Source of the DNA: Blastococcus sp. LR1
GTDB lineage: Bacteria > Actinomycetota > Actinomycetes > Mycobacteriales > Geodermatophilaceae
DNA: 64,000 nt
Assembly (NCBI RefSeq): GCF_020166105.1
Contig: NZ_JAIUJY010000006.1
Coordinates: 124,001 to 188,000 of the forward strand
Direction of reading: 5' to 3'
Under the pieces are notes generated by a model. It had not been told where the DNA came from. It ran no database searches and saw only the letters and a list, made by a program, of their open reading frames with translations. Positions 1 to 64,000 of the stretch are shown here, piece after piece. Both the position numbers and the translations under genes were made by a program. Position 1 is the first letter of the stretch. The number at the start of each line of letters is the position of its first letter.

Positions 1-66
1 GGGGACCACGCGGCGCCAGAACCGGGCCTGCCCGCCGGCCCCGGGGATCAGTACGAAGGTCGTCAC
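1..66 (-). CDS. Alpha/beta hydrolase, N-terminal fragment
   Basis: Only the first 22 codons lie in the window; the gene continues past the left edge. From a GTG at 66 the strand reads VTTFVLIPGAGGQARFW, the usual opening of alpha/beta-hydrolase fold proteins: first beta strand, then the glycine-rich oxyanion-hole loop. I see no Shine-Dalgarno sequence before the GTG, so the message may be leaderless. The substrate cannot be told from this fragment. Confidence 0.6.
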   Translation of the reverse strand, partial: MTTFVLIPGAGGQARFWRRVVP

Positions 67-209
67 AGGGGAGAGGACCGCCCGCGGGTACGGAACTCAT
101 CGGCCGCCTCGCCGATCGGACCGGCTCCGAAAGGCAACTCCGGCGTCACCGCGTGGACATCTCCGGCTCCTACCGTTCCGGATGTACCGGCCACCGTGGG
201 GAGTCAGCC

Positions 210-317
210 ATGAGCACAGCCACCAAGGAACGGACCACCTGGGTCTGCGACAACTGCACGCAGGAGGTGTCCGCCGCGCGCAAGCGCTGCCGCGGGTGCG
301 GCACGTCGCGCTACTGA
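210..317 (+). CDS. 35-aa zinc-ribbon microprotein
   Basis: A very small ORF encoding 35 residues. Two CxxC knuckles (C13/C16 in CDNC, C27/C30 in CRGC) are spaced like a rubredoxin or zinc-ribbon knuckle pair, so binding one Zn ion is likely. The N terminus is polar (STATKERTTW) and the protein ends just after the second knuckle (GTSRY). A good GGGGAG ribosome-binding site lies at 198-203. It is transcribed toward the hemerythrin-like gene on the opposite strand, four bases from that gene's stop. The function is unknown; small free-standing ribbons of this kind can bind nucleic acid or protein partners. The intact RBS and paired cysteines argue for a real gene. Confidence 0.6.
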   Translation: MSTATKERTTWVCDNCTQEVSAARKRCRGCGTSRY

Positions 318-321
318 CGCG

Positions 322-1068
322 TCAGACCGCCGGCGGGGCGCCGCGCAGCCGCACCACGGCGGAGCGGTAGCGGCTCCCGCCGTAGAGCCGCCACGCCAGC
401 CGCGTCGAGCGGCGGAGCCCACCGAGTAGCCGGGCACGGTCACCGGCGCAGCAGTCCTCCAGGGCGAGTCCGAGGACGAGCAGCCGCTGGCGGGCGGAGA
501 GATCGCACCGCACGGTGCGGCCGATCGCCGTCCACTCCTCGTCGCTCAGGTGTGCGTCGAGGAGGGGGAGCACGCCCGCCTCCTCCTCGGCGGTCTGCGC
601 GGCCACGTCCTGGGCGAGTGTCCGGCAGAGGACGGCGAAGGAGTTCCGGGCCGCGGCGCTGCCGGCGACCTCCCACTGGCGTGCGGCGGTGTCGAGGTCC
701 CGGAGCCGGGCGTCGATGCGCGAGCACGACAGCGTCCAGGCGCCGATCGCGTCCTCCGCAGCGGCCCGCGCCTCGTCGGGGACGGCGCGCAGCAGGGCCG
801 GCCACAGAGCTCCTCGCTCGACGGCGTGGTGGTGCAGCAGCACGCGCGCGATCAGCCCGGCGTGGCAGGTGAGCGTGCCGGTGCGCGCGCACTCGCCGTC
901 CGGTGCCCACGTGGCGACGTCGGCCAGGGTCGCCAGCTCCCGGCGGACCAGGCGGTGGACCACCCGCTCCCACCCGGCGGCGCGCCCTTCCGCGGCGGTG
1001 GCGAGCTCGTCGTCGACCGGGCGGCGGGGCCGCGGGACGGTGTCCGTGCTGAGCGTGGCGGCGGTCAT
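322..1068 (-). CDS. Hemerythrin-like (HHE) domain protein
   Basis: The 248-residue protein is largely helical. Histidine/glutamate clusters fit a hemerythrin-type four-helix bundle: a CHAGLIARVLLHHHAVE segment around residues 68-85 and a TAEEEAGVLPLL segment around 158-170 place His and Glu/Asp where HHE proteins bind a di-iron centre. The C terminus (about 200-248) is basic and Arg-rich. HHE proteins sense or store O2, NO or iron, but no partner gene tells which applies here. The ATG at 1068 follows a GAGG motif. The 260 bases upstream hold no other gene and probably carry its promoter and that of the next operon. The family assignment rests on visible motif spacing only. Confidence 0.6.
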   Translation of the reverse strand: MTAATLSTDTVPRPRRPVDDELATAAEGRAAGWERVVHRLVRRELATLADVATWAPDGECARTGTLTCHAGLIARVLLHHHAVERGALWPALLRAVPDEARAAAEDAIGAWTLSCSRIDARLRDLDTAARQWEVAGSAAARNSFAVLCRTLAQDVAAQTAEEEAGVLPLLDAHLSDEEWTAIGRTVRCDLSARQRLLVLGLALEDCCAGDRARLLGGLRRSTRLAWRLYGGSRYRSAVVRLRGAPPAV

Positions 1069-1328
1069 GAGGCACCTCGTTCGGCGTCCGGTGCGAGCTG
1101 CTCGGGGAGCGGGATGCGGCGCAGGCTAGGCCCGGCGCCGGTCGGCGGTCAGCCCGTTCGAGGACGGATCCGGCCCGGTTTCCGGCGCGTGCGGCGGTCC
1201 GCGGCACGCCGTCGCACGGGCGTGACCGTCGGTGATCCGACGGCGCGAGCGACGCGGGTACCGAATCGTGTCCGGGGTCGTTCCGGAGAGCGGCGACAGG
1301 CGCGGGCCGGTCCACTACGGTCGGCCGC

Positions 1329-2129
1329 GTGGCTGGCGTCGGGACGCGGAACAAGGTGTGCGTCACCGGTGTGCCCGGTGGGCGGCCCATGGTCTTCGCG
1401 CACGGCTTCGGCTGCGACCAGACCATGTGGCGGCTGGTGGCTCCCGAGTTCGAGCGCGACCACACGGTGGTGCTGTTCGACCACGTGGGCTCGGGCAGAT
1501 CGGACCTGTCGGCCTACGACCCGGAGAAGTACGGCTCTCTCGAGGGCTATGCCGGCGACATCGTGGAGATCTGCCGGGAGCTGGAGCTCTGCGACGTCGT
1601 CCTGGTCGCGCACTCGGTGGCCTCGATGATGGCGGTGCTCGCCTTCGCCCAGGCGCCGGAGCTGTTCGGGGCGCTGGTCCTGATCGGGCCCAGCCCGCGC
1701 TACGTCGACGACGGCGACTACGTGGGCGGGTTCAGCCGCACCGACATCGCCGGCCTCCTCGACGCCCTCGACAGCAACCACCTGGGCTGGTCGGCGGACA
1801 TGGCCCCGGTGATCATGGGCAACCGCGACCGGCCCGAACTGGCCGAGGAGCTGACCAACAGCTTCTGCCGCACCGCGCCCGACATCGCCCGCCAGTTCGC
1901 CCGGGTGACCTTCCTGTCGGACAACCGGGCGGACCTGCCCGGCGTCGCCGTCCCGACGCTGATCCTCCAGTGCAGCGCGGACGCGATCGCGCCGGACGCG
2001 GTGGGGGAGTACGTGCACCGGAACATCCCCGGCAGCGAACTGGTGCGGCTGTCCGCGACCGGGCACGTGCCGCAGCTCTCCGCACCGGAGGAGACGACCG
2101 CCGCGATCCGGGCCTTCCTCGACCGGTGA
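1329..2129 (+). CDS. rsbQ: RsbQ-like alpha/beta hydrolase
   Basis: The 266-residue alpha/beta hydrolase closely follows the RsbQ layout. The oxyanion region is FAHGFGCDQTMW, the nucleophile elbow is HSVASMM (serine near residue 97), the acid is the Asp in LQCSADAIAP, and the catalytic His is in TGHVPQLS near the C terminus. In Bacillus RsbQ supplies a small hydrophobic ligand to the PAS domain of the phosphatase RsbP, which triggers the general stress sigma-factor cascade. Here the next gene, 10 bases downstream on the same strand, is a PAS-containing PP2C phosphatase, so the rsbQ-rsbP pair is preserved. The elbow has Ala where the family usually has Gly after the Ser-Val. Karrikin/strigolactone-type hydrolases share the fold, but the neighbour makes RsbQ the best name. 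The start is a GTG. Confidence 0.85.
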   Translation: MAGVGTRNKVCVTGVPGGRPMVFAHGFGCDQTMWRLVAPEFERDHTVVLFDHVGSGRSDLSAYDPEKYGSLEGYAGDIVEICRELELCDVVLVAHSVASMMAVLAFAQAPELFGALVLIGPSPRYVDDGDYVGGFSRTDIAGLLDALDSNHLGWSADMAPVIMGNRDRPELAEELTNSFCRTAPDIARQFARVTFLSDNRADLPGVAVPTLILQCSADAIAPDAVGEYVHRNIPGSELVRLSATGHVPQLSAPEETTAAIRAFLDR

Positions 2130-2139
2130 GGAGGGGCCG

Positions 2140-4392
2140 ATGAGCGACGGCGACGCGGTGGACCCCTCGGCTCAGCTGGACCGGTTGCTGGAGGACGACC
2201 CGGCCGACCTCTACGAGAACGCGCCGATGGGCTATCTCTCGACCCTTCCCGACGGCCGGATCGTGAAGGTGAACAAGACGTTCTGCGCCTGGACCGGGCG
2301 GCTTCCCGAGGACCTGCTCGACCAGCGCTTCCAGGACCTGCTCAGCGTCGGGGGCAGGGTCTTCCACGAGACGCACCTGGTGCCGCTGCTGCGCATGCAG
2401 GGGGCGGTGCGGGAGATCGCGATCGACGTCCAGCGCCTGGACGGATCGTTGCTGCCCTGCCTGCTGAACGCCGTGGAGCTGCGCGGACCCGACGGCAGGC
2501 CGCAGCTGGTGCGGGCGACGTTGTTCGAGGCGACGGCGCGGCGGCGCTACGAGCGGGAGCTGCTGGCCGCGCAGCGTCTGGCCGAGGAGTCCGAGGCGAG
2601 GTCGCGGACCGTGCAGAAGGTCGTGTTCGACCTGGCCGCGGCGGGCACCGAGGAGGACGTCGCCACGGTGATCGTGGCGCGCGGCCGGGACGCGCTCAAG
2701 GCGCGGGGCGCGGCGCTGGTCCTGGTCCAGGGCGAGCCGGCCGGCCCGGTGCTGCCGGCGCTGCGGCCCATCCACTGGGAAGGGGTGTCGCGAGAGCTGC
2801 TGCGCCGGTTGCGGGAGGCAGCGGGCAGCCGGCTGGCGCTGGAGCTCGCGCAGGGAGTGCGCTCGATCGTGCTCGACGAGCGGCTGGGGGAGGACCAGCC
2901 GGGGCTGGCCGTGGCGATGGCGGAGACCGGGCTGACCGAGCTGGTGATCGTGCCGGTCTCGGCGGACAGCAAGCGGCTGGGCGTCCTGGTGCTGGCGCTC
3001 GGCGACGCGGCGCCCGGCCAGCTGATCAGCCTCGTGGAGCCGGGTCAGCGGCGCGAGTTGCCCGCCACGGAGATCGACCTGCTCTACACGCTGGGCCGGC
3101 AGGCCGGGCAGGCGCTCGAGCGGGTGCGCCTGCACGAGGAGACGGTGCGCCAGGCGGAGCGGCTGTCGTTCCTGCTCGACGCCGCGCGGCTCATGGCCGA
3201 CTCCGTCGACGTCGACGACATGGTGACGCGGTTGGCCGACCTCTCCGTCGCGCGGCTGGCCGACATCTGCGTGATCGACCTGGTGACCGAGCACGGGACG
3301 TCCCGCATGGCCGCCCGGCACCGGGATCCGGAGCGGCAGCCGCTGCTGGAGGGGTTGCGCGACCAGTTGGCGGCACAGGCTCCGAACCATCCCGGGCGAC
3401 GGGCACTGGCAGAGGGGCGGACGCAGTGGGTGCGCGACGTCGACGAGTCCGGGCTGGCGTCGATGACGCTCGACGGCGCCCAGCGGTCGGCGGTGCACCG
3501 GCTCGAGCTGAGCAGCGTGGTGAGCGTGCCCATGGCGATCGACGGGCGGCGGCTCGGCGTCCTCACGTTCGCCGCCGACCGGAACCGCACCCCGTTCACG
3601 CCCGCCGACGTGGAGGTGGTCGAGCAGCTGGCGCTGCAGATGTCGCAGGTCGTGGACAAGGCGCAGCGGTTCGAGCTCGAGTCCCGGACGTCGCACACGC
3701 TGCAGGAGAGCCTGCTGCCCACGGATCCGCCGCCCATCCCTGGCCTGCGGACGGCGGTGCGGTACGTCGCGGCGACCCAGGGTGTCTCCGTGGGCGGTGA
3801 CTTCTACGACGTCGTCCTGCTGCCCGGGGGTCTGGTGGGCCTGTCGGTGGGCGACGTCGTGGGGCACGACATCACCGCGGCGGCGACGATGGGTCAGCTG
3901 CGCAGCGTCTCGCGGGCGATGGCTGCTGACGGGCCCACGGCCAGCGAGCTCATCGAGCGGCTGCAGGACAGCTGGTCGCTGCTGGGGGTGCAGCGAATGG
4001 CGACGGCGCTGTTCGGCACGCTGGACCCGGTGTCCGGTGCGCTGCGGGTGGCGTCGGCCGGCCATCTGCCGCCGCTGGTGTGCGCGAACGGGACGGCGTC
4101 CTTCCTGCCGGTGCGGCCGACGCGGATGCTCGGTGCGCCGCGGGCCGACCAGCCGGCGGAGGAGTGGGTGGGTGAGCTGCCGGTCGGCGCGACGCTGCTG
4201 CTCTACACCGACGGGCTGGTGGAGAGCCGGGACGTCGACATCGACGCCGGGATGGACCGGCTGCTCGAGGTGGCGGCGCGGGCGTGCTCGGCCGACTCGG
4301 ACCCCGACGCGCTGTGCGACCGGCTGCTGGCGGAGATGGCGGGGGAGCACCGGCCCGATGACATCGCGCTGCTCGCCCTGACCCGCCTCTGA
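2140..4392 (+). CDS. rsbP: RsbP-like PAS-GAF-GAF-PP2C phosphatase
   Basis: A 750-residue cytosolic signalling phosphatase. Residues about 20-130 form a PAS domain (ENAPMGYLSTLPDGRIVKVN opening). A short coiled coil follows near 130-160, then two GAF-like domains (roughly 160-335 and 340-510) and a SpoIIE/RsbU-type PP2C domain (about 525-750). The metal-binding motifs GGDFYD and GDVVGHD and the C-terminal YTDGLVES are intact. PP2C proteins of this class dephosphorylate a STAS anti-sigma antagonist, which then frees a sigma factor from its RsbW-type kinase. Bacillus RsbP has only PAS-coiled coil-PP2C, so the two GAF domains are additions. A strong GAGGAGGGG RBS precedes the ATG. No STAS or RsbW gene is adjacent; the nearest are at 58.9-59.8 kb. 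Confidence 0.88.
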   Translation: MSDGDAVDPSAQLDRLLEDDPADLYENAPMGYLSTLPDGRIVKVNKTFCAWTGRLPEDLLDQRFQDLLSVGGRVFHETHLVPLLRMQGAVREIAIDVQRLDGSLLPCLLNAVELRGPDGRPQLVRATLFEATARRRYERELLAAQRLAEESEARSRTVQKVVFDLAAAGTEEDVATVIVARGRDALKARGAALVLVQGEPAGPVLPALRPIHWEGVSRELLRRLREAAGSRLALELAQGVRSIVLDERLGEDQPGLAVAMAETGLTELVIVPVSADSKRLGVLVLALGDAAPGQLISLVEPGQRRELPATEIDLLYTLGRQAGQALERVRLHEETVRQAERLSFLLDAARLMADSVDVDDMVTRLADLSVARLADICVIDLVTEHGTSRMAARHRDPERQPLLEGLRDQLAAQAPNHPGRRALAEGRTQWVRDVDESGLASMTLDGAQRSAVHRLELSSVVSVPMAIDGRRLGVLTFAADRNRTPFTPADVEVVEQLALQMSQVVDKAQRFELESRTSHTLQESLLPTDPPPIPGLRTAVRYVAATQGVSVGGDFYDVVLLPGGLVGLSVGDVVGHDITAAATMGQLRSVSRAMAADGPTASELIERLQDSWSLLGVQRMATALFGTLDPVSGALRVASAGHLPPLVCANGTASFLPVRPTRMLGAPRADQPAEEWVGELPVGATLLLYTDGLVESRDVDIDAGMDRLLEVAARACSADSDPDALCDRLLAEMAGEHRPDDIALLALTRL

Positions 4393-4458
4393 GCGTTTCC
4401 GCCTTCCCGGCGGGGCCGTTCGGGGGCACCATGGAGGCGACCCCGGCAGGAGGCCGCC

Positions 4459-4788
4459 ATGGATTCCTCTGCGCGCGCGAACCCCGTTGCGGACGCGATC
4501 GACGGTGCGACGGGTGACTGGTCGATGTCGGGCGACGCGATGCGCTGGTCGCCCGAGCTGGTGGACCGGACGCCGGCCTCCGGTGAGCTGGGCGGTCTGG
4601 ATTCCGGCGCGGGCGTCGGGGCGGCGCTCGGGCTCGACGTCCTCGGGGTGCGCCGGCTGGTGACCGATGCGCTGACGTCGCTCGGCTCGGTCGCCACCGA
4701 CGTCGTCACCGAGCTGCGGGCGCTCACCCGCGGCCCGTCGTCGGAGGAGGATGACCCCGAGCGCTGCGTTCCCGGGGGAGAGGCGTGA
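4459..4788 (+). CDS. Hypothetical protein, 109 aa
   Basis: A small acidic protein that I do not recognise. It begins MDSSARANPVADAIDGATG and has a middle segment rich in Gly, Ala and Leu (GVGAALGLDVLGVRR) followed by an amphipathic helix-like stretch (LVTDALTSLGSVATDVVTEL). It has no cysteines, signal peptide or clear membrane span. AGGAGG seven bases before the ATG supports the start. It ends three bases before the next gene, so the two are probably co-transcribed. Confidence 0.55.
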   Translation: MDSSARANPVADAIDGATGDWSMSGDAMRWSPELVDRTPASGELGGLDSGAGVGAALGLDVLGVRRLVTDALTSLGSVATDVVTELRALTRGPSSEEDDPERCVPGGEA

Positions 4789-4791
4789 CAT

Positions 4792-5715
4792 ATGCCCAAG
4801 GCCTTTGCGGCCTCGATGTGCGCGCTGTGCGGTCATCGCCCTTCGAGCAGGCTCGGCGAGCATGTCTGGCCGAGGTGGTACTTGGAGAAGTACCCCGGAG
4901 GTCCCGGGCCGTACGGCTGGTTCCTCAATGGCGAACCGCTGCTCCGGCGCGACGGGGCGACACCCGTGCGCGAGCAAGAGCTGACGCGTGTTCGTCTGCC
5001 CGCCTGCGAGGAGTGCAACTCGGAGCTCAATCGACGCTTCGAGGAGCCGGCGAAGGAAACGCTTCGAGGTCTCTTCGGCACACCGACGCCGCCTGCGCTG
5101 ACCGCGGCCGAGACGACAGCCGTCGCGCTGTGGTTCCTCAAGACGTGGTTACTGCTGCCGCACCCGCGCGTGTACTACGCCAACACGATCATCGATCGGA
5201 TCCACCGCGACATGCGCTGGCCCGAGCCGGCTCCGCCTGACTTCTACCGCTGGACGGTGACCGGTGGCTCCCCGCCGGAGGGCCTGTCCTTGTGGATCTA
5301 CCGGGCCCGCTCCGAGACAGAGGACCTGAGCTGGCGGAACGGACGCCGCTTGGTGCTTCCGACGGTCCGTCAGGACGGCCGCACCATGCGGTTCGCATCG
5401 CACGAGGTGACCCTCCACGGGCTGACGGTGACCCTCGCCGTGCATCCCGGGTGGCCGATCGACCATCCCCTCGAGGCCGACGGCAGGGCAGTCCGTCTCT
5501 GGCCCCGGCTCGTCACGGATGCTCTCGACCTGTCGGGATTCCCGTTGGTTCCCCGCGAGGACTCGATCGCCTGGTCGCGCGGCCTCAGGGTGGACCTGGC
5601 ACCGGGAGCGCTGGGAAGCGGACGGCTGCCGCCGCTCTCGCTCGATCCGATGCCGGCGCTCTCGCTCATGTCAAGCGGCCTGGTCCTCGGTGCAGCTGCG
5701 ACCTCGGGTCGCTAG
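4792..5715 (+). CDS. HNH-like zinc-binding protein
   Basis: The 307-residue protein has an N-terminal treble-clef pattern: CALC at residues 10-13, a GEHVWPRW segment just after, then PACEECN around residues 75-81. The C..C / H..P.W / C..CN order resembles HNH/His-Me finger proteins, in which the EHV histidine would be catalytic. The remaining 220 residues have several WF, WR and LP motifs and no membrane span; I do not recognise them. The start at 4792 is three bases after the preceding stop. A nuclease role is plausible but unproven, since the second half of the HNH signature (the terminal H or N on the helix) is not clear. Confidence 0.55.
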   Translation: MPKAFAASMCALCGHRPSSRLGEHVWPRWYLEKYPGGPGPYGWFLNGEPLLRRDGATPVREQELTRVRLPACEECNSELNRRFEEPAKETLRGLFGTPTPPALTAAETTAVALWFLKTWLLLPHPRVYYANTIIDRIHRDMRWPEPAPPDFYRWTVTGGSPPEGLSLWIYRARSETEDLSWRNGRRLVLPTVRQDGRTMRFASHEVTLHGLTVTLAVHPGWPIDHPLEADGRAVRLWPRLVTDALDLSGFPLVPREDSIAWSRGLRVDLAPGALGSGRLPPLSLDPMPALSLMSSGLVLGAAATSGR

Positions 5716-5795
5716 CTGAGACGGGGCCGCTGCGCGGCGGTGACTGCTGGGCGGGTAGAACCGACACAGCAGGCCACATCGATGTGGGGAGACGC

Positions 5796-6956
5796 ATGAG
5801 CAACTCGTTGACGCTGGCGCCCGCGCCGCGGTCCGACGCCGCCGAGCAGGTGCGGGCGGAGGTGCGCGAGTTCCTCGCCGCCGAGCTGGCCGCGGGCACG
5901 TTCCGGACGCACGTGGACACCTGGCTGTCCGGCGTCGACCCGGAGTTCTCGCGGAAGCTGGGGGAGCGCGGCTGGCTCGGCATGACGTGGCCCAAAAAGT
6001 ACGGGGGCCACGAGCGGACGGCGATGGAGCGCTACGCCGTCACCGAGGAGCTGCTCGCCGCCGGGGCGCCGGTCGCCGCGCACTGGATCGCCGACCGGCA
6101 GTCCGGGCCGAACCTGCTGCGCTACGGCACCGAGAAGCAGCGCGAGGAGATCCTGCCGCGCATCGCCCGGGGCGAGTGCTACTTCGTCATCGGGATGAGC
6201 GAGCCCGACTCGGGCTCCGACCTCGCCTCGATCCGCACGAAGGCAACCCGCAACGAGTCCGGCGACTGGGTGGTCAACGGCGCCAAGGTGTGGACGTCGA
6301 ACGCGCACGAGTCGCACTACGGGATCGTGCTGGTGCGCACCTCGCCTGCCGACCCCGCCAGCCGGCACGCGGGACTGTCGCAGCTGCTGATCGACCTGTC
6401 GCTGCCGGGCATCACGGTGAACCCGATCCGGATCCTCGACGGCGGGCACCACTTCAACGAGGTCGTGTTCGAGGACGTCGTCGTCCCCGGCGACATGCTG
6501 CTCGGCACCGAGGGCGACGGCTGGCACCAGGTGACCGCGGAGCTCGCCTTCGAGCGGTCCGGGCCGGAGCGGTTCCTGTCGACCTATCCGCTGCTCGCCG
6601 AGTTCGGACGTCGAGTCGCCGACACCGGCGACTCCGCGCAGCTGGTTGCGCTGGGCCGGCTCTCGGCGCGGGCGCTGGCGCTGCGGCAGATGTCGCTGCG
6701 GATCGCGGCGGCACTGGACCGGGGCGAGCTGCCGAACATCCCGGCGGCGCTGGTCAAGGACGTGGGGACGACGTTCGAGGCGGACGTCATCGACGAGGTG
6801 CGGCGGGTGGTCGACGTGACGCCGTCGCTGGACTCTCCGGACCCGCTGGCGCGTGCGCTGGCGGAGGCGCAGCTGCACCAGCCGGGCTTCACGCTGCGGG
6901 GCGGGACGAACGAGATCCTTCGCGGGATCGTGGCGCGTGGATTGGGGCTCCGCTGA
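5796..6956 (+). CDS. Acyl-CoA dehydrogenase, large partner
   Basis: A 386-residue FAD-dependent acyl-CoA dehydrogenase. The N-terminal helical domain is followed by the FAD/substrate signature (CYFVIGMSEPDSGSDL), the beta-barrel core and a C-terminal helical domain ending in FTLRGGTNEILRGIVARGLGLR, with the family's GGTNE cofactor-binding motif. It would oxidise an acyl- or steroid-CoA thioester at the alpha-beta position and pass electrons to ETF. The gene overlaps the next by one base (TGATG), and the shorter partner lacks some core motifs. Together they look like the heteromeric alpha/beta acyl-CoA dehydrogenases that actinomycetes use on bulky or cholesterol-like CoA esters. The ATG at 5796 follows GGGGAG at 5786-5791; open frame further upstream belongs to the HNH-like gene's shadow. 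Confidence 0.9.
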   Translation: MSNSLTLAPAPRSDAAEQVRAEVREFLAAELAAGTFRTHVDTWLSGVDPEFSRKLGERGWLGMTWPKKYGGHERTAMERYAVTEELLAAGAPVAAHWIADRQSGPNLLRYGTEKQREEILPRIARGECYFVIGMSEPDSGSDLASIRTKATRNESGDWVVNGAKVWTSNAHESHYGIVLVRTSPADPASRHAGLSQLLIDLSLPGITVNPIRILDGGHHFNEVVFEDVVVPGDMLLGTEGDGWHQVTAELAFERSGPERFLSTYPLLAEFGRRVADTGDSAQLVALGRLSARALALRQMSLRIAAALDRGELPNIPAALVKDVGTTFEADVIDEVRRVVDVTPSLDSPDPLARALAEAQLHQPGFTLRGGTNEILRGIVARGLGLR

Positions 6957-7999
6957 TGGCGTCGGACCAGGACCTGGTGGTCGAGACCGTCCGGGACATC
7001 CTCACCGGCTTCGAGCCGTTCGTGCTGACGGCCGAGCGGCGCTGGGACTCCGGACTGTGGTCGGCGCTGGCCGACGCCGGACTCACCGGTGTCGGTCTGC
7101 CCGAGTCGGCGGGCGGCTCCGGTGGCGAGCTGGCCGACGCGGTGGCGATCGTGCGCACGCTCGCGGCGGGGTCGGCTGCCGTGCCGGTGGCGGAGCAGCT
7201 GCTGGTGGCCGGTCCTGCGGTGATCGCTGCCGGTCTGCCGCTGCCGCCGGTCGAGGAGCCGCTGACCTTCGCCGTCGCCGACGCGGTGACGGCGTCGCCC
7301 GCGGGGGAGGCGTTCACCCTCAGCGGGACGGCGTCGGACGTGCCGTGGGCAGGCGCTGCGCGGCACGCGGCGCTGCTGCTGCCGGGGCCGGCGTTGGCGC
7401 TGGTTGACCTGTCCGGTGTCGCGGCCGGTGCCGCGTTCAACCTCGCGGGGGAGCCGCGGGGCTCGCTTGCGCTGGACGGCGTCCCCGCGCTGGTGCAGCC
7501 GCTCACCGAGGGACAGGCCTCCGAGCTGCGGGCGGGTTATGCGCTCGCGCGGTCGGTGCAGCTGGCCGCGGCGCTGGAGCGGGTGCTCGACTGGACCGTG
7601 CAGTACGCCGGTGAGCGGCACCAGTTCGGCCGGCCGCTGGGCAAGTTCCAGGCGATCCAGATGGAGCTGGCCGAGATGGCCGGCGAGGTCGTGGCGGTGA
7701 CGGCGGTGGTCGACGCCGCCGTGCAGGCGCTGGCGCATGACTCGGCCGACGTGGTGCTGGCCGCCGCTGCGGCGAAGGTGCGCGCCGGTGCGGCCGTCGA
7801 GGTCGTTGCGCGGCTGGCGCACCAGGTGCACGGCGCCATCGGGTTCACCCAGGAGCACAAGTTGCACCACCTGACGCGGCGGCTCTGGTCGTGGCGCGAC
7901 GAGGCCGGCAGCGAGCTCGTGTGGTCGAAGGTGCTGGCGAAGGGGCTGCTGGCCGACGGGGGCGACGGGCTGTGGCCGGCGCTGACCCGGGTGGTCTGA
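6956..7999 (+). CDS. Acyl-CoA dehydrogenase, small partner
   Basis: A 347-residue member of the acyl-CoA dehydrogenase family, translationally coupled to the preceding gene. The N-terminal half is degenerate: the usual SEPDSGSD flavin motif is missing, and Ala/Val-rich sequence replaces it. The C-terminal helical domain is typical (YAGERHQFGRPLGKFQAIQ and AHQVHGAIGFTQEHKLHHL). This asymmetry is what one sees in the second subunit of alpha2beta2 acyl-CoA dehydrogenases, where each chain supplies part of the FAD site. The substrate is unknown; no other catabolic gene is adjacent. The stop lies in a hairpin shared with the convergent alkaline phosphatase gene. Confidence 0.85.
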   Translation: MASDQDLVVETVRDILTGFEPFVLTAERRWDSGLWSALADAGLTGVGLPESAGGSGGELADAVAIVRTLAAGSAAVPVAEQLLVAGPAVIAAGLPLPPVEEPLTFAVADAVTASPAGEAFTLSGTASDVPWAGAARHAALLLPGPALALVDLSGVAAGAAFNLAGEPRGSLALDGVPALVQPLTEGQASELRAGYALARSVQLAAALERVLDWTVQYAGERHQFGRPLGKFQAIQMELAEMAGEVVAVTAVVDAAVQALAHDSADVVLAAAAAKVRAGAAVEVVARLAHQVHGAIGFTQEHKLHHLTRRLWSWRDEAGSELVWSKVLAKGLLADGGDGLWPALTRVV

Positions 8000-8010
8000 T
8001 CCGGGTCAGC
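7981..8010. terminator. Bidirectional hairpin between convergent genes
   Basis: A perfect 10-bp inverted repeat (GCTGACCCGG at 7981-7990, CCGGGTCAGC at 8001-8010, 10-base loop) spans both stop codons of two convergent genes. No T-run follows, as is common in high-GC actinomycetes. Likely a two-way terminator. Confidence 0.6.
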
Positions 8011-9346
8011 TGGTGAGGGCGGCCCGCAGCACCTCGTGCACGTGGGTGTTCGGGTAGGAGCCGGCCAGCTGCTCGCTGCCCGGGCCCTCCGCGGTGACCG
8101 GCGTCGGAACGCCGGTGTGCGACGTCGTCGTCCAGTCGAGCACGAACGTCTTGTCGGAGCCGGCGACGGCGAACGGGCCGTCCTCGCCGGATTCGGTCGC
8201 CCCGGAGCCGGGTCCGTCGGGGGAGGTGCCGCCGGGGCCGCTCTCGTCCTCGGCGTCGACGTCCTCGATGGTGAGGCCGCCGCACTCGTGGTCACCGGTG
8301 ACGACGAGCAGGGTGTCGGGGTGCTCGGCGACGTAGTCGCGGGCGACGGCCACCGCGGCGTCGAGCGAGCGCATCGCCTCGAGCATGCGGACGCCGTTGT
8401 TGGCGTGGCTCATCTCGTCGACAGCTTCCTCCTCGATGACGAGCAGAAAGCCGTCCTCGTCGCGGGAGAGCACGTCGAGCGCCTTGGCGGTCATGTCGGC
8501 GAGCGGGACGGCGGGGTCGAACTCGTCGCCCTGGCCCTCGGCGCGCTGCTGGAACATCTCCTGGTTGGCGAAGAGGCCGAGGAGCTTGTCGCCGTCGGCG
8601 GTCTCGAGCTCGGCGCCGTTCCGGACATACTCGTAGCCCTGCTGCTGGGCCTGGGTGATCAGGTCGCCGGAAGTGCCGCGGCTGCCCTCGTCCGGGTCGT
8701 CCGCCGGGGCGTCGGGGTAGGCGCCGGGGGAGCCGGCGGGCAGCCACCAGTCCTCACCGCCGCCGAGGATCACGCTCGGCTTCGTGTCCGCGAGGTACTG
8801 GCCGGCGATGTCGGCCTGCTCGGAGCGGGTGGGGCTGCTGCTGAAGAAGGCGGCCGGGGTGGCGTCGGTGACCTGGGCGGTGGTGACGAGTCCGGTGGCC
8901 CGGCCTGCGGCGGCTGCCTCGGCCCCGAGCGTGGGCAGCGGGTTGCCCTCGGTGTCGACGCTGATGGCGCCGTTGTAGGTCTTCTCGCCGATGGTCCAGG
9001 CGCTCGCGCCCGCCGCCGAGTCGGTGACCGTCTCCTCAGGGTCGTGCGGGTCGGTGGACTGCAGGCCGGTGACCGGCAGCGAGTCCATCGCCAGCCGGCC
9101 GTCGAACCCCTCCTGGTCGAGGCGGGCGGCCTCGCGGTGTGTGGCGGCCATGCCGTCGCCGTTGATGAAGATGACGCTGCGGGCGGTAGGGGGCGTCCCT
9201 TCGGCGGTTCGGTTCGGGGTCGTCTCCTCGCCGCCGTCCAGGGCTCGGCCGGCGAGTGCGCCACTGCCGGCTGCGAGGAGGACGACGGCGCCGACGGCGC
9301 CGACGGCGAGCAGCCTGCCGCGCCGGGGTGGGGGCGTGGTGGACAT
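8006..9346 (-). CDS. Secreted alkaline phosphatase (PhoA family)
   Basis: A 446-residue phosphomonoesterase. An N-terminal Arg pair and hydrophobic stretch (RRGRLLAVGAVGAVVLLAAG) act as signal peptide or anchor. Family motifs are intact: first metal Asp in INGDGM, nucleophile Ser in TDSAAGASAW, the EEEAVDEMSH metal loop, GDHECGG, and the late metal His in TSHTGVPTP. It would hydrolyse phosphate esters outside the membrane with two Zn and one Mg. An acidic Gly/Ser/Pro-rich insert of about 30 residues (ESGPGGTSPDGPGSGATESG) lies between the GDHECGG motif and the C-terminal His and is probably a surface loop. The ATG at 9346 is chosen because GGAGG sits just upstream; an in-frame ATG further upstream has no RBS. 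No PHO-box could be identified by eye. Confidence 0.9.
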   Translation of the reverse strand: MSTTPPPRRGRLLAVGAVGAVVLLAAGSGALAGRALDGGEETTPNRTAEGTPPTARSVIFINGDGMAATHREAARLDQEGFDGRLAMDSLPVTGLQSTDPHDPEETVTDSAAGASAWTIGEKTYNGAISVDTEGNPLPTLGAEAAAAGRATGLVTTAQVTDATPAAFFSSSPTRSEQADIAGQYLADTKPSVILGGGEDWWLPAGSPGAYPDAPADDPDEGSRGTSGDLITQAQQQGYEYVRNGAELETADGDKLLGLFANQEMFQQRAEGQGDEFDPAVPLADMTAKALDVLSRDEDGFLLVIEEEAVDEMSHANNGVRMLEAMRSLDAAVAVARDYVAEHPDTLLVVTGDHECGGLTIEDVDAEDESGPGGTSPDGPGSGATESGEDGPFAVAGSDKTFVLDWTTTSHTGVPTPVTAEGPGSEQLAGSYPNTHVHEVLRAALTS

Positions 9347-9516
9347 CGGTCCTCCTGCGTGCTCGGACATCGGGGGCGGATCGACTGAACCAGAGGCGGG
9401 CCGCGCTGCCGTCGACCCGCGGCTGCGGTGTGTCGTCGTGCACGGAACGCATGACCGGTCGGAGGACCGGGCAGCGGCGGAACGAGGGCCGACCGCCGGC
9501 CCGGAGGAGGGACGTC

Positions 9517-9807
9517 GTGCGACGACACCGCAGGAAGCTGGCCGCACTCGGGCTCGCGATCGGAATCGGCCTGACCGGTTGTGCCGGCGAGGGCGGGGAC
9601 AGCGATTCCGGTGAGGACAACCCCGGCGTCTCGGAGAACGAGAACGAGCCCGACGAGAACGAGGGCGGCTCGAACGACGACGACGGCTCGGGGAACTCCG
9701 GCGAGAACGAGAACGAGCAGGACGAGAACGAGAACGAGCCGGACGAGGACGAGCCCGATGAGAACGAGAACGAGAACGAGCAGGACGAGGACGACGACGG
9801 CAGCTGA
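9517..9807 (+). CDS. Hyperacidic Asp/Glu/Asn-repeat lipoprotein
   Basis: A 96-residue predicted lipoprotein. A basic n-region (VRRHRRK), a hydrophobic core (LAALGLAIGIG) and the lipobox LTGC (acylated Cys22) are followed by about 70 residues made almost only of E, D, N, G, S, P and Q. The repeats are ENEN, DENENEP and DENENENEQ; the coding DNA repeats gagaacgag-type units. The tail would carry a very high negative charge at the outer membrane face and could chelate divalent metals. The neighbour is a secreted alkaline phosphatase on the other strand. GGAGGAGG at 9502-9511 fits the GTG start at 9517. I know of no characterised family with this tail. Repeat slippage could change its length between strains. 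Confidence 0.75.
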   Translation: MRRHRRKLAALGLAIGIGLTGCAGEGGDSDSGEDNPGVSENENEPDENEGGSNDDDGSGNSGENENEQDENENEPDEDEPDENENENEQDEDDDGS

Positions 9808-9822
9808 GCCGCCGCCGTCGTC
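9793..9822. terminator. Hairpin between convergent genes
   Basis: A 9-bp perfect inverted repeat (GACGACGGC at 9793-9801, GCCGTCGTC at 9814-9822) straddles the stop of the acidic lipoprotein gene and ends seven bases before the convergent stop at 9829. Probably a shared terminator; the left arm is coding. Confidence 0.4.
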
Positions 9823-9828
9823 CCTGTC

Positions 9829-10449
9829 TCAGACGGTCTCGGGTACGCGGAGCTGCGCCAGGACGAGCTCGAAGGTGGCGACCTCCACGAGCTCGGCCCC
9901 CATGGCGCGGGTGAAGCCCTGCCGGAGTTCGGTGGCCTGGTCGAGCGCGGCGTGCATGGCGTCGCGGCTGTCGTAGGTGACGGCGGTGGTGCTTCGTCCG
10001 TCGTCGTGGTTGGTCATCATGCTGACCGCGCAGAAGCCGGGCAGGTCCTCGAGGCGCGGAACGATGCTCATGCCGAAGGCGTCGACCATGCCGTCGAGGT
10101 GCTGGGGGCGGTTCCGCAGCCAGGTGACGCGGCTGCAGGCGCCGGGGTGGGTGGGGTGCAGCCGGTGCAGGACGTCGATGGTCCATGCATCGACGGTGGC
10201 CGGGCCGCCGAGGATGTCGGCTGCGCGGGCACGCATCGCCTTCACTTCGGCGGCGCTCCGCTGGAGGGCGGCGGTGTCCTCCCAGGCGCTGGTGATGATG
10301 CACCGGCCGGATTGCCGGTCAGCGAGCATCGACAGGCCGATGAAGCCGTCCATGCCCATGACGGCGGGCAGCACCCTGTCGCTGACGTAGTGGATGCCCT
10401 TGTCCAGGTTCTGCGGATTGCCCTGGACGGTCGTGGAGCGCGCGCGCAT
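9829..10449 (-). CDS. Two-domain ABM-like (dimeric alpha-beta barrel) protein
   Basis: The 206-residue protein looks like two tandem ferredoxin-like halves of the antibiotic-biosynthesis-monooxygenase (ABM) superfamily. Each half has a beta strand with a Gly-Phe core (MDGFIGLSMLADRQSG; LPGFCAVSMMTNHDDG) followed by a strand reading ITSAWE or TTAVTYD. It is a paralogue of the protein at 24997-25620, with the same domain order and the same C-terminal ending (LRVPE.V). No cofactor residue is evident. Such proteins range from heme-degrading or cofactor-free oxygenases to purely structural ones, so no reaction is assigned. The start is an ATG at 10449. Confidence 0.55.
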   Translation of the reverse strand: MRARSTTVQGNPQNLDKGIHYVSDRVLPAVMGMDGFIGLSMLADRQSGRCIITSAWEDTAALQRSAAEVKAMRARAADILGGPATVDAWTIDVLHRLHPTHPGACSRVTWLRNRPQHLDGMVDAFGMSIVPRLEDLPGFCAVSMMTNHDDGRSTTAVTYDSRDAMHAALDQATELRQGFTRAMGAELVEVATFELVLAQLRVPETV

Positions 10450-10554
10450 ACCGAGTCCCCCTCGCGAACGGGCGAGCCACGGGCGACGTCGCCGCTGACA
10501 TGACTGTCCTCGCCCGCCGACGATTTGGGAACTCGATCGGTCGCAGGAGTCAGC

Positions 10555-12009
10555 TCAGCAGCGCATCGGATCCGGCGGGGCCTGCTCGTGGAGCCACGGT
10601 GGGTCAGGCTCGGCGTCGTAGCACCAGCCCGGCGGAGAAGTGGTGCGCTCGACGCCGGTGGGCGTGCGGACAATCAGGCGGCCGTCGTCGAGGAGTTCGA
10701 AGTGCCAGCCTCGGGCGAACGTCTTGAGGCGGTGGTGCCTGCGGCACAAGCAGCAGAGGTTCTCGCAGGACGTCGCGCCGCCGTCGGCGTGTGCGATGAC
10801 GTGGTCGATGTCGAGTCGGCCGGGGCGGCGTCGGCAGCCGGGCATGCGGCAGTGGCGGTCGCGGACCTCCAGGTACCGCTGCTGTTCGGCGGTGGGCCGA
10901 TAGGCGGAGGTGGCGCGCGGGGAGCGGAGGCCTGGCCCGCTGCACGCACAGCGACCGGCGCCGCGGGCGAGTTCGCGAGGGCTGGCTACCGCGATCAGGC
11001 GCCCGGTCGCGGGGTCGCCGATGGCCACGTGCACGGATCCGCCGGCCGGACCCTCCCCGACGCCGAGGAAGTCCAGCTGCTCGAGGAGCTGGCGGCATTC
11101 GGCGGCGGTGACGACCTCGCCGGCGATCTCGGCCGCTGGCTGGGGAGCGCCGGTCGCGGTCGCATCGCGGAGCGAGGACAGCGGGGCGTGGATGACGAGT
11201 CTTGCGGTCACCGACGGCCGGGAGGTGTCCCACGGCCGCAGGATGAGGTCGCGCGCGACGGCGGCGCGGATGACGCCCATGGGGCGGGTGTCGCCGTCGG
11301 CGCGCAGCATCTGGGCGTACTGGTCGATCGTGTCGACGCAGGCGGCAGAGTCGGCCAGAGGGAGGTCGATGACCACTTGTCCGAGTCCGTCACCGGTGGG
11401 GCGATGGGTGACGTTGGCGTGCCGGGCGGCTTCTTCCCGTCGCTTGTCCAGTGCCTCTGCGTCGAGCTTGGCGATGAGTCGGCGCACGCGCTGGCGCAGC
11501 AGGGGCACGGTGAGCTTCTCGGCGGATGGGAGCACCTGCTGCTCGATCTCGTCGATGACGGCCTGTTTCACCGGGGCGAGCAGTTCGACGAGCGCGCGCA
11601 TCTTCCGGACGTCGATCAGGCCGTCGTACAGCGCGTTCCAGGTACCGCGGAGCTTCGTCGTCAGCACGATCGATTCGGCGGCGAGGTTCTCGGCTTCGAT
11701 CTCGGTGCAGTTGCGGAGCATCGCCAGCTCGGGCACGAAGGTCTCGGAGACCGCCGCGAGAGCTGGGCGCTTGCGCAGTCGTGAGTCGTGGCCCGGGCCG
11801 CCCCTCGTGCCGAACTCGGCGTCCCGCTGGATGTGCCGGCGGCGGGCGAGGGCGGCGACCGAGGCGGCCAGCTCGGCTGCGTAGCGGGCGGCGCGGGCAT
11901 CGGCGGCCCAGATGTCGGCGACGAGTTCGATGTCGCCGGCGGAGGGCTCCAGATCCTCGAGCGTGACGAGCAGCGGCTCGCCCTCGCTCGGGAGCTGGTC
12001 GAAGTCCAT
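10555..12009 (-). CDS. DUF222 / 13E12-type HNH endonuclease
   Basis: A 484-residue member of the actinobacterial 13E12 repeat family. Residues about 25-340 form the helical DUF222 region; the C-terminal third carries the HNH nuclease fold (DRHCRMPGCRRRPGRLDIDH, then ENLCCLCRRHHRLK). The Cys pairs bind zinc and DIDH/HHRLK supply the His and Asn/His active-site positions. These genes are multicopy and mobile-like in actinomycetes, often with many paralogues per genome, and their role is unknown. This copy is full length and undisturbed. ATG start at 12009. Confidence 0.85.
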   Translation of the reverse strand: MDFDQLPSEGEPLLVTLEDLEPSAGDIELVADIWAADARAARYAAELAASVAALARRRHIQRDAEFGTRGGPGHDSRLRKRPALAAVSETFVPELAMLRNCTEIEAENLAAESIVLTTKLRGTWNALYDGLIDVRKMRALVELLAPVKQAVIDEIEQQVLPSAEKLTVPLLRQRVRRLIAKLDAEALDKRREEAARHANVTHRPTGDGLGQVVIDLPLADSAACVDTIDQYAQMLRADGDTRPMGVIRAAVARDLILRPWDTSRPSVTARLVIHAPLSSLRDATATGAPQPAAEIAGEVVTAAECRQLLEQLDFLGVGEGPAGGSVHVAIGDPATGRLIAVASPRELARGAGRCACSGPGLRSPRATSAYRPTAEQQRYLEVRDRHCRMPGCRRRPGRLDIDHVIAHADGGATSCENLCCLCRRHHRLKTFARGWHFELLDDGRLIVRTPTGVERTTSPPGWCYDAEPDPPWLHEQAPPDPMRC

Positions 12010-12047
12010 ATCCGCAGGCTAGAGGCGGGGTACGACAGTTTCCGACA

Positions 12048-12953
12048 TCAGTCGAACGGGTCGGTGAGCTCTGTTCGGGCCTGGAGGACGTCGAAGGTGA
12101 CCGGTGGGCCGTCGGTGGTTGTGGTGCCGGGGACGTCGGCGGGTGCGCTGCCGTTGACGGTGAAGGTCGCGCCCCAGGTGACCGTCAGGTAGGCGGTGTA
12201 GCTGCCGGAGCGGTAGTCGTGCTCGATCGTCTGGTCGGGATAGGGCTGGCCGGGGTCGGTGGTGACGATCTGGCCGGTGGTGTCGCCGGTGTGCCAGGTG
12301 AATTGCTGGGCGGTGGCTTCGATGGTGACGGTGAAGCCGCGGATGTCGACGGTGAACGTCTGGGCCGTCGGCGAGTCGGTGTAGAAGATGACCGGCAGTC
12401 CTGCGAGGCCGTCGCCGGGTGGCTGGTGCTGGGTGGTCAGTGTCGGCAGCGGAAGGCGCTGGAAGAAGCTGAAGACCTCGGCTCCGGACGGCGGTGGGTT
12501 GAGGTCGGTGACGTCGAGGCAGGCCCCGGGTTCGTTGATGCTGACCCAGTTCCCTGCGAGGTCGCCGGGTCGAGCCCCTTGGGGGACATCGACGCCCACT
12601 GCACTGCCATCGAGCTGGACGAGCGGTCGGCGCTGGACGATGTAGAACGCGATTACGCGGCCTGGAACTTGAGGGCACTCGCGAAAGTCGACCGCTGAAC
12701 ATGCGCCGGTGGCCTCATCCGACAGCATGCATGGGGTTCGTAGGCGCCAGGCGAATGTCGCTTGCTCTTCTGCCGGCGCGCCAACGAGGGCGCCTACTCG
12801 GGCGTCCCTGCCGTGGATGCCAACCTCTCCGTCGCTCAACTCGGTGTCTGGACAGAACGCGTACTCACAGGCGGCGTGGGCCGGCGGCGCCGCTACGACG
12901 ATCAGCCCCGCGAGGCCGAGGAGAACGCTGAGGACCGCGTAGACCTGCCTCAT
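12048..12953 (-). CDS. Secreted PKD-like protein, cassette copy A
   Basis: A 301-residue exported protein. The signal peptide is clear (MRQVYAVLSVLLGLAGLIVV followed by AAPPAHA and a likely cut before ACEYAFC). The N-terminal domain is Cys-rich (about six Cys in residues 28-160), suggesting disulfides; residues about 180-301 form a beta-rich domain with TFTVDIRGFTVTIEATA and HDYRSGSYTAYLTV, typical of PKD/Ig-like folds. The ATG overlaps the upstream lipoprotein stop by four bases (ATGA). The last 120 residues are almost identical to those of the paralogue at 13637-14563, and the DNA there is almost identical too, while the first half is much more diverged. Confidence 0.75.
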   Translation of the reverse strand: MRQVYAVLSVLLGLAGLIVVAAPPAHAACEYAFCPDTELSDGEVGIHGRDARVGALVGAPAEEQATFAWRLRTPCMLSDEATGACSAVDFRECPQVPGRVIAFYIVQRRPLVQLDGSAVGVDVPQGARPGDLAGNWVSINEPGACLDVTDLNPPPSGAEVFSFFQRLPLPTLTTQHQPPGDGLAGLPVIFYTDSPTAQTFTVDIRGFTVTIEATAQQFTWHTGDTTGQIVTTDPGQPYPDQTIEHDYRSGSYTAYLTVTWGATFTVNGSAPADVPGTTTTDGPPVTFDVLQARTELTDPFD

Positions 12954-13525
12954 CCCAGATCGAGCGCCTCGACTAGCCAGGAATCGACCTCGGCGGAGTA
13001 CGCGAGCGTGATTCCGGAAATGATGTTGGCGATTTCAGGTAAACCGTCATCGATGGGCTGCCCCTCGGCGTCGACGCGCTTCACCGCCGCCTGTCGAAGT
13101 CCAAAGCCCACCGTCGCCTCGTCTCCGTCCAAGCGTGGCTCGGTGACATCGTTCAGGGACAACTCGCCGCCGACATATCGGGCTGCTGCTGCGGCCGTCT
13201 CGTCGTACGTCCGCGCGATGCGAAGGCATCCCTGACAGTCGGGTCCGAGGGCCCTGATCGGTTGACCGTCCAACAGCTCGCGCTGCCGATTAAGCAGCTC
13301 TACGTAGTACCGCAGGAACGCCTCTGCACCCGCCGCGTCCTTGGTGCGGGCCTCGTCGGGGACCGGGAAGTCCTTCGGCCCGAGCGGCGGGAGCGAGTCG
13401 GTGGTCTCGGCGGCGGCCGTCGGCACGGTGTCGCTGGCTTCCTGCTTCTCCGAGCACCCGCTCAGGACCACCCCCGCCACGACGGCGACGAGCACGGTGC
13501 GACGCAGTCCCCGAAGATCACGCAC
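12950..13525 (-). CDS. DUF6318-like lipoprotein, cassette copy A
   Basis: A 191-residue lipoprotein. After RGLRRTVLVAVVAGVV comes the lipobox LSGC, then a short Ala/Thr/Pro-rich spacer and a globular domain (LPPLGPKDFPVPDEARTKDA...AEAFLRYYVELLNRQ, with a CQGC pair near residue 100). This layout resembles the actinobacterial DUF6318 family of unknown function. The domain beginning with GAEAF is similar in size to NTF2-like folds. It is the first gene of a two-gene unit with the secreted PKD-like gene, to which it is coupled by ATGA. Its first 65 residues match the paralogue at 14560-15138 closely; the rest diverges strongly. Start GTG at 13525. Confidence 0.75.
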   Translation of the reverse strand: MRDLRGLRRTVLVAVVAGVVLSGCSEKQEASDTVPTAAAETTDSLPPLGPKDFPVPDEARTKDAAGAEAFLRYYVELLNRQRELLDGQPIRALGPDCQGCLRIARTYDETAAAAARYVGGELSLNDVTEPRLDGDEATVGFGLRQAAVKRVDAEGQPIDDGLPEIANIISGITLAYSAEVDSWLVEALDLG

Positions 13526-13636
13526 CGCGGCAGACTACGCAGGACCGGGCAGCATCCGTTCCGGATCTGTGGACGGGGGCGGCGTCACCGCCGGAACGGG
13601 TGAACCCATCGAGTCGCTCGAGAGCACTACTGCGAA

Positions 13637-14563
13637 TCAGTCGAAGGGGTTGGTGAGCTCTGTTCGGGCTTGGAGGACGTCGAAGGTGACCGGTGGGCCG
13701 TCGGTGGTTGTGGTGCCGGGGACATCGGCGGGTGCACTGCCGTCGACGGTGAAGGTCGCGCCCCAGGTGACCGTCAGGTAGGCGGTGTAGCTGCCGGAGC
13801 GGTAGTCGTGCTCGATGGTGTGGTCGGGGTAGGGCTGGCCGGGGTCGGTGGTGACGATCTGGCCGGTGGCGTCGCCGGTGTGCCAGGTGAATTGCTGGGC
13901 GGTGGCTTCGATGGTGACGGTGAAGCCGCGGATGTCGACGGTGAAGGTCTGGGTGGTGGGGGAGTCGGTGTAGAAGATGACCGGCAGTCCTGCGAGGCCG
14001 TCGCCGGGTGGCTGGTGCTGGGTGACCAGCGTGGGCAGCGGGAGCTGCTGGAAATAGCTGAACACCTCCTCAGGCGACGGCGCAGGGTTGAGCTCGGTGA
14101 TGTCGAAGCACCCTTGATCCGCGCGTCCCCAGAACCCGACGGGGTCCCCAGGTCGGAGCCCGGGACCCACCAGTGTTTCTTGGCCGTCCGCCGAAGGAGC
14201 CGCCGTGAGGTCTGCGCGAACCAACGGTTGCTGCTCCAGAACCAAGTACCGGATCACCCGGCCGGGCTCCTCGGGGCACTGGCGAAAGTCGCTGGGGGAG
14301 CACGCGCCTGCGGCTTCGTCGTGAATCACGCACAGATGACGGAATCGCCACTGGTAGTCGGGAATCTGGGGACGACCGACCAGAACCCGGCCCGCCTGGT
14401 CAAGCGTCATCGAGATGGAAGCGGCCCCACCGCCGAGCCCCGTCTCGAGGCAGTTCGGCCTAAAAATCGGACAGTCGGCGGACGCGGAGCCAGCCGGCAC
14501 TAGCACCCACGCCGTCGCGACCATGGCAACCAGGCAGGTGCGCAGAAGCCGCAACGGCGTCAT
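13637..14563 (-). CDS. Secreted PKD-like protein, cassette copy B
   Basis: A 308-residue exported paralogue of the gene at 12048-12953. The signal peptide is MTPLRLLRTCLVAMVATAWV with a likely cut after SASA; several Cys follow in the N-terminal domain and a PKD-like beta domain closes the protein. A longer frame exists, but the ATG at 14563 is preferred because it forms the same ATGA overlap with the upstream lipoprotein as in copy A. The C-terminal 120 residues differ from copy A at only a few positions (for example TAQTF/TTQTF and ending TNPFD/TDPFD); the N-terminal half is only loosely similar (shared DEA.GACS.DFR.CP pattern). Confidence 0.75.
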   Translation of the reverse strand: MTPLRLLRTCLVAMVATAWVLVPAGSASADCPIFRPNCLETGLGGGAASISMTLDQAGRVLVGRPQIPDYQWRFRHLCVIHDEAAGACSPSDFRQCPEEPGRVIRYLVLEQQPLVRADLTAAPSADGQETLVGPGLRPGDPVGFWGRADQGCFDITELNPAPSPEEVFSYFQQLPLPTLVTQHQPPGDGLAGLPVIFYTDSPTTQTFTVDIRGFTVTIEATAQQFTWHTGDATGQIVTTDPGQPYPDHTIEHDYRSGSYTAYLTVTWGATFTVDGSAPADVPGTTTTDGPPVTFDVLQARTELTNPFD

Positions 14564-15138
14564 CCGAAACTCAGCCCGACTACCAGCCAGCACTTCTTAT
14601 CCGTCGACCAATCGAGCCCGATGGCCGACGGAAGTCGATCAACCGCAGCTGCATCGGTGCCGTCGACGGGCTCGCCGCTGGGTTCGACCAGCGCGCCTGC
14701 CTCGATCCGGGCAATGAACGACAGGTTGGCGCGGTCGTCGGAGAGCGCTGTCCCGAATTCGCCAGCGATTGACAGCTCGCCACCCTCGAAGCGGCGATTT
14801 GCGGCAGCAGCTTCGTCCAGATCCCGCGCGATGCGGAGACACTCCTGGCAGTCCGGCCCGAGTGTTCGCAGCGGCTCACCGGCCGGTACATCCTGCTGTC
14901 GGCGCAAGAGATCGATGTAATACCGGGTGAACGCTTCGGCGCCGGCGGCGTCCTTGGTGCGGGCTTCGTCGGGGACCGGGAAGTCCTCCGGCCCGAGCGG
15001 CGGGAGCGACTCGGTGGTCTCGGCTGCCGCCGTCGGCACGGTGTCGCTGGCTTCCTGCTTCTCCGAGCACCCGCTCAGGACGACCGCCGCCACGGCGGCA
15101 GCGAGCACGGTGCGACGGAGCCCACGAAGATCACGCAC
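14560..15138 (-). CDS. DUF6318-like lipoprotein, cassette copy B
   Basis: A 192-residue lipoprotein paralogous to 12950-13525. The GTG at 15138 gives the same N terminus (VRDLRGLRRTVL, lipobox LSGC); the longer upstream frame has no signal sequence and is ignored. Residues 1-67 are nearly the same as copy A (SEKQEASDTVPTAAAETT...), with a conserved C..C pair (CQEC near residue 100). Beyond that the sequence diverges, ending KCWLVVGLSFG. It is divergent from the acyl-CoA ligase gene; both promoters must lie in the 140 bases 15139-15278. Confidence 0.75.
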   Translation of the reverse strand: MRDLRGLRRTVLAAAVAAVVLSGCSEKQEASDTVPTAAAETTESLPPLGPEDFPVPDEARTKDAAGAEAFTRYYIDLLRRQQDVPAGEPLRTLGPDCQECLRIARDLDEAAAANRRFEGGELSIAGEFGTALSDDRANLSFIARIEAGALVEPSGEPVDGTDAAAVDRLPSAIGLDWSTDKKCWLVVGLSFG

Positions 15139-15278
15139 CGTCGCAGAGTACGCACGCAGGTGCACCGCCGGTTTCGTATCTGTGGACAGACGCGTCTGGT
15201 CCGCCGGAACGGGTGAACGGCGCAGGCGCAGAATGCGGAGAGCCGGCCGAACACGGTCGGCAGGACGGGGGAGCACAC

Positions 15279-16802
15279 GTGCACGCGGCAGACCACAGTC
15301 CCTTCGACACCAGCGGCATCGAGGTCGGCGCGGACGGCATCAAGCGCTACGCGGGGCTGCCCGAGAACGTCGTCACCCTGCTCCAGAAGACCGTCGAACG
15401 ACACGGGGGCCGGACGGCGATCGTCGAGCTCGGCGGCGCGTCCATCACCTACGCCGAGCTGTGGGACTGCGCCAGAAGGGTCGCGGGTGGCCTGCGGAAC
15501 AACGGCGTGAACCCCGGCGACCGGGTCGCCATCAACCTGCCGAACGGTCTCGACTGGGTGCTGGCGTTCTGGGGTGGCCACCTCGTCGGCGCCGTCGTCG
15601 TCCCGATGAACACCCGCCTCTCGGAGGCCGAGGCCGACTACATCCTGGCCGACTGCGCAGCCGCCTACGTGGTGAAGCCGGGGGCGCCGCTGCCCGACGG
15701 CGAGCCGGTCGAGCTCCCGGCACCGGGCCGCACCGACGTCGCCGCGCTCTTCTACACATCGGGCACGACCGGCCGGCCCAAGGGCGCGATGGTCACCCAG
15801 GAGAACTTCGTGACCACGGTCGAGAGCGTCGTCCGCTGCCGCGAACTGCCGCGCCATCCCGACCAGGCGACGCTGATCTCGGTGCCGCTGTTCCACGTCA
15901 CCGGCTGCTGCTCGCAGTTCATGACGCAGGTCGCCCTCGGCGGGACCTCGGTGATCATGCCGCGGTTCGAGCCGGCCGCCTTCCTCGCCGCCATCCCCGA
16001 GCACCGCATCACGCTCGTCACCAGCGTGCCGACGATCTACGAGCTGGCGCTGCGCCACCCGTCCTTCGCCACCACCGACGTGTCGAGCGTCCGCACCCTC
16101 AGCTACGGCGGCGCCCCGATGGCACCCGAGCTGGTGCACCGGCTGCTGACGGCCTTCCCGAACGCCCGGCTCGGCAACGGGTTCGGGCTGTCGGAGACGA
16201 CGGCGATGGCCACCTTCCTCCCGCACGAGTACGCCGCCACCCACGCCGACGCCGTCGGGTTCGCGACGCCGGTCAACGACCTCCGGCTGCACGCCCCGGA
16301 CCCGGTCACCGGGGTGGGGGAGTTGCTCGTGCGCGGGTCCAACGTCGTCGCCGGGTACTGGGGCGCTCCGGAGAAGACGGCGGAGACGATCGTCGACGGC
16401 TGGCTGCGCACCGGCGACCTCGCGACCATCACCGACGGCATCGTGCGGATCGTCGACCGCGCCAAGGACATGATCAACCGCGGCGGCGAGAACGTGTACT
16501 CGGTCGAGGTCGAGAACGCACTGGCCGAGCACCCGGACGTCGTCGAGGTCGCGGTGGTCGGCGTCCCGGACCCGGTGATGGGGGAGAAGGTCGGCGCCGT
16601 CGTCCTGCCCCGGCCGGGTGCCGACGTCGAGAACCTCGTCCCGTCGCTGGTGGCGTTCGCCTGCGACCGGCTCGCCGACTTCAAGACGCCGCAGTTCGTG
16701 CGCGTGATCGACGGGCCGCTGCCGCGCAACGCCGGCGGCAAGGTCCTGAAGACGGCGCTGCGCGACGCCGGGGGCTGGACCGAGGTGGTGCGCCTCCGAT
16801 AG
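15279..16802 (+). CDS. Acyl-CoA ligase (class I adenylate-forming)
   Basis: A 507-residue ANL-superfamily acyl-CoA synthetase. The phosphate-binding loop is YTSGTTGRPKGAM; the A5 motif is GNGFGLSETT, the A7 motif GWLRTGDLAT, the hinge VDRAKDMINRGGENVYSVEVE and the catalytic Lys is in LPRNAGGKVLK. It would activate a carboxylic acid (fatty, aromatic or steroid side chain) with ATP and load it on CoA. Start: a GTG at 15279 with GGGGGAG just upstream is preferred to the longer frame from 15213. The F420-type oxidoreductase 53 bases downstream is probably in the same transcript. The substrate cannot be read from sequence by eye. Confidence 0.88.
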   Translation: MHAADHSPFDTSGIEVGADGIKRYAGLPENVVTLLQKTVERHGGRTAIVELGGASITYAELWDCARRVAGGLRNNGVNPGDRVAINLPNGLDWVLAFWGGHLVGAVVVPMNTRLSEAEADYILADCAAAYVVKPGAPLPDGEPVELPAPGRTDVAALFYTSGTTGRPKGAMVTQENFVTTVESVVRCRELPRHPDQATLISVPLFHVTGCCSQFMTQVALGGTSVIMPRFEPAAFLAAIPEHRITLVTSVPTIYELALRHPSFATTDVSSVRTLSYGGAPMAPELVHRLLTAFPNARLGNGFGLSETTAMATFLPHEYAATHADAVGFATPVNDLRLHAPDPVTGVGELLVRGSNVVAGYWGAPEKTAETIVDGWLRTGDLATITDGIVRIVDRAKDMINRGGENVYSVEVENALAEHPDVVEVAVVGVPDPVMGEKVGAVVLPRPGADVENLVPSLVAFACDRLADFKTPQFVRVIDGPLPRNAGGKVLKTALRDAGGWTEVVRLR

Positions 16803-16855
16803 CCGGCCGACTTCGCTACGTTGCCGAAGACCCGACCTCGGCGACAGGAGCACCC

Positions 16856-17897
<1,042 letters not shown>

Positions 17898-17905
<8 letters not shown>

Positions 17906-18314
17906 CCGCCACCAGCGGGACGACGTCGCCGTCGGCCGCCAGGTGCAGGCTCCACGACCCGTCGTCCAGCAGCTCGCGCAGCGCCTCGACCCACTCCTCG
18001 TCGTCCGCCCGGGGAGTGCTCGAACCCGGCCGGCACAGGGCCAGCGCGAAGTGACCGCGGCCGCCGAGCTGGTCGTAGAACACCGACTCGTGGATCTGCC
18101 GCAGGCCCACGAGCAGCTCGATGTCGGGGACGAGCGGCAGGTCGTCGACCGGGATCACGATGGGCTGCTGGCGGCCGTCGGCGGCGAACCAGGTCAGCCA
18201 CAGGCTGCGGGTCGCGAACTCCGGCGGGTCGAGCAGGAGGCGCCAGCGGGCGGCGAACTCCGCGGCGGAGCGGACAGGGGCTTCGGCGAGCTCGGGTGTC
18301 GTCATGCCGGTCAC
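17898..18314 (-). CDS. Conserved hypothetical protein, 138 aa
   Basis: An acidic 138-residue soluble protein that I cannot place in a family. Features: an amphipathic start (TTPELAEAPVRSAAEFAARW), a WLTWFAADGRQQPIVIPVDDLP segment and an acidic C-terminal third with DDEEWVEALRELLDDGSWSLHL. No Cys motif, signal or membrane span. GTG at 18314 has GGAG eight bases upstream; an ATG three codons later is an alternative. Its convergent overlap with the F420 oxidoreductase gene is short. Confidence 0.55.
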
Positions 18315-18357
18315 CGTGTCAGCTCCGGACGACGCCCGTGAGCGTTGTCCACAGGCC

Positions 18358-18768
18358 TCAGAGGCGGCTGACGGTCGCCTCGTCCTCGGCGCCGGCGAAG
18401 TAGTGGTCGAGCACCTCGCGGAAGACCGGTTCCTCGGATGCCCGGGCGAACAGCGTCATCGACGAGCGCAGCTTCACCGCGTCGATCGAGCCCAGAACCG
18501 CGACCGGGTCGTCGACGTCCAACGCCGTGAGCGCCCGCGCGCACTCGACCAGCCGCTTGCCGAGCACCGGGTGCGCTACGTACTCGCGGGCCTCGTCGAG
18601 GTCGGCGAGAGCGAACCGCTGTGCCATTCCGCTGCGGCCCAGGCCGGCGATCTGGGGGAACACGAACCACATCCAGTGCGTGCGCTTCTCCCCGCCGCGC
18701 AGCTCGGCGAGGGCCTGGTCGTAGGTGTCGCGCTGGGCGTCGACGAACCGCTGGAGGGAATCGCTCAC
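18358..18768 (-). CDS. DUF1810 family protein
   Basis: The 136-residue protein follows the DUF1810 pattern throughout: LQRFVDAQRDTYDQALAEL, KRTHWMWFVFPQIAGLGRS, then EAREYVAHPVLGKRLVECA and IDAVKLRSSMTLFA, ending in FAGAEDEATVSRL. The family is widespread in bacteria; its members are small cytosolic proteins of unknown function, sometimes annotated calpastatin-like without experimental support. The length is normal. GTG start at 18768. Nothing about the neighbours suggests a pathway. Confidence 0.85.
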   Translation of the reverse strand: MSDSLQRFVDAQRDTYDQALAELRGGEKRTHWMWFVFPQIAGLGRSGMAQRFALADLDEAREYVAHPVLGKRLVECARALTALDVDDPVAVLGSIDAVKLRSSMTLFARASEEPVFREVLDHYFAGAEDEATVSRL

Positions 18769-18823
18769 GCCGCCCAGCCTGCCCGCTCCCTGACGACGCC
18801 GCCCGCACCGGGGGTGAGGGGGA

Positions 18824-19552
18824 CTACCGGCGGCCCAGCGCCACGGCGGAGGGCAGTCGCAGGGTGGCGGTGAGCCACAGCAGGACGTCGTGCAGCCGCA
18901 GGCGGGTGAGGGGAACGTCCTCGCTCGCGAGCTCGGCCTCCAGCCGGGTGAACGCGGCGGCGTTCGCGCGCAGCTCGCGGAAGATCACCGCCGGTGGGCC
19001 GCTGTCGCCCTCGCGCACGTGGGGGAGCAGCTGCCAGCGGGTGGCGCGCGCCAGCAGCGGGACGAGTTCCGGACGGCGGTGGTGCAGCGCGGCCGCGACG
19101 TGCGGGTCCTCGACCTGCCGGAGGAAGGCGCCGACGGTGCCGGGTTCGGCGAGCACGGAGAACTCGTCGTCCGGCAGCTCCCAGAGGGCGCGGCCGGCGG
19201 CGCGCTCGGCGGCGCCGTCCAGGATCGGACCGGCGTCCTGGAGTGCCTGCTTCACCTGCGCCCAGGCGCCGGGGTCCAGCCGACCGTGCAGCCCCTCGGC
19301 GGTGAGGACGTCGGGCTCGCCGAGCGGGCCCTGGCCTCGTGGCCGGGCGTCGAACCGGGCGTAGCCGAACGCCGGGATCTCCACCCAGCGGCCGGTGCGC
19401 ACGTTGGGCGCCCGGAAGAACAGCGGACGGCGGCCACGCGCGTAACCGAGGACGGCAGCGAGGGCGACGTCCAGCGAAATGGGGTCGGGGCCGGCGCTCG
19501 GCAGGACCAGCTCGCCGTCGTCCACCGGACTCCTTTCCGTCTTCTGCGCCAC
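18824..19552 (-). CDS. Hypothetical protein, possibly DUF6308
   Basis: A 242-residue soluble protein. It begins MAQKTERSPVDDGELVLPS, contains LDVALAAVLGYARGRRPLFF and IPAFGYARFDARPR, and ends with a helical segment (LHDVLLWLTATLRLPSAV). The general layout reminds me of the actinobacterial DUF6308 family, but I cannot confirm this. No catalytic motif is visible. It is divergent from the DUF4407 gene, with about 100 bases between starts. Confidence 0.5.
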   Translation of the reverse strand: MAQKTERSPVDDGELVLPSAGPDPISLDVALAAVLGYARGRRPLFFRAPNVRTGRWVEIPAFGYARFDARPRGQGPLGEPDVLTAEGLHGRLDPGAWAQVKQALQDAGPILDGAAERAAGRALWELPDDEFSVLAEPGTVGAFLRQVEDPHVAAALHHRRPELVPLLARATRWQLLPHVREGDSGPPAVIFRELRANAAAFTRLEAELASEDVPLTRLRLHDVLLWLTATLRLPSAVALGRR

Positions 19553-19652
19553 ATCGTCGCAGGACGGTCGGCCTGCGGCATCGGACTGCCGATAGCTCCA
19601 CGTGAGGCGGCGGACCCTTCGCTACTCCCGTCGCCGGGGGGATCGGAACGGC

Positions 19653-21044
19653 ATGGCTCGACAACAGCGGATCGGCAACGCACTGGCGGTGCTCGGCGGC
19701 GCCCGGCCTGACCTCTTGGCGGCCTCGCCCGGAGCTCGGCCGAAGTTCGTGGCACTAGGCGGTGTGCTGCTGAGCACCGGTGGCCTCGCCGTGCTGTCCG
19801 CGGCGTTCGCGGTGCACATGGCGATCGGCGTGTGGTGGCCGTTCGCGCTGCTGCTGGGCATCGGCTGGGGCGCGGTCATCGTGAACCTGGACCGGATGCT
19901 GCTCGTCGGCATGGCGCACGACGCCTCGCTGAAGCGGAACATCGCGCTCGCCGTCCCGCGGGTCGGGCTGGCGCTGATCCTCGGCGTCGTCGTCGCGACG
20001 CCGTTGACGCTGCAGATCTTCCACAAGGAGATCGACACCGAGATCGTGACGATGCAGGCCGAGGCGGCCGACTCCTACCGCCAGGGCCTGTCGTCGGACG
20101 CGCGCTTCGCCGGGCTCACGGAGCTCGAGGAGAAGATCGCCACCGAGCGGTCGATCGTGGCCAGCGGTGGCCGCACCGATCCGCAACTCGCCGTCGTCCA
20201 GGGCACGGTGGCGGCCAAGCAGGCCGCTTACGAGCAGGCGACGTCGACCTCGCGAGAGCTCGAGAGCAGGGCGCAGTGCGAGCTGGACGGCACCTGCGGC
20301 ACCGGCGACGCCGGCACCGGGACGGCGTACCAGATGGCGCGGGCCAACGCCGACGCGCAGTCGGCGGCGGTCGCGGCGGCCGAGCGGGAGCTGGACTCGG
20401 CGCTGGAGGCAGCGGCGGACGCAGAGGAGCGCAGCGCCGCCCAGGCGACCGCCGCGCTGGTCAAGGACGAGGCCGACTTCGAGCGGCTGACCGCCGAGCA
20501 GGACCGGCTGCAGGCCACCTTCGACTCGGCCAACGAGGGCTCCGGTGGCATCCTGCTGCGCCTGGAGGCCCTGGACCGGCTGAGCGACAAGAACAGCACG
20601 CTGTGGGCGGCGAAGACGATGCTCTCGCTGCTGTTCATGAGCATCGAGCTGCTGCCGGTTCTCATGAAGCTGCTGCTGAACTTCGGCCCGCCGACGGCCT
20701 ACGACAAGCTCGCCGTCATCCGTGACGACAGCGACGTCGTGGTGGAGGAGCTGCAGCAGGAGTCGCGGCGGATCGTCGCCGAGGCGCAGGAGGAGCTGCT
20801 GGTGCTCGCCGAGAAGGAGCGGGTCGACCGGCAGAAGGAGGCGATCCTGGCCCGCCGCCGCGCCGCCCTGGCAGCAGCCGCCGCGCAGACCCTGGCCCCT
20901 GCGGCCGAGGTGCCGGCCGCCGAGCCGCTCGAGAAGCGCCCGGGCTGGGACACCGGTCCGATCATCGGGCTGGCCCGCGAGGCCGCCGCGCGGACCGTCC
21001 GCACGCTGCGCCGTCCCACGGACCGGATGCCGACGTCGGTGTGA
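19653..21044 (+). CDS. DUF4407 membrane protein
   Basis: A 463-residue inner-membrane protein. Two hydrophobic spans near the N terminus (FVALGGVLLSTGGLAVLSAAF; FALLLGIGWGAVIVNLDRMLL) and a third (VGLALILGVVVATPLTLQIF) precede a long Ala/Glu-rich coiled coil (about residues 125-300). A fourth span lies near MLSLLFMSIELLPVLMKLL, followed by a charged cytosolic tail (LAEKERVDRQKEAILARRR). The order 3 TM, coiled coil, TM is the DUF4407 layout. The INVNLDRM-like motif is present as VNLDRML. Function unknown. The start is the ATG at 19653 after a G-rich RBS; the longer frame upstream lacks support. Confidence 0.8.
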   Translation: MARQQRIGNALAVLGGARPDLLAASPGARPKFVALGGVLLSTGGLAVLSAAFAVHMAIGVWWPFALLLGIGWGAVIVNLDRMLLVGMAHDASLKRNIALAVPRVGLALILGVVVATPLTLQIFHKEIDTEIVTMQAEAADSYRQGLSSDARFAGLTELEEKIATERSIVASGGRTDPQLAVVQGTVAAKQAAYEQATSTSRELESRAQCELDGTCGTGDAGTGTAYQMARANADAQSAAVAAAERELDSALEAAADAEERSAAQATAALVKDEADFERLTAEQDRLQATFDSANEGSGGILLRLEALDRLSDKNSTLWAAKTMLSLLFMSIELLPVLMKLLLNFGPPTAYDKLAVIRDDSDVVVEELQQESRRIVAEAQEELLVLAEKERVDRQKEAILARRRAALAAAAAQTLAPAAEVPAAEPLEKRPGWDTGPIIGLAREAAARTVRTLRRPTDRMPTSV

Positions 21045-21104
21045 GTCGGGAGTCACAACGGCCCGGACGCGCGGTAGCGCTCGGACAACCGATAGACAGT
21101 CCCC

Positions 21105-21638
21105 ATGACCGAGGTGACGACGGCGACCGGTGGGGGCTGGCTGGCCCGCGAGGAGATGGACGCGGCTCGCGAGCGGCTGCCCATCCTGTACGTGGACGTG
21201 GTGCCCGTGCGGGTGGACTTCCAGGGCACCGTGACCGCCGTCGGGCTGCTGCTGCGCGCCGGGGAGGACGGGCAGATCAAGCGGGCCCTCGTCTCGGGCC
21301 GGGTGCTGTACCACGAGCGGATCCGCACGGCGCTGCTCCGGCACATGGAGAAGGACCTCGGTCCGCTGGCGCTGCCGCGGATCCCGCCGGCGCCGCAGCC
21401 GTTCACCGTCGCCGAGTACTTCCCGACGCCGGGGGTGACGCCGTTCCACGACCCGCGGCAGCACGCGGTGTCGCTGGCCTACGTCGTGCCGGTCGAGGGT
21501 GACTGCGCTCCGCAGCAGGACGCCCTCGAGCTGACCTGGTTCTCGCCCGACGAGGCGCGCGAGCCCGGCGTCCTGGCGGAGCTGATGAACGGTCAGAGCA
21601 CGCTGCTGCTGCAGGCGCTGGCGCACCTCGGCGTCTGA
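21105..21638 (+). CDS. NUDIX-like DUF4916 family protein
   Basis: The 177-residue protein resembles the DUF4916/NUDIX-like proteins of actinomycetes: GWLAREEMDAARERLPILYVDVVPVR at the start, then VTAVGLLLRAGEDG, and a YVVPVEGDC...LELTWFSPDEA segment as in the second half of NUDIX folds. A canonical Gx5Ex7REUxEExGU box is not visible, so hydrolase activity is doubtful. It sits alone between the DUF4407 gene and the GGDEF-EAL gene. Confidence 0.65.
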   Translation: MTEVTTATGGGWLAREEMDAARERLPILYVDVVPVRVDFQGTVTAVGLLLRAGEDGQIKRALVSGRVLYHERIRTALLRHMEKDLGPLALPRIPPAPQPFTVAEYFPTPGVTPFHDPRQHAVSLAYVVPVEGDCAPQQDALELTWFSPDEAREPGVLAELMNGQSTLLLQALAHLGV

Positions 21639-21709
21639 CTCCCCCCACGGGAGGGGGACATCGGCCGCGGAGGCCTCCAGTTCCGGGCGGTTCCGTCCGA
21701 TTCCGCGGC

Positions 21710-23470
21710 ATGGGCATGAGTCGGATGGCACCCGAGGTGGCAACGCCGCGGGTCGTCGCCCGGACGACCGGCCTCCTCACCGCGATGGGTGGTCTGGCCG
21801 CGATCGGGCTCGTCCTGGGCACCCCCGGCGAGCTGGCGCGGATCCATCCGGCCATCGCCGCCCTCGGCCCGATCACGGCGGTCGTCGGCCTGGGCGTGAT
21901 GCGCTGGGGGAATCGCGTGCCCCAGCTCTTCTACCGGGTGCTGCTGGCCGTCGGCGCTGTGGGCATCGGGCTGTTCGCCTACGTCTCGCCCACGGAGAGC
22001 GGTGCGGTGGCGATCCTCGCGCTGATGGTCTTCGCCTCGATGGCGGCCTTCCTCTTCTTCTCGCTGGTGTGGTCCTACAGCTTCCTGGTGGAGCTGCTCG
22101 TCATCGGAACGGTCGTCGTCGTGGCGCGCGGCGACGTCACCGCGGGCTCGGCGCTGGTGCTCGGGGTGCTCGTCGTCGGCTCGGCCGGTGCCGTCGGCGT
22201 GCTGGCGCGCCGCGCGGCCAGCGCCGGCGAGGACGCGCTCACCGGACTGGTGAACCGCCGCGGCTTCGACGAGGCGCTCGACGCGGCGGTGCGGACGTCG
22301 GTCCGGACCGGGGAGCCGCTGTCGGCGGCGCTGTTCGACCTCGACCACTTCAAGGCCGTCAACGACGCGCGGGGGCACGCCGCCGGCGACGAACTCCTGC
22401 GCACGGTGGCCGACACCTGGAGCTCGCTGCTGCCCCCGGGCGCGATCCTCGCCCGGCACGGGGGTGACGAGTTCTCGCTGCTGCTGCCCGGTCACGACGG
22501 CGCCGCCGCGCTGGCGTGCGCGGAGGCCCTGCGCGCGACGCTGCCCGACGTCGGCACCTCGGTCGGGGTGGCCCAGTTCGCCCTCGGCGACTCACCGGCG
22601 GACCTCATGCGCCGGGCCGACGCCGCCCTGTACCGGGTGAAGTCCGTCGGTCGCGGCCGCAGCGAACTGGACGCCGAAGGCATGAGCCCGCTGGCCCGCG
22701 ACCTCGCGGCGGCGCTCTCCGCCGGCCGCGCCGGAGGACTCGCGGTGCACCTGCAGCCGATCGTCACGCCGGCCGACGGCGAGACCGTCGGGATCGAGGC
22801 GCTGGTGCGCTGGACCCACCCTGACCGTGGCTTCGTGCCGCCGGTGGAGTTCGTGCCGGTCGCCGAGCGCGAGGGTCTGATCGGGGCGCTGGGCGCTTTC
22901 GTCTGGACGGCGGCGTGCGAGGACGCGCGGACCCTGTCGGAGGCGACCGGCCGCCCGCTGTTCCTCACCGTCAACGTGTCGGGTCTCGAGCTGGACGACC
23001 CCGGGTTCGTCGACCGGGTGCTGGCGACGCTGGAGGCGACGGGCTGGCCGGCGCAGCGCACCGTGGTCGAGGTGACCGAGAGCCTGGTCGAGGCGGAGTC
23101 GACCCGGTCGGTGCGGGCGCTCGAGGTGCTGCGCGAGCACGGGCTCCGGGTGGCGATCGACGACTTCGGCACCGGCTACTCGGCGCTGGCGCGGCTGGAC
23201 ACCCTGCCGACGGACTTCCTGAAGCTCGACAACTCGTTCGTCTCGGCGATCACGACGTCGTCGCGGCGCGCGCGGTTGCTGCGCAGCGTCATGGCGCTCG
23301 CCGACGCGCTCGACCTGATCCTCGTCGCGGAGGGGGTCGAGACGCCGGAGCAGGCGCGGACCCTGGCCGCGCTGGGTTGCCCGCTCGCGCAGGGCTACCT
23401 CTACAGCCGGCCGCGGCCGGTGGCGGAGCTGGTCGCCGAGCTCGCTCCCGCCGACGTCCCGGTGGTCTGA
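21710..23470 (+). CDS. Membrane GGDEF-EAL c-di-GMP protein
   Basis: A 586-residue bifunctional c-di-GMP protein. Five to six hydrophobic spans fill residues about 18-165. The GGDEF domain (about 175-325) keeps the active-site RHGGDEF and the DLDHFKAVND nucleotide motif, so cyclase activity is expected. The EAL domain (about 335-580) keeps IEALVRW, the metal Glu in VTESLVE, IDDFGTGYSAL, the Lys in FLKLDNSF and EGVETPEQ, so phosphodiesterase activity is also expected. No RxxD inhibitory site was found with confidence. N terminus and first domain match the GGDEF-only protein at 47261-48313 (PEVAT.RV.ART), so the two are paralogues. A CCCCC/GGGGG hairpin lies just before the start, around 21640-21660. 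Confidence 0.9.
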   Translation: MGMSRMAPEVATPRVVARTTGLLTAMGGLAAIGLVLGTPGELARIHPAIAALGPITAVVGLGVMRWGNRVPQLFYRVLLAVGAVGIGLFAYVSPTESGAVAILALMVFASMAAFLFFSLVWSYSFLVELLVIGTVVVVARGDVTAGSALVLGVLVVGSAGAVGVLARRAASAGEDALTGLVNRRGFDEALDAAVRTSVRTGEPLSAALFDLDHFKAVNDARGHAAGDELLRTVADTWSSLLPPGAILARHGGDEFSLLLPGHDGAAALACAEALRATLPDVGTSVGVAQFALGDSPADLMRRADAALYRVKSVGRGRSELDAEGMSPLARDLAAALSAGRAGGLAVHLQPIVTPADGETVGIEALVRWTHPDRGFVPPVEFVPVAEREGLIGALGAFVWTAACEDARTLSEATGRPLFLTVNVSGLELDDPGFVDRVLATLEATGWPAQRTVVEVTESLVEAESTRSVRALEVLREHGLRVAIDDFGTGYSALARLDTLPTDFLKLDNSFVSAITTSSRRARLLRSVMALADALDLILVAEGVETPEQARTLAALGCPLAQGYLYSRPRPVAELVAELAPADVPVV

Positions 23471-23591
23471 CCTCGCCGGTGTGGAACTGTGGGGAAGCCG
23501 ACCGGTGAGGCGCTGAACGCGCTCCCGGCCCCGGGCCCCGCATCGTCGCCGGGCCGAGCGGCTTCCCGAGACTGAGCGAAGGACTGTTGTG

Positions 23592-23945
23592 ATGAGCCCC
23601 GAGAACCCTGCCCTGACGTCGCCGGCTGTCGAGGCGGTGCCCGCGGCGGGCCCCAGCTGGGCCAAGCGGAACTCCGCGAAGCTCGTCGCGGGGCTGCTGG
23701 CGTTCGCCGTCGTGGCGGGCGCGATCGCCGGGCTCCTCCTCTGGCGCAGCTCCGTCGACGAGCGCAACGCCGACACCGAGGCCGCGTTCGAGAAGATGGT
23801 CGCCGAGCAGGGCGCGAGCGTGACCACCGTCGAGTGCGACGGCGACACCTGCTCCGCGATCATCGGCGGCCAGGCGCTGTCCGTGCTCGTGCAGGAGGAC
23901 GACAAGGGCGAGCAGCAGTTCGGCGTCGTCGCCTTCACCGGCTGA
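23592..23945 (+). CDS. Small single-span membrane protein
   Basis: A 117-residue protein with a short polar N terminus (MSPENPALTSPAVEA), one strong hydrophobic span (LVAGLLAFAVVAGAIAGLLL), then an acidic extracytoplasmic domain with a Cys pair (VECDGDTCSAIIGG) that may form a disulfide. It may be an anchored regulator or a small envelope protein; I do not recognise the family. The ATG at 23592 is chosen over the GTG one codon earlier because AAGGA lies at better spacing. A strong terminator follows 17 bases after the stop. Confidence 0.65.
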   Translation: MSPENPALTSPAVEAVPAAGPSWAKRNSAKLVAGLLAFAVVAGAIAGLLLWRSSVDERNADTEAAFEKMVAEQGASVTTVECDGDTCSAIIGGQALSVLVQEDDKGEQQFGVVAFTG

Positions 23946-23962
23946 GCGGAGTCGCTACGAAT

Positions 23963-23992
23963 CGGGCCCCGCACCTAGTGGTGCGGGGCCCG
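23963..23992. terminator. Strong bidirectional terminator
   Basis: A perfect 13-bp stem (CGGGCCCCGCACC at 23963-23975, its complement at 23980-23992) with a TAGT tetraloop sits between two convergent genes (stops at 23945 and 24000). Confidence 0.85.
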
Positions 23993-23999
23993 CGTCGTC

Positions 24000-24899
24000 T
24001 CAGCCGGCGATCGTCGGCTTCCAGTTCTGGAGTTCTTCGTTTCCGGCGGGGTGCCAGAGGATTTCGTAGGCGGCGTCGGCGGTGCTCGCCTGCAGGTTGT
24101 CGCGGTCGAAGCCCCCGGTGTAGGACGCCACGTAGTGCGTCTTCTCCTTCTGCGGGATGGTGTTGAGGAAGTAGTCGGCGCCGTACTTCTCCACGAAGGC
24201 CTCGTAGGTCGAGAAGGCCTCGGCTTCGGCGATCTCCCGATCCGTGACGACGTCCACCATCACGTCGGTGGTGCCGGCCCGGCGCGCGATGTCCTCGATG
24301 ATCGCCCCGATCTGGCTCTTGTAGGCATCCGTCGAGTAGTCGAACGGGGCCGTCAGCACCCAGTACCGGGTCAGCTTGGCTGCGCTCACGTCCTCGTCGA
24401 TCACGACGATCTCGTAGGGCACGCCCTGGTAGGCGTACGCGGGCGCTGCCGACTCTGCCGGCGCGGGCGCCTGGCTCGGTGCTTCCGCGGGTTGCTCGCT
24501 CGGAGCGGTCGCGTCGGTCGAGGCGGCCGGCGTCGCGGGGCTGCTCCCGGCGCCGCCCGCCAGCACGATGCCGAGGACGACGGCGATCACGGCCACGGCG
24601 CCCGCCGCCGCGAGGGCGACCTGCTGCGTCGTCGACGTCAGGCGGCCGAAAGCGGGCACGTGTGCGGCGAGGAATGCCACGCACTGCTGCCAGGCATTCT
24701 TCGCCCTCCTCCGGCGGAAGGTGATCTCCGTCCGGAGCGTTCCCGTCTCCTGGCTGTCGAACTCCCAGCCGTCCCGCTCCCACTTCGCGATCGTGCGCGC
24801 CTCGGTGCCGCGGAGGACGCGAGCGGACGTGAACTCGTACTCCACGTCGTCGCCGAACGTCGAAGATGCGGAGTTCGGATCGATCTCGGCGGTGAGCAC
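24000..24899 (-). CDS. Single-span membrane protein with N-terminal cytosolic domain
   Basis: A 299-residue protein of unknown family. The cytosolic first 75 residues contain VEYEFTSARVLRGTEARTIA and WERDGWEFDSQETGTLRTEI, a compact beta-rich domain recalling DUF4177-like modules. A TM span follows (VALAAAGAVAVIAVVLGIVL), then a Pro/Ala/Ser linker of about 45 residues and an extracytoplasmic domain of about 150 residues (VPYEIVVIDEDVSAAKLTRYW...FVEKYGADYFLNTIP) ending in WKPTIAG. GTG at 24899 is the likeliest start, though a longer frame is open to 25049 and no clear RBS supports either. Confidence 0.6.
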   Translation of the reverse strand: MLTAEIDPNSASSTFGDDVEYEFTSARVLRGTEARTIAKWERDGWEFDSQETGTLRTEITFRRRRAKNAWQQCVAFLAAHVPAFGRLTSTTQQVALAAAGAVAVIAVVLGIVLAGGAGSSPATPAASTDATAPSEQPAEAPSQAPAPAESAAPAYAYQGVPYEIVVIDEDVSAAKLTRYWVLTAPFDYSTDAYKSQIGAIIEDIARRAGTTDVMVDVVTDREIAEAEAFSTYEAFVEKYGADYFLNTIPQKEKTHYVASYTGGFDRDNLQASTADAAYEILWHPAGNEELQNWKPTIAG

Positions 24900-24996
24900 G
24901 ATGCGACGGTAGGACGGCGAGCCCCCGGGCCGCCGTGTCCGCGGGACAGCGGTGAACCGGTGGGACTCAGGGGGAAGAACGCGGTGCCCGGGGCGG

Positions 24997-25620
24997 TCAG
25001 ACCAGCTCGGGGACCCGTAGGTGATGCAGGACGAGGTCGAACTCGGCAACCTCGGTCGCCGACATGTGCAGCCGGCGGCGGAACTCGTCGCGGATGTAGG
25101 TGGCCCGCTGGCGGGAGGCCTCCAGAGCGCGGCGGTCGGTGTAGACGGCGGTGAGCGAGTTGTCGCCGGTCTGCCGGTCGAGCATCAGGCTGAGGCTGCA
25201 GAAGCCGGGCATCTCGTCCATGCGCGGGATGAGGTCGGTGCGGAATACGTCGAGGACGCGGTCCATGGCGGCCGGGTCGACGCAGGACCAGGTGACCCGG
25301 GCGCAGGCGTCGTCGCCGGCGGCCTGCATCCGGTGCATGGCCGCGATCTCCCACTCCCGGACCTCGGCGTCGGCGGCGCCGAACTGCCGCGCCGTGCGCT
25401 CGCGCAGGGCCCGTACACGCTCGCGGGAGCCGGCGATCGCCTCCTCGGACGCCCAGGCGGTGGTGACGATGACCCGTCCGGAGTCGGGGTCGCACAGCAT
25501 CGACAGCCCGATGCAGCCGTCCATGTCGTCCACGGCGGGCAGAACGCTGTCCTGGACGTCGGCGATGCCGTCGTCCAGGCGCGTCGGGTCGGCCGTGATC
25601 GTGGTGGCGCGGGCGTACAT
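24997..25620 (-). CDS. Two-domain ABM-like protein, paralogue
   Basis: A 207-residue paralogue of the protein at 9829-10449, with the same two alpha-beta-barrel halves: MDGCIGLSMLCDPDSGRVIV in the first, MPGFCSLSLMLDRQTGDNS in the second, ending in HLRVPELV. Both copies share the order strand-GF/C-strand, but identity is moderate. No cofactor ligands are evident. It may be co-transcribed with the membrane protein downstream (about 100 bases gap). Function unassigned. Confidence 0.55.
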   Translation of the reverse strand: MYARATTITADPTRLDDGIADVQDSVLPAVDDMDGCIGLSMLCDPDSGRVIVTTAWASEEAIAGSRERVRALRERTARQFGAADAEVREWEIAAMHRMQAAGDDACARVTWSCVDPAAMDRVLDVFRTDLIPRMDEMPGFCSLSLMLDRQTGDNSLTAVYTDRRALEASRQRATYIRDEFRRRLHMSATEVAEFDLVLHHLRVPELV

Positions 25621-25727
25621 GACGCCCTCCCTTCGTCAGGCCTCGCGCGGCGCCCCTGCGGCGGCTCGGCGAGACCCATGGTTCTCGCTCCCCGGGCGCT
25701 GTCAACGGGTGCGTGCGCGGCGCCGGC

Positions 25728-26963
25728 TCAGGCGGGGACGAGCTCCTTCGTGCGCCGGGTCGAGGCGATGTGCGCGAGAGCGGCGGCGACGACGATCGCG
25801 GCGCAGACGGCCGGGGCCGCGAGCGCCGTCGTCGTCCCGAGCCGGTCGACGACGAGACCGGTCACCGCGGAGGTGATCGACTGACCGACGACGACCGCGG
25901 AGCCGAGCATCGTCATGGTGGTCGCGGAACGGCCGGTGGGGCTGAGCTGTGCGGCGAGGCTATAGAGGGTGACCAGCGTCGGGCCGATGCCGAGTCCGAG
26001 GATCGCCAGGGCGATGACCAGGCCGGTCACGCTGCGCGCGCAGGCGAAGGCGATGGCGGCGGCGAGCATGAGTGAGCCGAAGGTCAGCCAGCGGGCCTTC
26101 AGCGTGAACCGTGGCGGAAGGGCGGCGGAGCCCAGGGCGAGGGCGGCCGAGCCGATGCCCATGACGCCGTAGAGCAGGCCCGCGCTGTCGCCGTCGCCGT
26201 CGGCGGCGAGGAAGCCGGTGAGGCTGGTCAGGGTGGCGCCGAAGAAGAGGCCGACGCCGAGCGTGCCGACGACGACCGTGAGGAGCGGGAACCTGGCCAG
26301 CTCGCGGGCCGGTGCCGGCTCGGTGGGCGTCGAGTCGGTGCCGGGGTCGACCTGGCCGGTGTGGTGCAGGGCGAACGCGGTGACGAAGACGAAGGTCAGG
26401 GCCGAGGCGCCGGCGATGGCGACCCAGGGGGCGATGGCGCTCGCGAGCAGGCCGACGAGGAACGGGCCGACGATGAAGACCGTCTCGTCGGCGGCCGACT
26501 CGTAGGCCATGGTGCCGCTGAGGGTCTTCTCGCGGCGGTCCCCGGCGACGTGCTGCTTGATGATGGCGACCAGCCGGGTGCGCGACAGCGGGGCGACCTG
26601 CGGGGCGCTGGCGCCGATCAGGACCGAGAGCGCGAGGACGACGACGTCGGCGGCGGAGCTGGAGACGACGACGATGAACGCGGCCAGCAGGGTGGCGTTG
26701 AGGAGCCCCACCGGCACGAGGACCTTGCGCTGACCCCAGCGGTCGACGGCGGCACCGAGCAGCGGGCCGGCGAGCGCGGTGCCGAGGCCGGCGGCGGCGG
26801 AGTTCAGCCCGCCGAGGGTGACCGAGCCGCGCTCGGCGACGACCAGCGTCAGGACGCCGACGACCATCATCGCGAACGGCAGCCGCGCGATGAAGGCGAG
26901 CGGGAAGTAGGAGAGCCCGGCGTGACGGAGCACGGGGGAGTGCGTGGAGCGCGTGTGGAACAT
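25728..26963 (-). CDS. MFS transporter
   Basis: A 411-residue membrane protein with about twelve hydrophobic spans, for example LPFAMMVVGVLTLVVAERGS, ADVVVLALSVLIGASAPQVA and LVIALAILGLGIGPTLVTLY. The loop after span 2 carries the MFS-type motif (LLGAAVDRWGQRKVLV; D-R-x-G-x-R/K). It is probably a drug or metabolite exporter, judging from general resemblance to small actinomycete MFS efflux proteins; the substrate is unknown. It stands alone. ATG at 26963 follows a GAGG motif. Confidence 0.85.
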   Translation of the reverse strand: MFHTRSTHSPVLRHAGLSYFPLAFIARLPFAMMVVGVLTLVVAERGSVTLGGLNSAAAGLGTALAGPLLGAAVDRWGQRKVLVPVGLLNATLLAAFIVVVSSSAADVVVLALSVLIGASAPQVAPLSRTRLVAIIKQHVAGDRREKTLSGTMAYESAADETVFIVGPFLVGLLASAIAPWVAIAGASALTFVFVTAFALHHTGQVDPGTDSTPTEPAPARELARFPLLTVVVGTLGVGLFFGATLTSLTGFLAADGDGDSAGLLYGVMGIGSAALALGSAALPPRFTLKARWLTFGSLMLAAAIAFACARSVTGLVIALAILGLGIGPTLVTLYSLAAQLSPTGRSATTMTMLGSAVVVGQSITSAVTGLVVDRLGTTTALAAPAVCAAIVVAAALAHIASTRRTKELVPA

Positions 26964-27190
26964 GACCTCGGAACTTCAGCGGATCGGGCGTGCCGCCTTG
27001 ATCCGCCGGCCAGGCCGACAGCAGGTAGTTACACACGAGCGTTCGGAACGGCGTCGACTCTATCGGAGTGAGACGACTCAGACGGGGAGCCGCTCGGTCC
27101 CGGTCGACACCTGCAGCCTCCACACGCCGGCGGAATGCTTGCTCGAACGTGCAGGCTGGTCGCTGCAACACACCACTGGTCAGGCTGACG
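26964..27190. other. Intergenic, no gene seen
   Basis: 227 bases between the start of the MFS gene and the stop of the DUF262 gene, both on the minus strand. It presumably holds the MFS promoter. I see no hairpin with a convincing stem and no ORF with an RBS. Confidence 0.5.
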
Positions 27191-29365
27191 TCAATCGTCG
27201 TCGTCGGCGACGGCTTGCTCGTCGGACATGTCGATGTCGCGCTGCTCGCGATAGTCCCGGAACACGTGCAGCAGGCTGCGGCGGGATGAGGGGTCGACCA
27301 ACCAGAAAGCCCAGCCGTTCTCGGCAGTGCCAGAGACGGCGCGCGCCGCTCCGGAAGGCGTGGCGTGGCGCACACCGTCGACGTCCAGGGCACCGTCGTG
27401 CAGCACAGTGGCCGTACGACCTTCGACGCGCTTGCGCTTGGCGTACAGGAGCGTGCCCTCAGTGAGCAGTCCGGCAGTGATCAGATCCGCAACGTTCGCT
27501 TGACGCATCGGTCGCTTGGCAGGTCGCTCGACTACTGGCCTGTGGCCTTCGGGGACGGGCCACACCTCCAGCAGGTCGTCGACCAGCGATTCGCCACGAG
27601 CCTCGATGGTCGCCTCGTCCCAACCGTCGCGTCCGGTGTCACGAAGGTGCCTGTTCAACATGAGGACGTCGTGAGCTTCCAGTGCCGCTCGCTTGCCGCC
27701 GTCGCCGAGCCATGGCCCGTTGGACACCTTGCTGTTGAGCTTCCCGGTGAGCAACGTGAGGTTGCCGAGGGTGTCGACCAGCGCCTCCCTTTCCGCGGCC
27801 GAGATGCCCGAGGTCAGCGGCCAATGCTGCTGCCACTTGCGCGGCAGGATGTGCTCGATGGCGTACGAGCCGCGCGCTACCCGTTCGCCGCCCAGGCCCG
27901 ATGTGTTGTCACGCCACCCACGCCGGTGGTCCTCGACCCCTTCCAGCACCATGCGCACGCGGGCCCGCGACAGCCGGCGATAGGCGGCGAGCGTGGCGAG
28001 CTCATCCCGCACCTCGCTGTCGGCCGGCCAGTATCGATTCGCTCCCGCCTGCCCGGCGAGATACTTCTGGACCAGATCCCCGGCCTGCTCCCGGCCCTGC
28101 GCCCGCACGTGGGTGATCAGCTCACCGACGAGCTGGGTGTAGGACTTCGACGTAGCGCGTACCAGCATCCGACGGACCATCCAGCTTTCGACGACGCCGA
28201 GCGCCTTCTGCACCTGATCGGCTGGAACGGGTGATTCATCGGGGTCGAGAAGGAAGAGGACGAAGGGCTTGATGACTTCGCTCTCCAGGACGCCAGATCG
28301 ATAGGCGAAGAGGCCCAGTCGGTCGATGGGACCCGTGAGCTGTCCTGCTCGGTCGACGAACTCGCGGTACACGAGAGAGGCCCTGTGCACCTGAGCGAGC
28401 AGTTCTGGCATGGACAGGCCGGATTCGAAGTCGGCGTATCGCTTGAACCGTTGGAAGACCTCTCGCGCGAGGATCTCCTGCCCCGTCCGCGAGATGAGCC
28501 ACTGATTCAAGAACATCGATGAGCGCTGATGCTTCACGCGCCCCGCGCTGATCTCGGCCTCCCAGAACCCCGTCTCGAAGTCCTTCCAATGTTTCTCATA
28601 GGCGGCTTGCACATCCGCGCCAGACTCGCTGAGGCGCTGGAAGATGAAGTTCTTGATGAGATCGGCCGCCGTGAGAACGGCACCGCGGGCGTTCAGCGTC
28701 TCGAAGATCTCCTGCGCGTTCTCTTCGGCCGTGAGGTCTATGACGACGAGCTGCATGAGTTCGCGCACGGCGCGCTCGAGGGCGGCGGCACGGACGGCTG
28801 GCTCTTCGGCGCCCGCCATGAGCCAGTCGCGGGCGCTGGTTCCGAAGAACTTGTGTGCTTGAACCAGTCGGCTGTCGCGGTGCTGGAGCTGCTCGTACGC
28901 AACCGGAGGTCGGGCCGCCATGACCTCGTGGAACGACGGCAAATCCTTGGTGGTCGGACGGACCTTCAGTCCGTCGTCCTGCTGCTCCCAGTAAGCCTCG
29001 TCGTTGACGACGAGGCTCTCGATCCGCTTCGCGGGCTGAAGCGCGCCCACTCCCACCAGTTCGGCGTGCAGGGCGTCGAGCAGCAACTGGAGCGTGGTCA
29101 AGCGTTGCTGACCGTCGATGACGGTGCGCTCCTGCATGGTGCCCATCTGGTTCTGGATCTGCTGCACCACGATCGCGCCGAGGAAGTGCGGCTGCTGCTT
29201 GTCGTGCGGGTTCGCCAGGACGCGCTCGGCCACCCGGACCACATCGCCCCACAGCGGCTCCCACTGATCGTCCTCGTTCCAAACGTACGGACGCTGGAAC
29301 AGTGGAACGACGAGACGCTGAGGCTGCATGAAGATCGACTGCGGGGTTCGGACCTGCGTCTCCAT
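27191..29365 (-). CDS. GmrSD-type DUF262-DUF1524 protein with RAMA-like C terminus
   Basis: A 724-residue fused restriction protein. The N-terminal DUF262 domain has the ParB-like VPLFQRPYVW motif near residues 20-29 and the hydrolase loop IDGQQRLTTLQ near 83-93 (the DGQQR motif needed for NTP use in GmrS). A helical middle follows. DUF1524, an HNH-like nuclease, covers about residues 520-590 with IEHILPRKW and LGNLTLLTGKLNSKVSN. The last 100 residues contain ADLITAGLLTEGTLLYAK and TPSGAARAVSG...NGWAFW, the pattern of RAMA domains, which occur in restriction and methylase proteins. GmrSD enzymes cut modified phage DNA, so this is probably a type IV restriction enzyme with RAMA as a possible base-modification reader. 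Stop-proximal DDDD tail. ATG start. Confidence 0.85.
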   Translation of the reverse strand: METQVRTPQSIFMQPQRLVVPLFQRPYVWNEDDQWEPLWGDVVRVAERVLANPHDKQQPHFLGAIVVQQIQNQMGTMQERTVIDGQQRLTTLQLLLDALHAELVGVGALQPAKRIESLVVNDEAYWEQQDDGLKVRPTTKDLPSFHEVMAARPPVAYEQLQHRDSRLVQAHKFFGTSARDWLMAGAEEPAVRAAALERAVRELMQLVVIDLTAEENAQEIFETLNARGAVLTAADLIKNFIFQRLSESGADVQAAYEKHWKDFETGFWEAEISAGRVKHQRSSMFLNQWLISRTGQEILAREVFQRFKRYADFESGLSMPELLAQVHRASLVYREFVDRAGQLTGPIDRLGLFAYRSGVLESEVIKPFVLFLLDPDESPVPADQVQKALGVVESWMVRRMLVRATSKSYTQLVGELITHVRAQGREQAGDLVQKYLAGQAGANRYWPADSEVRDELATLAAYRRLSRARVRMVLEGVEDHRRGWRDNTSGLGGERVARGSYAIEHILPRKWQQHWPLTSGISAAEREALVDTLGNLTLLTGKLNSKVSNGPWLGDGGKRAALEAHDVLMLNRHLRDTGRDGWDEATIEARGESLVDDLLEVWPVPEGHRPVVERPAKRPMRQANVADLITAGLLTEGTLLYAKRKRVEGRTATVLHDGALDVDGVRHATPSGAARAVSGTAENGWAFWLVDPSSRRSLLHVFRDYREQRDIDMSDEQAVADDDD

Positions 29366-29822
29366 GGCGCCACGTTGTCACAGCCCGTAAGAGCCCGCAC
29401 GCACGGAATCTCGGGGTCGAGATGGCGGTGTTGCTGCGGTGGAGTCCTCGCTCGAGACGTCGAGTCGACCGCGGCCTGAGCGCCAGCGGCTAGCTGCGCG
29501 ACGCGATCGAGGTCGAAGACCAGGCTCGCGAGTTCCTTCCTCGCGTCGGTGGCGGCCGGGTACCTGAGCACCGGCAGCCACCGGTCGGGCTCTACGACGC
29601 ACGGCACCTTGGTCAGCCGCGGCTCCTCGTTGGACAACGGGAGACCGATGCCCTTCTTCCTCTCGATCAGCCGGGTGAGCCGGTCCTCCAGGCGGTCGAA
29701 CTGGAGCGTGCCGTCGATGCGTTCGCACGAGCAGTGCGGGCAGGCGATCAGCGTGTGGGTCGTCGTCCTTCAGTCTTCCCGCTCCGGAGTACGACCTGTG
29801 GGTGCGCCGTGGTGGAGGACAT
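29366..29822 (-). pseudogene. Frameshifted remnant of a small zinc-ribbon gene
   Basis: An ATG at 29822 with a GGGAAG motif opens a frame beginning MSSTTAHPQVVLRSGKTE that stops after 24 codons. In the -1 frame immediately after, a protein-like frame runs on: CPHCSCE knuckle, FDRLEDRLTRLIERKKGIGL, EPRLTKVPCVVEPDRWLPVL, DARKELASLVFDLDRVAQL. It has no start of its own and runs into the DUF262 gene without a natural stop. A 14-bp direct repeat (29758-29771 and 29832-29845) flanks the break. This fits a decayed or truncated gene; a functional start further in (TTG at 29637) cannot be excluded. The rest of the gap to 29975 shows only the promoter region of the enoyl-CoA hydratase gene. Confidence 0.4.
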
Positions 29823-29975
29823 GAGCTTCCCGGTCGTCGTCCTTCTGGGCAGGGACGGACGCGCGATGTGTCGTTGCGGGACCGGGCGCTGACCGCCGCC
29901 TCGGCCGTGGTCTGATGCCTGTCAGGTGGTGGTGACCGACGACGGCGTCGGTCCGCTCGGTGGAGAGGTGGACTC

Positions 29976-30722
29976 GTGGCCGGAACTGGCGAGGTGCTGC
30001 TCGAGGTGGATGGCGGCGTGGCGATCGTGACGTTGAACGCCCCGGACCGGCGCAACGCGCTGACGCCCGGGATGGCCGACGAGCTGATCGCGACGTTCGA
30101 CGAGGTGGACGCCAAGCCGGAGGTCGGCGCGTTGGTCATCCGCGGCGTCGGCAAGTCGTTCTGCGCCGGCGGCGACGTCGCGACGCTGACCTCGGCGGGC
30201 AAGGACCCTGCGGCCCCGGACGCCTACGAGGGCATGGGCAAGATCTACGACTCCTTCTACCGGCTGGGGCAGGTCCGCGTGCCCACGGTTGCCGCGGTGC
30301 GTGGCTCCGCGGTCGGCGCCGGCATGAACATGCTGCTGGCGACCGACCTGCGGATCGTGGCGAAGGACGTCCGGCTGCTGGCCGGCTTCCTCAAGCGCGG
30401 CATGCACCCGGGGGGCGGCCACTTCGTGATTCTGTCGCGCCTGATCGGCCGCGAGGCAGCGGCTGCGATGGCGCTGTTTGGTGAGGAGATCAACGGCGAC
30501 AAGGCGGTCGAGCTCGGCCTAGCCTGGGAGGCGCTGGACGACGCCGCGGTCGAGAACCGTGCGATCGAACTGGCTCAGCGCGTCTCTGCCGACCCCGAGC
30601 TGGGCCGGATCGCGGTGAGCAACTTCCGCAAGGAGGTCGTCAACGGGGCGATCCCGTGGGACGTCGCCATGCAGTCCGAGCGCCCTGCCCAGATGTGGTC
30701 GATGCGCCGATCGGCAGGCTGA
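29976..30722 (+). CDS. Enoyl-CoA hydratase/isomerase family protein
   Basis: A 248-residue crotonase-fold protein. The oxyanion-hole motifs are LVIRGVGKSFCAGGDV and AAVRGSAVGAGMNMLLATDLRI. The usual catalytic Glu positions are occupied differently (FLKRGMHPGGGHFVILSRLIG), so hydratase activity is not certain; isomerase, hydrolase or decarboxylase activities are alternatives. It would act on an acyl-CoA in the cytosol. It interrupts an otherwise restriction-rich stretch and has the high GC of the core genome, which suggests it is an original resident. GTG start at 29976. Confidence 0.85.
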   Translation: MAGTGEVLLEVDGGVAIVTLNAPDRRNALTPGMADELIATFDEVDAKPEVGALVIRGVGKSFCAGGDVATLTSAGKDPAAPDAYEGMGKIYDSFYRLGQVRVPTVAAVRGSAVGAGMNMLLATDLRIVAKDVRLLAGFLKRGMHPGGGHFVILSRLIGREAAAAMALFGEEINGDKAVELGLAWEALDDAAVENRAIELAQRVSADPELGRIAVSNFRKEVVNGAIPWDVAMQSERPAQMWSMRRSAG

Positions 30723-30727
30723 GCTTC

Positions 30728-31045
30728 GTGGCAGGTGATCTGTCGTTATTCGGTGACGAGCCAGGGGAGGAGCCGGATCAACCGGTTCGCAGCGAGACCT
30801 CAATCGCGGACTGGCTGGTCAGCGACATCAGGGCGGCACTCAACGCCCGCGGCCTGACGACCATGGCCACGCGGCAGCACGCGATCGAGGCGGCCGTTGG
30901 AAGGCCAGTTGCGTCTTTACGCTCGTTGACGCGCGCCGAGGCCATGCGAGTCCTGTCCCTGCTCGTTTCACCGGAGACGCCGCAGCGTAGCCAATCCTCG
31001 GCGTGGGATGACCGCGACGAAGACACATGGATCGACCGACTCTGA
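30728..31045 (+). CDS. Hypothetical protein, 105 aa
   Basis: Starts with GTG five bases after the hydratase stop, so probably co-transcribed. It begins MAGDLSLFGDEPGEEPDQP, an acidic tail, then a compact domain (IADWLVSDIRAALNARGLTT ... RQHAIEAAVGRPVASLRSLT ... EAMRVLSLL) and ends DEDTWIDRL. The middle helices resemble the small helical modules that follow SSB- or recombinase-like proteins, but I cannot name it. Base composition starts to drop here, marking the left edge of the lower-GC segment. Confidence 0.55.
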   Translation: MAGDLSLFGDEPGEEPDQPVRSETSIADWLVSDIRAALNARGLTTMATRQHAIEAAVGRPVASLRSLTRAEAMRVLSLLVSPETPQRSQSSAWDDRDEDTWIDRL

Positions 31046-31986
31046 GGATTCGCCCGGACGGTCGCCTGAGCATTTGAGCCCGAGAGTCCGGTTGGGGAAA
31101 GCCTGCTAAATGCCGCTGCTCGCGGCCGCCGATTCGACACCTCCGCCATTTTGGTGAGGGCGACCGGCGCGACATGCCCTTCAGGTTGCTCCGCGGTAAG
31201 TAGGGCAGCGCATTCGGTCCTCGAAAGGCGAAGTCTCCGCACATCCGACCGACGAATTGCACGGACCGACCAGCCCCAGGTGGCAATTGGTTGCGGCTTA
31301 AGTCCAGCACGCTCGGCCTCGGCGCAGAATCGGCGCAACTTTTGTTGCGACTCGGCTAGCGTCCACCACTCCTTCGCCATGCCAAAAGTATGGTAGTCGA
31401 TGGCGACGGCCAGCCGTGACTGGCCCTAACCTCGGGCGGCGCAGTGCCAACAGGCGGGCGAGCGGATCGACCGTCCCCCGTTTCGGTGATATGAAGGCGT
31501 TGTGGCGTTCAGTAAAGCCTATAAGCAGCCCTAGCCCAAGTGCTGGGAAACGTCGGCGACTGCTACCGGGGTTCAAATTCCCGTGCGAACGCCCGACCGG
31601 TGCGTCACAGGCCGCCCAGGTCTCCTACGGCGAGGAGCTAGGCGACACCGAGCGCCAGCAGTTGCCAGCGGACAGTGATCCCGAGTCACTGACGCCTACT
31701 CAGGCTTGCCGGTCCGACCGCATACGACGAAACTGGACCGGCCGGCGGGTGCCCGAGAGCGTCACCGTGACCGGATGCGGGGACTCCTGGGGCGAGTGGT
31801 GCGTGCGGCGCCTGCGGATCCTGTGACCTTCGCCCGACGCGCCGTCGGAGGGGTCGATGAGCAACCAGTTTCGGGCATACTTGGGCGCACTAGCCCGCTG
31901 AACTGGGGAAACGTGGTTCTGTCGGCTCCAATCACTAGCGTCGACCTCGCCGACATCGAAGCCGTCCGACGAAGGAGCCCCCCACT
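31046..31986. other. Long low-GC gap without a convincing gene
   Basis: 941 bases. A minus-strand frame from 31380 begins MAKEWWTLAESQQKLRRFCA and looks protein-like for about 80 residues (RAIRRSDVRRLRLSRTECAAL), but then runs antisense through the preceding gene, so it is at best a truncated gene. Plus-strand frames (31416-31826, 31706-31990) have no RBS and no recognisable content. The bases just before 31987 hold GAAGGAG, the RBS of the methyltransferase. The low coding density suggests gene decay or past insertion. Confidence 0.4.
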
Positions 31987-33132
31987 GTGAGCAGTTCCGT
32001 CCGCAACGCCGCCGAAGCCGGGCGCGCAGATTCGGAGCCTGTCGCAGATCGAGCCAAGCTCGGCTCAGCGTCGATCAGTCAGCTCGATGACTGGGGCAAG
32101 CAGCTCCTCGAGCCGAGCCTCACGTTCACACCGGGTGATGCGCGCAGGACGGGACTTCCGGACGACTCCGTCGATCTCATCGTTACCTCGCCGCCCTACT
32201 GGAACAAGCGCGACTACGGCCACTCGAACCAGATCGGTCTCGAACCAACCGCCGACGCCTATGTTAACTCGATCATGGCGTGCCTAGAGGAGTGGCGGCG
32301 GGTGCTACGGCCGCATGGCTCCGTGTTTCTGAACGTCGGCGACACCTACTTCAATAAGTCCCTTCTTGGTATTCCGGGACAGATCGAGTGGCAGGCCGCT
32401 AAGGGCAAGTGGCTGATCCGCAACCGCATCATCTGGGCCAAGGAGTCCGGAATGCCGGAACCGGCCAAGAATCGACTCGCCAACCGACATGAGTACATCA
32501 TTCATCTGACTCTCAAGCCGACCTACTATTACGACCTTGTTGGTTACGCCGATGAGTTCGGTAACGGTGCCAACCCGGGCGACGTTTGGACAATCAAGCC
32601 TGAGCGCAACATGGGCCTGCACCTCGCGCCGTATCCGCGCGAACTGGTGCGTCGGGCCATCAAACTTGCGGCACCAACGCAGGTCTGCTCGACGTGCAGC
32701 ATCCCGCGCAGACGGGTGATCGAGCGCACGGCGGAACTCGACCCGTCCCGTCCGCAAGCCCGACGCGCGATGGAACTGGCCAAGGAAAAGGGCCTGACCC
32801 CCGAGCACATTCGCGCCATCCAAGCCTTCGGAGTCTCGGATGTGGGGAAGGCCACCAAGTTCCAGAATGGCACCGGTCGCAACAGCGCTGAGGTCCAGCG
32901 GCTTGCCGCTGAGGCCAAGATCGCCCTCGGCGGCTACTTTCGCGAGTTCACTTTCGCCAAGAAGCACACGGTCGGCTGGACCGACTGCGGTCACGGGACA
33001 CCGGGCCGCGGGGTTGTCCTGGATCCGTTTGCGGGGACGGGAACGACGCTGAGGACGGCCATCGAGGAAGGCCGCGATGCAATTGGCGTCGACCTGGTGA
33101 ACTGGATGGATCAGCCGGAAGTCGGTGCCTGA
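31987..33132 (+). CDS. Beta-class DNA methyltransferase (TSPPYW)
   Basis: A 381-residue site-specific DNA methyltransferase. The catalytic motif IV TSPPYW is at residues 67-72, and the AdoMet motif I DPFAGTGTT is near residue 355, so motif order is IV then I (beta class). The SPPYW form usually means N4-cytosine methylation, though some N6-adenine enzymes carry it. Between them lies the target-recognition part with a zinc-ribbon-like pair (CSTC, then DCGH). The gene is convergent with and overlaps by 22 bases the mcrC-like gene, which suggests that the two halves form one restriction-modification locus. AAGGAG at 31973-31978 fits the GTG start. Codon choice is less GC-extreme than the flanking genome. 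Confidence 0.9.
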   Translation: MSSSVRNAAEAGRADSEPVADRAKLGSASISQLDDWGKQLLEPSLTFTPGDARRTGLPDDSVDLIVTSPPYWNKRDYGHSNQIGLEPTADAYVNSIMACLEEWRRVLRPHGSVFLNVGDTYFNKSLLGIPGQIEWQAAKGKWLIRNRIIWAKESGMPEPAKNRLANRHEYIIHLTLKPTYYYDLVGYADEFGNGANPGDVWTIKPERNMGLHLAPYPRELVRRAIKLAAPTQVCSTCSIPRRRVIERTAELDPSRPQARRAMELAKEKGLTPEHIRAIQAFGVSDVGKATKFQNGTGRNSAEVQRLAAEAKIALGGYFREFTFAKKHTVGWTDCGHGTPGRGVVLDPFAGTGTTLRTAIEEGRDAIGVDLVNWMDQPEVGA

Positions 33133-34511
33133 TCGATGGTGAGCCGCGCCAGGCCGGCCACCACCCGCGCCATGTCAGCTAGCGCTGCGTCCGTTCGTGT
33201 GTCGGATGAAAGGTCGAGCCGGTAGTCGTAGACGTCGATCGACCGCACGCGGCCGACGTAGAGCAAGCCTTTGCTGCCCCTGATCCATGGGTGGATCAAC
33301 AGGGTGAAGCTGAGGCCGTATCGCAGCGCGTAGGTGACGGCTTGCTCGACTTCGTCACGGTCGGGCAACGTGTCGGTGTCGACGGCCGCCCCGTGGATCG
33401 TGTTCTTGACTTCAGCGATCAGTGGGAACCTGCCGTCCAGCGTCTTGAGCACCACATCCGGTTGCGCTTTGCCGGCATCGCGGCTGGCTACCGCCCGCAT
33501 CGGCGTGCCGAATGGGGCCGGCAACGGAACCGGTACGTCGTACAGGTCGACCTTGCCGTCCGTGTTGCCGTCCAGCACTGCTACCGGCCAGCCTTGGGCG
33601 GCAGCGTGCTTTGCCAGGCTGACGCGGACGAAGTTCTCGAACAGCTTGTTGGTGTCGATCAGCAGCGAGCCGAGCTGGACATCACTGCCGCCGAGATCCA
33701 GGGCCAGGCCAACGCCGCGCAGGATCGCCACGGATAGGTCGAGCACCGGGCGGTAATAGGCACGCGGATCGGGTAGCGGGGCCAGCCCGAGCACCTGGGC
33801 GTCCTCCAAGAAGCGATAGCCAGGATCATCACTGACTTCCTCGAAGGCGTGGAACTGGCCGGCCAGTCGCGCGGCCTTGGATCGGTCCCCTCTGCGTGGC
33901 TGTGACCGTGTCTTCGTCAGGTGCTGGTGCACAACGTTCATTGCCGCCCGCACGCAGCGGTTGACGGGCGTATCGACAGTGCGCTCGAACCAGGAGTAGG
34001 CCGCCTTGTTCGACACGCTTCGGGCGGCGAACCGCTGAACGGTTCTCGTGAAGTCGACACGGCCATGTGGAAGATGCCCCTCGCCTTCGCGCCGTTCGTA
34101 GGCGCGCAGCAGGCCTGCGTCCAGCAAGTCATCGACGTAGCTCAGCAAAGCGTCCGTGTAGACATCCATCGCCCAGTCGTCCGCCGTGCCGCGAGTGGAA
34201 TAGTCGCGGAAGGCAGTCAATGGAAGCACGCTGTGGCCGGTCTCGATGACCATTCGCGTCAGGTTGGCGATCGGCACCCGGGGCTTGACGCGGACGACGA
34301 CGTGATCGTTAAGCGAAATGACGCCGACATACGACGTGGCCTGCAGTCGCAGCACGCCCTTCTTGAAGGTGGCGCGCAGAATATCGCGGCCGTCGATCTC
34401 CGAGCTGAATTTGGTCTGGTGGCCTTCGGTCACCCACAAGCTCGTGTCGATATCGACGTAGCCGTACTCGACGCAGTCGATCACGCTGACGCCGTTGCCC
34501 GGCACCGTCAT
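33111..34511 (-). CDS. mcrC: McrC-like restriction nuclease subunit
   Basis: A 466-residue McrC-family protein. The N-terminal part (YGYVDIDTSLWVTEG, then LRLQATSYVGVISLNDHVVV) is the McrC DUF2357-like barrel that stimulates McrB GTP hydrolysis. The nuclease core near residues 350-371 shows QPDVVL...LIAEVKNT, i.e. the D...E-x-K triad of PD-(D/E)xK enzymes. It would cut DNA when the McrB ring translocates. The start is the ATG at 34511, which overlaps the mcrB stop as ATGA; the longer upstream frame is ignored. Its 3' end overlaps the convergent methyltransferase gene by 22 bases. Confidence 0.9.
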   Translation of the reverse strand: MTVPGNGVSVIDCVEYGYVDIDTSLWVTEGHQTKFSSEIDGRDILRATFKKGVLRLQATSYVGVISLNDHVVVRVKPRVPIANLTRMVIETGHSVLPLTAFRDYSTRGTADDWAMDVYTDALLSYVDDLLDAGLLRAYERREGEGHLPHGRVDFTRTVQRFAARSVSNKAAYSWFERTVDTPVNRCVRAAMNVVHQHLTKTRSQPRRGDRSKAARLAGQFHAFEEVSDDPGYRFLEDAQVLGLAPLPDPRAYYRPVLDLSVAILRGVGLALDLGGSDVQLGSLLIDTNKLFENFVRVSLAKHAAAQGWPVAVLDGNTDGKVDLYDVPVPLPAPFGTPMRAVASRDAGKAQPDVVLKTLDGRFPLIAEVKNTIHGAAVDTDTLPDRDEVEQAVTYALRYGLSFTLLIHPWIRGSKGLLYVGRVRSIDVYDYRLDLSSDTRTDAALADMARVVAGLARLTIDQAPTSG

Positions 34512-35482
34512 GCAATGCCTTCCGGTGGTTCCGTTGGCGTTCGCACCGCAGGGGTCTCCGTGGCCACTCCCGGCGCGTCTAAAACGTGCTGCCACGCCGT
34601 TTCTAGACTCGCCCGCATGTTCTCATCGCGCCGGAAGGCCCGCAGTACAAGATGCTTGAGCTGGTACTCCCAGATATCAGTTAGCGTCGCTTCGTCACTG
34701 GCCGAGGAGAAATAGGCGTGCCCGACCGCCGCGGCAGCATTCTTATTCGCATGGCCGTTGATCCGATTGAACCAGCCGATGACGCGCCGCTTGAGGGTCT
34801 CGTCCATGCCGTTGTTCGTTAGGATCTCATTCAGCAACTCCGCGTCAGGGTCCATTGTGATTTTCGCAAATCGGCGTTCGAAGGCGGCATCAACCTCATC
34901 GACGCCGCGGTCAAAGGGATTCATCGTAGCAATGATGACAAGGTTGGCCGGCACCTTGATCTCGTCACCATTCGCGATGTTGAATGGCAGCTGACGTTTC
35001 GTCCGCTCTACATAAGTGAGCGCTTCGCCGAAGACGCGACCCACGTCCGCGCGCGATAACTCGTCGATTACCAGAACATACTTGTTGTCTGGGTCCTTAT
35101 CGGCGGCATCTACCAGCTGAAGAAACGGCCCTTCCTTGTATGTAAACCCGTGTACCGCAGGCTGGAATCCCAACATAAAATCCTCATACTGGTAGCTCGC
35201 GTGGAATTGAACGAAGCGGTAGCGGCGCTTGTCGTGGTCTGTCATGACCTGGGCGGTCGTCGCGGCGAAGAAGGACTTGGAGGTGCCGGGCGGTCCGGAA
35301 AGAATCACGCCGCCATAGACGTCGGCCAGGCGGATGATCTCTCGAATCAGCGGGTGGTCGGCCGGAATCTCGGGGGCATCGGGCGCCGATGACGCATGAC
35401 TGGCTGCCGCCGTCGCCATTACACCAATGCCGAGGTGGTCGGCCGTCAGGATCCTTACGCTGGGTACGAGTTGCTCAAACAT
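34508..35482 (-). CDS. mcrB: McrB-type AAA+ GTPase without DNA-binding domain
   Basis: A 324-residue AAA+ motor. Walker A is GPPGTSKS (residues 63-70), Walker B VLVIDEL (136-142), and the McrB signature is MNPFDR (187-192) followed by VDAAFERRF. It is short: canonical McrB has a separate N-terminal DNA-recognition domain, and here only about 50 residues precede the motor. The DNA reader must therefore come from elsewhere, most simply from the adjacent 35475-36128 product, with whose gene it overlaps by eight bases. McrB hydrolyses GTP to drive the McrC nuclease. ATG at 35482. Confidence 0.9.
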   Translation of the reverse strand: MFEQLVPSVRILTADHLGIGVMATAAASHASSAPDAPEIPADHPLIREIIRLADVYGGVILSGPPGTSKSFFAATTAQVMTDHDKRRYRFVQFHASYQYEDFMLGFQPAVHGFTYKEGPFLQLVDAADKDPDNKYVLVIDELSRADVGRVFGEALTYVERTKRQLPFNIANGDEIKVPANLVIIATMNPFDRGVDEVDAAFERRFAKITMDPDAELLNEILTNNGMDETLKRRVIGWFNRINGHANKNAAAAVGHAYFSSASDEATLTDIWEYQLKHLVLRAFRRDENMRASLETAWQHVLDAPGVATETPAVRTPTEPPEGIA

Positions 35483-36128
35483 CAGCTGGCTCCTCGATGA
35501 GGACCGCGTTCAGATCCGCCGGCTCAAACCAGGTGGGCGGCTCTTCAGGTTCCGTAGTAGTAAACAGCCGGGTGAACTCGTTGTTGGTTTCTGGCGGGTA
35601 GTCGAACTTAATGCGAAACCCAGCTATCAGGTCCGCAGCGCTCGCTTCCCCGGACAAAACGAAACCGTCGTTGCGGAGGAAGTAGGCGCCCATCGCTAGG
35701 GCCGAGACTGACCGGTTGTAGAGCATCTGCTGGTGTGCCAGATCCACGTGGTTGTCCGGCATGGCGTACGCGCTCTCGTTCGCACTGAGCCAGCTGCCGC
35801 TAGCCAGGCGTCGGATCGAACCCGGCGACCAACTGCCCGGGATATTGGAAGCGCGCCAGAAGGTGGACAGTGGCGTTCCAGTCCGCTTCCCACGGTCGAT
35901 CAGCGGAAAGTAGTAGGGCTTGGTCGGGTTACCTGGCATCTCAATGAGCGCCAACAGCTCATCGGACGAGGCCGACGCCTCCGTCAGTCTTCCGACTCGG
36001 GACTGCTTGCGCAGGTAGAGGTACATCACGAAGGTTGGGTGGAGCGGTTGTGCTCCGAGGGTGTCGATGGCCCAGCGCACAGCCCCCTTGCTCAGAACAT
36101 GGGTCGGCGTGGCACTGTCGTCAGGCAT
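35475..36128 (-). CDS. Unknown first gene of the mcrBC-like operon
   Basis: A 217-residue soluble protein that I do not recognise. It starts MPDDSATPTHVLSKGAVRWA, has an aromatic-rich centre (KPYYFPLIDRGKRTGTPLSTFW) and a segment with conserved-looking WSPGSIRRLASGSWLS, and ends in an acidic tail (TTTEPEEPPTWFEPADLN). No AAA+ or nuclease motif. It is the promoter-proximal gene of the operon and overlaps mcrB by eight bases. Since this McrB lacks a DNA-binding domain, this product is the natural candidate for the recognition subunit; that is inference. A TACGCT hexamer (36140-36135) ends six bases before the ATG, so the transcript may be leaderless. Confidence 0.75.
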   Translation of the reverse strand: MPDDSATPTHVLSKGAVRWAIDTLGAQPLHPTFVMYLYLRKQSRVGRLTEASASSDELLALIEMPGNPTKPYYFPLIDRGKRTGTPLSTFWRASNIPGSWSPGSIRRLASGSWLSANESAYAMPDNHVDLAHQQMLYNRSVSALAMGAYFLRNDGFVLSGEASAADLIAGFRIKFDYPPETNNEFTRLFTTTEPEEPPTWFEPADLNAVLIEEPADV

Positions 36129-36538
36129 AGCCGCAGCGTAGTGGTGCGACTGCCGCGGCGGCGTTAGCGAAGAAGCAATCGCTACGGCATCGGACTACAG
36201 CAGCCAGCCGCTCGGTCGAGGCTAGCTACCGATGATGAACCGAGCGAGTTCGTACAGCTCATCGAAGGTCAGACCTTCACGTTGAGCAAGGAGCGGCGGT
36301 ACGGCTGGAACGATCCACTTCTCGCCGTCGAGGCCGCCGTGGTCCGTCTGGAGCTGGTCGAGATGGCCCGTCAAGGAAACTTGATGGGGGAGGGTGGCCA
36401 ACAGCCCCACGCCGGTCAGTGAGTCCTCGTCTTCATTGAACCCTGCGGGCTGCCGGGCGTCTGATCTATGGCAAGGCGCAGTAGGCTGGCGCTGGCGGTA
36501 TGTCGCGTAGGTTCGACCCACTGCGGTAGAAGGACTCC
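36129..36538. other. Divergent intergenic region
   Basis: 410 bases between the mcrBC-like operon (leftward) and the DUF4268 gene (rightward). A minus-strand frame 36222-36521 (99 codons, GTG) has a plausible C-terminal half (WIVPAVPPLLAQREGLTFDE, then LYELARFIIGS) but no RBS, and it covers the likely promoter of the DUF4268 gene; it may be a gene remnant. AAGGA at 36530-36534 is the RBS of the next gene. Confidence 0.4.
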
Positions 36539-37546
36539 ATGGAACTCGACAGCAAGGGGTTGGGTCGGCTGCGCCGCGTGGCCAACGCTCGCGACGTATG
36601 GACCTCCGAATCTGGAGACTTCACTCCCTGGCTGGCCGAGAACTTGGACGTCCTGGCCGACGAGCTGGGCATGTCACTGACGTTGGTAGCGCAGGAGGTG
36701 CCGGTCGGCGAGTTCCGGTTGGACGTCCAGGCTCGGACATCCGACGGCCGAGTCGTCATCATCGAAAACCAGCTCGAGCGAACTGATCACGGGCATTTAG
36801 GACAGCTATTGGTGTACGCGTCGGGGCTCGAGGCCGCCGCAGTCGTGTGGGTCGCCCCGCGGTTTCGCGACGATCACCGGCGCACACTGGACTGGCTGAA
36901 TGAGCGCACCGATACCGGAGTCCACTTCTTCGGGGTCGAGGTTGCCGTCGTCCAGATCGGCGAGGCCGGACCTCGCGCGCCCGTTTTCGAGGTCGTCGCC
37001 CGCCCGAACAATTGGCAGAAGGGTGTCAAGGAGGCTGGGACGGTTGGTGGCAGGGGGGCCGGAAGTGAGGCCGGGGGCATCAATGCCCTTCGGCAGGACT
37101 TCTTTGTCGAAGTTCTTGCCGACGTAGTTACACAGCGGCCCGGCATCAGAATGCCGTCGCGAGGCACGCTCAATTGGCTGTCGTTCGCCGCTGGGCCCTG
37201 GGGCAACTGGGCGCTAGTTCTGGCTAACGAGCTGCGTGTCGAGGCCTACATCGACAGCGGCCACCAAGGCGTGAACAAGGCTCTCTTCGACGATCTCCAT
37301 GTTGAGGCGAGTGCATGGCAGGCCAAGATCGGCCATGCCTTGCGCTGGGAGCGACTCGACGAAAAGCGAGCAAGTCGAATCGCTGCGTATCAGCCGATCG
37401 GTGATCTGAGCGACGACGGTGAACGCGAGCAGCTACATGCCTGGGCGGTTATGACGGTTCTTGCCATGTATGACGGCATGAATCAGGTGCTTCGAACACG
37501 GGCGCGTGAGCTCCGCGAGACCGTCAAGCTGCAGGAGTCGGAGTGA
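36539..37546 (+). CDS. DUF4268 protein with PD-(D/E)xK-like core
   Basis: A 335-residue protein. The first 130 residues have the layout of a nuclease fold: FTPWLAENLDVLADELGMSL, then FRLDVQARTSDGRVVIIENQ, where D (in LDVQA) and E-N-Q stand in for D...E-x-K, followed by HLGQLLVYASGL. The remainder (about 180-335) matches DUF4268 in general form (WLSFAAGPWGNWALVLANEL; HALRWERLDEKRASRIA). DUF4268 genes often occur in phage-defence neighbourhoods. Here it sits directly beside the mcrBC-like operon and shares its lower GC. ATG at 36539 with an AAGGA RBS. The Q instead of K in the active site may reduce or change activity, although the same substitution is common in this subgroup. Confidence 0.75.
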   Translation: MELDSKGLGRLRRVANARDVWTSESGDFTPWLAENLDVLADELGMSLTLVAQEVPVGEFRLDVQARTSDGRVVIIENQLERTDHGHLGQLLVYASGLEAAAVVWVAPRFRDDHRRTLDWLNERTDTGVHFFGVEVAVVQIGEAGPRAPVFEVVARPNNWQKGVKEAGTVGGRGAGSEAGGINALRQDFFVEVLADVVTQRPGIRMPSRGTLNWLSFAAGPWGNWALVLANELRVEAYIDSGHQGVNKALFDDLHVEASAWQAKIGHALRWERLDEKRASRIAAYQPIGDLSDDGEREQLHAWAVMTVLAMYDGMNQVLRTRARELRETVKLQESE

Positions 37547-37702
37547 TCGAACGTGCGCCTCAGTCGCTCAGGGGCGTCGCGCAGGCTGAGTCCGACGTGC
37601 AAAGCAACAATGCCGAGGCCGACGCGCTGGCTGATGACGCCGGAATCGCAGGGCTTCCCAGGTCGCCGGGGCAGACTCCGTGCTGGACCGGACGGGGTGC
37701 GC

Positions 37703-38460
37703 ATGACCCTCGACGTCCAGCTCGTCGCCACCACCAAGATGGCGATCGTCAGCCTGCGGCCCGGGCAGGTCGTCTACAGCGAGGCGGGGAAGTTCCTCTT
37801 CTCGTCGGGCGATGTCGTGATGGAGACCAAGCTGTCAGCGCCCTCCGCGCCGGGTGGGCAGGCACCGCAGAACGGCGGCCCCGGCGCGCTGGGCGGGTTG
37901 CTGCGCGGGGCCATGGACGCCGGGAAGCGGATGCTCGCGGGGGAGTCGTTCGCCTTCACCCACTTCTCCACGCGCGGCGGCGACGGGCTGCTGGCCCTGG
38001 CCGGGGTGCTGCCCGGTGAGATGCGGGTACTCGAACTGGACGGCCGCACCACCTGGTTCGCCGAGAAGGACGCCTTCGTCGCCGCCGAAGCAGGCGTGAA
38101 CTTCGACATCGCCTTCTCCGGGCTCCAGGCCGGGTTCGCCGGCGGGGAGGGCTTCGTGCTGGAGAAGTTCCCGGCGTCGGCAGCCTGCTGATCGGCGGCG
38201 CCGGGGACTTCATCGACATCAACCCGGCCGACTACGGCGGCAAGCTCCGCGTGGACACCGGCTGCATCGTCGCCTGGGACCAGAACATCCGGTACGGCGT
38301 CGGCGGGCTGAACCGGCAGGGCGTCATGAACGCGATGTTCGGCGGCGAGGGCATGTCCCTCGCGACGGTCGAGGGGGACGGCCGGGTGATCCTGCAGTCG
38401 GTCACCATCGACGGGCTCGCCAAGGCTCTGCAGAAGAACGCCGGCCCCAGCGCGAGGTGA
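37703..38460 (+). pseudogene. AIM24-family gene with a one-base deletion
   Basis: An AIM24/TIGR00266-type beta-sandwich protein read in two frames. From ATG 37703: MTLDVQLVATTKMAIVSLRP, RMLAGESFAFTHFSTRGGDG, and ending GGEGFVLEKF before a TGA at 38189-38191. From about 38173 the next frame continues exactly where the family should: VGSLLIGGAGDFIDINPADY, GKLRVDTGCIVAWDQNIRYG, MFGGEGMSLATVEGDGRVIL, and stops at 38460. The break lies at the run ccc around 38170-38172, where one missing base would restore a single frame. This is a recent mutation or a sequencing error, not ancient decay. A second reading frame start at 38251 is not an independent gene. Confidence 0.85.
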
Positions 38461-38680
38461 CCGGCGCCGGTCTCGGCGGCAGCGTCGGCGGCGGGCGGGC
38501 GGACCTGGCCGTCCTAGAAGCTGCGACTGCGGGCCGGAACCGCGAGGCTCGTGGGACTGGAGCGTCACCCGGGGGCGGGGTGAAGCAGGTTGCGGACCTG
38601 TGGGGTGTCGGTGGCCCACGAGTTGCGTGACGGACCGTTACGTTCCCCCGAGCTCATCCCCGCGTCTCGGAGGTCCATCG

Positions 38681-39652
38681 GTGGTTCTGCCCCTCATCCC
38701 TCTCGCCCTCATGGGGCTCGGCGCGACCACGGGCATCGGTGGCATCGTCACCGGCGTCATGGGCGGCCTGAAGCTGAAGGACGCCTCGTCGGTCGCGGAC
38801 GCCGCCACGAAGGACTACGAGACGGCGCTGTCCCTGACCGAGAAGCGCGTCGGCGAGAGCAACGAGCGCATCCAGGAGTACGGGCGCCAGCAGGAGCAGG
38901 CGCGAGAGCTCGTGATCAAGCGGATGGCGGCCTTCATCGCCCGCCAGCGCAAGCAGGTGAAGACCGGCACGGCGCAGCTGCTCGACGGCGTAGAAGCCGA
39001 GCAGCGCGACATCGAGGCCTTCGCCGGAGCCCTGACGGCGGACGTCAACTGGCTCACCGGCGCCGGCATGGCCGCCCTGACCAGCGCGGGCGTCTCCGTT
39101 GGCATCCCGGGCGCGGTCACCGCCCTGGGCGCCGCGAGCACCGGCACCGCCATCAGCTCGCTCGGCGGCGCCGCCGCGTCGAACGCCACCATGGCGTGGC
39201 TCGGCGGAGGAGCGCTCAGCGCCGGCGGCGGAGGCATCGCGCTCGGCACCGCCGCGCTCGGCGTCGTCACCATCGGCCCGACCATGCTCATCGGCGGCCT
39301 GACCCTCGGCTCGCAGGCCGAGAAGGCGATGACCCGGGCCAAGGAGCACGCCGCGAAGGTGGCCGTCGCCGTCGCCGACCAGGCGGCCTTCCGGACCTTC
39401 CTCGACACCCTCGACGCGCGCGTCGCCGAGGTCAGCGACGTCCTGGCCGGCCTGGTGACCCGAGCCGAGGACGCCCTCACCGAGCTCGAGTCGGTCGACT
39501 TCGACTCGGCCACGCACGCCGCCGAGTTCGACCGGGCGATGCACCTGACCGTCGCCGTCCGCGACATCTGCGCCCTGCCCCTCCTCGACGACGACGGGCA
39601 GGTCAACTCCGACATGCTCCGCCTCATCCCCACCTACAAGGAGCTGGCGTGA
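38681..39652 (+). CDS. Glycine-zipper membrane protein with coiled coil
   Basis: A 323-residue protein, unknown family. It opens with a hydrophobic Gly-rich segment (ALMGLGATTGIGGIVTGVMG), continues with a charged helix-rich region (TEKRVGESNERIQEYGRQQE ... RELVIKRMAAFIARQRKQ; coiled coil) and then a second, long Gly/Ala-rich hydrophobic block (about residues 128-220; GIPGAVTALGAASTGTAISS, GGGALSAGGGGIALGTAALG). A charged C-terminal domain follows. Glycine-zipper blocks of this type are found in proteins that insert in membranes. GGAGG at 38669-38673 supports the GTG at 38681. The next gene starts by a four-base overlap, so the two act together. Confidence 0.65.
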   Translation: MVLPLIPLALMGLGATTGIGGIVTGVMGGLKLKDASSVADAATKDYETALSLTEKRVGESNERIQEYGRQQEQARELVIKRMAAFIARQRKQVKTGTAQLLDGVEAEQRDIEAFAGALTADVNWLTGAGMAALTSAGVSVGIPGAVTALGAASTGTAISSLGGAAASNATMAWLGGGALSAGGGGIALGTAALGVVTIGPTMLIGGLTLGSQAEKAMTRAKEHAAKVAVAVADQAAFRTFLDTLDARVAEVSDVLAGLVTRAEDALTELESVDFDSATHAAEFDRAMHLTVAVRDICALPLLDDDGQVNSDMLRLIPTYKELA

Positions 39653-40080
39653 CAGCCGCCAAGAAGCAGCCGGTCACGGGCGAGGTCCTGCCCGCGAGCC
39701 CCGCGTTGCCCTCGATCGACGTACTCGGTGCCCTCAACCACGTCGTCGACGGAACGCTCGACTACCTCAAGGTGCGCGGGGAGGAACAGACGAAGCAGCA
39801 GCGGATCGACGCCTACGCGACGGTCGAAGTCGCCCGCATCCAGGAGGCCAGCGCGCTGCTGAAGGGCTACTTCGAGCAGGTCTTCGCGGAGCGGTCGACG
39901 ACGATCGATGGGCTCTTCAAGCACCTGGACGACGCCATGGCCAGCGGCAACGACGAGTCGGCCGGCATGGCGCTGCAGGGCATCGTTGACCTGGCGAAGT
40001 CCTCACCGCTGGCCGCGATGGGTGACCTGACGCAGGTCCGCAAGGCGCTCGACGACCCCGATCACGTCTGGGAGCTCTGA
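39649..40080 (+). CDS. Small helical partner of the glycine-zipper protein
   Basis: A 143-residue soluble protein, translationally coupled (GTGA) to the preceding gene. It starts TAAKKQPVTGEVLPASPALP, then a helical segment (GALNHVVDGTLDYLKVRGEE, QTKQQRIDAYATVEVARIQE) and ends HVWEL. The strongly helical charged character suggests a coiled-coil-binding or chaperone-like partner. No homologue known to me. The convergent gene at 40091 begins ten bases later. Confidence 0.6.
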   Translation: MTAAKKQPVTGEVLPASPALPSIDVLGALNHVVDGTLDYLKVRGEEQTKQQRIDAYATVEVARIQEASALLKGYFEQVFAERSTTIDGLFKHLDDAMASGNDESAGMALQGIVDLAKSSPLAAMGDLTQVRKALDDPDHVWEL

Positions 40081-40090
40081 GCTCGGGCCG

Positions 40091-40669
40091 TCAGCTCGGC
40101 AGGGGGCGGGTGGGGGCCTGGCCCCGGTACCGCTCGACGTCGAACGGGCGCACGTTCACCCGGCCGACGTCGTCCCGGATCAGCTGCAACGCCTCGGCCT
40201 GGGTGACCGGCCGGGAACCGGGCTCGCCGCCGAGGACGTAGTCCGCGAGCCCGGGCCAGTGCACCAGCCCCTCGCCCGCGACGTACCGGTACAGCAACCC
40301 AGTCGAGGGCTCCTCCGCCATCACGCCGTACGGAGCCGGGTCGCCCCGGTCCTGCAGCACCCGCCACGACAGCTCCGGCGCGCCGCACGCCGAGCAGTCC
40401 GCCGGCGGGAACGAGAAGTGGTGCAGGACGGTCAGCTCACCGCTTGGTCCGGTGACCTCGACGTGCGCGACGTCGAAGCTGCCGGCGAACCAGTGCGCCG
40501 CCACCTCGCCGAAGTAGCCGAACCAGCCCGGCCCCTCGCGCTCCGCTTGCGAGCGCGATCCGTCCCGGTGCACGAGGGTGACCGACCAGCCCTCAGGATC
40601 GGTGCCGGCGCGCAGGACGACGTGCAGGTCGCCGTCCTCGTCCGACCGCAGCTCGAACGGCCTGGTCAC
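40091..40669 (-). CDS. Hypothetical protein with a CxxC pair
   Basis: A 192-residue soluble protein, last gene of the ARH-HD operon. GTG at 40669 overlaps the HD gene stop by four bases. It has LHVVLRAGTDPEGWSVTLVH and a WFGYFGEVAAHWFAGSFDVA segment, then a single CSAC pair (near residue 102), and ends VERYRGQAPTRPLPS. No family recognised. The coupling with the HD and ADP-ribosylglycohydrolase genes suggests a role in the same nucleotide-related process. Confidence 0.6.
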   Translation of the reverse strand: MTRPFELRSDEDGDLHVVLRAGTDPEGWSVTLVHRDGSRSQAEREGPGWFGYFGEVAAHWFAGSFDVAHVEVTGPSGELTVLHHFSFPPADCSACGAPELSWRVLQDRGDPAPYGVMAEEPSTGLLYRYVAGEGLVHWPGLADYVLGGEPGSRPVTQAEALQLIRDDVGRVNVRPFDVERYRGQAPTRPLPS

Positions 40670-41301
40670 CGGCCGTCCTCGGCGGCTGCCTCCAGCTGGG
40701 CCACTGTCCGATACAAGGCGTCGGCGATCGAGCTGCCGGGCAGCCGCTGCGCCACCACGTCGCGCACGCTCCGGTAGTACCAGAGCAGCTCGTCGCGGCT
40801 CGCGTTGAACGTCGACCAGAAGTCGGGCCCGAAGCGCCGGACGTCGGCGGCGATGCACAGCCCGTTGTGCGTCTTGTCGGCCGCGGTGACCAGCAGCGCG
40901 TCGAGCGACTTGTTCGGCAGTCCGTCGACGTACGCCTGCTTACGCTCCTGCCAGCTGCCCTTGCGCTCGCCCGACTCGTTCAGCCCGTCGGAGCAGGCCG
41001 CGACCATGTCGGCGACGGCGTCCCCGAACCGTTCGCGGATCTCGCCGAGCACCGCACCACCCTGACCGGGCTGCGCGTCCTCGACCGCGTCGTGCAGGAG
41101 CGCGGCGATCGCCTGGTCCTCGGTGCCGCCGTGCTCCATCGCCAGCGCGCTGACGCTCATCAGGTGCGTCATGTACGGCACCCGCGAGCCCTTGCGCAGC
41201 TGGTCGCGGTGGTGTCGTGCGGCGTACAGCAGCGCCTCGTCGAACCGCTCGCTCAGCGGCCCCGCACCCATTCCGGCGCGCGCCTCCAGCGTCGTCGTCA
41301 T
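40666..41301 (-). CDS. HD-domain (p)ppGpp-hydrolase-like protein
   Basis: A 211-residue HD phosphohydrolase of the SpoT/MESH1 kind. The metal motif begins YMTHLMSVSALAMEHGG, then IAALLHDAVEDA (HD), FGDAVADMVAACSD, and later AADKTHN, the pattern of RelA/SpoT-type hydrolase domains. It would remove pyrophosphate from (p)ppGpp or a related nucleotide. ATG 41301 overlaps the stop of the ADP-ribosylglycohydrolase gene by four bases, and its own stop overlaps the next gene, so the three genes are coupled. Linkage to ADP-ribose and NAD genes makes a nucleotide-cleaning role more likely than a classical stringent role. Confidence 0.8.
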   Translation of the reverse strand: MTTTLEARAGMGAGPLSERFDEALLYAARHHRDQLRKGSRVPYMTHLMSVSALAMEHGGTEDQAIAALLHDAVEDAQPGQGGAVLGEIRERFGDAVADMVAACSDGLNESGERKGSWQERKQAYVDGLPNKSLDALLVTAADKTHNGLCIAADVRRFGPDFWSTFNASRDELLWYYRSVRDVVAQRLPGSSIADALYRTVAQLEAAAEDGR

Positions 41302-42722
41302 CGCGTCTCCTTCCGCTCGCTCCGCTGCAGTCGTTCGAGTGCGGCGGTGAAGCTGTGGTTCCACAGGCCCAGGTGCGGCCAGCGCTCGGCGACGTGCGCC
41401 GTGGCCTCGTCGACCGTCATGCCCTGCTCGCGGACGAGGTAGCCGCGCAGCACCAGCCCGGTGCGGGACGCCCCGCCGTGACAGTGCACGAGCAGCCGGT
41501 GCCCCTCGTCGGCCAGCGCCTTCATGTCGTCCAGGACGTCGGCGAGCATGACGTCGAGGTCGGCGTTGTGCTCGTTGTCGGCGATGTAGGCCATCCGCTG
41601 CAGCGCGTGCGGGAACGGCTCGCCCAGCCGGCACAGCGAGATCACGGCGAAGTCGTCGGCGCTGTGCCGAGCGCCGTCGAGGTTGGCGGCCCAGATGCCG
41701 GGGAGCACCTCCTTCGGGCCGATCCGCGGGATGACGCCGGGGTCGTAGTTCTGCTGCACGCCGCCGTCGAGTGCTGCGGCGAGCTGCTGCAGGTCGGCCA
41801 CCCGCCAGACCTTGTCGGCGAAGCCGGGCACCTGGCCGTGCACGACCGAGGCCCACCGGCTCGGGATCGCGCCCATGCCGAACACCGCACCCGCCAGGCC
41901 TCCGGCGACGCACGCCACCGTGTCGGTGTCGCCACCGAGGTCGATCACCAGCCGCATCGCCTCGGCGAAGTCGCGGCCGTTCCGCAGCGCCCACACCGCC
42001 TGACCCAGCGTCGGCCACACGGCGCCGTTCGACTCGGTTGCCTGATCAGGCGCCCAGTCCTCGGCGAGCACCGTCGCCCAGCGCTCGCGGTGCTCCGGAG
42101 CCACCGCCTCCAGCGCAGCGGGAATCGCCGCCAGCGGGTCGCCGCCGTCCAGCGCCACCCGCATGAGCTCGGCGAAGATCGCGCATCCCTCGCCGGCCGA
42201 CGGGTCCCCGTGGGTCAGCGCCGAGATCCGCCGGGCGGCGCCCATGGTGGCCTCGCGACCGTTCTTGGCGAACCGGATCGCGGCGGGCGTGGCGCGCATC
42301 AGCGAGCCGTTGCCGGCCGCGTGCCCGGACCGGGCGAAGTGCTCGGCGGCGGCGACGTCCCACGGTCGGCCGGAACCGAGGACGGCGCGGGTCTGGTTGC
42401 CGATGTCCGGCGGCCCGGCCGCCGCCCACGCCGAGAAGCGCGCGAAGACGTCGGCCTCGTCGAGCCCGCTGCGTGCCGCCAGGGACTCGGCGAGCAGCAG
42501 CGCCATCTGGGTGTCGTCGGTGAACTCGCCCGGCTCCCAGCCCAGCGACCCGCCGCCGCACATCTCGGTTCTCGCCCCGCGGGCGGGGGAGGGGAAGCGG
42601 GCGGTGAACTGCCCGGGCGGGCCGAACTCGAACGGGGCGCCGAGCGCATCGCCCACGGCCGAGCCGACGAGCGCGCCCGCGACGCGGTGCGAGCGGTGCA
42701 TGCGCGTGGAGCGCTCGGGCAT
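41298..42722 (-). CDS. ADP-ribosylglycohydrolase fused to dual-specificity phosphatase
   Basis: A 474-residue fusion. Residues about 10-320 are an ADP-ribosylglycohydrolase (DraG/ARH): GALVGSAVGDALGAPFEFGP, metal motifs FTDDTQMALLL and LGGDTDTVACVAGGLAG, and GNGSLMRA. Residues about 330-474 are a dual-specificity or tyrosine phosphatase with the P-loop HCHGGASRTG (Cys nucleophile, Arg). The enzyme would remove ADP-ribose from a macromolecule or cleave free ADP-ribose compounds and then act on a phosphate. First gene of a three-gene operon divergent from the NrtR-type regulator. ATG 42722. Such ARH-DSP fusions occur in actinomycetes, but their substrates are not known to me. Confidence 0.88.
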   Translation of the reverse strand: MPERSTRMHRSHRVAGALVGSAVGDALGAPFEFGPPGQFTARFPSPARGARTEMCGGGSLGWEPGEFTDDTQMALLLAESLAARSGLDEADVFARFSAWAAAGPPDIGNQTRAVLGSGRPWDVAAAEHFARSGHAAGNGSLMRATPAAIRFAKNGREATMGAARRISALTHGDPSAGEGCAIFAELMRVALDGGDPLAAIPAALEAVAPEHRERWATVLAEDWAPDQATESNGAVWPTLGQAVWALRNGRDFAEAMRLVIDLGGDTDTVACVAGGLAGAVFGMGAIPSRWASVVHGQVPGFADKVWRVADLQQLAAALDGGVQQNYDPGVIPRIGPKEVLPGIWAANLDGARHSADDFAVISLCRLGEPFPHALQRMAYIADNEHNADLDVMLADVLDDMKALADEGHRLLVHCHGGASRTGLVLRGYLVREQGMTVDEATAHVAERWPHLGLWNHSFTAALERLQRSERKETR

Positions 42723-42791
42723 GAGGTCCTCCTGGCTGCCGGACGGCGTGGGGTGCGCCCCGGACGAGTTAGCGCACTACCGCGCAAATCC

Positions 42792-42817
42792 ACATTAGAC
42801 GGCGAGCGCGCTAATGT
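42792..42817. promoter_or_regulatory. Candidate NrtR operator palindrome
   Basis: ACATTAG (42792-42798) and CTAATGT (42811-42817) form a perfect 7-bp inverted repeat with a 12-base spacer, between the divergent ARH-DSP and NrtR genes. A related pair, TTAGCGC (42769-42775) and GCGCTAA (42808-42814), overlaps it. TAATGT at 42812-42817 could be the -10 box of a leaderless NrtR transcript starting at GTG 42825 (seven bases on), and the mirror copy could serve the other gene. NrtR proteins bind such palindromes next to their own gene, so autoregulation is expected. Confidence 0.55.
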
Positions 42818-42824
42818 CCACGAC

Positions 42825-43493
42825 GTGTACCGCGACTCCTCGGGGAAGACGCTGGCGGACTACCCGCGCCCCTCCGTCGCCGTCGACACCGCCGTCCTGA
42901 CGGTCGGCCCTGGTCAGACCTTGGACGTGCTGCTCGTCCGCCGCGACAGCGCGCGCCGCCGCGACGCGTGGGCGATGCCCGGGACCTTCCTGCACGAGGG
43001 GGAGACCCTGGCCGCCGCGGTGCTCCGGTCGCTGGAGCAGAAAGCTGGGCTGCGCGGCACCACGCCCCGGCAGCTGCACGTCTTCGACGACCCGGCGCGC
43101 GACGACCGCGGCTGGGTGCTCTCCGTGGCGCACGTCGTCGTCCTGCCCTGGGCGGCGGTCGAGCACGTCCTGCGCACCCGTCCGGACGATGTCGACGTGC
43201 GTCCGGTCGCCGAGGCGACCGGCCTGCCGTTCGACCACGACGCCATCATCGAGCTGGCCGTGGCGACCGTGCGGGCCGGCCACCGCGAGCGGCCCGACCC
43301 CGAGGGCCTGCTGGCCGAGCCCTTCACCTTGCGCGAGCTGCGGCGCCTGCACGAGGCGGTGGCCGGCGCCCGGCTCGGTCCGGACTCGTTCCGCCGGCGC
43401 ATGCTCCCGCATCTGCAGGACACCGGGCGCATCGCCGAGGGCGTCGTCGGCCGGCCCGCCGCGCTCTTCACCCGCCGCACCGGCGTCGGCTAG
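42825..43493 (+). CDS. nrtR: NrtR-type NUDIX-related regulator
   Basis: A 222-residue fusion of a degenerate NUDIX domain and a winged helix. The NUDIX part has VAVDTAVLTVG, VLLVRRD, DAWAMPGTFLHEGETLAAAV, but the catalytic REUxEE positions are replaced (RSLEQK), as expected in NrtR, which binds ADP-ribose without cutting it. The winged helix is the C-terminal part (FTLRELRRLHEAVAGARLGP; FRRRMLPHLQDTG; GRPAALF). NrtR represses NAD-metabolism or ADP-ribose genes and releases DNA when ADP-ribose accumulates. The divergent operon starts with an ADP-ribosylglycohydrolase. GTG start at 42825 with no RBS, so translation is likely leaderless. Confidence 0.85.
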   Translation: MYRDSSGKTLADYPRPSVAVDTAVLTVGPGQTLDVLLVRRDSARRRDAWAMPGTFLHEGETLAAAVLRSLEQKAGLRGTTPRQLHVFDDPARDDRGWVLSVAHVVVLPWAAVEHVLRTRPDDVDVRPVAEATGLPFDHDAIIELAVATVRAGHRERPDPEGLLAEPFTLRELRRLHEAVAGARLGPDSFRRRMLPHLQDTGRIAEGVVGRPAALFTRRTGVG

Positions 43494-43528
43494 CTCCGTC
43501 GCCTGGTCGATCCGGCGGTGACCCCACG

Positions 43529-43579
43529 GTGTGCGCTGATGTGCCGTTTCCGGCCAGGTAGCGGCACATCGGTGCACAC
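43529..43579. repeat. Near-perfect palindrome after nrtR
   Basis: Two 18-base arms (43529-43546 and 43562-43579), 16 of 18 complementary, with a 15-base loop. The core is GATGTGCCG ... CGGCACATC flanked by GTGTGC/GCACAC. Position between nrtR and the next gene suits a terminator; the composition also resembles a dispersed REP-like element. Confidence 0.55.
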
Positions 43580-43669
43580 GGTGCGCGGCAGCGGCGGCGC
43601 TCGAGCCGGTGCTGGAGCGCGCGGCTAGGGTCCGGATCGGCGTCCGCACCGCTCCGACCTGGAGGTTCC

Positions 43670-45352
43670 GTGTCCCGGCTCGACCGCACGTCCGCGCAGC
43701 CGCTCTCCCGGGCGGCCCGCGCGACCGCCGCCGCGCTCGGCCGGCGGTGGAAGCTGCCCGCGCCGCTGAGCGCGGTCCAGGTCCTGCGCGACCAGGACGC
43801 CCCCATGCGCGACGGCGCCACCCTGCGGGCCGATGTCTACCTGCCCTCGACCGACGGGCCGCACCCGACGGTGCTGCTGCGGTCGCCGTACGGCCGGGGA
43901 GCTGCGTTCGCCGTCTCGATGGCCGTCCCGTTCGCCGAACGCGGCTACGCGGTGGTGATGCAGAGCGTGCGCGGCACGTTCGGCTCCGGCGGTGAGTTCA
44001 GCCCCGTCGTCAACGAGGAACACGATGGCCAGGACACGGTCGTCTGGCTGCGCGAGCAGCCCTGGTTCGACGGCCGGCTCGCCACGCTCGGCCCCAGCTA
44101 CCTCGGCTACACGCAGTGGGCGCTGGCCCTCGACCCGCCGCCCGAGCTCAAGGCGATGATCCTGCACATCGGCCCGCACGACCTCGCTCAGGCCGGGATG
44201 ATCGACGGCGCCTTCCAGCTCACCAACCTCTCGATCTGGACCGACCTCATCGTCCACCAGGAGCAGGTCGGATTCCTCCGCGGCCTGATCCGACTCGGCA
44301 CCGCGGAGCGGCGGCTGACCCCGTTCCTCGGCGACCTCCCGCTGCAGGGGCTGGCTGAGCGGTTCGGCGGCAACCCCGCACCCTGGTTCGACGAGTGGCT
44401 GTCCCACCCCGACCTCACCGACCCCTACTGGGACCGGTACCGCGCCACCCCCGCCGTGCACTCGAGCACCGTGCCCACGCTGCTCATCGGCGGCTGGCAG
44501 GACTGGTTCGTCGAGCAGACGCTGTACCAGTACGCCGCCCTGCGCGACCGCGGCGTCGACGTCGGCATGACGATCGGCCCCTGGGCGCACCTGGGCATCG
44601 ACCCTGCGGTCACGACGCCGGAGAGCCTCGCCTGGCTGAACACCCACCTGCCCGTGGCCGGCGCGGCGGAGACCGAGCCGCGCAAGGCCCGGGTGCAGGT
44701 CTTCGTCACCGGCGCCCGCACCTGGCGGAAGCTGCCCGACTGGCCGCCGGCGCCCACCGACCGCACCTGGTATCTGGCGCCGGACGGCCGACTGGCCGAC
44801 GACGTCCCGGTCGAGGCGGGGGAGACCTCCTTCCGCTACGACCCGATGGACCCGACGCCGTCGGTCGGCGGCCGGGTGCTCGCCGGAAGCGCCGGCCAGC
44901 GCGATAACCGCGAGCTCGAGGCGCGCGACGACGTCTGCACCTTCACCACCTCCGCGCTCCGCACGCCGGTCGAGGTGCAGGGCGGCGTGCGCGTGCGGCT
45001 GCACGTCGAGTCCGACAACCCCTACGCCGACCTCTTCCTCCGGCTCTGCGACGTCGAGCCCAGCGGGAAGTCGATCAACGTCACCGACCGTCTCGTGCGT
45101 CTCGACCCGGCGCCCGGGGAGCAGCCGGCACCGGGCCCGCGAGTGGTCGAGACGACGCTGCCCGACGTCGCGCACCGGTTCCGGGCCGGCCACCAGATCC
45201 GGCTGCAGGTCTCCGGCGGCGCCCATCCGCGCTACGCCCGCAACATGGGCACCGGCGAGCCGCTCGGGCAGGCCGCGCTCGGAGTGCCGGTCACCCACCG
45301 GATCTGCTCCGGGGGCGCGGCGCCGTCGTCGGTCACGCTGCCCACGGCCTGA
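43670..45352 (+). CDS. CocE/NonD-type S15 hydrolase
   Basis: A 560-residue enzyme with the X-Pro dipeptidyl-peptidase (S15)/cocaine-esterase layout. The N-terminal alpha/beta hydrolase domain carries the nucleophile in GPSYLGYTQW, the Asp near GGWQDWFVEQT and the His in IGPWAHLG; a C-terminal jelly-roll follows (VRLHVESDNPYADLFLRL). It would hydrolyse an ester or amide. No signal peptide is visible, so it is cytosolic. GGAGG precedes the GTG start. Whether it is a peptidase or an esterase cannot be told from the motifs. Confidence 0.88.
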   Translation: MSRLDRTSAQPLSRAARATAAALGRRWKLPAPLSAVQVLRDQDAPMRDGATLRADVYLPSTDGPHPTVLLRSPYGRGAAFAVSMAVPFAERGYAVVMQSVRGTFGSGGEFSPVVNEEHDGQDTVVWLREQPWFDGRLATLGPSYLGYTQWALALDPPPELKAMILHIGPHDLAQAGMIDGAFQLTNLSIWTDLIVHQEQVGFLRGLIRLGTAERRLTPFLGDLPLQGLAERFGGNPAPWFDEWLSHPDLTDPYWDRYRATPAVHSSTVPTLLIGGWQDWFVEQTLYQYAALRDRGVDVGMTIGPWAHLGIDPAVTTPESLAWLNTHLPVAGAAETEPRKARVQVFVTGARTWRKLPDWPPAPTDRTWYLAPDGRLADDVPVEAGETSFRYDPMDPTPSVGGRVLAGSAGQRDNRELEARDDVCTFTTSALRTPVEVQGGVRVRLHVESDNPYADLFLRLCDVEPSGKSINVTDRLVRLDPAPGEQPAPGPRVVETTLPDVAHRFRAGHQIRLQVSGGAHPRYARNMGTGEPLGQAALGVPVTHRICSGGAAPSSVTLPTA

Positions 45353-45471
45353 GCGGCTTGTCGACAGGTCGACTCGGCGACATCTCGACCACATTCGCAC
45401 CGTTCGCACCACCTGTCCGTGGTGCCCCGAAATTGCCAGCGAAGGGCGGCATCGCTTCGTACCGTGATGCC

Positions 45472-45642
45472 GTGGCCAAGCACTTCACTGACGAGACCGC
45501 CGAGTTCGTGATGCCCCGGATCGCGCGGCACGCTGCTCCTGAGACCCCGGAGATGGAGCAGACGCAGCGCTTCGTCCCCGACTTCACGCCGTCGCGCCCC
45601 AGCCGGCCGGCCGTTCCGCTGCGGGAGACCCGCACCCGCTGA
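45472..45642 (+). CDS. Small hypothetical protein, 56 aa
   Basis: GTG at 45472 begins MAKHFTDETAEFVMPRIARH and ends RPSRPAVPLRETRTR. The DNA has the base composition and third-position GC of a coding region and the product is polar and basic at its C terminus. A longer frame starting upstream at 45358 has no RBS and is less likely. Its family is unknown; a short basic tail would fit a nucleic-acid binder. The NUDIX gene starts 43 bases after the stop. Confidence 0.45.
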   Translation: MAKHFTDETAEFVMPRIARHAAPETPEMEQTQRFVPDFTPSRPSRPAVPLRETRTR

Positions 45643-45685
45643 GCCGCCGCGGCGGTCCTCGCCTCCGCTCTGCGAGGCTGCTGCG

Positions 45686-46147
45686 GTGCCTCCCGTCCGC
45701 AGCTCCGGCGTCCTGCTCTACCGCCGCACCGAGAGCGGCGTCGAAGTCCTGCTCGGGCACATGGGCGGGCCGTTCTGGGCGAAGAAGGACGACGGCGCCT
45801 GGTCGATCCCCAAGGGTGAGCACGACCCGGACGAGGACGCCGAAGCCGCCGCCCGTCGCGAGTTCGCTGAGGAGATGGGCTCCCCGGCGCCGACCGACCT
45901 GCATCCGCTCGGCGAGGTGAAGGGCCGCAAGCTGCTGGCCGTCTGGGCAGGGGAGGGGGACCTGGACGCCGGCGCGATCACCAGCAACAGCTTCGAGCTG
46001 GAGTGGCCGCCGCGCTCGGGCCGGATGCAGAGCTTCCCCGAGATCGATCGCGCCGCCTGGTTCGACCTCGACACCGCCCGCGCGAAGCTGGTCAAGGCCC
46101 AGTTGCCGTTCCTCGACCGCCTGGCCGCCGCCTTGTCGGATTCCTGA
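45686..46147 (+). CDS. NUDIX hydrolase
   Basis: A 153-residue NUDIX enzyme. The NUDIX box is intact: from the Gly of KGEHDPDEDAEAAARREFAE to EMG, fitting Gx5Ex7REUxEExGU with the metal-binding Glu residues present. WAKKDDGAWSIPKGE and the C-terminal FDLDTARAKLVKAQLPFLDR are typical of the small diadenosine- or (deoxy)nucleotide-cleaning NUDIX proteins of actinomycetes. It hydrolyses some nucleoside diphosphate linked to another group in the cytosol; substrate unknown. GTG start at 45686. Confidence 0.85.
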   Translation: MPPVRSSGVLLYRRTESGVEVLLGHMGGPFWAKKDDGAWSIPKGEHDPDEDAEAAARREFAEEMGSPAPTDLHPLGEVKGRKLLAVWAGEGDLDAGAITSNSFELEWPPRSGRMQSFPEIDRAAWFDLDTARAKLVKAQLPFLDRLAAALSDS

Positions 46148-46185
46148 GCGACCATGGCAGCTCCGCCGTCCCGAAGGAGCCGAGC

Positions 46186-47208
46186 ATGCCCGCCGCTGGT
46201 ACCCCGCTGGAGAAGCTCGGCTTCCTGACCATCGGCCTGTTCGACCCCGCCGACCCGCGCGCCGGCCACGAGAGCACCCTCGAGGTCATCGCCCTGGGCG
46301 AGCAGCTGGGCTTCGACAGCGCCTACCTCCGGCACCGGCACCTGCAGTCCGGCATCTCCTCACCGGTCGCCGTCCTCGCCGCCGCCACCCAGCGCACTTC
46401 CCGCATCGAGCTCGGTACCGCCGTCATCCCGCTCGGTTGGGAGAACCCGCTGCGGCTGGCCGAGGACCTGGCCACGGTCGACCTGCTCTCCGGCGGACGG
46501 CTCAACCCGGGCATCAGCGTCGGCCCGCCGATGCGCTGGGACGACGTCAAGGTGTCCCTGTATCCGGACACCGCCGACGTCGAGGACTTCAGCTACGAGC
46601 GCGTCGAGCGGCTGCTCCGGTTCGTCCGCGGCGAGCAGGCCGGCCCCGCCCGCGGGCGCCAGGGCATCGAGGAGTGGTCCGACCGGGTCGAGCCGCACTC
46701 GCCCGGGTTGCAGCACCGCCTCTGGTACGGCGGCGGCAGCACCCGGTCCGCGAAGTGGGCAGGCGAGCACGGCATGAACTTCCTGACCAGCAGCGTGGTG
46801 AGCGCGGAGAACGACTCCACCGACTTCGCCGAGATCCAGGCCGCGCAGATCCGCGCCTTCCGCGCCGCCTCCCCGAAGGGCGAGGCCGCTCGCGTCTCGC
46901 AGGGCCTCGTCGTCATCCCGACCGACTCGGCCACCCACGAGCAGCGGGCCCGGTACTCGGCCTACGTGGCGTCCCGTGCGGCGCGGGTCGGCACACCGCA
47001 GGGGCCGGGGCGGTTGCTGTTCGCCCCCGACCTGATCGGCACCTCGGAGCAGATCGCCGAGGCGCTCTACGCGCACGCCGGCTTCCGCGAGGTGCGCGAG
47101 GTGGTGTTCGCGCTGCCGTTCAGCTTCGAGCACGACGACTACGTGCAGATCCTCACCGACATCGCGACCCGCCTCGGGCCCGCGCTGGGCTGGGCACCCG
47201 CGGGGTGA
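46186..47208 (+). CDS. LLM-class flavin/F420 oxidoreductase
   Basis: A 340-residue luciferase-like monooxygenase-family protein: LEKLGFLTIGLFDPADP start, SPVAVLAAATQRTSRIELGT, LRLAEDLATVDLLSGGRLNP, and a TIM-barrel end FALPFSFEHDDYVQILTDIA. The short family motif with GGR and P residues shaping the flavin site is present. It differs from the enzyme at 16856-17905, so it is not a recent copy. AAGGAG at 46174-46179 supports ATG 46186; open frame before it is only the NUDIX gene in another frame. Substrate unknown; may use FMN or F420. Confidence 0.83.
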   Translation: MPAAGTPLEKLGFLTIGLFDPADPRAGHESTLEVIALGEQLGFDSAYLRHRHLQSGISSPVAVLAAATQRTSRIELGTAVIPLGWENPLRLAEDLATVDLLSGGRLNPGISVGPPMRWDDVKVSLYPDTADVEDFSYERVERLLRFVRGEQAGPARGRQGIEEWSDRVEPHSPGLQHRLWYGGGSTRSAKWAGEHGMNFLTSSVVSAENDSTDFAEIQAAQIRAFRAASPKGEAARVSQGLVVIPTDSATHEQRARYSAYVASRAARVGTPQGPGRLLFAPDLIGTSEQIAEALYAHAGFREVREVVFALPFSFEHDDYVQILTDIATRLGPALGWAPAG

Positions 47209-47260
47209 CGTCGGTCTCGCGAGGGTGCTGAGGGCTCACCCCGGTGGGTAGTGCCCGACG

Positions 47261-48313
47261 GTGCGAGCAGTGCGCCGGGTCAAGGAGCGGGCCCGATCGG
47301 CCGACCTCTTCCAGGTGAGCCGGTCAGCAGCGCCCGAGGTGGCGACGACGCGCGTCATGGCGCGCACGCTGTCCACCTTCTTCGCCTTCGGCGGGACCGC
47401 GGGCCTGTGCATCATCTCCAGCGCTCCGTCCGGTCCTCGGCGAACGGCGCTCCTCGCCCTGACCCTGACCGCGCTGGCGATGGCGGCGGTCGTCGGCCAC
47501 TGGGGCGCCCGCTGGTCGCGCGATCACTTCCACCTGGCGGTGGGCTCGGCGACGACCCTGATCGTCACGGCGGTGCTCGTCGCGCCCGACCCGGTCAGCT
47601 CCCTGGCCGCGGCGGTGCTCATCGCCTTCGTCGTCGTCGACGCACACTCCTTCTTCCCCCAGTGGCAGGCGCTCGCGCACCTCGTGGCAGCCGTGGCCGG
47701 CGTCACCGTGGCCCTGCTGTTCTCCGACGTGGGCGTCGGGACCGCCCTGGGGCTCGACCTGGTGCTCATCGGGATCGGCATCGTCATCGAGCGGCTGGTC
47801 CGCCTCGCCTCGGCCGCCAACCTGGACCCGCTCACCGGGCTGGTCAACCGGCGCGGTTTCGACCAGGCCCTCGACGACCTCATCGGCACGGCCTCCCGGG
47901 CCGGCGAGCCGCTCTCCGCGGTGCTGATCGACGTCGACCACTTCAAGTCGGTCAACGACACCCACGGCCACGAGGCCGGGGACCGGGTGCTGCGACGGGT
48001 CGCCGAGGTGTGGCAGGGCGAGGTGCCGACCGCCGCGGTCATGGCCCGGCACGGCGGCGACGAGTTCTCGCTCCTGCTGCCCGGGGTGTTCGGTGCCGAG
48101 GCCCTCGCCCTGGCCCGGCGCGTGTGCGCGCTGCACCCCGACGTCTCGCTCTCCTGTGGCGTGGCCGAGCTTCGGGCCGGCTACAGCGCCTCGCAGCTGA
48201 TGCGCAGCGCCGACCGCGCCCTCTACGACGCCAAGATCCTCGGCCGTGGCCGGGCGGAGCTCTTCGCAGGCGAGCGCCCGGCGGCCCAGCCGGACAACGC
48301 GCGCCACCGCTGA
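47261..48313 (+). CDS. Membrane GGDEF diguanylate cyclase
   Basis: A 350-residue cyclase. After a short basic N terminus come about six hydrophobic spans (residues 35-180, e.g. ALLALTLTALAMAAVVGHWG and VSSLAAAVLIAFVVVDAHSF), then a GGDEF domain (about 190-335) with LDPLTGLVNRRGFDQALDDL, IDVDHFKSVNDTHGHEAGDR and an intact active site ARHGGDEFS. It should make c-di-GMP. No I-site RxxD was seen. It is a shorter paralogue of the GGDEF-EAL protein at 21710-23470, sharing the PEVAT.RV.ART opening and the transition after the last span. By that alignment a GTG at 47315 could be the true start; 47261 gives a longer N terminus. Confidence 0.85.
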   Translation: MRAVRRVKERARSADLFQVSRSAAPEVATTRVMARTLSTFFAFGGTAGLCIISSAPSGPRRTALLALTLTALAMAAVVGHWGARWSRDHFHLAVGSATTLIVTAVLVAPDPVSSLAAAVLIAFVVVDAHSFFPQWQALAHLVAAVAGVTVALLFSDVGVGTALGLDLVLIGIGIVIERLVRLASAANLDPLTGLVNRRGFDQALDDLIGTASRAGEPLSAVLIDVDHFKSVNDTHGHEAGDRVLRRVAEVWQGEVPTAAVMARHGGDEFSLLLPGVFGAEALALARRVCALHPDVSLSCGVAELRAGYSASQLMRSADRALYDAKILGRGRAELFAGERPAAQPDNARHR

Positions 48314-48405
48314 CCGTCGAGGTCTGCGCAGGTCGATCGGGGGTGCAGGTCACGATCCGGTGTCATCGAGTTTGCGCAACTCAATAGCGCACCATCTAAA
48401 CACGT

Positions 48406-48969
48406 GTGGTCCAAGCCAAGGATCGGTCCAACACAGTGGCCGAGTCCTTCCTCGTCGACAGAGTGGCCGACTACACGGCCCGCGCGCTGCACCTCGCCCG
48501 GCGGATCGTGGGTGATGACCGGATCGCCGAGGACGTCGTCCAGGAGGCTTTCTTCGCCTACTGGCGCAACCCGGCCGCCTTCGACGCCTCGCGCGCCGGC
48601 TTCGCGGCCTGGTTCCTGTCGATCGTCCATCACAAGGCCGTCGACGCCCTCCGTCGCGAGGTCTCGCTTCGCCGCCGGTCGGATGCGTTCGGCGAGCTCG
48701 AGAACGAGGTGTCACCACCCGACGTCGCTGACGTCGTGGTCGGCCGCATCGCGGACGCCCGCGTGCGCGCGGCCCTCGCGGACCTCCCGGCCGCCCAACG
48801 CGAGGCGCTCGTCCTCGCCTACTGGGGCGGCTACACGCAGCGGGAGATCGCCGAACGCACCGAGACACCGCTGGGCACGGTGAAGACCCGCACCCAGCTC
48901 GGGATGCGCCGATTGCAGGGCGCCCTCGGCTCGGTCGTGCCGGCTCCGCGGAGCCCGCTGCCTGCCTGA
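48406..48969 (+). CDS. ECF-type sigma-70 family factor
   Basis: A 187-residue sigma factor. Region 2 is FLVDRVADYTARALHLARRI, then DDRIAEDVVQEAFFAYWRNP and WFLSIVHHKAVDALRR; region 4 is ARVRAALADLPAAQREALVL, then AYWGGYTQREIAERTETPLG and TVKTRTQLGMRRL. It would direct RNA polymerase to a special set of promoters. No anti-sigma factor gene is adjacent, so control is unclear. GTG 48406 is preceded by CATCTAAA, which could be a -10 box close to the start codon. An inverted repeat (GAGTT...AACTC, 48368-48382) lies just before it. Confidence 0.9.
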   Translation: MVQAKDRSNTVAESFLVDRVADYTARALHLARRIVGDDRIAEDVVQEAFFAYWRNPAAFDASRAGFAAWFLSIVHHKAVDALRREVSLRRRSDAFGELENEVSPPDVADVVVGRIADARVRAALADLPAAQREALVLAYWGGYTQREIAERTETPLGTVKTRTQLGMRRLQGALGSVVPAPRSPLPA

Positions 48970-49145
48970 CGGCTGTTCTTCCGCAGCACTCGTGGGCCGG
49001 ATGGGACGACGCCGACGGCCTCCCGCCGTAGCGTCCGGGCGGAGCGCTCCCGCCGTGGCAGGTTCGCGGCAGTTGCCCGGCACAACCGTCCGGGCAGGAA
49101 GTGCTCCGGGGTCGATCCGGAGCGGTCGCACCCACGGGGAACTCC

Positions 49146-49658
49146 ATGAGTCAGTCGTTGTCCAAGTCCGCTCTACCGTCGGAGCAGATGCCCTTCTACA
49201 AGCGGACGTGGGTCCTGGTCGTCGCCGGGCTCTTCATCGCGATCACCGCGATCAACGCGATCGGCGGCGACGAGAAGGAGTCGGCGAACGAGGCGGCCAG
49301 CACGTCGGCGGCTGCCACCACGACCGCCGCACCTACGACGCCGGCACCCACGACGCCGGCGCCGCTGGCCGCCGTCTCGCCGGTGCCCACGACCGCAGCG
49401 ACGACGTCGGCCGCTCCCGTCGTCGACTTCGTGATGCCGAACCTCGTCGGCATCGACCTGCAGACCGCCCAGAACACGGTGCAGACCAACGGCGTCTTCT
49501 TCAGCGTCTCGCACGACCTGCTGGGCAGCCGGAACCAGGCGCTCGACTCGAACTGGATCGTCTGCGACCAGAACGTCGCGCCCGGCCAGCGGGTTACCGG
49601 CGACGTCGAGGGCGCCATCGACTTCGGCGTCGTCAAGCGCAACGAGGTCTGCCCGTGA
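49146..49658 (+). CDS. Membrane-anchored PASTA-like domain protein
   Basis: A 170-residue protein. The start MSQSLSKSALPSEQMPFYKR is cytosolic, then a span (TWVLVVAGLFIAITAINAIG), a low-complexity Thr/Ala/Pro linker (about residues 55-95), and an extracytoplasmic domain VVDFVMPNLVGIDLQTAQNT ... VFFSVSHDLLGS ... NWIVCDQNVAPGQRVTGDVE ... DFGVVKRNEVC with the MPNLVG-x5-AQ core of PASTA domains. The two Cys residues could pair. PASTA units bind peptidoglycan fragments or beta-lactams. A strong terminator follows 12 bases after the stop. The start is ATG 49146. Confidence 0.8.
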   Translation: MSQSLSKSALPSEQMPFYKRTWVLVVAGLFIAITAINAIGGDEKESANEAASTSAAATTTAAPTTPAPTTPAPLAAVSPVPTTAATTSAAPVVDFVMPNLVGIDLQTAQNTVQTNGVFFSVSHDLLGSRNQALDSNWIVCDQNVAPGQRVTGDVEGAIDFGVVKRNEVCP

Positions 49659-49670
49659 CGGACGCCGCTC

Positions 49671-49712
49671 CGACGAAGGGCCCGCCGGAACGCTCCGGCG
49701 GGCCCTTCGTCG
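49671..49712. terminator. Strong hairpin terminator
   Basis: A perfect 19-bp stem (left arm 49671-49689, right arm 49694-49712, starting CGACGAAGGG...) with a tetraloop ACGC lies between convergent genes ending at 49658 and 49723. Confidence 0.9.
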
Positions 49713-49722
49713 GTTCAGCGGG

Positions 49723-50622
49723 TCACGGCAGTCCGGCGTGCGGGGCGGCGACCTCGGTGGACACCAGCACGGCCTCGCGCACCGGCGCCCGGGTGTGCTC
49801 GTAGAAGTCCGGCGCGCAGCACAGCAGCAGCGTCCGGCCGTCGTCGCCGCCCAGGGCGCAGGCGAAGACGCCCATGCCGGGGGGCGCTGCGATCTCGTCG
49901 ACGATCCCGCCGCCGGGCGCCACCCGGACCACCCGGGAGTTCAGCCCGTCGGCCACCCAGATGTGCCCCTCGGCGTCCAGCGTGCAGCCGTCGGGGGCGA
50001 CGACGACCTGACCGATGAGCTCCTCGACCGAACTGCCCACGGGTTCCGGCCCCAGCTCCGCCCACACGCGGCGGTTGCCCAGCGAGCCGTCCGGCGCGAT
50101 GTCGAAGGCGGTGAAGCGGTTGCCCCACGTCTCGCCGACGATCAGCGTCCCGCCGTCCGGCGTGATCAACGAGCCGTTCGGGAAGCGCAGCCCCTCGGCG
50201 ACGACGGTCACCGACCCGTCGAGGTCCACCCGCTTCACCGACGCCGGAGCGGGCGTGCCGCCGCCCATGAGGTCGAAGCCGAAGTCGCCGACGAACGCAC
50301 GCCCCGAGGCGTCCACCACCATGTCGTTGAGGTGGCCGCCGCAGACCTCGGACAGATCCGCGTGCGTGGAGACCTCGCCGTCGGACACCCGCAGCAGCCG
50401 GTGGTCCTTCATCGAGACCACGAGCAGGGAGCCGTCGGGCAGCCAGCCCAGCCCCGAGGGCTGGTTCTCCACCTCTAGGACGACGGTCTCGCCGCCGCCG
50501 GGCTCGACCCGGCTGACGGTGTGCCGGTAGAAGTCCGACGCCCACCAGGCGCCCTCGTGCCACCGCGGCCCCTCGAAGTAGGAGCCGCCCTCGAGCACTG
50601 TCCGGAACTCTCGATCACCCAT
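49723..50622 (-). CDS. SMP-30/gluconolactonase family protein
   Basis: A 299-residue six-bladed beta-propeller lactonase. Signs: FEGPRWHEGAWWASDFYR (metal Glu in the first blade), LNDMVVDASGRAFVGD with the metal Asn-Asp, LRFPNGSLITPDGGTL with the conserved FPNG, and DAEGHIWVADGLNSRVVRVA with the second Asp. It would open a sugar or other lactone with a divalent metal in the cytosol. Stands alone; ATG at 50622. Confidence 0.88.
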   Translation of the reverse strand: MGDREFRTVLEGGSYFEGPRWHEGAWWASDFYRHTVSRVEPGGGETVVLEVENQPSGLGWLPDGSLLVVSMKDHRLLRVSDGEVSTHADLSEVCGGHLNDMVVDASGRAFVGDFGFDLMGGGTPAPASVKRVDLDGSVTVVAEGLRFPNGSLITPDGGTLIVGETWGNRFTAFDIAPDGSLGNRRVWAELGPEPVGSSVEELIGQVVVAPDGCTLDAEGHIWVADGLNSRVVRVAPGGGIVDEIAAPPGMGVFACALGGDDGRTLLLCCAPDFYEHTRAPVREAVLVSTEVAAPHAGLP

Positions 50623-50685
50623 GGCCGGACCGTACGGCTCCTGGCGACTCCGGGGGAGTACCGGAAGCCCGACGGACCCGCGGTC

Positions 50686-51288
50686 TCAGCCCGGACGGCG
50701 CCGGTGTCTCTCCTGCGCCGCCCGGAAGTCCTTCCGGATCTGTTCCCAGGCGCTCAGTGGCTCCTCCGGGGCCGCAGCGCTCGTCGCAGTCCCCGGCGCA
50801 GGAGTTCGGTGGGCCTGTTGTGTCGGTCGTGGAGTGGTCGGTCGACGGAACGGGGCGGCAGTCTGTGTCGCGACCTCCCGGGCACGGGCGGCCTGGGCTT
50901 CCCGCAGCTCGACCCAGCTCAGGACGACGCGCGCTGCTTCGTTGACCGGAGACATCGCGCCATTCAGCGCGAACCGGAAGAGAGCGATCTCCATGTCGTC
51001 GGCGTACTCGATCGCCTGGCGGCTGAAGCCGAACCCGGAGAAGAAGAACAGCGCCTGGTCGTGGTTCCTACCGCGGGCGCCCACGAGACGTTGCAGCGCC
51101 GGCCGGCCGACGTTGTGCGCGTCGGTCTTGACCTGGCCCAGCGCCGTCTCGGCGCGTACGTCGATTCCGCCGTCAGCGCCCTGACCGGTGTCGCGAGCGT
51201 CGGCGTGGCCCCACCAGCGCATCCAGGCGGCTGCGTTCTTCTCGGCGCGCTGCCAGGTGTCGACCTGCGACGGCCGCGGTGCGGGCAC
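50686..51288 (-). CDS. Mrr-like restriction endonuclease
   Basis: A 200-residue protein. The core around residues 15-80 is QRAEKNAAAWMRWWGHADAR, GADGGIDVRA, ALGQVKT, i.e. D...Q-x-K, the Mrr variant of the PD-(D/E)xK nuclease with Gln at the second acidic position, followed by ALFFFSGFGFSRQAIEYADD. The C-terminal tail is Pro/Ala/Thr-rich with FRRPTTPRPTQQAHRTPAPG. Mrr-type proteins cut modified DNA (type IV) or act on damaged DNA. The GTG at 51288 is preferred because GGAG is spaced six bases from it; a GTG two codons upstream has no room for an RBS. Divergent from the acyl-CoA carboxylase gene by about 80 bases. Confidence 0.75.
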   Translation of the reverse strand: MPAPRPSQVDTWQRAEKNAAAWMRWWGHADARDTGQGADGGIDVRAETALGQVKTDAHNVGRPALQRLVGARGRNHDQALFFFSGFGFSRQAIEYADDMEIALFRFALNGAMSPVNEAARVVLSWVELREAQAARAREVATQTAAPFRRPTTPRPTQQAHRTPAPGTATSAAAPEEPLSAWEQIRKDFRAAQERHRRRPG

Positions 51289-51367
51289 GGGCACTCCTCG
51301 GGCGTGGGGACGTCGAGCGAAGAGTATGGGCACGGGCCCGGTGCACCGCGCGTGCGAGCATCGCCCG

Positions 51368-54300
51368 GTGGCCCGCTTGCTGATCGCCAACCGGGGCGAG
51401 ATCGCCGTCCGCATCGCCCGCGCAGCGGCCGCCGAGGGGCTGGTCTCCGTCGCGGTCACCGCCGCCGACGAGCCGGATGCCCCGCATCTCGCGGCCGCCG
51501 ACGAGACCTACGTCCTCCCCGGCAGCGGACCGGCCGCCTACCTCGACGCCGCGGCGATCGTGCAGGCCGCGGTCGCCACCGGCTGCGAGTACATCCACCC
51601 CGGCTACGGCTTCCTCTCCGAGAGCCCCGACCTCCCGCAGGCGTGCGAGGGCGCCGGGGTCGCGGTCGTGGGCCCCGGCGTCGCGACGCTCGCCGTCCTC
51701 GGGGACAAGGCGCGGGCCCGCGACGCGGCGGAGAAGGCCGGCGTGCCGGTCCTGCGCGCGGCGGACGAGGACGGAGTCGCCGCGCTGCTCGACGACGTCG
51801 GCGCGGTCATGCTCAAGGCGCGGTTCGGCGGGGGAGGGCGGGCCACCCGGATCCTCCGCCGGGGGGACGACGTCGTCGCCGCCGTCGCGGAGGTCGGCCA
51901 CGAGGCGCAGGTCGCCTTCGGCAGCGCCGACCTGCTGGTCGAGCAGCTCGTCGAGCGCGCCCGCCACATCGAGGTGCAGCTGCTCGGCGACGCCCGGGGC
52001 GACGTCGTCGCGCTGGGGGACCGGGACTGCTCGCTGCAGCGCAATCGGCAGAAGGTCGTCGAGATCGCGCCCGCGCCGAACCTGCCCGACGACGTCCGCG
52101 CCCGAATGCACGACGCCGCCATCTCGCTCGCCCGGCACGTCGGGCTCCGCGGCCTGGCGACCGTGGAGTTCCTCGTCCCGGCCGACGATCCGCAGGCGTT
52201 CGTCTTCCTCGAGTGCAACCCCCGGCTGCAGGTCGAGCACACGGTCACCGAGGAGACACTCGGCCTCGACCTCGTCCGCTTGCAGTTGCGGGTCGCGGCC
52301 GGCGCGACGCTCGACGAGCTCGACCTCGTGACCACACCGCTGGGCTTCGCCGTCCAGGCCCGGGTCAACGCCGAGACCGTGACCGCCGACGGCGTCGTCC
52401 CGAGCGCCGGCACGATCACCGCGCTCGCGCTCCCCGGCGGGCCCGGCGTGCGGGTCGACACCGCCACCCGCCCCGGCGTGCAGCAGAGCCCGCGCTACGA
52501 CTCCCTGCTGGCGAAGGTCGTCGTCTCCGAGCGGCGAGGGGGGCTCGATGCCGCGCTGCAGCACCTGCACCGGGCGCTCGGCGAGGTGCAGCTGGCCGGC
52601 GTCGCGACGAACACCGCCTTCCTCCGCGCGCTGCTCGCCCATCCCGAGGTCTCCCGCGCCACCACCACGTTCGTCGACGACCACCTCGCCGAGCTGGCCC
52701 AGACCGTCGAGCCACAGCCTGACGGCGAGGGGCTGCGCGCACCGGTTCCCGGCACCGTCGTCGCCGTGCAGGCGACCGCCGGGACGACGGTCCAGCCCGG
52801 GGGAGCGGTCGTCGTGCTCGAGGCGATGAAGATGGAGCACGTCGTCGCCCTGCCCGCCGGCGGCACCGTGCTCCGGGTCGCGGTGGCCGTGGGTGGCACG
52901 GTTGCCCAGGGCCAGCTGCTCGCCGATGTCGAGCACTTCGCCGCGGGGGAGCAGCAGGGAGCGACCGAGCTCGACCTCGACGCCGACCGTCCCGACCTCG
53001 CCGAGGTCCGCCGTCGCCACGAGATCGGCCTGGACGAGCACCGTCGCGAGGCGGTCGACCGCAGGCACGCCCAGGGGCGCCGCACTGCCCGCGAGAACCT
53101 CGCCGACCTCATCGACGAGGGCAGCTTCCTCGAGTACGGACCGCTGGTCTTCGCCGCGCAGGAGCGGCGCCGCAGCAGGGAGGAGCTGCAGCAGCGGACC
53201 CCGGCCGACGGCGTCATCGGCGGCCTGGCCGACATCAACGGCGGCGCGAGCGTCGTCGTCTCCTACGACTACACGGTCCTCGCCGGCACTCAGGGCATGC
53301 GCGGGCACCTGAAGAAGGACCGCCTCTTCGAACTCGCCGAGAAGCGCCGGCTGCCTGTGGTGCTCTTCGCCGAGGGTGGGGGAGGGCGGCCCGGCGACGT
53401 CGACATCCCGCTCGTCTCCGCGCTCGACACGCAGGCGTTCACCCTGTTCGGCCGGCTCTCCGGGCTGGTGCCCACCGTCGGCATCGCCAGCGGCCGCTGC
53501 TTCGCCGGCAACGCGGCGCTGCTCGGCACCTGCGACGTCGTCATCGCCACCGAGGACGCGAACATCGGCATGGGCGGCCCGGCGATGATCGAGGGCGGCG
53601 GCCTCGGCGTGGTCGCTCCCGAGGAGATCGGCCCGATCGACGTCCAGCACGCCAACGGCGTCGTCGATATCCGGGTGGCCGACGACGCCGCCGCCGTCGC
53701 CGCGGCCAAGCAGTACCTCTCGTACTTCCAGGGCCCGGTCGCCGACTGGACCGCACCGGACCAGCGGGCGCTGCGGCACCTCGTCCCGGAGAACCGCAAG
53801 CGCGTCTACGACATGCGCGCGGTGCTGCGGGCGTTGGCCGACGAGGACAGCGTGCTCGAGCTCCGCGACGGCTGGGGCGCCGGGATGATCACCGCGCTGG
53901 TCCGCGTGGAGGGCGCGCCGCTCGGCGTCATCGCGAACGTGCCGACGCACCTCGGCGGGGCCATCGACGCCGACGCCGCCGACAAGGCCGCCCGGTTCCT
54001 GCAGCTCTGCGACGCGCACGGGCTGCCGGTGCTCTCGCTCTGCGACACCCCGGGCTTCATGGTCGGCGTCGAGTCGGAGAAGACGGCGACCGTCCGCCAC
54101 TTCTCCCGGCTCTTCGTCGTCGGGGCGAACCTGTCGGTGCCGATGGGGACGGTCGTCGTCCGCAAGGCCTACGGGCTCGGCGCGCAGGCGATGGCCGGCG
54201 GCAGCACCAAGGTCCCGCGGTTCACGATCGGCTGGCCGACCAGCGAGTTCGGCGCGATGGGACTGGAGGGCGCGGTGCGGCTCGGCATGCGCCGCGAACT

Positions 54301-54520
54301 GGCCGCGATCGAGGACGACGCCGAGCGGGCGGCCGCCTACGACGCCGCCGTCGCGTACGCCTACGAGAACGGGCGCGGGCTGAACGTCGCCGCGCACTGG
54401 GAGATCGACGACGTCGTCGACCCCGCCGAGACGCGCCGGTGGATCGGCACCCTCACCCGCGAGGCGGCCGAGACGCCCCGGCCGCCGGGGCGGGTCCGAC
54501 CGCACGTCGACACCTGGTGA
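51368..54520 (+). CDS. Single-chain biotin-dependent acyl-CoA carboxylase
   Basis: A 1050-residue protein uniting three functions usually on separate chains. Biotin carboxylase, residues about 1-450: LLIANRGEIAVRIARAA, the ATP-grasp loop RFGGGGRATRIL, and ECNPRLQVEHTVTE. BCCP, about 455-530: the biotin motif EAMKMEHVVALP. Carboxyltransferase, about 540-1050: GRRTARENLADLIDEGSFLE, GVIGGLADINGGASVVVSYD, and RCFAGNAALLGTCDVVIATE. It would carboxylate acetyl-, propionyl- or long-chain acyl-CoA with ATP and bicarbonate. The BC-BCCP-CT order on one chain matches the actinobacterial single-chain long-chain acyl-CoA carboxylases. Start GTG 51368; the longer frame upstream runs into the mrr-like gene. 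Confidence 0.9.
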   Translation: MARLLIANRGEIAVRIARAAAAEGLVSVAVTAADEPDAPHLAAADETYVLPGSGPAAYLDAAAIVQAAVATGCEYIHPGYGFLSESPDLPQACEGAGVAVVGPGVATLAVLGDKARARDAAEKAGVPVLRAADEDGVAALLDDVGAVMLKARFGGGGRATRILRRGDDVVAAVAEVGHEAQVAFGSADLLVEQLVERARHIEVQLLGDARGDVVALGDRDCSLQRNRQKVVEIAPAPNLPDDVRARMHDAAISLARHVGLRGLATVEFLVPADDPQAFVFLECNPRLQVEHTVTEETLGLDLVRLQLRVAAGATLDELDLVTTPLGFAVQARVNAETVTADGVVPSAGTITALALPGGPGVRVDTATRPGVQQSPRYDSLLAKVVVSERRGGLDAALQHLHRALGEVQLAGVATNTAFLRALLAHPEVSRATTTFVDDHLAELAQTVEPQPDGEGLRAPVPGTVVAVQATAGTTVQPGGAVVVLEAMKMEHVVALPAGGTVLRVAVAVGGTVAQGQLLADVEHFAAGEQQGATELDLDADRPDLAEVRRRHEIGLDEHRREAVDRRHAQGRRTARENLADLIDEGSFLEYGPLVFAAQERRRSREELQQRTPADGVIGGLADINGGASVVVSYDYTVLAGTQGMRGHLKKDRLFELAEKRRLPVVLFAEGGGGRPGDVDIPLVSALDTQAFTLFGRLSGLVPTVGIASGRCFAGNAALLGTCDVVIATEDANIGMGGPAMIEGGGLGVVAPEEIGPIDVQHANGVVDIRVADDAAAVAAAKQYLSYFQGPVADWTAPDQRALRHLVPENRKRVYDMRAVLRALADEDSVLELRDGWGAGMITALVRVEGAPLGVIANVPTHLGGAIDADAADKAARFLQLCDAHGLPVLSLCDTPGFMVGVESEKTATVRHFSRLFVVGANLSVPMGTVVVRKAYGLGAQAMAGGSTKVPRFTIGWPTSEFGAMGLEGAVRLGMRRELAAIEDDAERAAAYDAAVAYAYENGRGLNVAAHWEIDDVVDPAETRRWIGTLTREAAETPRPPGRVRPHVDTW

Positions 54521-54613
54521 GCGTTGGCGCGAATGAGTGGTCGCCTGCGGACACGCGATTGACTTCCCGATCGTCGGGGCAGGAGAGAGGCCGACGATCG
54601 AAGGAGGAACACC

Positions 54614-54760
54614 ATGGCAGGGATGCTCAGGAAGATGCTCGTGTCGGGGATCGCGGCGAAGGTGGTCCAGGAGGCCCGCAAGCCGCAGAACCAGGCGAAG
54701 ATCAAGAAGGCCATCGCGGACTTCCAGAAGAGCCGCGGCGGCAACACCGGCCGTCGCTGA
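54614..54760 (+). CDS. 48-aa basic helical microprotein
   Basis: The reading frame starts MAGMLRKMLVSGIAAKVVQE and ends KSRGGNTGRR: 48 residues, lysine- and arginine-rich, and helical (ARKPQNQAKIKKAIADFQKS). A perfect AAGGAGG precedes the ATG by seven bases, and a strong terminator follows 17 bases after the stop, so this is a complete transcription unit of its own. No family is known to me. An amphipathic cationic helix could bind membrane or nucleic acid. Confidence 0.65.
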   Translation: MAGMLRKMLVSGIAAKVVQEARKPQNQAKIKKAIADFQKSRGGNTGRR

Positions 54761-54776
54761 TCTTCAGCTGACAGTC

Positions 54777-54815
54777 CAGCAGCGCCCCTCCCGGCATCCG
54801 GGAGGGGCGCTGCTG
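54777..54815 (+). terminator. Strong terminator after the microprotein
   Basis: A perfect 18-bp stem (54777-54794 and 54798-54815; CAGCAGCGCCCCTCCCGG and its complement) with a three-base loop CAT. The stem is too long and too perfect for chance. Confidence 0.88.
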
Positions 54816-54933
54816 TCGTAGGGCGAGGTCACGCTCGGGCTCCGGACAGCCGATGACCCCTGCGGTGACGTCTGTGCGTCGCCCGAGGCCGCTCGCCGGG
54901 CGGACCCAGGCCAGCCGACGCAGGAGCCCGCCC

Positions 54934-55980
54934 GTGCACCGACCCCGCCGGACCCTCCGCGCCGCCGCTGCCGTGACCATCGCCGCCGGTCTCGCGCTGT
55001 CGACCGCGTGTGCCCCCAAGGCGACCGAGGCCGCGGCCCCGACGACGACGCCTGCACCGCCGCCCCCGCCGCCGACCTTCCCGTGGCCGCTGACCGGCGT
55101 GGAGACCACCGACCCGGTCGAGCGCCCGGCGTTGGCGGTGAAGATCGAGAACTCGCCCGAGTCGCGCCCGCAGTCCGGACTGAACGCCGCGGACATGGTG
55201 TGGGAAGAGGTCGTCGAGGGCGGCATCACCCGGTTCGTCGCCGTCTACCACTCCGAGCTGCCGCGGGAGATCGGCCCGATCCGCTCGGTCCGCCCCATGG
55301 ACGCCGCCATCGCCGCGCCGCTGCGCGGCCTGTTCGCGTTCTCGGGTGGTCAGCAACCCTTCGTCTCGGCGGTCTCCGCCGCCGGCCTCCAGGTGGTGAG
55401 CCACGACGGCGGCGCCGGTGGCTTCTACCGGTTCGACGGCCGCTCCGCCCCGCACAACGTCTACGCCGATCCGGCGGACTTCGTCGCCCAGGCCGACCCC
55501 TCGCACACCGCGGACCCGATTCCGCAGTTCCGCATGGCCAGTTCCGCCGACCAGCCGAGCGCGCTGGGCACCGGCACCCCGGCCACCCTCCTCAAGCTGA
55601 AGCTCTCCGGCATGAGCAGCCCGACCTGGGCCTGGAACCCGGCGCAGCAGGCGTGGCTGCGCACCGAGGGCTCGGCGCCGGCGCTGCAGGCCGACGGCCA
55701 GCAGCTGAAGGCGACCAACGTCGTCGTGCTGCGGGTCGACATCGTGAACACCCGGTACACCGACCCGGCCGGCAACCCCGTGCCCGAGACCGACATGGTC
55801 GGCACCGGCGAGGCGCTCGTCGCCACCGGCGGACGCACCCTGCTGGCCACGTGGTCCAAGGCGTCCGACAGCGCCCCGGTCGTCCTCATCGACAGCCACG
55901 GCACGCCGATCCTGCTCGCGCCCGGCAACACCTGGGTCGAGCTGGTCCCCAACCGCACGGGATCGGTCACCGTCGGGTAG
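54934..55980 (+). CDS. DUF3048 (YerB-like) lipoprotein
   Basis: A 348-residue lipoprotein: signal VHRPRRTLRAAAAVTIAAGL followed by the lipobox LSTAC, a Pro/Ala/Thr spacer (TTTPAPPPPPPTFPWPLTG), then the DUF3048 domain: ALAVKIENSPESRPQSGLNA, DMVWEEVVEGGITRFVAVYH, IGPIRSVRPMD and HNVYADPADF, ending with VELVPN. YerB-type proteins are cell-surface proteins of unknown biochemical role. GTG 54934 is chosen over the longer frame because AGGAG is seven bases upstream. The D-2-hydroxyacid dehydrogenase gene starts nine bases after the stop. Confidence 0.88.
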   Translation: MHRPRRTLRAAAAVTIAAGLALSTACAPKATEAAAPTTTPAPPPPPPTFPWPLTGVETTDPVERPALAVKIENSPESRPQSGLNAADMVWEEVVEGGITRFVAVYHSELPREIGPIRSVRPMDAAIAAPLRGLFAFSGGQQPFVSAVSAAGLQVVSHDGGAGGFYRFDGRSAPHNVYADPADFVAQADPSHTADPIPQFRMASSADQPSALGTGTPATLLKLKLSGMSSPTWAWNPAQQAWLRTEGSAPALQADGQQLKATNVVVLRVDIVNTRYTDPAGNPVPETDMVGTGEALVATGGRTLLATWSKASDSAPVVLIDSHGTPILLAPGNTWVELVPNRTGSVTVG

Positions 55981-55989
55981 GACCAGGGC

Positions 55990-56940
55990 ATGACCCGCAT
56001 CGCCGTCCTGGACGACTACCAGTCCGTCGCCTCCGACTTCTGCGACTGGTCGCAGGTGCCGGGCGACGTCGAGGTCGTCGAGTTCCACGAACACCTGGGC
56101 GGTGAGGACGCCGTCGCCGCCGCGCTCCAGGGGTTCGACGTCGTCGTCGCGATGCGCGAGCGCACCGAGTTCCGGCGTGGCCTGCTGGAGCGGCTGCCGG
56201 ACCTGAGGCTGCTGGTCACGACCGGCATGCGGAACAAGTCGATCGACGTGGAGGCGGCCGCCGAGCACGGCATCACCGTCTGCGGCACCGCCGCCAGCGC
56301 CGCGGCCACCGCCGAGCTGACCTGGGGGCTGATCCTCGCCGCGGTCCGGCACATCCCGCGCGAGGACGTCGGCATGCGGGCCGGCGGCTGGCAGCAGACG
56401 ATCGGCGGTGACCTGGCCGGCGCACGGCTCGGCGTCATCGGGTTGGGGCGGCTCGGCAGCCGGGTGGCGACGGTCGGGCAGGCGTTCGGGATGGACGTCG
56501 TCGCCTGGAGCCAGAACCTCACCGACGAGCGCGCCGCCGAGGTGGGAGTGCGCCGGGTCGAGCGCGACGAGCTGTTCGCGAGCTCCGACGTCGTCACCGT
56601 GCACCTGCTGCTGTCCAAGCGGACCCGGGGGCTGATCGGGCCTGACGACCTCGCGCTGATGAAGCACACCGCCGTCCTGGTCAACACCAGCCGCGGACCG
56701 ATCGTGCAGCAGCAGGCCCTGCTCGACGCCCTGACCGAGGGCCGGATCGCGGGGGCCGGCCTCGACGTCTACGACGAGGAGCCGCTGCCGGCGGACTCCC
56801 CGCTGCGGACGGCGCCGAACACCGTGCTCACCCCGCACCTGGGCTACGTCACCCGCGGCACCTACGAGGTCTTCTACGGCGAGGCGGTCGAGGACGTCGC
56901 CGCCTGGGCCAGCGGCAACCCGATCCGGGTGATCGCGTAG
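55990..56940 (+). CDS. D-2-hydroxyacid dehydrogenase family protein
   Basis: A 316-residue NAD(P)-dependent dehydrogenase. The dinucleotide fold begins ARLGVIGLGRLGSRVATVGQ (GxGxxG), followed by NTSRGPIVQQQALLDALTEG and AGLDVYDEEPLP with the catalytic Glu, and the His in TPHLGYVT. It would interconvert a 2-keto acid and a D-2-hydroxy acid, but the family also includes phosphoglycerate and formate dehydrogenases. Short spacer (9 bases) after the DUF3048 gene suggests one transcript. ATG 55990. Confidence 0.87.
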   Translation: MTRIAVLDDYQSVASDFCDWSQVPGDVEVVEFHEHLGGEDAVAAALQGFDVVVAMRERTEFRRGLLERLPDLRLLVTTGMRNKSIDVEAAAEHGITVCGTAASAAATAELTWGLILAAVRHIPREDVGMRAGGWQQTIGGDLAGARLGVIGLGRLGSRVATVGQAFGMDVVAWSQNLTDERAAEVGVRRVERDELFASSDVVTVHLLLSKRTRGLIGPDDLALMKHTAVLVNTSRGPIVQQQALLDALTEGRIAGAGLDVYDEEPLPADSPLRTAPNTVLTPHLGYVTRGTYEVFYGEAVEDVAAWASGNPIRVIA

Positions 56941-57010
56941 ACCGCATGGCTCCTCGCCCGATGGAGGGGCAGCACTAGGTTGACACTCTGACATCCCCCA
57001 CTCTCACTGA

Positions 57011-57667
57011 GTGACGACGATTCCGGTGCCGGCTGCGGACCTCGCCATGAACCGCCCGGGGGAGCAGGCCCGTCGGCAGGCCATGCTCGCGCGCGAGGCT
57101 GCGCCGGTCCGGTCGGTGCTCGCCCGGCTCGTGGGCGTGCACAACGAGGAACGAGCCTGGCGGATCGGCGCCGACGGCGAGGAGCTCGTCGCCCGGTCGC
57201 TGGCCCGGCTCGTCCGCAAGGCCCCTCGGTGGCGGGTGCTGCACTCCGTGCCCGTCGGTGACCGCGGGTCGGATATCGACCACGTCGTCATCGGTCCCGG
57301 TGGCGTCTTCACGCTCAACGCCAAGCACCACCCGGGCGCCCGGATCTGGGTCGCCGGGAACACGCTGATGGTCAACGGCGCGCGGCAGCCCTACGTCCGC
57401 AACTGCCGCCACGAGGCGGAGCGGGCGTCCCGACTCCTCACCGCGGCGTGCGGCTTCGACGTTCCGGCCACCGGCGTCGTCGTCCCGGTGCGGGTGGACC
57501 GGATCGACATCCGCGAGCGGCCGGCCGACGTGCAGGTCATGGACCGGCGTGCCCTGGTCCGGTGGCTCCGGCGACTGCCGGAGGTCCTCGACGACACCGC
57601 CGTCGAGGCCGTCCACGCGCAGGCGCGTCTGGCGTCGACCTGGGCGCCTCAGACCAGGAAGCGGTAG
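57011..57667 (+). CDS. NERD-domain protein
   Basis: A 218-residue soluble protein of the nuclease-related (NERD) family: GEELVARSLARL, WRVLHSVPVGDRGSDIDHVV and IGPGGVFTLNAKHHPG. The IDH Asp is present, but the second active-site acid is replaced by Asn-Ala-Lys (LNAK), so cleavage may be lost, as in many actinomycete NERD proteins. Possible DNA binder. Near the GTG start are TTGACA (56980-56985) and a short spacer, but a clear -10 is not visible. The gene is convergent with and overlaps the threonine dehydratase gene by 19 bases. Confidence 0.72.
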   Translation: MTTIPVPAADLAMNRPGEQARRQAMLAREAAPVRSVLARLVGVHNEERAWRIGADGEELVARSLARLVRKAPRWRVLHSVPVGDRGSDIDHVVIGPGGVFTLNAKHHPGARIWVAGNTLMVNGARQPYVRNCRHEAERASRLLTAACGFDVPATGVVVPVRVDRIDIRERPADVQVMDRRALVRWLRRLPEVLDDTAVEAVHAQARLASTWAPQTRKR

Positions 57668-58899
57668 GCGGTCGACCCGGGCGCGACGAGCTGAATCTTG
57701 AGTGGGCTCGCCTCGATCCGCTCCATCAGCTCCGGCAGCCCGTCGGCGGAGCCGAGCTCGATGCCGGTCAGCGCCGCTCCGGTCTCCCGGTTGTCCCGCT
57801 TGATGTACTCGAACAGCACGATGTCGTCGTCCGGGCCGAGCACCTCGTCGAGGAACCGGCGCAGCGCCCCGGGCTCCTGCGGGAACTCCACCAGGAAGTA
57901 GTGCTTGAGCCCGCGGTGCACCAGCGAGCGCTCCACGACCTCCGCGTACCGGCTGACGTCGTTGTTGCCGCCGGACAGCAGGCACACCACTGTCTGGCCG
58001 GGCTCGACGCTCACGATCCCGCCGCTCAGCGCCGCGGTCGCCAGGGCACCCGCGGGCTCCGCGATCACGCCGTCGGCCTGGTACAGGTCGAGCATCTCGG
58101 TGCAGATCTGCCCCTCGGGCACGGCCAGCAGCTCTGCACCCGAGTCGCGCACCAGGGGATGGGTGACCGCGCCCACCCGCCGGACGGCGGCGCCGTCGAC
58201 GAAGGTGTCGATCTCCGGCAGGTCCACCGGCTCCCCGGCCGCCAGGGCCGCGGCCATGCTGGCCGCGCCGGCCGGCTCCACGCCCACGAGGCGCGTGCCG
58301 GGGGAGTGCGCCCGCAGCCAGGTCGCGCAGCCGGCCAGCAGCCCGCCACCGCCCACCGGCAGGACGACGACGTCGGGCACGGACCCCAGCTGCTCGAGGA
58401 TCTCCACCGCCACGGTCGCCTGCCCGGCCACCGTGGAGAGCGCGTCGAACGCCGGCACCAGCGTCGCGCCGGTGCCGGCCGCATGTGCCGCCGCCGCGGA
58501 GGCCGCCTCGTCGTAGGAGTCGCCGACGACCACCAGCTGCACCATGTCGCCGCCGAGCGCCGCGATCCGCTCGCGCTTCTGCCGCGGCGTCGTCCCCGGC
58601 ACGAACACGTGCCCGTGCACCTGCAGCGCACGGCAGGCGTAGGCCACGCCCTGCCCGTGGTTGCCGGCGCTGGCGCACACCACGCCGGCGGCGCGCTCGG
58701 CCGGGCCCAGCCGGCTGATCGTGTTGTAGGCGCCACGGATCTTGTACGAGCGGCCGACCTGCAGGTCCTCGCGCTTCACCCACACGTCGGCGCCGGTGGA
58801 CGCCGACAGTCGGGCGTTGCGCTGGAGCGGCGTCCGCTCGGCGACGCCGGCCAGCCGGTCCACCGCCGCGTGGACCTCGGCGTCGAAGGTCTCGGTCAC
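57649..58899 (-). CDS. ilvA: Threonine ammonia-lyase (short form)
   Basis: A 416-residue PLP enzyme. The PLP Lys is in RSYKIRGAYNTIS, the phosphate loop is VGGGGLLAG, and CASAGNHGQGVAYAC is the substrate-binding Ser/Asn region. The C-terminal 90 residues (RGLKHYFLVEFPQEPGALRR) resemble the single ACT-like domain of the short biosynthetic/catabolic threonine dehydratases. It deaminates L-threonine to 2-oxobutanoate, the first step to isoleucine. It is not next to other ilv genes. Start GTG or ATG at 58899 (MTETFDAEVH). Confidence 0.9.
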   Translation of the reverse strand: MTETFDAEVHAAVDRLAGVAERTPLQRNARLSASTGADVWVKREDLQVGRSYKIRGAYNTISRLGPAERAAGVVCASAGNHGQGVAYACRALQVHGHVFVPGTTPRQKRERIAALGGDMVQLVVVGDSYDEAASAAAAHAAGTGATLVPAFDALSTVAGQATVAVEILEQLGSVPDVVVLPVGGGGLLAGCATWLRAHSPGTRLVGVEPAGAASMAAALAAGEPVDLPEIDTFVDGAAVRRVGAVTHPLVRDSGAELLAVPEGQICTEMLDLYQADGVIAEPAGALATAALSGGIVSVEPGQTVVCLLSGGNNDVSRYAEVVERSLVHRGLKHYFLVEFPQEPGALRRFLDEVLGPDDDIVLFEYIKRDNRETGAALTGIELGSADGLPELMERIEASPLKIQLVAPGSTAYRFLV

Positions 58900-58941
58900 G
58901 TGCTCATCGTCGACGACGGCCCCGTCGCCCGGAGACGCGGG

Positions 58942-59385
58942 TCAGTCGGAGTTCAGCAACCGCAGGTGCGGCTGCGGAGAGAGGCGCTTCTCCAGCGTCA
59001 CCCGGTGGCGCCCGTCCTCGGCCTGCACGAACTGCAGCCGGTCGACCAGCGCCTGCATCAGGATCAGGCCGCGACCGCGGTCCGACAGGGGCGCCCGGTC
59101 GGAGGTGAGCGACGCCGGGTCGAACTCGAAGCCCTGTCCCTCGTCCAACACGCTGATCCGGCACAGGTCGTCGCTGATCGCGACGTCGACCTGGTACTCC
59201 TCCTGCTCGCCGGCGTGGTCGACCACGTTCGCGCACGCCTCGGTGAGCGCCAGCACGAGCTCCTCGATCCCGGTCTCGGCCACTCCGAGGTGCTCGAGAG
59301 CCTGCCGCAGCAGACCCCGCATGAGGGGCACGCTCTGGGCGTCTGTCGGCAACCGGACGCTGAACTCGAGGTTCACGCGGCTCAC
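58942..59385 (-). CDS. RsbW-like anti-sigma serine kinase (HATPase)
   Basis: A 147-residue GHKL-type kinase. The N-box is TEACANVVDHA (E49, N53), the G1 box DEGQGF (81-86) and the G2 box GRGLILM (104-110). Proteins of this size bind a sigma factor or phosphorylate a STAS protein. The gene is divergent from the STAS gene by 62 bases, and the STAS gene is followed by a phytochrome-phosphatase, so the set forms a partner-switching unit. No sigma gene is close; the target may be elsewhere. GTG start at 59385. Confidence 0.85.
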   Translation of the reverse strand: MSRVNLEFSVRLPTDAQSVPLMRGLLRQALEHLGVAETGIEELVLALTEACANVVDHAGEQEEYQVDVAISDDLCRISVLDEGQGFEFDPASLTSDRAPLSDRGRGLILMQALVDRLQFVQAEDGRHRVTLEKRLSPQPHLRLLNSD

Positions 59386-59447
59386 CTCCTCGGATCCGCG
59401 TGGCCTACCCTTCTCTCACCGGTTGGACGAGGGAGGGAGGCGGAACG

Positions 59448-59813
59448 GTGCTGTTCGACGTCGGACGTTCGACGGTCGCCGGACGTGCGGCCCTCACGGT
59501 ACGGGGTGAGCTCGACCTGGCCACAGCCCCACAGCTGGCAGACGCCGCTGCGGCCCTGATGCAGTCCTCCCCGGAGGGCTTCGTCATCGACCTGAGCCCC
59601 ACGAAGTTCCTCGACTCCTCCGGTGCGCGCACCCTCATGGTGATCGCCCGGGACGCCCGCGCGGCCGGCGTGCCGCTGCACGTCCTGGTGCCCCGCACCA
59701 ACCGGCCGGTCCGCCTGCCCATCGACCTGCTCGACCTGGGCACCGCGGTGCCCCTGGTCGCCGCCGCCTCGGAGATCGGCTCGTCCGTCGCCCACAAGGA
59801 CGCCGGCACGTAA
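59448..59813 (+). CDS. STAS anti-sigma factor antagonist (RsbV-like)
   Basis: A 121-residue STAS protein: AALTVRGELDLATAPQLADA, IDLSPTKFLDSSGARTLMVI with the phosphorylatable Ser in the DSSG motif, and LDLGTAVPLV. It binds the RsbW-like kinase when unphosphorylated. The GTG at 59448 has GGGAGGGAGG at 59431-59440, so the longer frame from 59400 is not used. The next gene, the phytochrome-phosphatase, starts ten bases after its stop and would remove the phosphate. Confidence 0.88.
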   Translation: MLFDVGRSTVAGRAALTVRGELDLATAPQLADAAAALMQSSPEGFVIDLSPTKFLDSSGARTLMVIARDARAAGVPLHVLVPRTNRPVRLPIDLLDLGTAVPLVAAASEIGSSVAHKDAGT

Positions 59814-59822
59814 CGTCGCGGC

Positions 59823-62012
59823 GTGACCGCCCCCCGCGTCGACGAGGACGCCCTGCTCCGCTGCGCCGACGAGCCGATCGCGATTCCCGGGGCCGTCCAG
59901 CCGCACGGCGTGCTCCTGGCGGCGACCGAGCCCGACCTCGCCGTCGTCGTCTCCTCGGCCAACGCCGGAGCGGTGCTCGGCCGGTCCGGCGGCACCCTCG
60001 ACGACTACCTCACCGCCGACGACGCTGCCCGGCTGCGCGAGGCGCTCGCCGGCGACCTCGCCGAGGTCAACCCGCTGCGGGTCACCGTGGCCGGCGCCGA
60101 GGTGGACCTCGTCCTGCACCGCGTCGACGGGCTCCTGATCACCGAGTGGGAGCTGGTGGCGGGCGCCGAGCAGGCCGGTGCGGCGTGGCACCGCCGGCTG
60201 CCCACCGTCCTGCAGCGGCTGTCGGCCAGCGCCACCCTCGAGGAGCTCAGCGAGGTGCTGGCCCGCGACGTCCGCACCCTCACCGGCTTCGACCGCGTGA
60301 TGATCTACCGCTTCGACGACGCCTGGAACGGCGAGGTCATCGCCGAGGACCGCCGCGAGGACCTGGAGCCGTTCCTCGGACTGCACTACCCGGCCAGCGA
60401 CATCCCCGCCCAGGCCCGCGCCCTCTACACGAGCAACTGGATGCGGATCATCCCGGACGCCGGCTACCAGCGGGTGCCGCTCGACCCGCCCATCAACCCG
60501 CTCACCGGCCGGCCGCTGGAGCTCTCGGGCTCGATCCTGCGCAGTGTCTCGCCGGTGCACCTGGAGTACCTGGCCAACATGGGCGTCGTCTCGTCGATGT
60601 CGGTCTCCCTGATCGACCGCGGCAAGCTGTGGGGCCTCATCTCCTGCCACCACTACGCCGGCCCGCACCGGCCCTCCTATCCCGACCGCCAGGCCGCGGA
60701 GTTCCTCGGCCGCACCGCCTCGCTGCTGCTGCCCACCCTGGCGGCGTCGGGTGAGACCGACGGCCTGGTCGAGGTGGCCCGGCGCACCGCGGAGCTGACC
60801 GCCGCCGTGGGCCGCACCCCCCGGGCGCTGGCGACCGCCCTGACCGAGGAGGACGTGACGGTCCTCGACCTGCTGCCCGCCGGCGGTGCCGCCGTCCGGC
60901 TCGACGGCCAGCTGCGGCTGCTCGGCACCACCCCGCCGGCCGAGCGGGTGCTGCCGCTGGTCCGCGCGCTGCTGGACGCCGGCATCGACGCCACCGACGC
61001 CGCCTCAACCCTGGTCCCCGACGCCGCCGACCTCGCGGAGAGCGCCAGCGGCGTGCTCGTCGTCCCCGTCGGCGGCGAGGACTTCCTCGCCTGGTTCCGG
61101 CCGGAGACGCTGCGCGAGGTCACCTGGGGCGGCAACCCGTACCAGTCGAAGACGGCGCAGACCGACGACGGCCCCCGGCTGAGCCCACGGCGCTCGTTCG
61201 ACGCGTGGAGCGAGACGGTGCGGGAGACCTCGCGGCCGTGGCACGAGCACGAGGTCGCCGCCGCACGGACGCTGGCCGGCCACCTCGCCGCCGCGACGCT
61301 CAACCGCGCCTCCGAGGACAACCGGCTGGCCGGCGCCCTGCAGCGCACGCTGCTGCTCGAGGAGCTGCCGAAGGTGCCCGGCGTCGCGCTCGCCGCCCGC
61401 TACCGGGCGAGCGCGGACGACGTCGTCGGCGGGGACTGGTACGACCTGGTGCCGCTGCCCAGCGGCCGGCTCTCCATCGTGCTCGGCGACGTCGCCGGGC
61501 ACGGCCTGGCCGCCGCAGCGGTCACCGCCCAGCTGCGGCACGCCCTGCGCGCGCACCTGCTCCGCGCCGCCGGCCCCGCCGCCGCCCTGGACGGGCTCAA
61601 CGAGGTCATCGGCGCGCTGCTACCGGGGGAGATGGCGACCGTCGTCGTGGCCGAGCTCGACCCGGACAGCGGCGAGGTCGTTCTCGCCAGCGCCGGGCAC
61701 CTGCCCGTGCTGCACGCCGGCTCCGTTGGTGCCGAGTACGTGATGGACGGCCGCGGTCCCGCGCTCGGAATCCTGGACGCGCCGTCCTATACCGAGACCC
61801 GGCTGACACTGGCCGGGGACGACCGGCTGCTGCTGTTCAGCGACGGACTGGTGGAGCGGGCGGCCGCGGGGCTCGCGGCCGGTCTCGACGCGCTGCGGGA
61901 GGCCGTCGGCACCGGGCCGACCGCTCCCGAGCAGCTCCTGGACGCCGTGCTCGGCGCCCTCAACCCCCCGAGCACCGACGACGTCACGCTGCTCGGGATC
62001 GCGCGGACCTGA
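59823..62012 (+). CDS. Bacteriophytochrome-PP2C phosphatase fusion
   Basis: A 729-residue light-sensing phosphatase. The photosensory part (about 1-505) is complete: PAS with the biliverdin Cys at position 14 (LLRCADEPIAIPGAVQPHG), GAF with PASDIP (190-195), H246 in SPVHLEYL, H276 in SCHH, and PHY with the PRRSF tongue motif (455-459). The output domain (about 510-729) is a RsbU/SpoIIE PP2C with GGDWYD (536-541), GDVAGHG (555-561) and FSDGLVERA. It should dephosphorylate the STAS protein encoded just upstream when red/far-red light changes the chromophore. No heme oxygenase gene is in the window; biliverdin must come from elsewhere. The last 66 bases of the gene are duplicated 1658 bases further on. 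Confidence 0.92.
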   Translation: MTAPRVDEDALLRCADEPIAIPGAVQPHGVLLAATEPDLAVVVSSANAGAVLGRSGGTLDDYLTADDAARLREALAGDLAEVNPLRVTVAGAEVDLVLHRVDGLLITEWELVAGAEQAGAAWHRRLPTVLQRLSASATLEELSEVLARDVRTLTGFDRVMIYRFDDAWNGEVIAEDRREDLEPFLGLHYPASDIPAQARALYTSNWMRIIPDAGYQRVPLDPPINPLTGRPLELSGSILRSVSPVHLEYLANMGVVSSMSVSLIDRGKLWGLISCHHYAGPHRPSYPDRQAAEFLGRTASLLLPTLAASGETDGLVEVARRTAELTAAVGRTPRALATALTEEDVTVLDLLPAGGAAVRLDGQLRLLGTTPPAERVLPLVRALLDAGIDATDAASTLVPDAADLAESASGVLVVPVGGEDFLAWFRPETLREVTWGGNPYQSKTAQTDDGPRLSPRRSFDAWSETVRETSRPWHEHEVAAARTLAGHLAAATLNRASEDNRLAGALQRTLLLEELPKVPGVALAARYRASADDVVGGDWYDLVPLPSGRLSIVLGDVAGHGLAAAAVTAQLRHALRAHLLRAAGPAAALDGLNEVIGALLPGEMATVVVAELDPDSGEVVLASAGHLPVLHAGSVGAEYVMDGRGPALGILDAPSYTETRLTLAGDDRLLLFSDGLVERAAAGLAAGLDALREAVGTGPTAPEQLLDAVLGALNPPSTDDVTLLGIART

Positions 62013-62015
62013 GGG
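61947..62015 (+). repeat. Left 69-bp direct repeat (attL-like)
   Basis: The last 66 bases of the phytochrome-phosphatase gene plus three more. Matches 63605-63673 at 68 of 69 positions; the one difference (61967 C, 63625 G) is silent in the reading frame. The copy here keeps the gene intact. Confidence 0.95.
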
Positions 62016-62054
62016 CCACGAGCGCTAGGGCACGGGCCACGAGCGCTGGGGCAC
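62013..62054 (+). repeat. Two 21-bp tandem units at the left inner edge
   Basis: GGGCCACGAGCG-type units at 62013-62033 and 62034-62054, identical except for one base (A or G at unit position 15). They lie directly inside the left direct repeat and could be recombinase-binding arms or slippage products. Confidence 0.75.
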
Positions 62055-62172
62055 GGGGGCGATAGGTGCGCTCTCGTCGCGGCGGACCGTGGTTCAGGAC
62101 GTATTGCTAAGTGCGGGCTACAGGGCTGCGGTTGAGGACGCGCTTCGCGCTTCACGCTTCTACTCGAGGAGG

Positions 62173-62601
62173 CTATGTCCGTCCGAGAATGATGCTTAGG
62201 CACGCCTGCATCTCTGAGAGCACGTGATTGGCCTCTGATCGACTTGGCATCGCGCCGGCGCGATGCATGTAAGTGTTTCGTCGATCCACGATCTGGGCTT
62301 GATACGCCGACCGCTGAGCATCTGAGAGCACCCCGTGCTGCTTGAGCGTGGTCAAGTAGGCTCCTAGACTATTACCTGACTGAGCCCATCTCCGGAGTCT
62401 GATCAGCTCGCTTAGAGATGTATCGAGTGCGCGGGTGGTGTGGAGTAGGGCGAGGAGCCATCCGTTGTCGTTGGACAGCCGTCCAGCGCTCACAATTCGG
62501 TTGAACTCGCCGTATATGTCGGTCAGGAGGCTTGAGGCCGACAGAGTCTGGTGTGCTCCCACAATCACTCGGAGCGTGTCCACTCTACGACGGTAGGGCA
62601 T
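62173..62601 (-). CDS. HEPN-like protein (R-N-x3-H motif)
   Basis: A 142-residue helical protein. Near the C terminus is the HEPN-type signature RRNTYMHRAG: R108, polar N109, H113 (RNxxxH), as in HEPN ribonucleases. The rest is helical (LLTDIYGEFNRIVSAGRLSN; WLLALLHTTRALDTSLSELI). It lies in the repeat-flanked insertion, overlaps the upstream gene by 17 bases and has a GAGGAA RBS five bases before the ATG at 62601, so it is translated from the same message. HEPN proteins of this size are often toxins or abortive-infection RNases, though some are structural; activity here is inference. Confidence 0.75.
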   Translation of the reverse strand: MPYRRRVDTLRVIVGAHQTLSASSLLTDIYGEFNRIVSAGRLSNDNGWLLALLHTTRALDTSLSELIRLRRWAQSGNSLGAYLTTLKQHGVLSDAQRSAYQAQIVDRRNTYMHRAGAMPSRSEANHVLSEMQACLSIILGRT

Positions 62602-63481
62602 CAGTTTCCTCGTTCAGCAGCTCCGGAAAAAATCCCGCGAAGGCGGCCGCTCGGAATGGTTTGTATGGATCGAATGTTCGGGACGGCTCTGTCCTGAGCG
62701 AAGCGAAGTTTCGGTGGAAAGCGAGCCTAAATGGCCCGTCAAGGATGGCTTCGGCAGACCTCTCGAGGCCCTCTTCGGGCTTTTCTAACCCGTAATCTAG
62801 TTCCGTCGCGTCGCGGATGGCGGTTTCGATATGGCGAAGCCATGTTGCTCGCGACAATTCGGAGGGAAGGTCTAATACCAATCCCAAGCTAGACTGGCTA
62901 AGGAACGGCTTGGATCGCACCGGTTTTCGGTCCCTTGAGTTCAGTTCGGCCGTCGTCCGGCGGGACGCTCGGTTGTCGCCTTTGAGTGGGGCCTTGGCCT
63001 TGATCCCCGGTGTCCAGCCTTGCGAGAAGCGGGAGTAATGCGCTGGCCGCAGTCCCTCGACCAGGTCCGCGCTGACCGCCCGTTCCGCGCTCGGACCCGA
63101 TGGAAGCTGGTTAGCCCCCCGCTGGCCGAGTGGGTCGATATGGTCGATCAGCCCCGCCGTGCCCTCAATAGGTGCGAAGTGCGCCGCCTGGTGGTCGACG
63201 ACGACTGCGAGTGACGTTCCCGCGGGCAGTGCCAGTCTCGATAGAAGGTAGCGGGCCGGGTGGTGTCGCCCTACGCCCCAACGGTCCTTCCCCGTGGCCA
63301 AGAAATATGCCGTCAGATGGCCTTGGTGCAGGGCTAGAAGATCGGGTCCGTCCAGCAGGAATGGGTGGTCGGGGTGAGGAACCTGCTGCGCGCTATTGGG
63401 CAGGCGACTTTGCAGCTGGCGTAGTGCATCCCTGCGTCCGCTCACTGCGCCAACGTACTGTCGGAAGATCACGTCTGGCAC
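62585..63481 (-). CDS. Unrecognised 298-aa cargo protein
   Basis: A soluble 298-residue protein with no family known to me. Recognisable stretches: HPDHPFLLDGPDLLALHQGH with LTAYFLATGKDRWGVGRHHP, RYLLSRLALPAGTSLAVVVD, a basic middle (GIKAKAPLKGDNRASRRTTA) and a C-terminal region (PYKPFRAAAFAGFFPELLNE). The D...G-K-D and alternating hydrophobic pattern of the N-terminal part is reminiscent of nuclease folds, but no catalytic triad can be set. It precedes the HEPN-like gene on the same strand. It may be the antitoxin, a sensor, or a second effector. GTG start at 63481. Confidence 0.65.
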   Translation of the reverse strand: MPDVIFRQYVGAVSGRRDALRQLQSRLPNSAQQVPHPDHPFLLDGPDLLALHQGHLTAYFLATGKDRWGVGRHHPARYLLSRLALPAGTSLAVVVDHQAAHFAPIEGTAGLIDHIDPLGQRGANQLPSGPSAERAVSADLVEGLRPAHYSRFSQGWTPGIKAKAPLKGDNRASRRTTAELNSRDRKPVRSKPFLSQSSLGLVLDLPSELSRATWLRHIETAIRDATELDYGLEKPEEGLERSAEAILDGPFRLAFHRNFASLRTEPSRTFDPYKPFRAAAFAGFFPELLNEETDALPS

Positions 63482-63604
63482 ATACAGGCCTGGCGTGTTG
63501 CAGCGATAGCAAGTGCGCTTCGCCTACCTGACTCCCATGCGCCCCGAGGGCCAAGGTGGGTGCCCTCCGCGATCGGTACGGTGCACGGCGTGTGTCGGCC
63601 AGTG

Positions 63605-63673
63605 GTGCTCGGCGCCCTCAACCCGCCGAGCACCGACGACGTCACGCTGCTCGGGATCGCGCGGACCTGAGGG
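63605..63673 (+). repeat. Right 69-bp direct repeat (attR-like)
   Basis: Second copy of the phosphatase gene end (68/69 identity to 61947-62015). It ends exactly where the stop codon of the convergent gene begins (63674), so the insertion left that gene untouched. Confidence 0.95.
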
Positions 63674-64000
63674 TCAGCCGCCCAGCTTGTGGACCTGGGC
63701 AGCGACCCAGCCGGACAGGCAGTACAGCGCCGCGTGCCCCTCGGGGGAGGCGTAGCCCTGCTCGAAGCGGATGGCCTCGAGCATCTCGGTGCTGTCGACG
63801 TCACCGCCGCGGAAGAAGCGGTCCATGAGCTGCCCGGAGTCGGTGGGGCTCACGAAGTAGCCCGCGATGCCCACGGCGACGTTGTCCGGGATGGTGAGGC
63901 TCACCGGCGCGTGCGCCATCGAGCCGCGGCGGTCGAGCAGCTGCTGGACCGCCGTCGTGATCTCCAGCTCGGTGGCCGGCAGCGTGCTTCGGCAGCTGAT
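63674..64000 (-). CDS. Hypothetical protein, C-terminal fragment
   Basis: The 109 visible C-terminal residues of a gene that starts beyond the right edge. Readable parts: LPATELEITTAVQQLLDRRG, SLTIPDNVAVGIAGYFVSPT, FFRGGDVDSTEMLEAIRFEQ and GHAALYCLSGWVAAQVHKLG. The polar helical content suggests a soluble protein. An internal ATG at 63919 is not the start, because the frame continues upstream to the edge with similar content. Family unknown. Confidence 0.6.
   Translation of the reverse strand: MSCRSTLPATELEITTAVQQLLDRRGSMAHAPVSLTIPDNVAVGIAGYFVSPTDSGQLMDRFFRGGDVDSTEMLEAIRFEQGYASPEGHAALYCLSGWVAAQVHKLGG

Follow-up and report, generated by a model that had tools for sequence, protein, structure and literature searches.

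In the window, the 64-kb stretch of DNA analysed here, ORF calls delimit a cassette of four genes at positions 31987-36128, encoding a methylase, McrC, McrB and a protein that we call N217. Its features are the following:

31987..33132, + strand: SPPYW-type amino-methyltransferase of 381 aa, the modification gene
33111..34511, - strand: McrC-like nuclease subunit with a PD-(D/E)xK motif (PF10117)
34508..35482, - strand: McrB-like AAA+ subunit with the NPFD (NxxD) signature and without an N-terminal DNA-binding domain (AAA_5)
35475..36128, - strand: N217, 217 residues, proposed site-recognition or docking subunit, the fourth gene
33111..33132, strands converging: tail-to-tail overlap of methylase and mcrC, 22 bp
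35426..35458, - strand: McrB N-terminal motif VRILTADHLGI, residues 9-19, seen by eye

All the features claimed by the first-pass annotation lie where it placed them, including the methylase that converges on mcrC and overlaps it by the 22 bp common to both. The end that it gave for the region, 36128, is also real, as it is the start of N217, but this third restriction gene had been left undescribed. All four frames are open. The listed ORF of mcrC opens at 34595, and we prefer the ATG at 34511 as its start because of the gene starts in two other loci (L034 and L035) and of the 4-bp overlap between mcrC and mcrB. The overlap of methylase and mcrC is again 22 bp in L034 and L035, and measures 4 bp in L037, 14 bp in L133 and 33 bp in L049; the two genes are separated by a 3-bp gap in L134 and are co-directional in L036, L047 and L135. 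Since the arrangement is conserved in other taxa, chance is ruled out as its origin.

The methylase matches Pfam N6_N4_Mtase (PF01555, E 8.8e-36) and the PADLOC type II methyltransferase model PDLC03316 (MTase_II, 601.7 bits). TSPPYW (residues 67-72) precedes DPFAGTGTT (346-354), an order that we take to be that of beta-class methyltransferases. Motif IV reads TSPPYW in nine of the ten cassette loci and TSPPYF in L135, and thus contains throughout the SPPY described as the m4C motif (PMC8885841). The structurally solved relatives include both adenine-specific and cytosine-N4 enzymes; judging from its motifs, the enzyme is likely to produce N4-methylcytosine (m4C). The McrC-like protein matches PF10117 (E 7.4e-17), and its PD-(D/E)xK nuclease motif is present in 10 of 10 cassette loci. 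The McrB-like protein matches AAA_5 (E 2.8e-18), carries the motifs GPPGTSKS (Walker A, found in 9 of 10 cassette loci), VLVIDEL and ATMNPFDRG, and aligns to E. coli McrB over residues 183-422 only, the AAA+ part (E 2.7e-35). Only 57 residues stand ahead of the AAA_5 match, too few for an N-terminal B3 site-reading domain. A McrB-like AAA+ GTPase thus adjoins a McrC-like PD-(D/E)xK nuclease, the pairing that characterizes systems of the LlaJI/PcaI kind.

N217 has no significant match in Pfam, PADLOC, NCBIfam or PHROGs, and its profile retrieved nothing significant from PDB sequences (only 1iuf, at E 0.23, which was not used). It adjoins mcrBC in 10 loci and is fused to McrB in one of them, L049, where N217 comes first (residues 3-192) and McrB follows (207-505), so that it takes the position held by the DNA-binding domain within the McrB layout described in PMC1459862. 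Structure models of the window N217 (pLDDT 67.8) and of the L134 N217 (pLDDT 86.5, pTM 0.86) gave no Foldseek match in the PDB at E <= 0.001, nor did the first of them among viral models at the same threshold; with VIA-align the best Z was 2.0 (window) and 2.4 (L134), and no DNA-binding fold was clearly matched. This absence of a match is not evidence of a new fold, and we claim no fold from these models. The pI of N217 ranges from 4.7 to 9.0, 8 of 10 proteins have more acidic residues than K+R, and an alignment of 12 members shows invariant polar residues H30, N95, S104, R106 and R152. The non-basic character of N217 and the lack of a clear DNA-binding fold match are points against a restriction-modification reading in which N217 is the reader. 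Its divergence also counts against that role, as N217 is 21-31% identical to its counterparts in seven distant loci versus 55-60% for the methylase, although both should read one site. The idea that N217 might be MTaX1, taken from an account of CxC/PbeABCD systems (PMC10853773), was rejected by sequence: none of the 12 members matches PF20296, a model present in Pfam, at E up to 10, with the reservation that weak matches may be lost in the HMMER filters, which leaves room for a distant kinship.

Among 15 loci of the methylase family, taken at an identity of at least about 48% across the greater part of the protein, 10 carry N217, McrB and McrC beside the methylase; these span Actinomycetota, an alphaproteobacterium and IMG/VR contigs. 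Conversely, searches that started from N217 reached five distinct loci, all five with the methylase. Both counts are biased towards the methylase, because 13 of the 15 loci (all except the window and L047) were found through it, and three of the five (L032, L033 and G493) had already been reached in that way. The 15 loci leave out 177 of the 180 plasmid records (40 of them listed), three of the seven loci of one search, 78 of the 80 viral-contig matches listed and the weaker genome matches (94 of 96 genomes); L047 is not among the matches listed in the viral-contig methylase scan. The N217-first genome search, with 295 genomes drawn, gave G493, and a miss is possible if the draw included G806, which also has N217; the window N217 found no match among plasmids, and the L036 N217 none among phages. 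McrC matches at 24-32% identity (G449 and two haloarchaeal plasmids) were treated as other McrBCs. The four genes co-diverge over the 10 loci (Mantel r 0.95-0.98), and neither N217 nor a close methylase of its own accompanies any of four control McrB/McrC pairs (L042, L174, L175 and the second pair of L135) in the DNA examined, apart from a weak match of 27.7 bits in L175 and the cassette of L135. The first-pass annotation had proposed the methylase as a partner of mcrBC and named its absence beside mcrBC in relatives as the observation that would speak against this; the linkage is present in relatives, and the methylase is a regular partner. Wherever N217-type restriction genes were found the methylase was there too, while three loci (L031, L048 and L136) have the methylase but not these genes, an imbalance to be expected if it is harmful to restrict without modifying. 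The mcrB of L034 is frameshifted and its methylase whole. The lone methylase of L048, 71% identical, lies on a phage-like contig, close to genes of the DnaB-like helicase, primase and sigma types, as might be expected of a counter-restriction gene.

The window holds a cluster of defence-like genes in this region, GmrSD-like at 27191-29365 and PDC-S11-like at 36539-37546. McrC is absent from 22 congeneric genomes and the GC3 of the cassette is below that of most of its neighbours, which together suggest a recent arrival. ECH (29976-30722) is matched over nearly its full length, at 85-90%, in 17 of the 22 congeners, and the DNA around it is variable; in one genome (G397, locus L145) the equivalent of the window from position 43656 on comes no more than 0.7 kb after ECH. 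A long match to the right-hand flank occurs in just 3 of the 22.

The motif VRxLTxDDLGI, spotted by eye and made into a matrix from ten McrB-like proteins, is common to the cassette McrBs and to a deaminase-fold protein that follows N217 on two haloarchaeal plasmids (L032 and L033), where the matrix recovers it in both proteins, which are outside the building set. In the separate McrBs and in the deaminase-fold proteins it is located close to the N-terminus, and in the L049 fusion it falls after N217 and ahead of the AAA+ core. Both plasmids carry N217 without McrBC, so that N217 is more than a part of McrB, which also counts against the reader role within McrBC; in L032, PbeA- and PbeC-like genes are followed by N217 and a methylase belonging to the family of the cassette methylase. 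Restriction by deamination was considered in these haloarchaea on the grounds that the amine removed by a deaminase would be protected in m4C, and was given less weight after alignment to two plasmid-borne deaminase relatives: in place of the CAE triad the L032 and L033 proteins have SHD and RQT, and they retain CxxC. The Pfam deaminase match is found in L033 only and is weak (E 2.1e-4, under the cut-off), and the deaminase-fold pair had no match in a viral scan.

BsuMI of Bacillus subtilis comprises the restriction genes ydiR, ydiS and ydjA, two of them McrB/McrC-like, and two 5mC methylases; it resembles the cassette in having three restriction genes with methylation, and differs in the number and type of its methylases. 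E. coli McrBC (type IV) has the same architecture of AAA+ protein and nuclease, but the cassette lacks its N-terminal modified-base-binding domain and possesses a cognate methylase. LlaJI, from the Lactococcus plasmid pNP40, also combines a McrB-like GTPase, a McrC-like nuclease and linked methylation; it is described as restricting unmethylated DNA in vivo, with the specific DNA-binding activity in R1 (PMC1459862). The cassette is not LlaJI proper, as LlaJI has two 5mC methylases, for an asymmetric site, whereas the cassette has one SPPY amino-methylase. In LlaJI the B3 domain that reads the site is reported to be fused to the GTPase (PMC12707154); in the cassette N217 is separate. PcaI (PcaRCI, Pectobacterium carotovorum RC5297) is presented as a mobile system in which one methylase accompanies a McrBC-like nuclease of two subunits that acts at unmethylated sites; its methylase is Dcm-like, on CCNGG, and the passages describing PcaI mention no third restriction subunit (PMC8989522). 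The CxC/PbeABCD systems are said to have circularly permuted N4 methylases (PMC10853773), and L032 combines PbeA- and PbeC-like genes with a relative of the cassette methylase, but their restriction genes are unlike McrBC, and their methylase-associated domain MTaX1 is unmatched by N217. The protective role proposed earlier by comparison with LlaJI stands as the best reading, whereas the single methylase does not make the arrangement distinct: PcaI has one (PMC8989522), and association of McrB with methyltransferases is stated to be prevalent (PMC11090510). The new elements are a methylase of the SPPY type, N217 as a detached subunit, and the motif common to these McrBs and the haloarchaeal deaminase-fold proteins.

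By its gene content and by analogy with LlaJI and PcaI, the cassette would be a restriction-modification system cutting unmethylated DNA. We consider it likely that it is such a system, horizontally moved, in which N217, McrB and McrC would form one NTP-driven complex, N217 would read the unmethylated site and methylation would protect; this reading is supported by the linkage and co-divergence of the four genes, by the N217-McrB fusion and by the precedent of LlaJI and PcaI, which, as described in the reports cited above, restrict unmethylated DNA with McrBC-like enzymes. On host DNA the methylase would modify one site, probably a palindrome, and its product would most likely be N4-methylcytosine; methylated self DNA would escape recognition. 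N217 would make up for the missing N-terminal DNA-binding domain of this McrB, whose ring would move along DNA, and McrC would cut. Classical McrBC acts on modified DNA (PMC1459862), and in a cluster where unrelated defence systems lie side by side a modification-dependent type IV enzyme cutting foreign modified DNA could merely neighbour an independent methylase gene; we find this improbable, given the linkage and co-divergence of all four genes, the methylase in five of five N217-first loci, and the absence from the window McrB of the N-terminal region of E. coli McrB.

Another role for N217, which we regard as possible but rather unlikely, would be that of an adaptor, activator or inhibitor docking via VRxLTxDDLGI, the site being read elsewhere, for instance by the N-terminal part of McrC. 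The placement of the motif in separate McrBs, in the L049 fusion and in the haloarchaeal proteins agrees with docking, as do the acidic composition of most N217s and the lack of a recognised DNA-binding fold, but N217 occupies the position of the McrB DNA-binding domain in L049, and its invariant polar residues suggest a binding surface. As an McrBC is reported to kill its host in response to genome methylation (PMC2614495), the complex could also watch the mark of the methylase and kill the cell when that mark is lost or changed by an invader; this is very unlikely, as plain restriction-modification takes fewer steps and no fifth gene common to the cassettes was noticed in an unsystematic comparison of flanks. 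Recent arrival and the frameshifted mcrB of L034 would be compatible with a decaying remnant, inactive in this strain, yet the four open frames and the catalytic motifs, intact where looked for, make this equally hard to believe.

Beyond the restriction-modification reading, we tentatively propose that N217 may be a site reader that can be exchanged between systems. It would accompany a single methylase family and connect, via the VRxLTxDDLGI peptide of its partner, to defence machinery of more than one type: McrB/McrC in bacteria and, in haloarchaea, a cytidine-deaminase-fold protein next to PbeABCD-like or other genes. If N217 is portable in this way and has a docking peptide, the pairing of one methylase family with dissimilar restriction machines across bacteria and archaea would be explained. 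The cassette adds a third, detachable subunit to restriction-modification systems of the McrBC type, and it ties the census statement that McrB GTPases are often near methyltransferases (PMC11090510) to one testable case. As a portable reader, N217 would offer a small, separable handle on how McrBC-like motors reach unmethylated sites. The cassette is likely to be a barrier to transformation in the strains that carry it.

The first-pass annotation had described a methylase converging on and overlapping mcrC within a McrBC-like operon, and this layout is present in the window, together with a fourth gene encoding a protein of 217 residues (N217):

31987-33132, + strand, methylase gene
33111-34511, - strand, mcrC-like gene
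34508-35482, - strand, mcrB-like gene
35475-36128, - strand, N217 gene

The methylase and mcrC lie tail-to-tail, with 22 bp common to their 3' ends. In Pfam the methylase hits N6_N4_Mtase (E 8.8e-36) and in PADLOC PDLC03316, a model for type II methylases (601.7 bits); it carries the motifs TSPPYW and DPFAGTGTT in that order. Its likely product is m4C, since the SPPY form is common to most bacterial m4C methylases according to passages of PMC8885841; adenine-specific and cytosine-N4 enzymes are both found among its solved relatives. McrC matches PF10117 (E 7.4e-17) and has a PD-(D/E)xK motif, while McrB aligns with residues 183-422 of Escherichia coli McrB (E 2.7e-35) and lacks the N-terminal DNA-binding domain.

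The methylase family was examined in 15 loci: the window, plasmids L031-L033, genomic loci L034-L037, IMG/VR contigs L047-L049, and L133, L134, L135 and L136 from genomes G493, G806, G876 and G216, respectively. L047 was reached via N217 and the other 13 loci besides the window via the methylase. In a profile search of open frames, N217, McrB and McrC adjoin the methylase in 10 loci, namely the window, L034 (Phytohabitans flavus), L035 (Herbihabitans rhizosphaerae) and L037 (Streptomyces marokkonensis), all three Actinomycetota, L036 (the alphaproteobacterium Limimaricola soesokkakensis), L047, L049, L133, L134 and L135. Methylase and mcrC are convergent, as in the window, in seven of these (six overlaps, of 22, 22, 22, 4, 33 and 14 bp, and a gap of 3 bp) and co-directional in three. 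Two haloarchaeal plasmids, L032 and L033, have N217 without McrBC; N217 and McrBC are both absent within 8 kb on each side in the S. halstedii plasmid L031 and the phage-like contig L048, and from the 8,036-base contig L136. To lessen the bias of a methylase-first collection, N217 was used as query. It was found in one of 396 Actinomycetota genomes (the window's own), in one viral contig locus (L047), in two plasmids (L032 and L033; none with the window protein as query), in G493 alone among 295 genomes of a single genus, and in no phage. The methylase is present in all five N217-first loci, three of which (L032, L033, G493) had already been reached through it. When the ten loci are compared gene by gene, the four identity matrices correlate pairwise with r 0.95-0.98 (Mantel p 0.0001 each), a value to which the close trio of window, L034 and L035 contributes. 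The linked methylase of the first-pass annotation is thus borne out by both collections and by this correlation, and the cassette is real, mobile and conserved. No N217 of its own accompanies any of four further McrB/McrC pairs (L042, L174, L175 and a second one in L135), and for L175 the one methylase match is weak (27.7 bits). The second L135 pair (13238-16257; 613 and 393 aa) lies about 2 kb past the cassette and is not among the best 40 scores of the motif matrix described below.

N217 gave only three single-member matches in Pfam (window and 11 relatives, E up to 10; best E 0.034), none in PADLOC (window and three relatives) and none in NCBIfam or PHROGs (window protein). Its predicted structure is confident (pLDDT 86.5, pTM 0.86), and a structural search with this model returned no clear match. 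In L049 a single protein joins N217 (residues 3-192) to the McrB part (207-505), so that N217 sits where McrB has its DNA-binding domain; this fusion argues for N217 as a putative member of the restriction complex. Counted against a DNA-binding role are the excess of acidic over basic residues in 8 of 10 members and the lower average conservation of N217 than of the other three genes towards the seven distant loci.

McrB-like proteins of the cassettes start with a VRxLTxDDLGI-like motif, which in L049 separates N217 from the AAA+ core. When 6,280 open frames were scored with a matrix built from ten McrB-like proteins, segments being picked by eye, the deaminase-fold proteins encoded after N217 in L032 and L033, outside the matrix set, scored 21.0 and 26.5; the next of the 180 frames of these loci scored 6.5 and the top frame outside the family 17.4. 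Shuffling either protein never reached its own score (0/20,000). Being common to both protein types and placed after N217 in L049, the motif suggests a docking or linking peptide accompanying N217. The CAE triad of aligned deaminase relatives is missing from both deaminase-fold proteins, so that an adaptor role would be as likely as catalysis. The L032 row (2737-10064) consists of a PbeA-like gene (E 9.6e-228), a small gene, a PbeC-like gene (E 9.3e-220), a small gene, the methylase, N217 and the deaminase-fold protein, and is by these matches a predicted Pbe-type system with an adjoining methylase. The L033 neighbours, among them an HSP90-like ATPase, are unlike those of L032. CxC/Pbe systems that include circularly permuted N4 methylases have already been published (PMC10853773, in part); none of 12 N217 members matched their MTaX1 domain (PF20296) at E up to 10, which speaks against N217 being this domain, although HMMER filters may hide weak matches.

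Across the 15 loci and the N217-first searches, the methylase occurs without restriction genes and N217-type restriction genes never without methylase, an asymmetry that is the behaviour of modification genes. In L034 (10528-11567) the mcrB-like gene has an apparent frameshift near Walker A, possibly a sequencing error, and the methylase is whole. The solitary methylase of L048 (7977-9056; 71% identical), amid phage replication genes, is possibly a counter-restriction gene. In L136 (1382-6860) the frame directly after the methylase spans 1475 residues and shows helicase domains as well as a DpdJ-like match; it is a possible further restriction partner for the family.

GC3 is 0.70-0.80 in the cassette genes versus 0.89-0.97 in most neighbouring host-like genes, the cassette lies near other defence-like genes, GmrSD-like (27191-29365) and PDC-S11-like (36539-37546), and McrC was found in none of 22 other genomes of the genus; the cassette was therefore probably acquired. 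A search of 60 genomes for McrC matched two, the window's own and, weakly, G449. The GmrSD-like protein (GmrSD_N and GmrSD_C) carries a C-terminal RAMA domain, and the gene directly past the cassette encodes a protein with DUF4268 that hits PDC-S11, a PADLOC candidate (E 3.5e-98). A small ORF (30656-31045) has a sub-threshold match to the phage-integrase domain DUF3701 (E 0.0031), and in one congener (L141) ECH (29976-30722 in the window) is followed by a 71% DNA match to this ORF. The L047 cassette occupies 1099-6625 of its IMG/VR contig; a presumed integrase-like gene, itself after a presumed dihydrouridine-synthase-like gene, adjoins it, and this cassette is probably an integrated island.

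The best reading, which we consider fairly probable, is that the cassette carries out restriction-modification: the methylase would protect host DNA and N217-McrB-McrC would cut DNA without the methyl mark. LlaJI (PMC1459862) and PcaI (PMC8989522), as described in the available parts of these papers, are nearest in action, that of the cassette being predicted from its genes. LlaJI has an asymmetric site and needs two methylases (passages of PMC12707154), whereas the window cassette has one, which suggests a symmetric predicted site. The single methylase, previously taken as a distinct arrangement, is not new, as PcaI likewise has one (PMC8989522, same parts), and McrB-methyltransferase association is known in general from a McrB census in which methyltransferase-associated branches are described and a further, separate paper is announced (PMC11090510, in part). 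Among the titles listed in a literature search, mostly outside subscription papers, none joined McrBC to both an SPPY methylase and a third, separate subunit. The main novelty, judged from sequence, is the detached subunit, N217, a family without match in the libraries searched, and the cassette is by prediction a McrBC-like restriction-modification system in a variant form.
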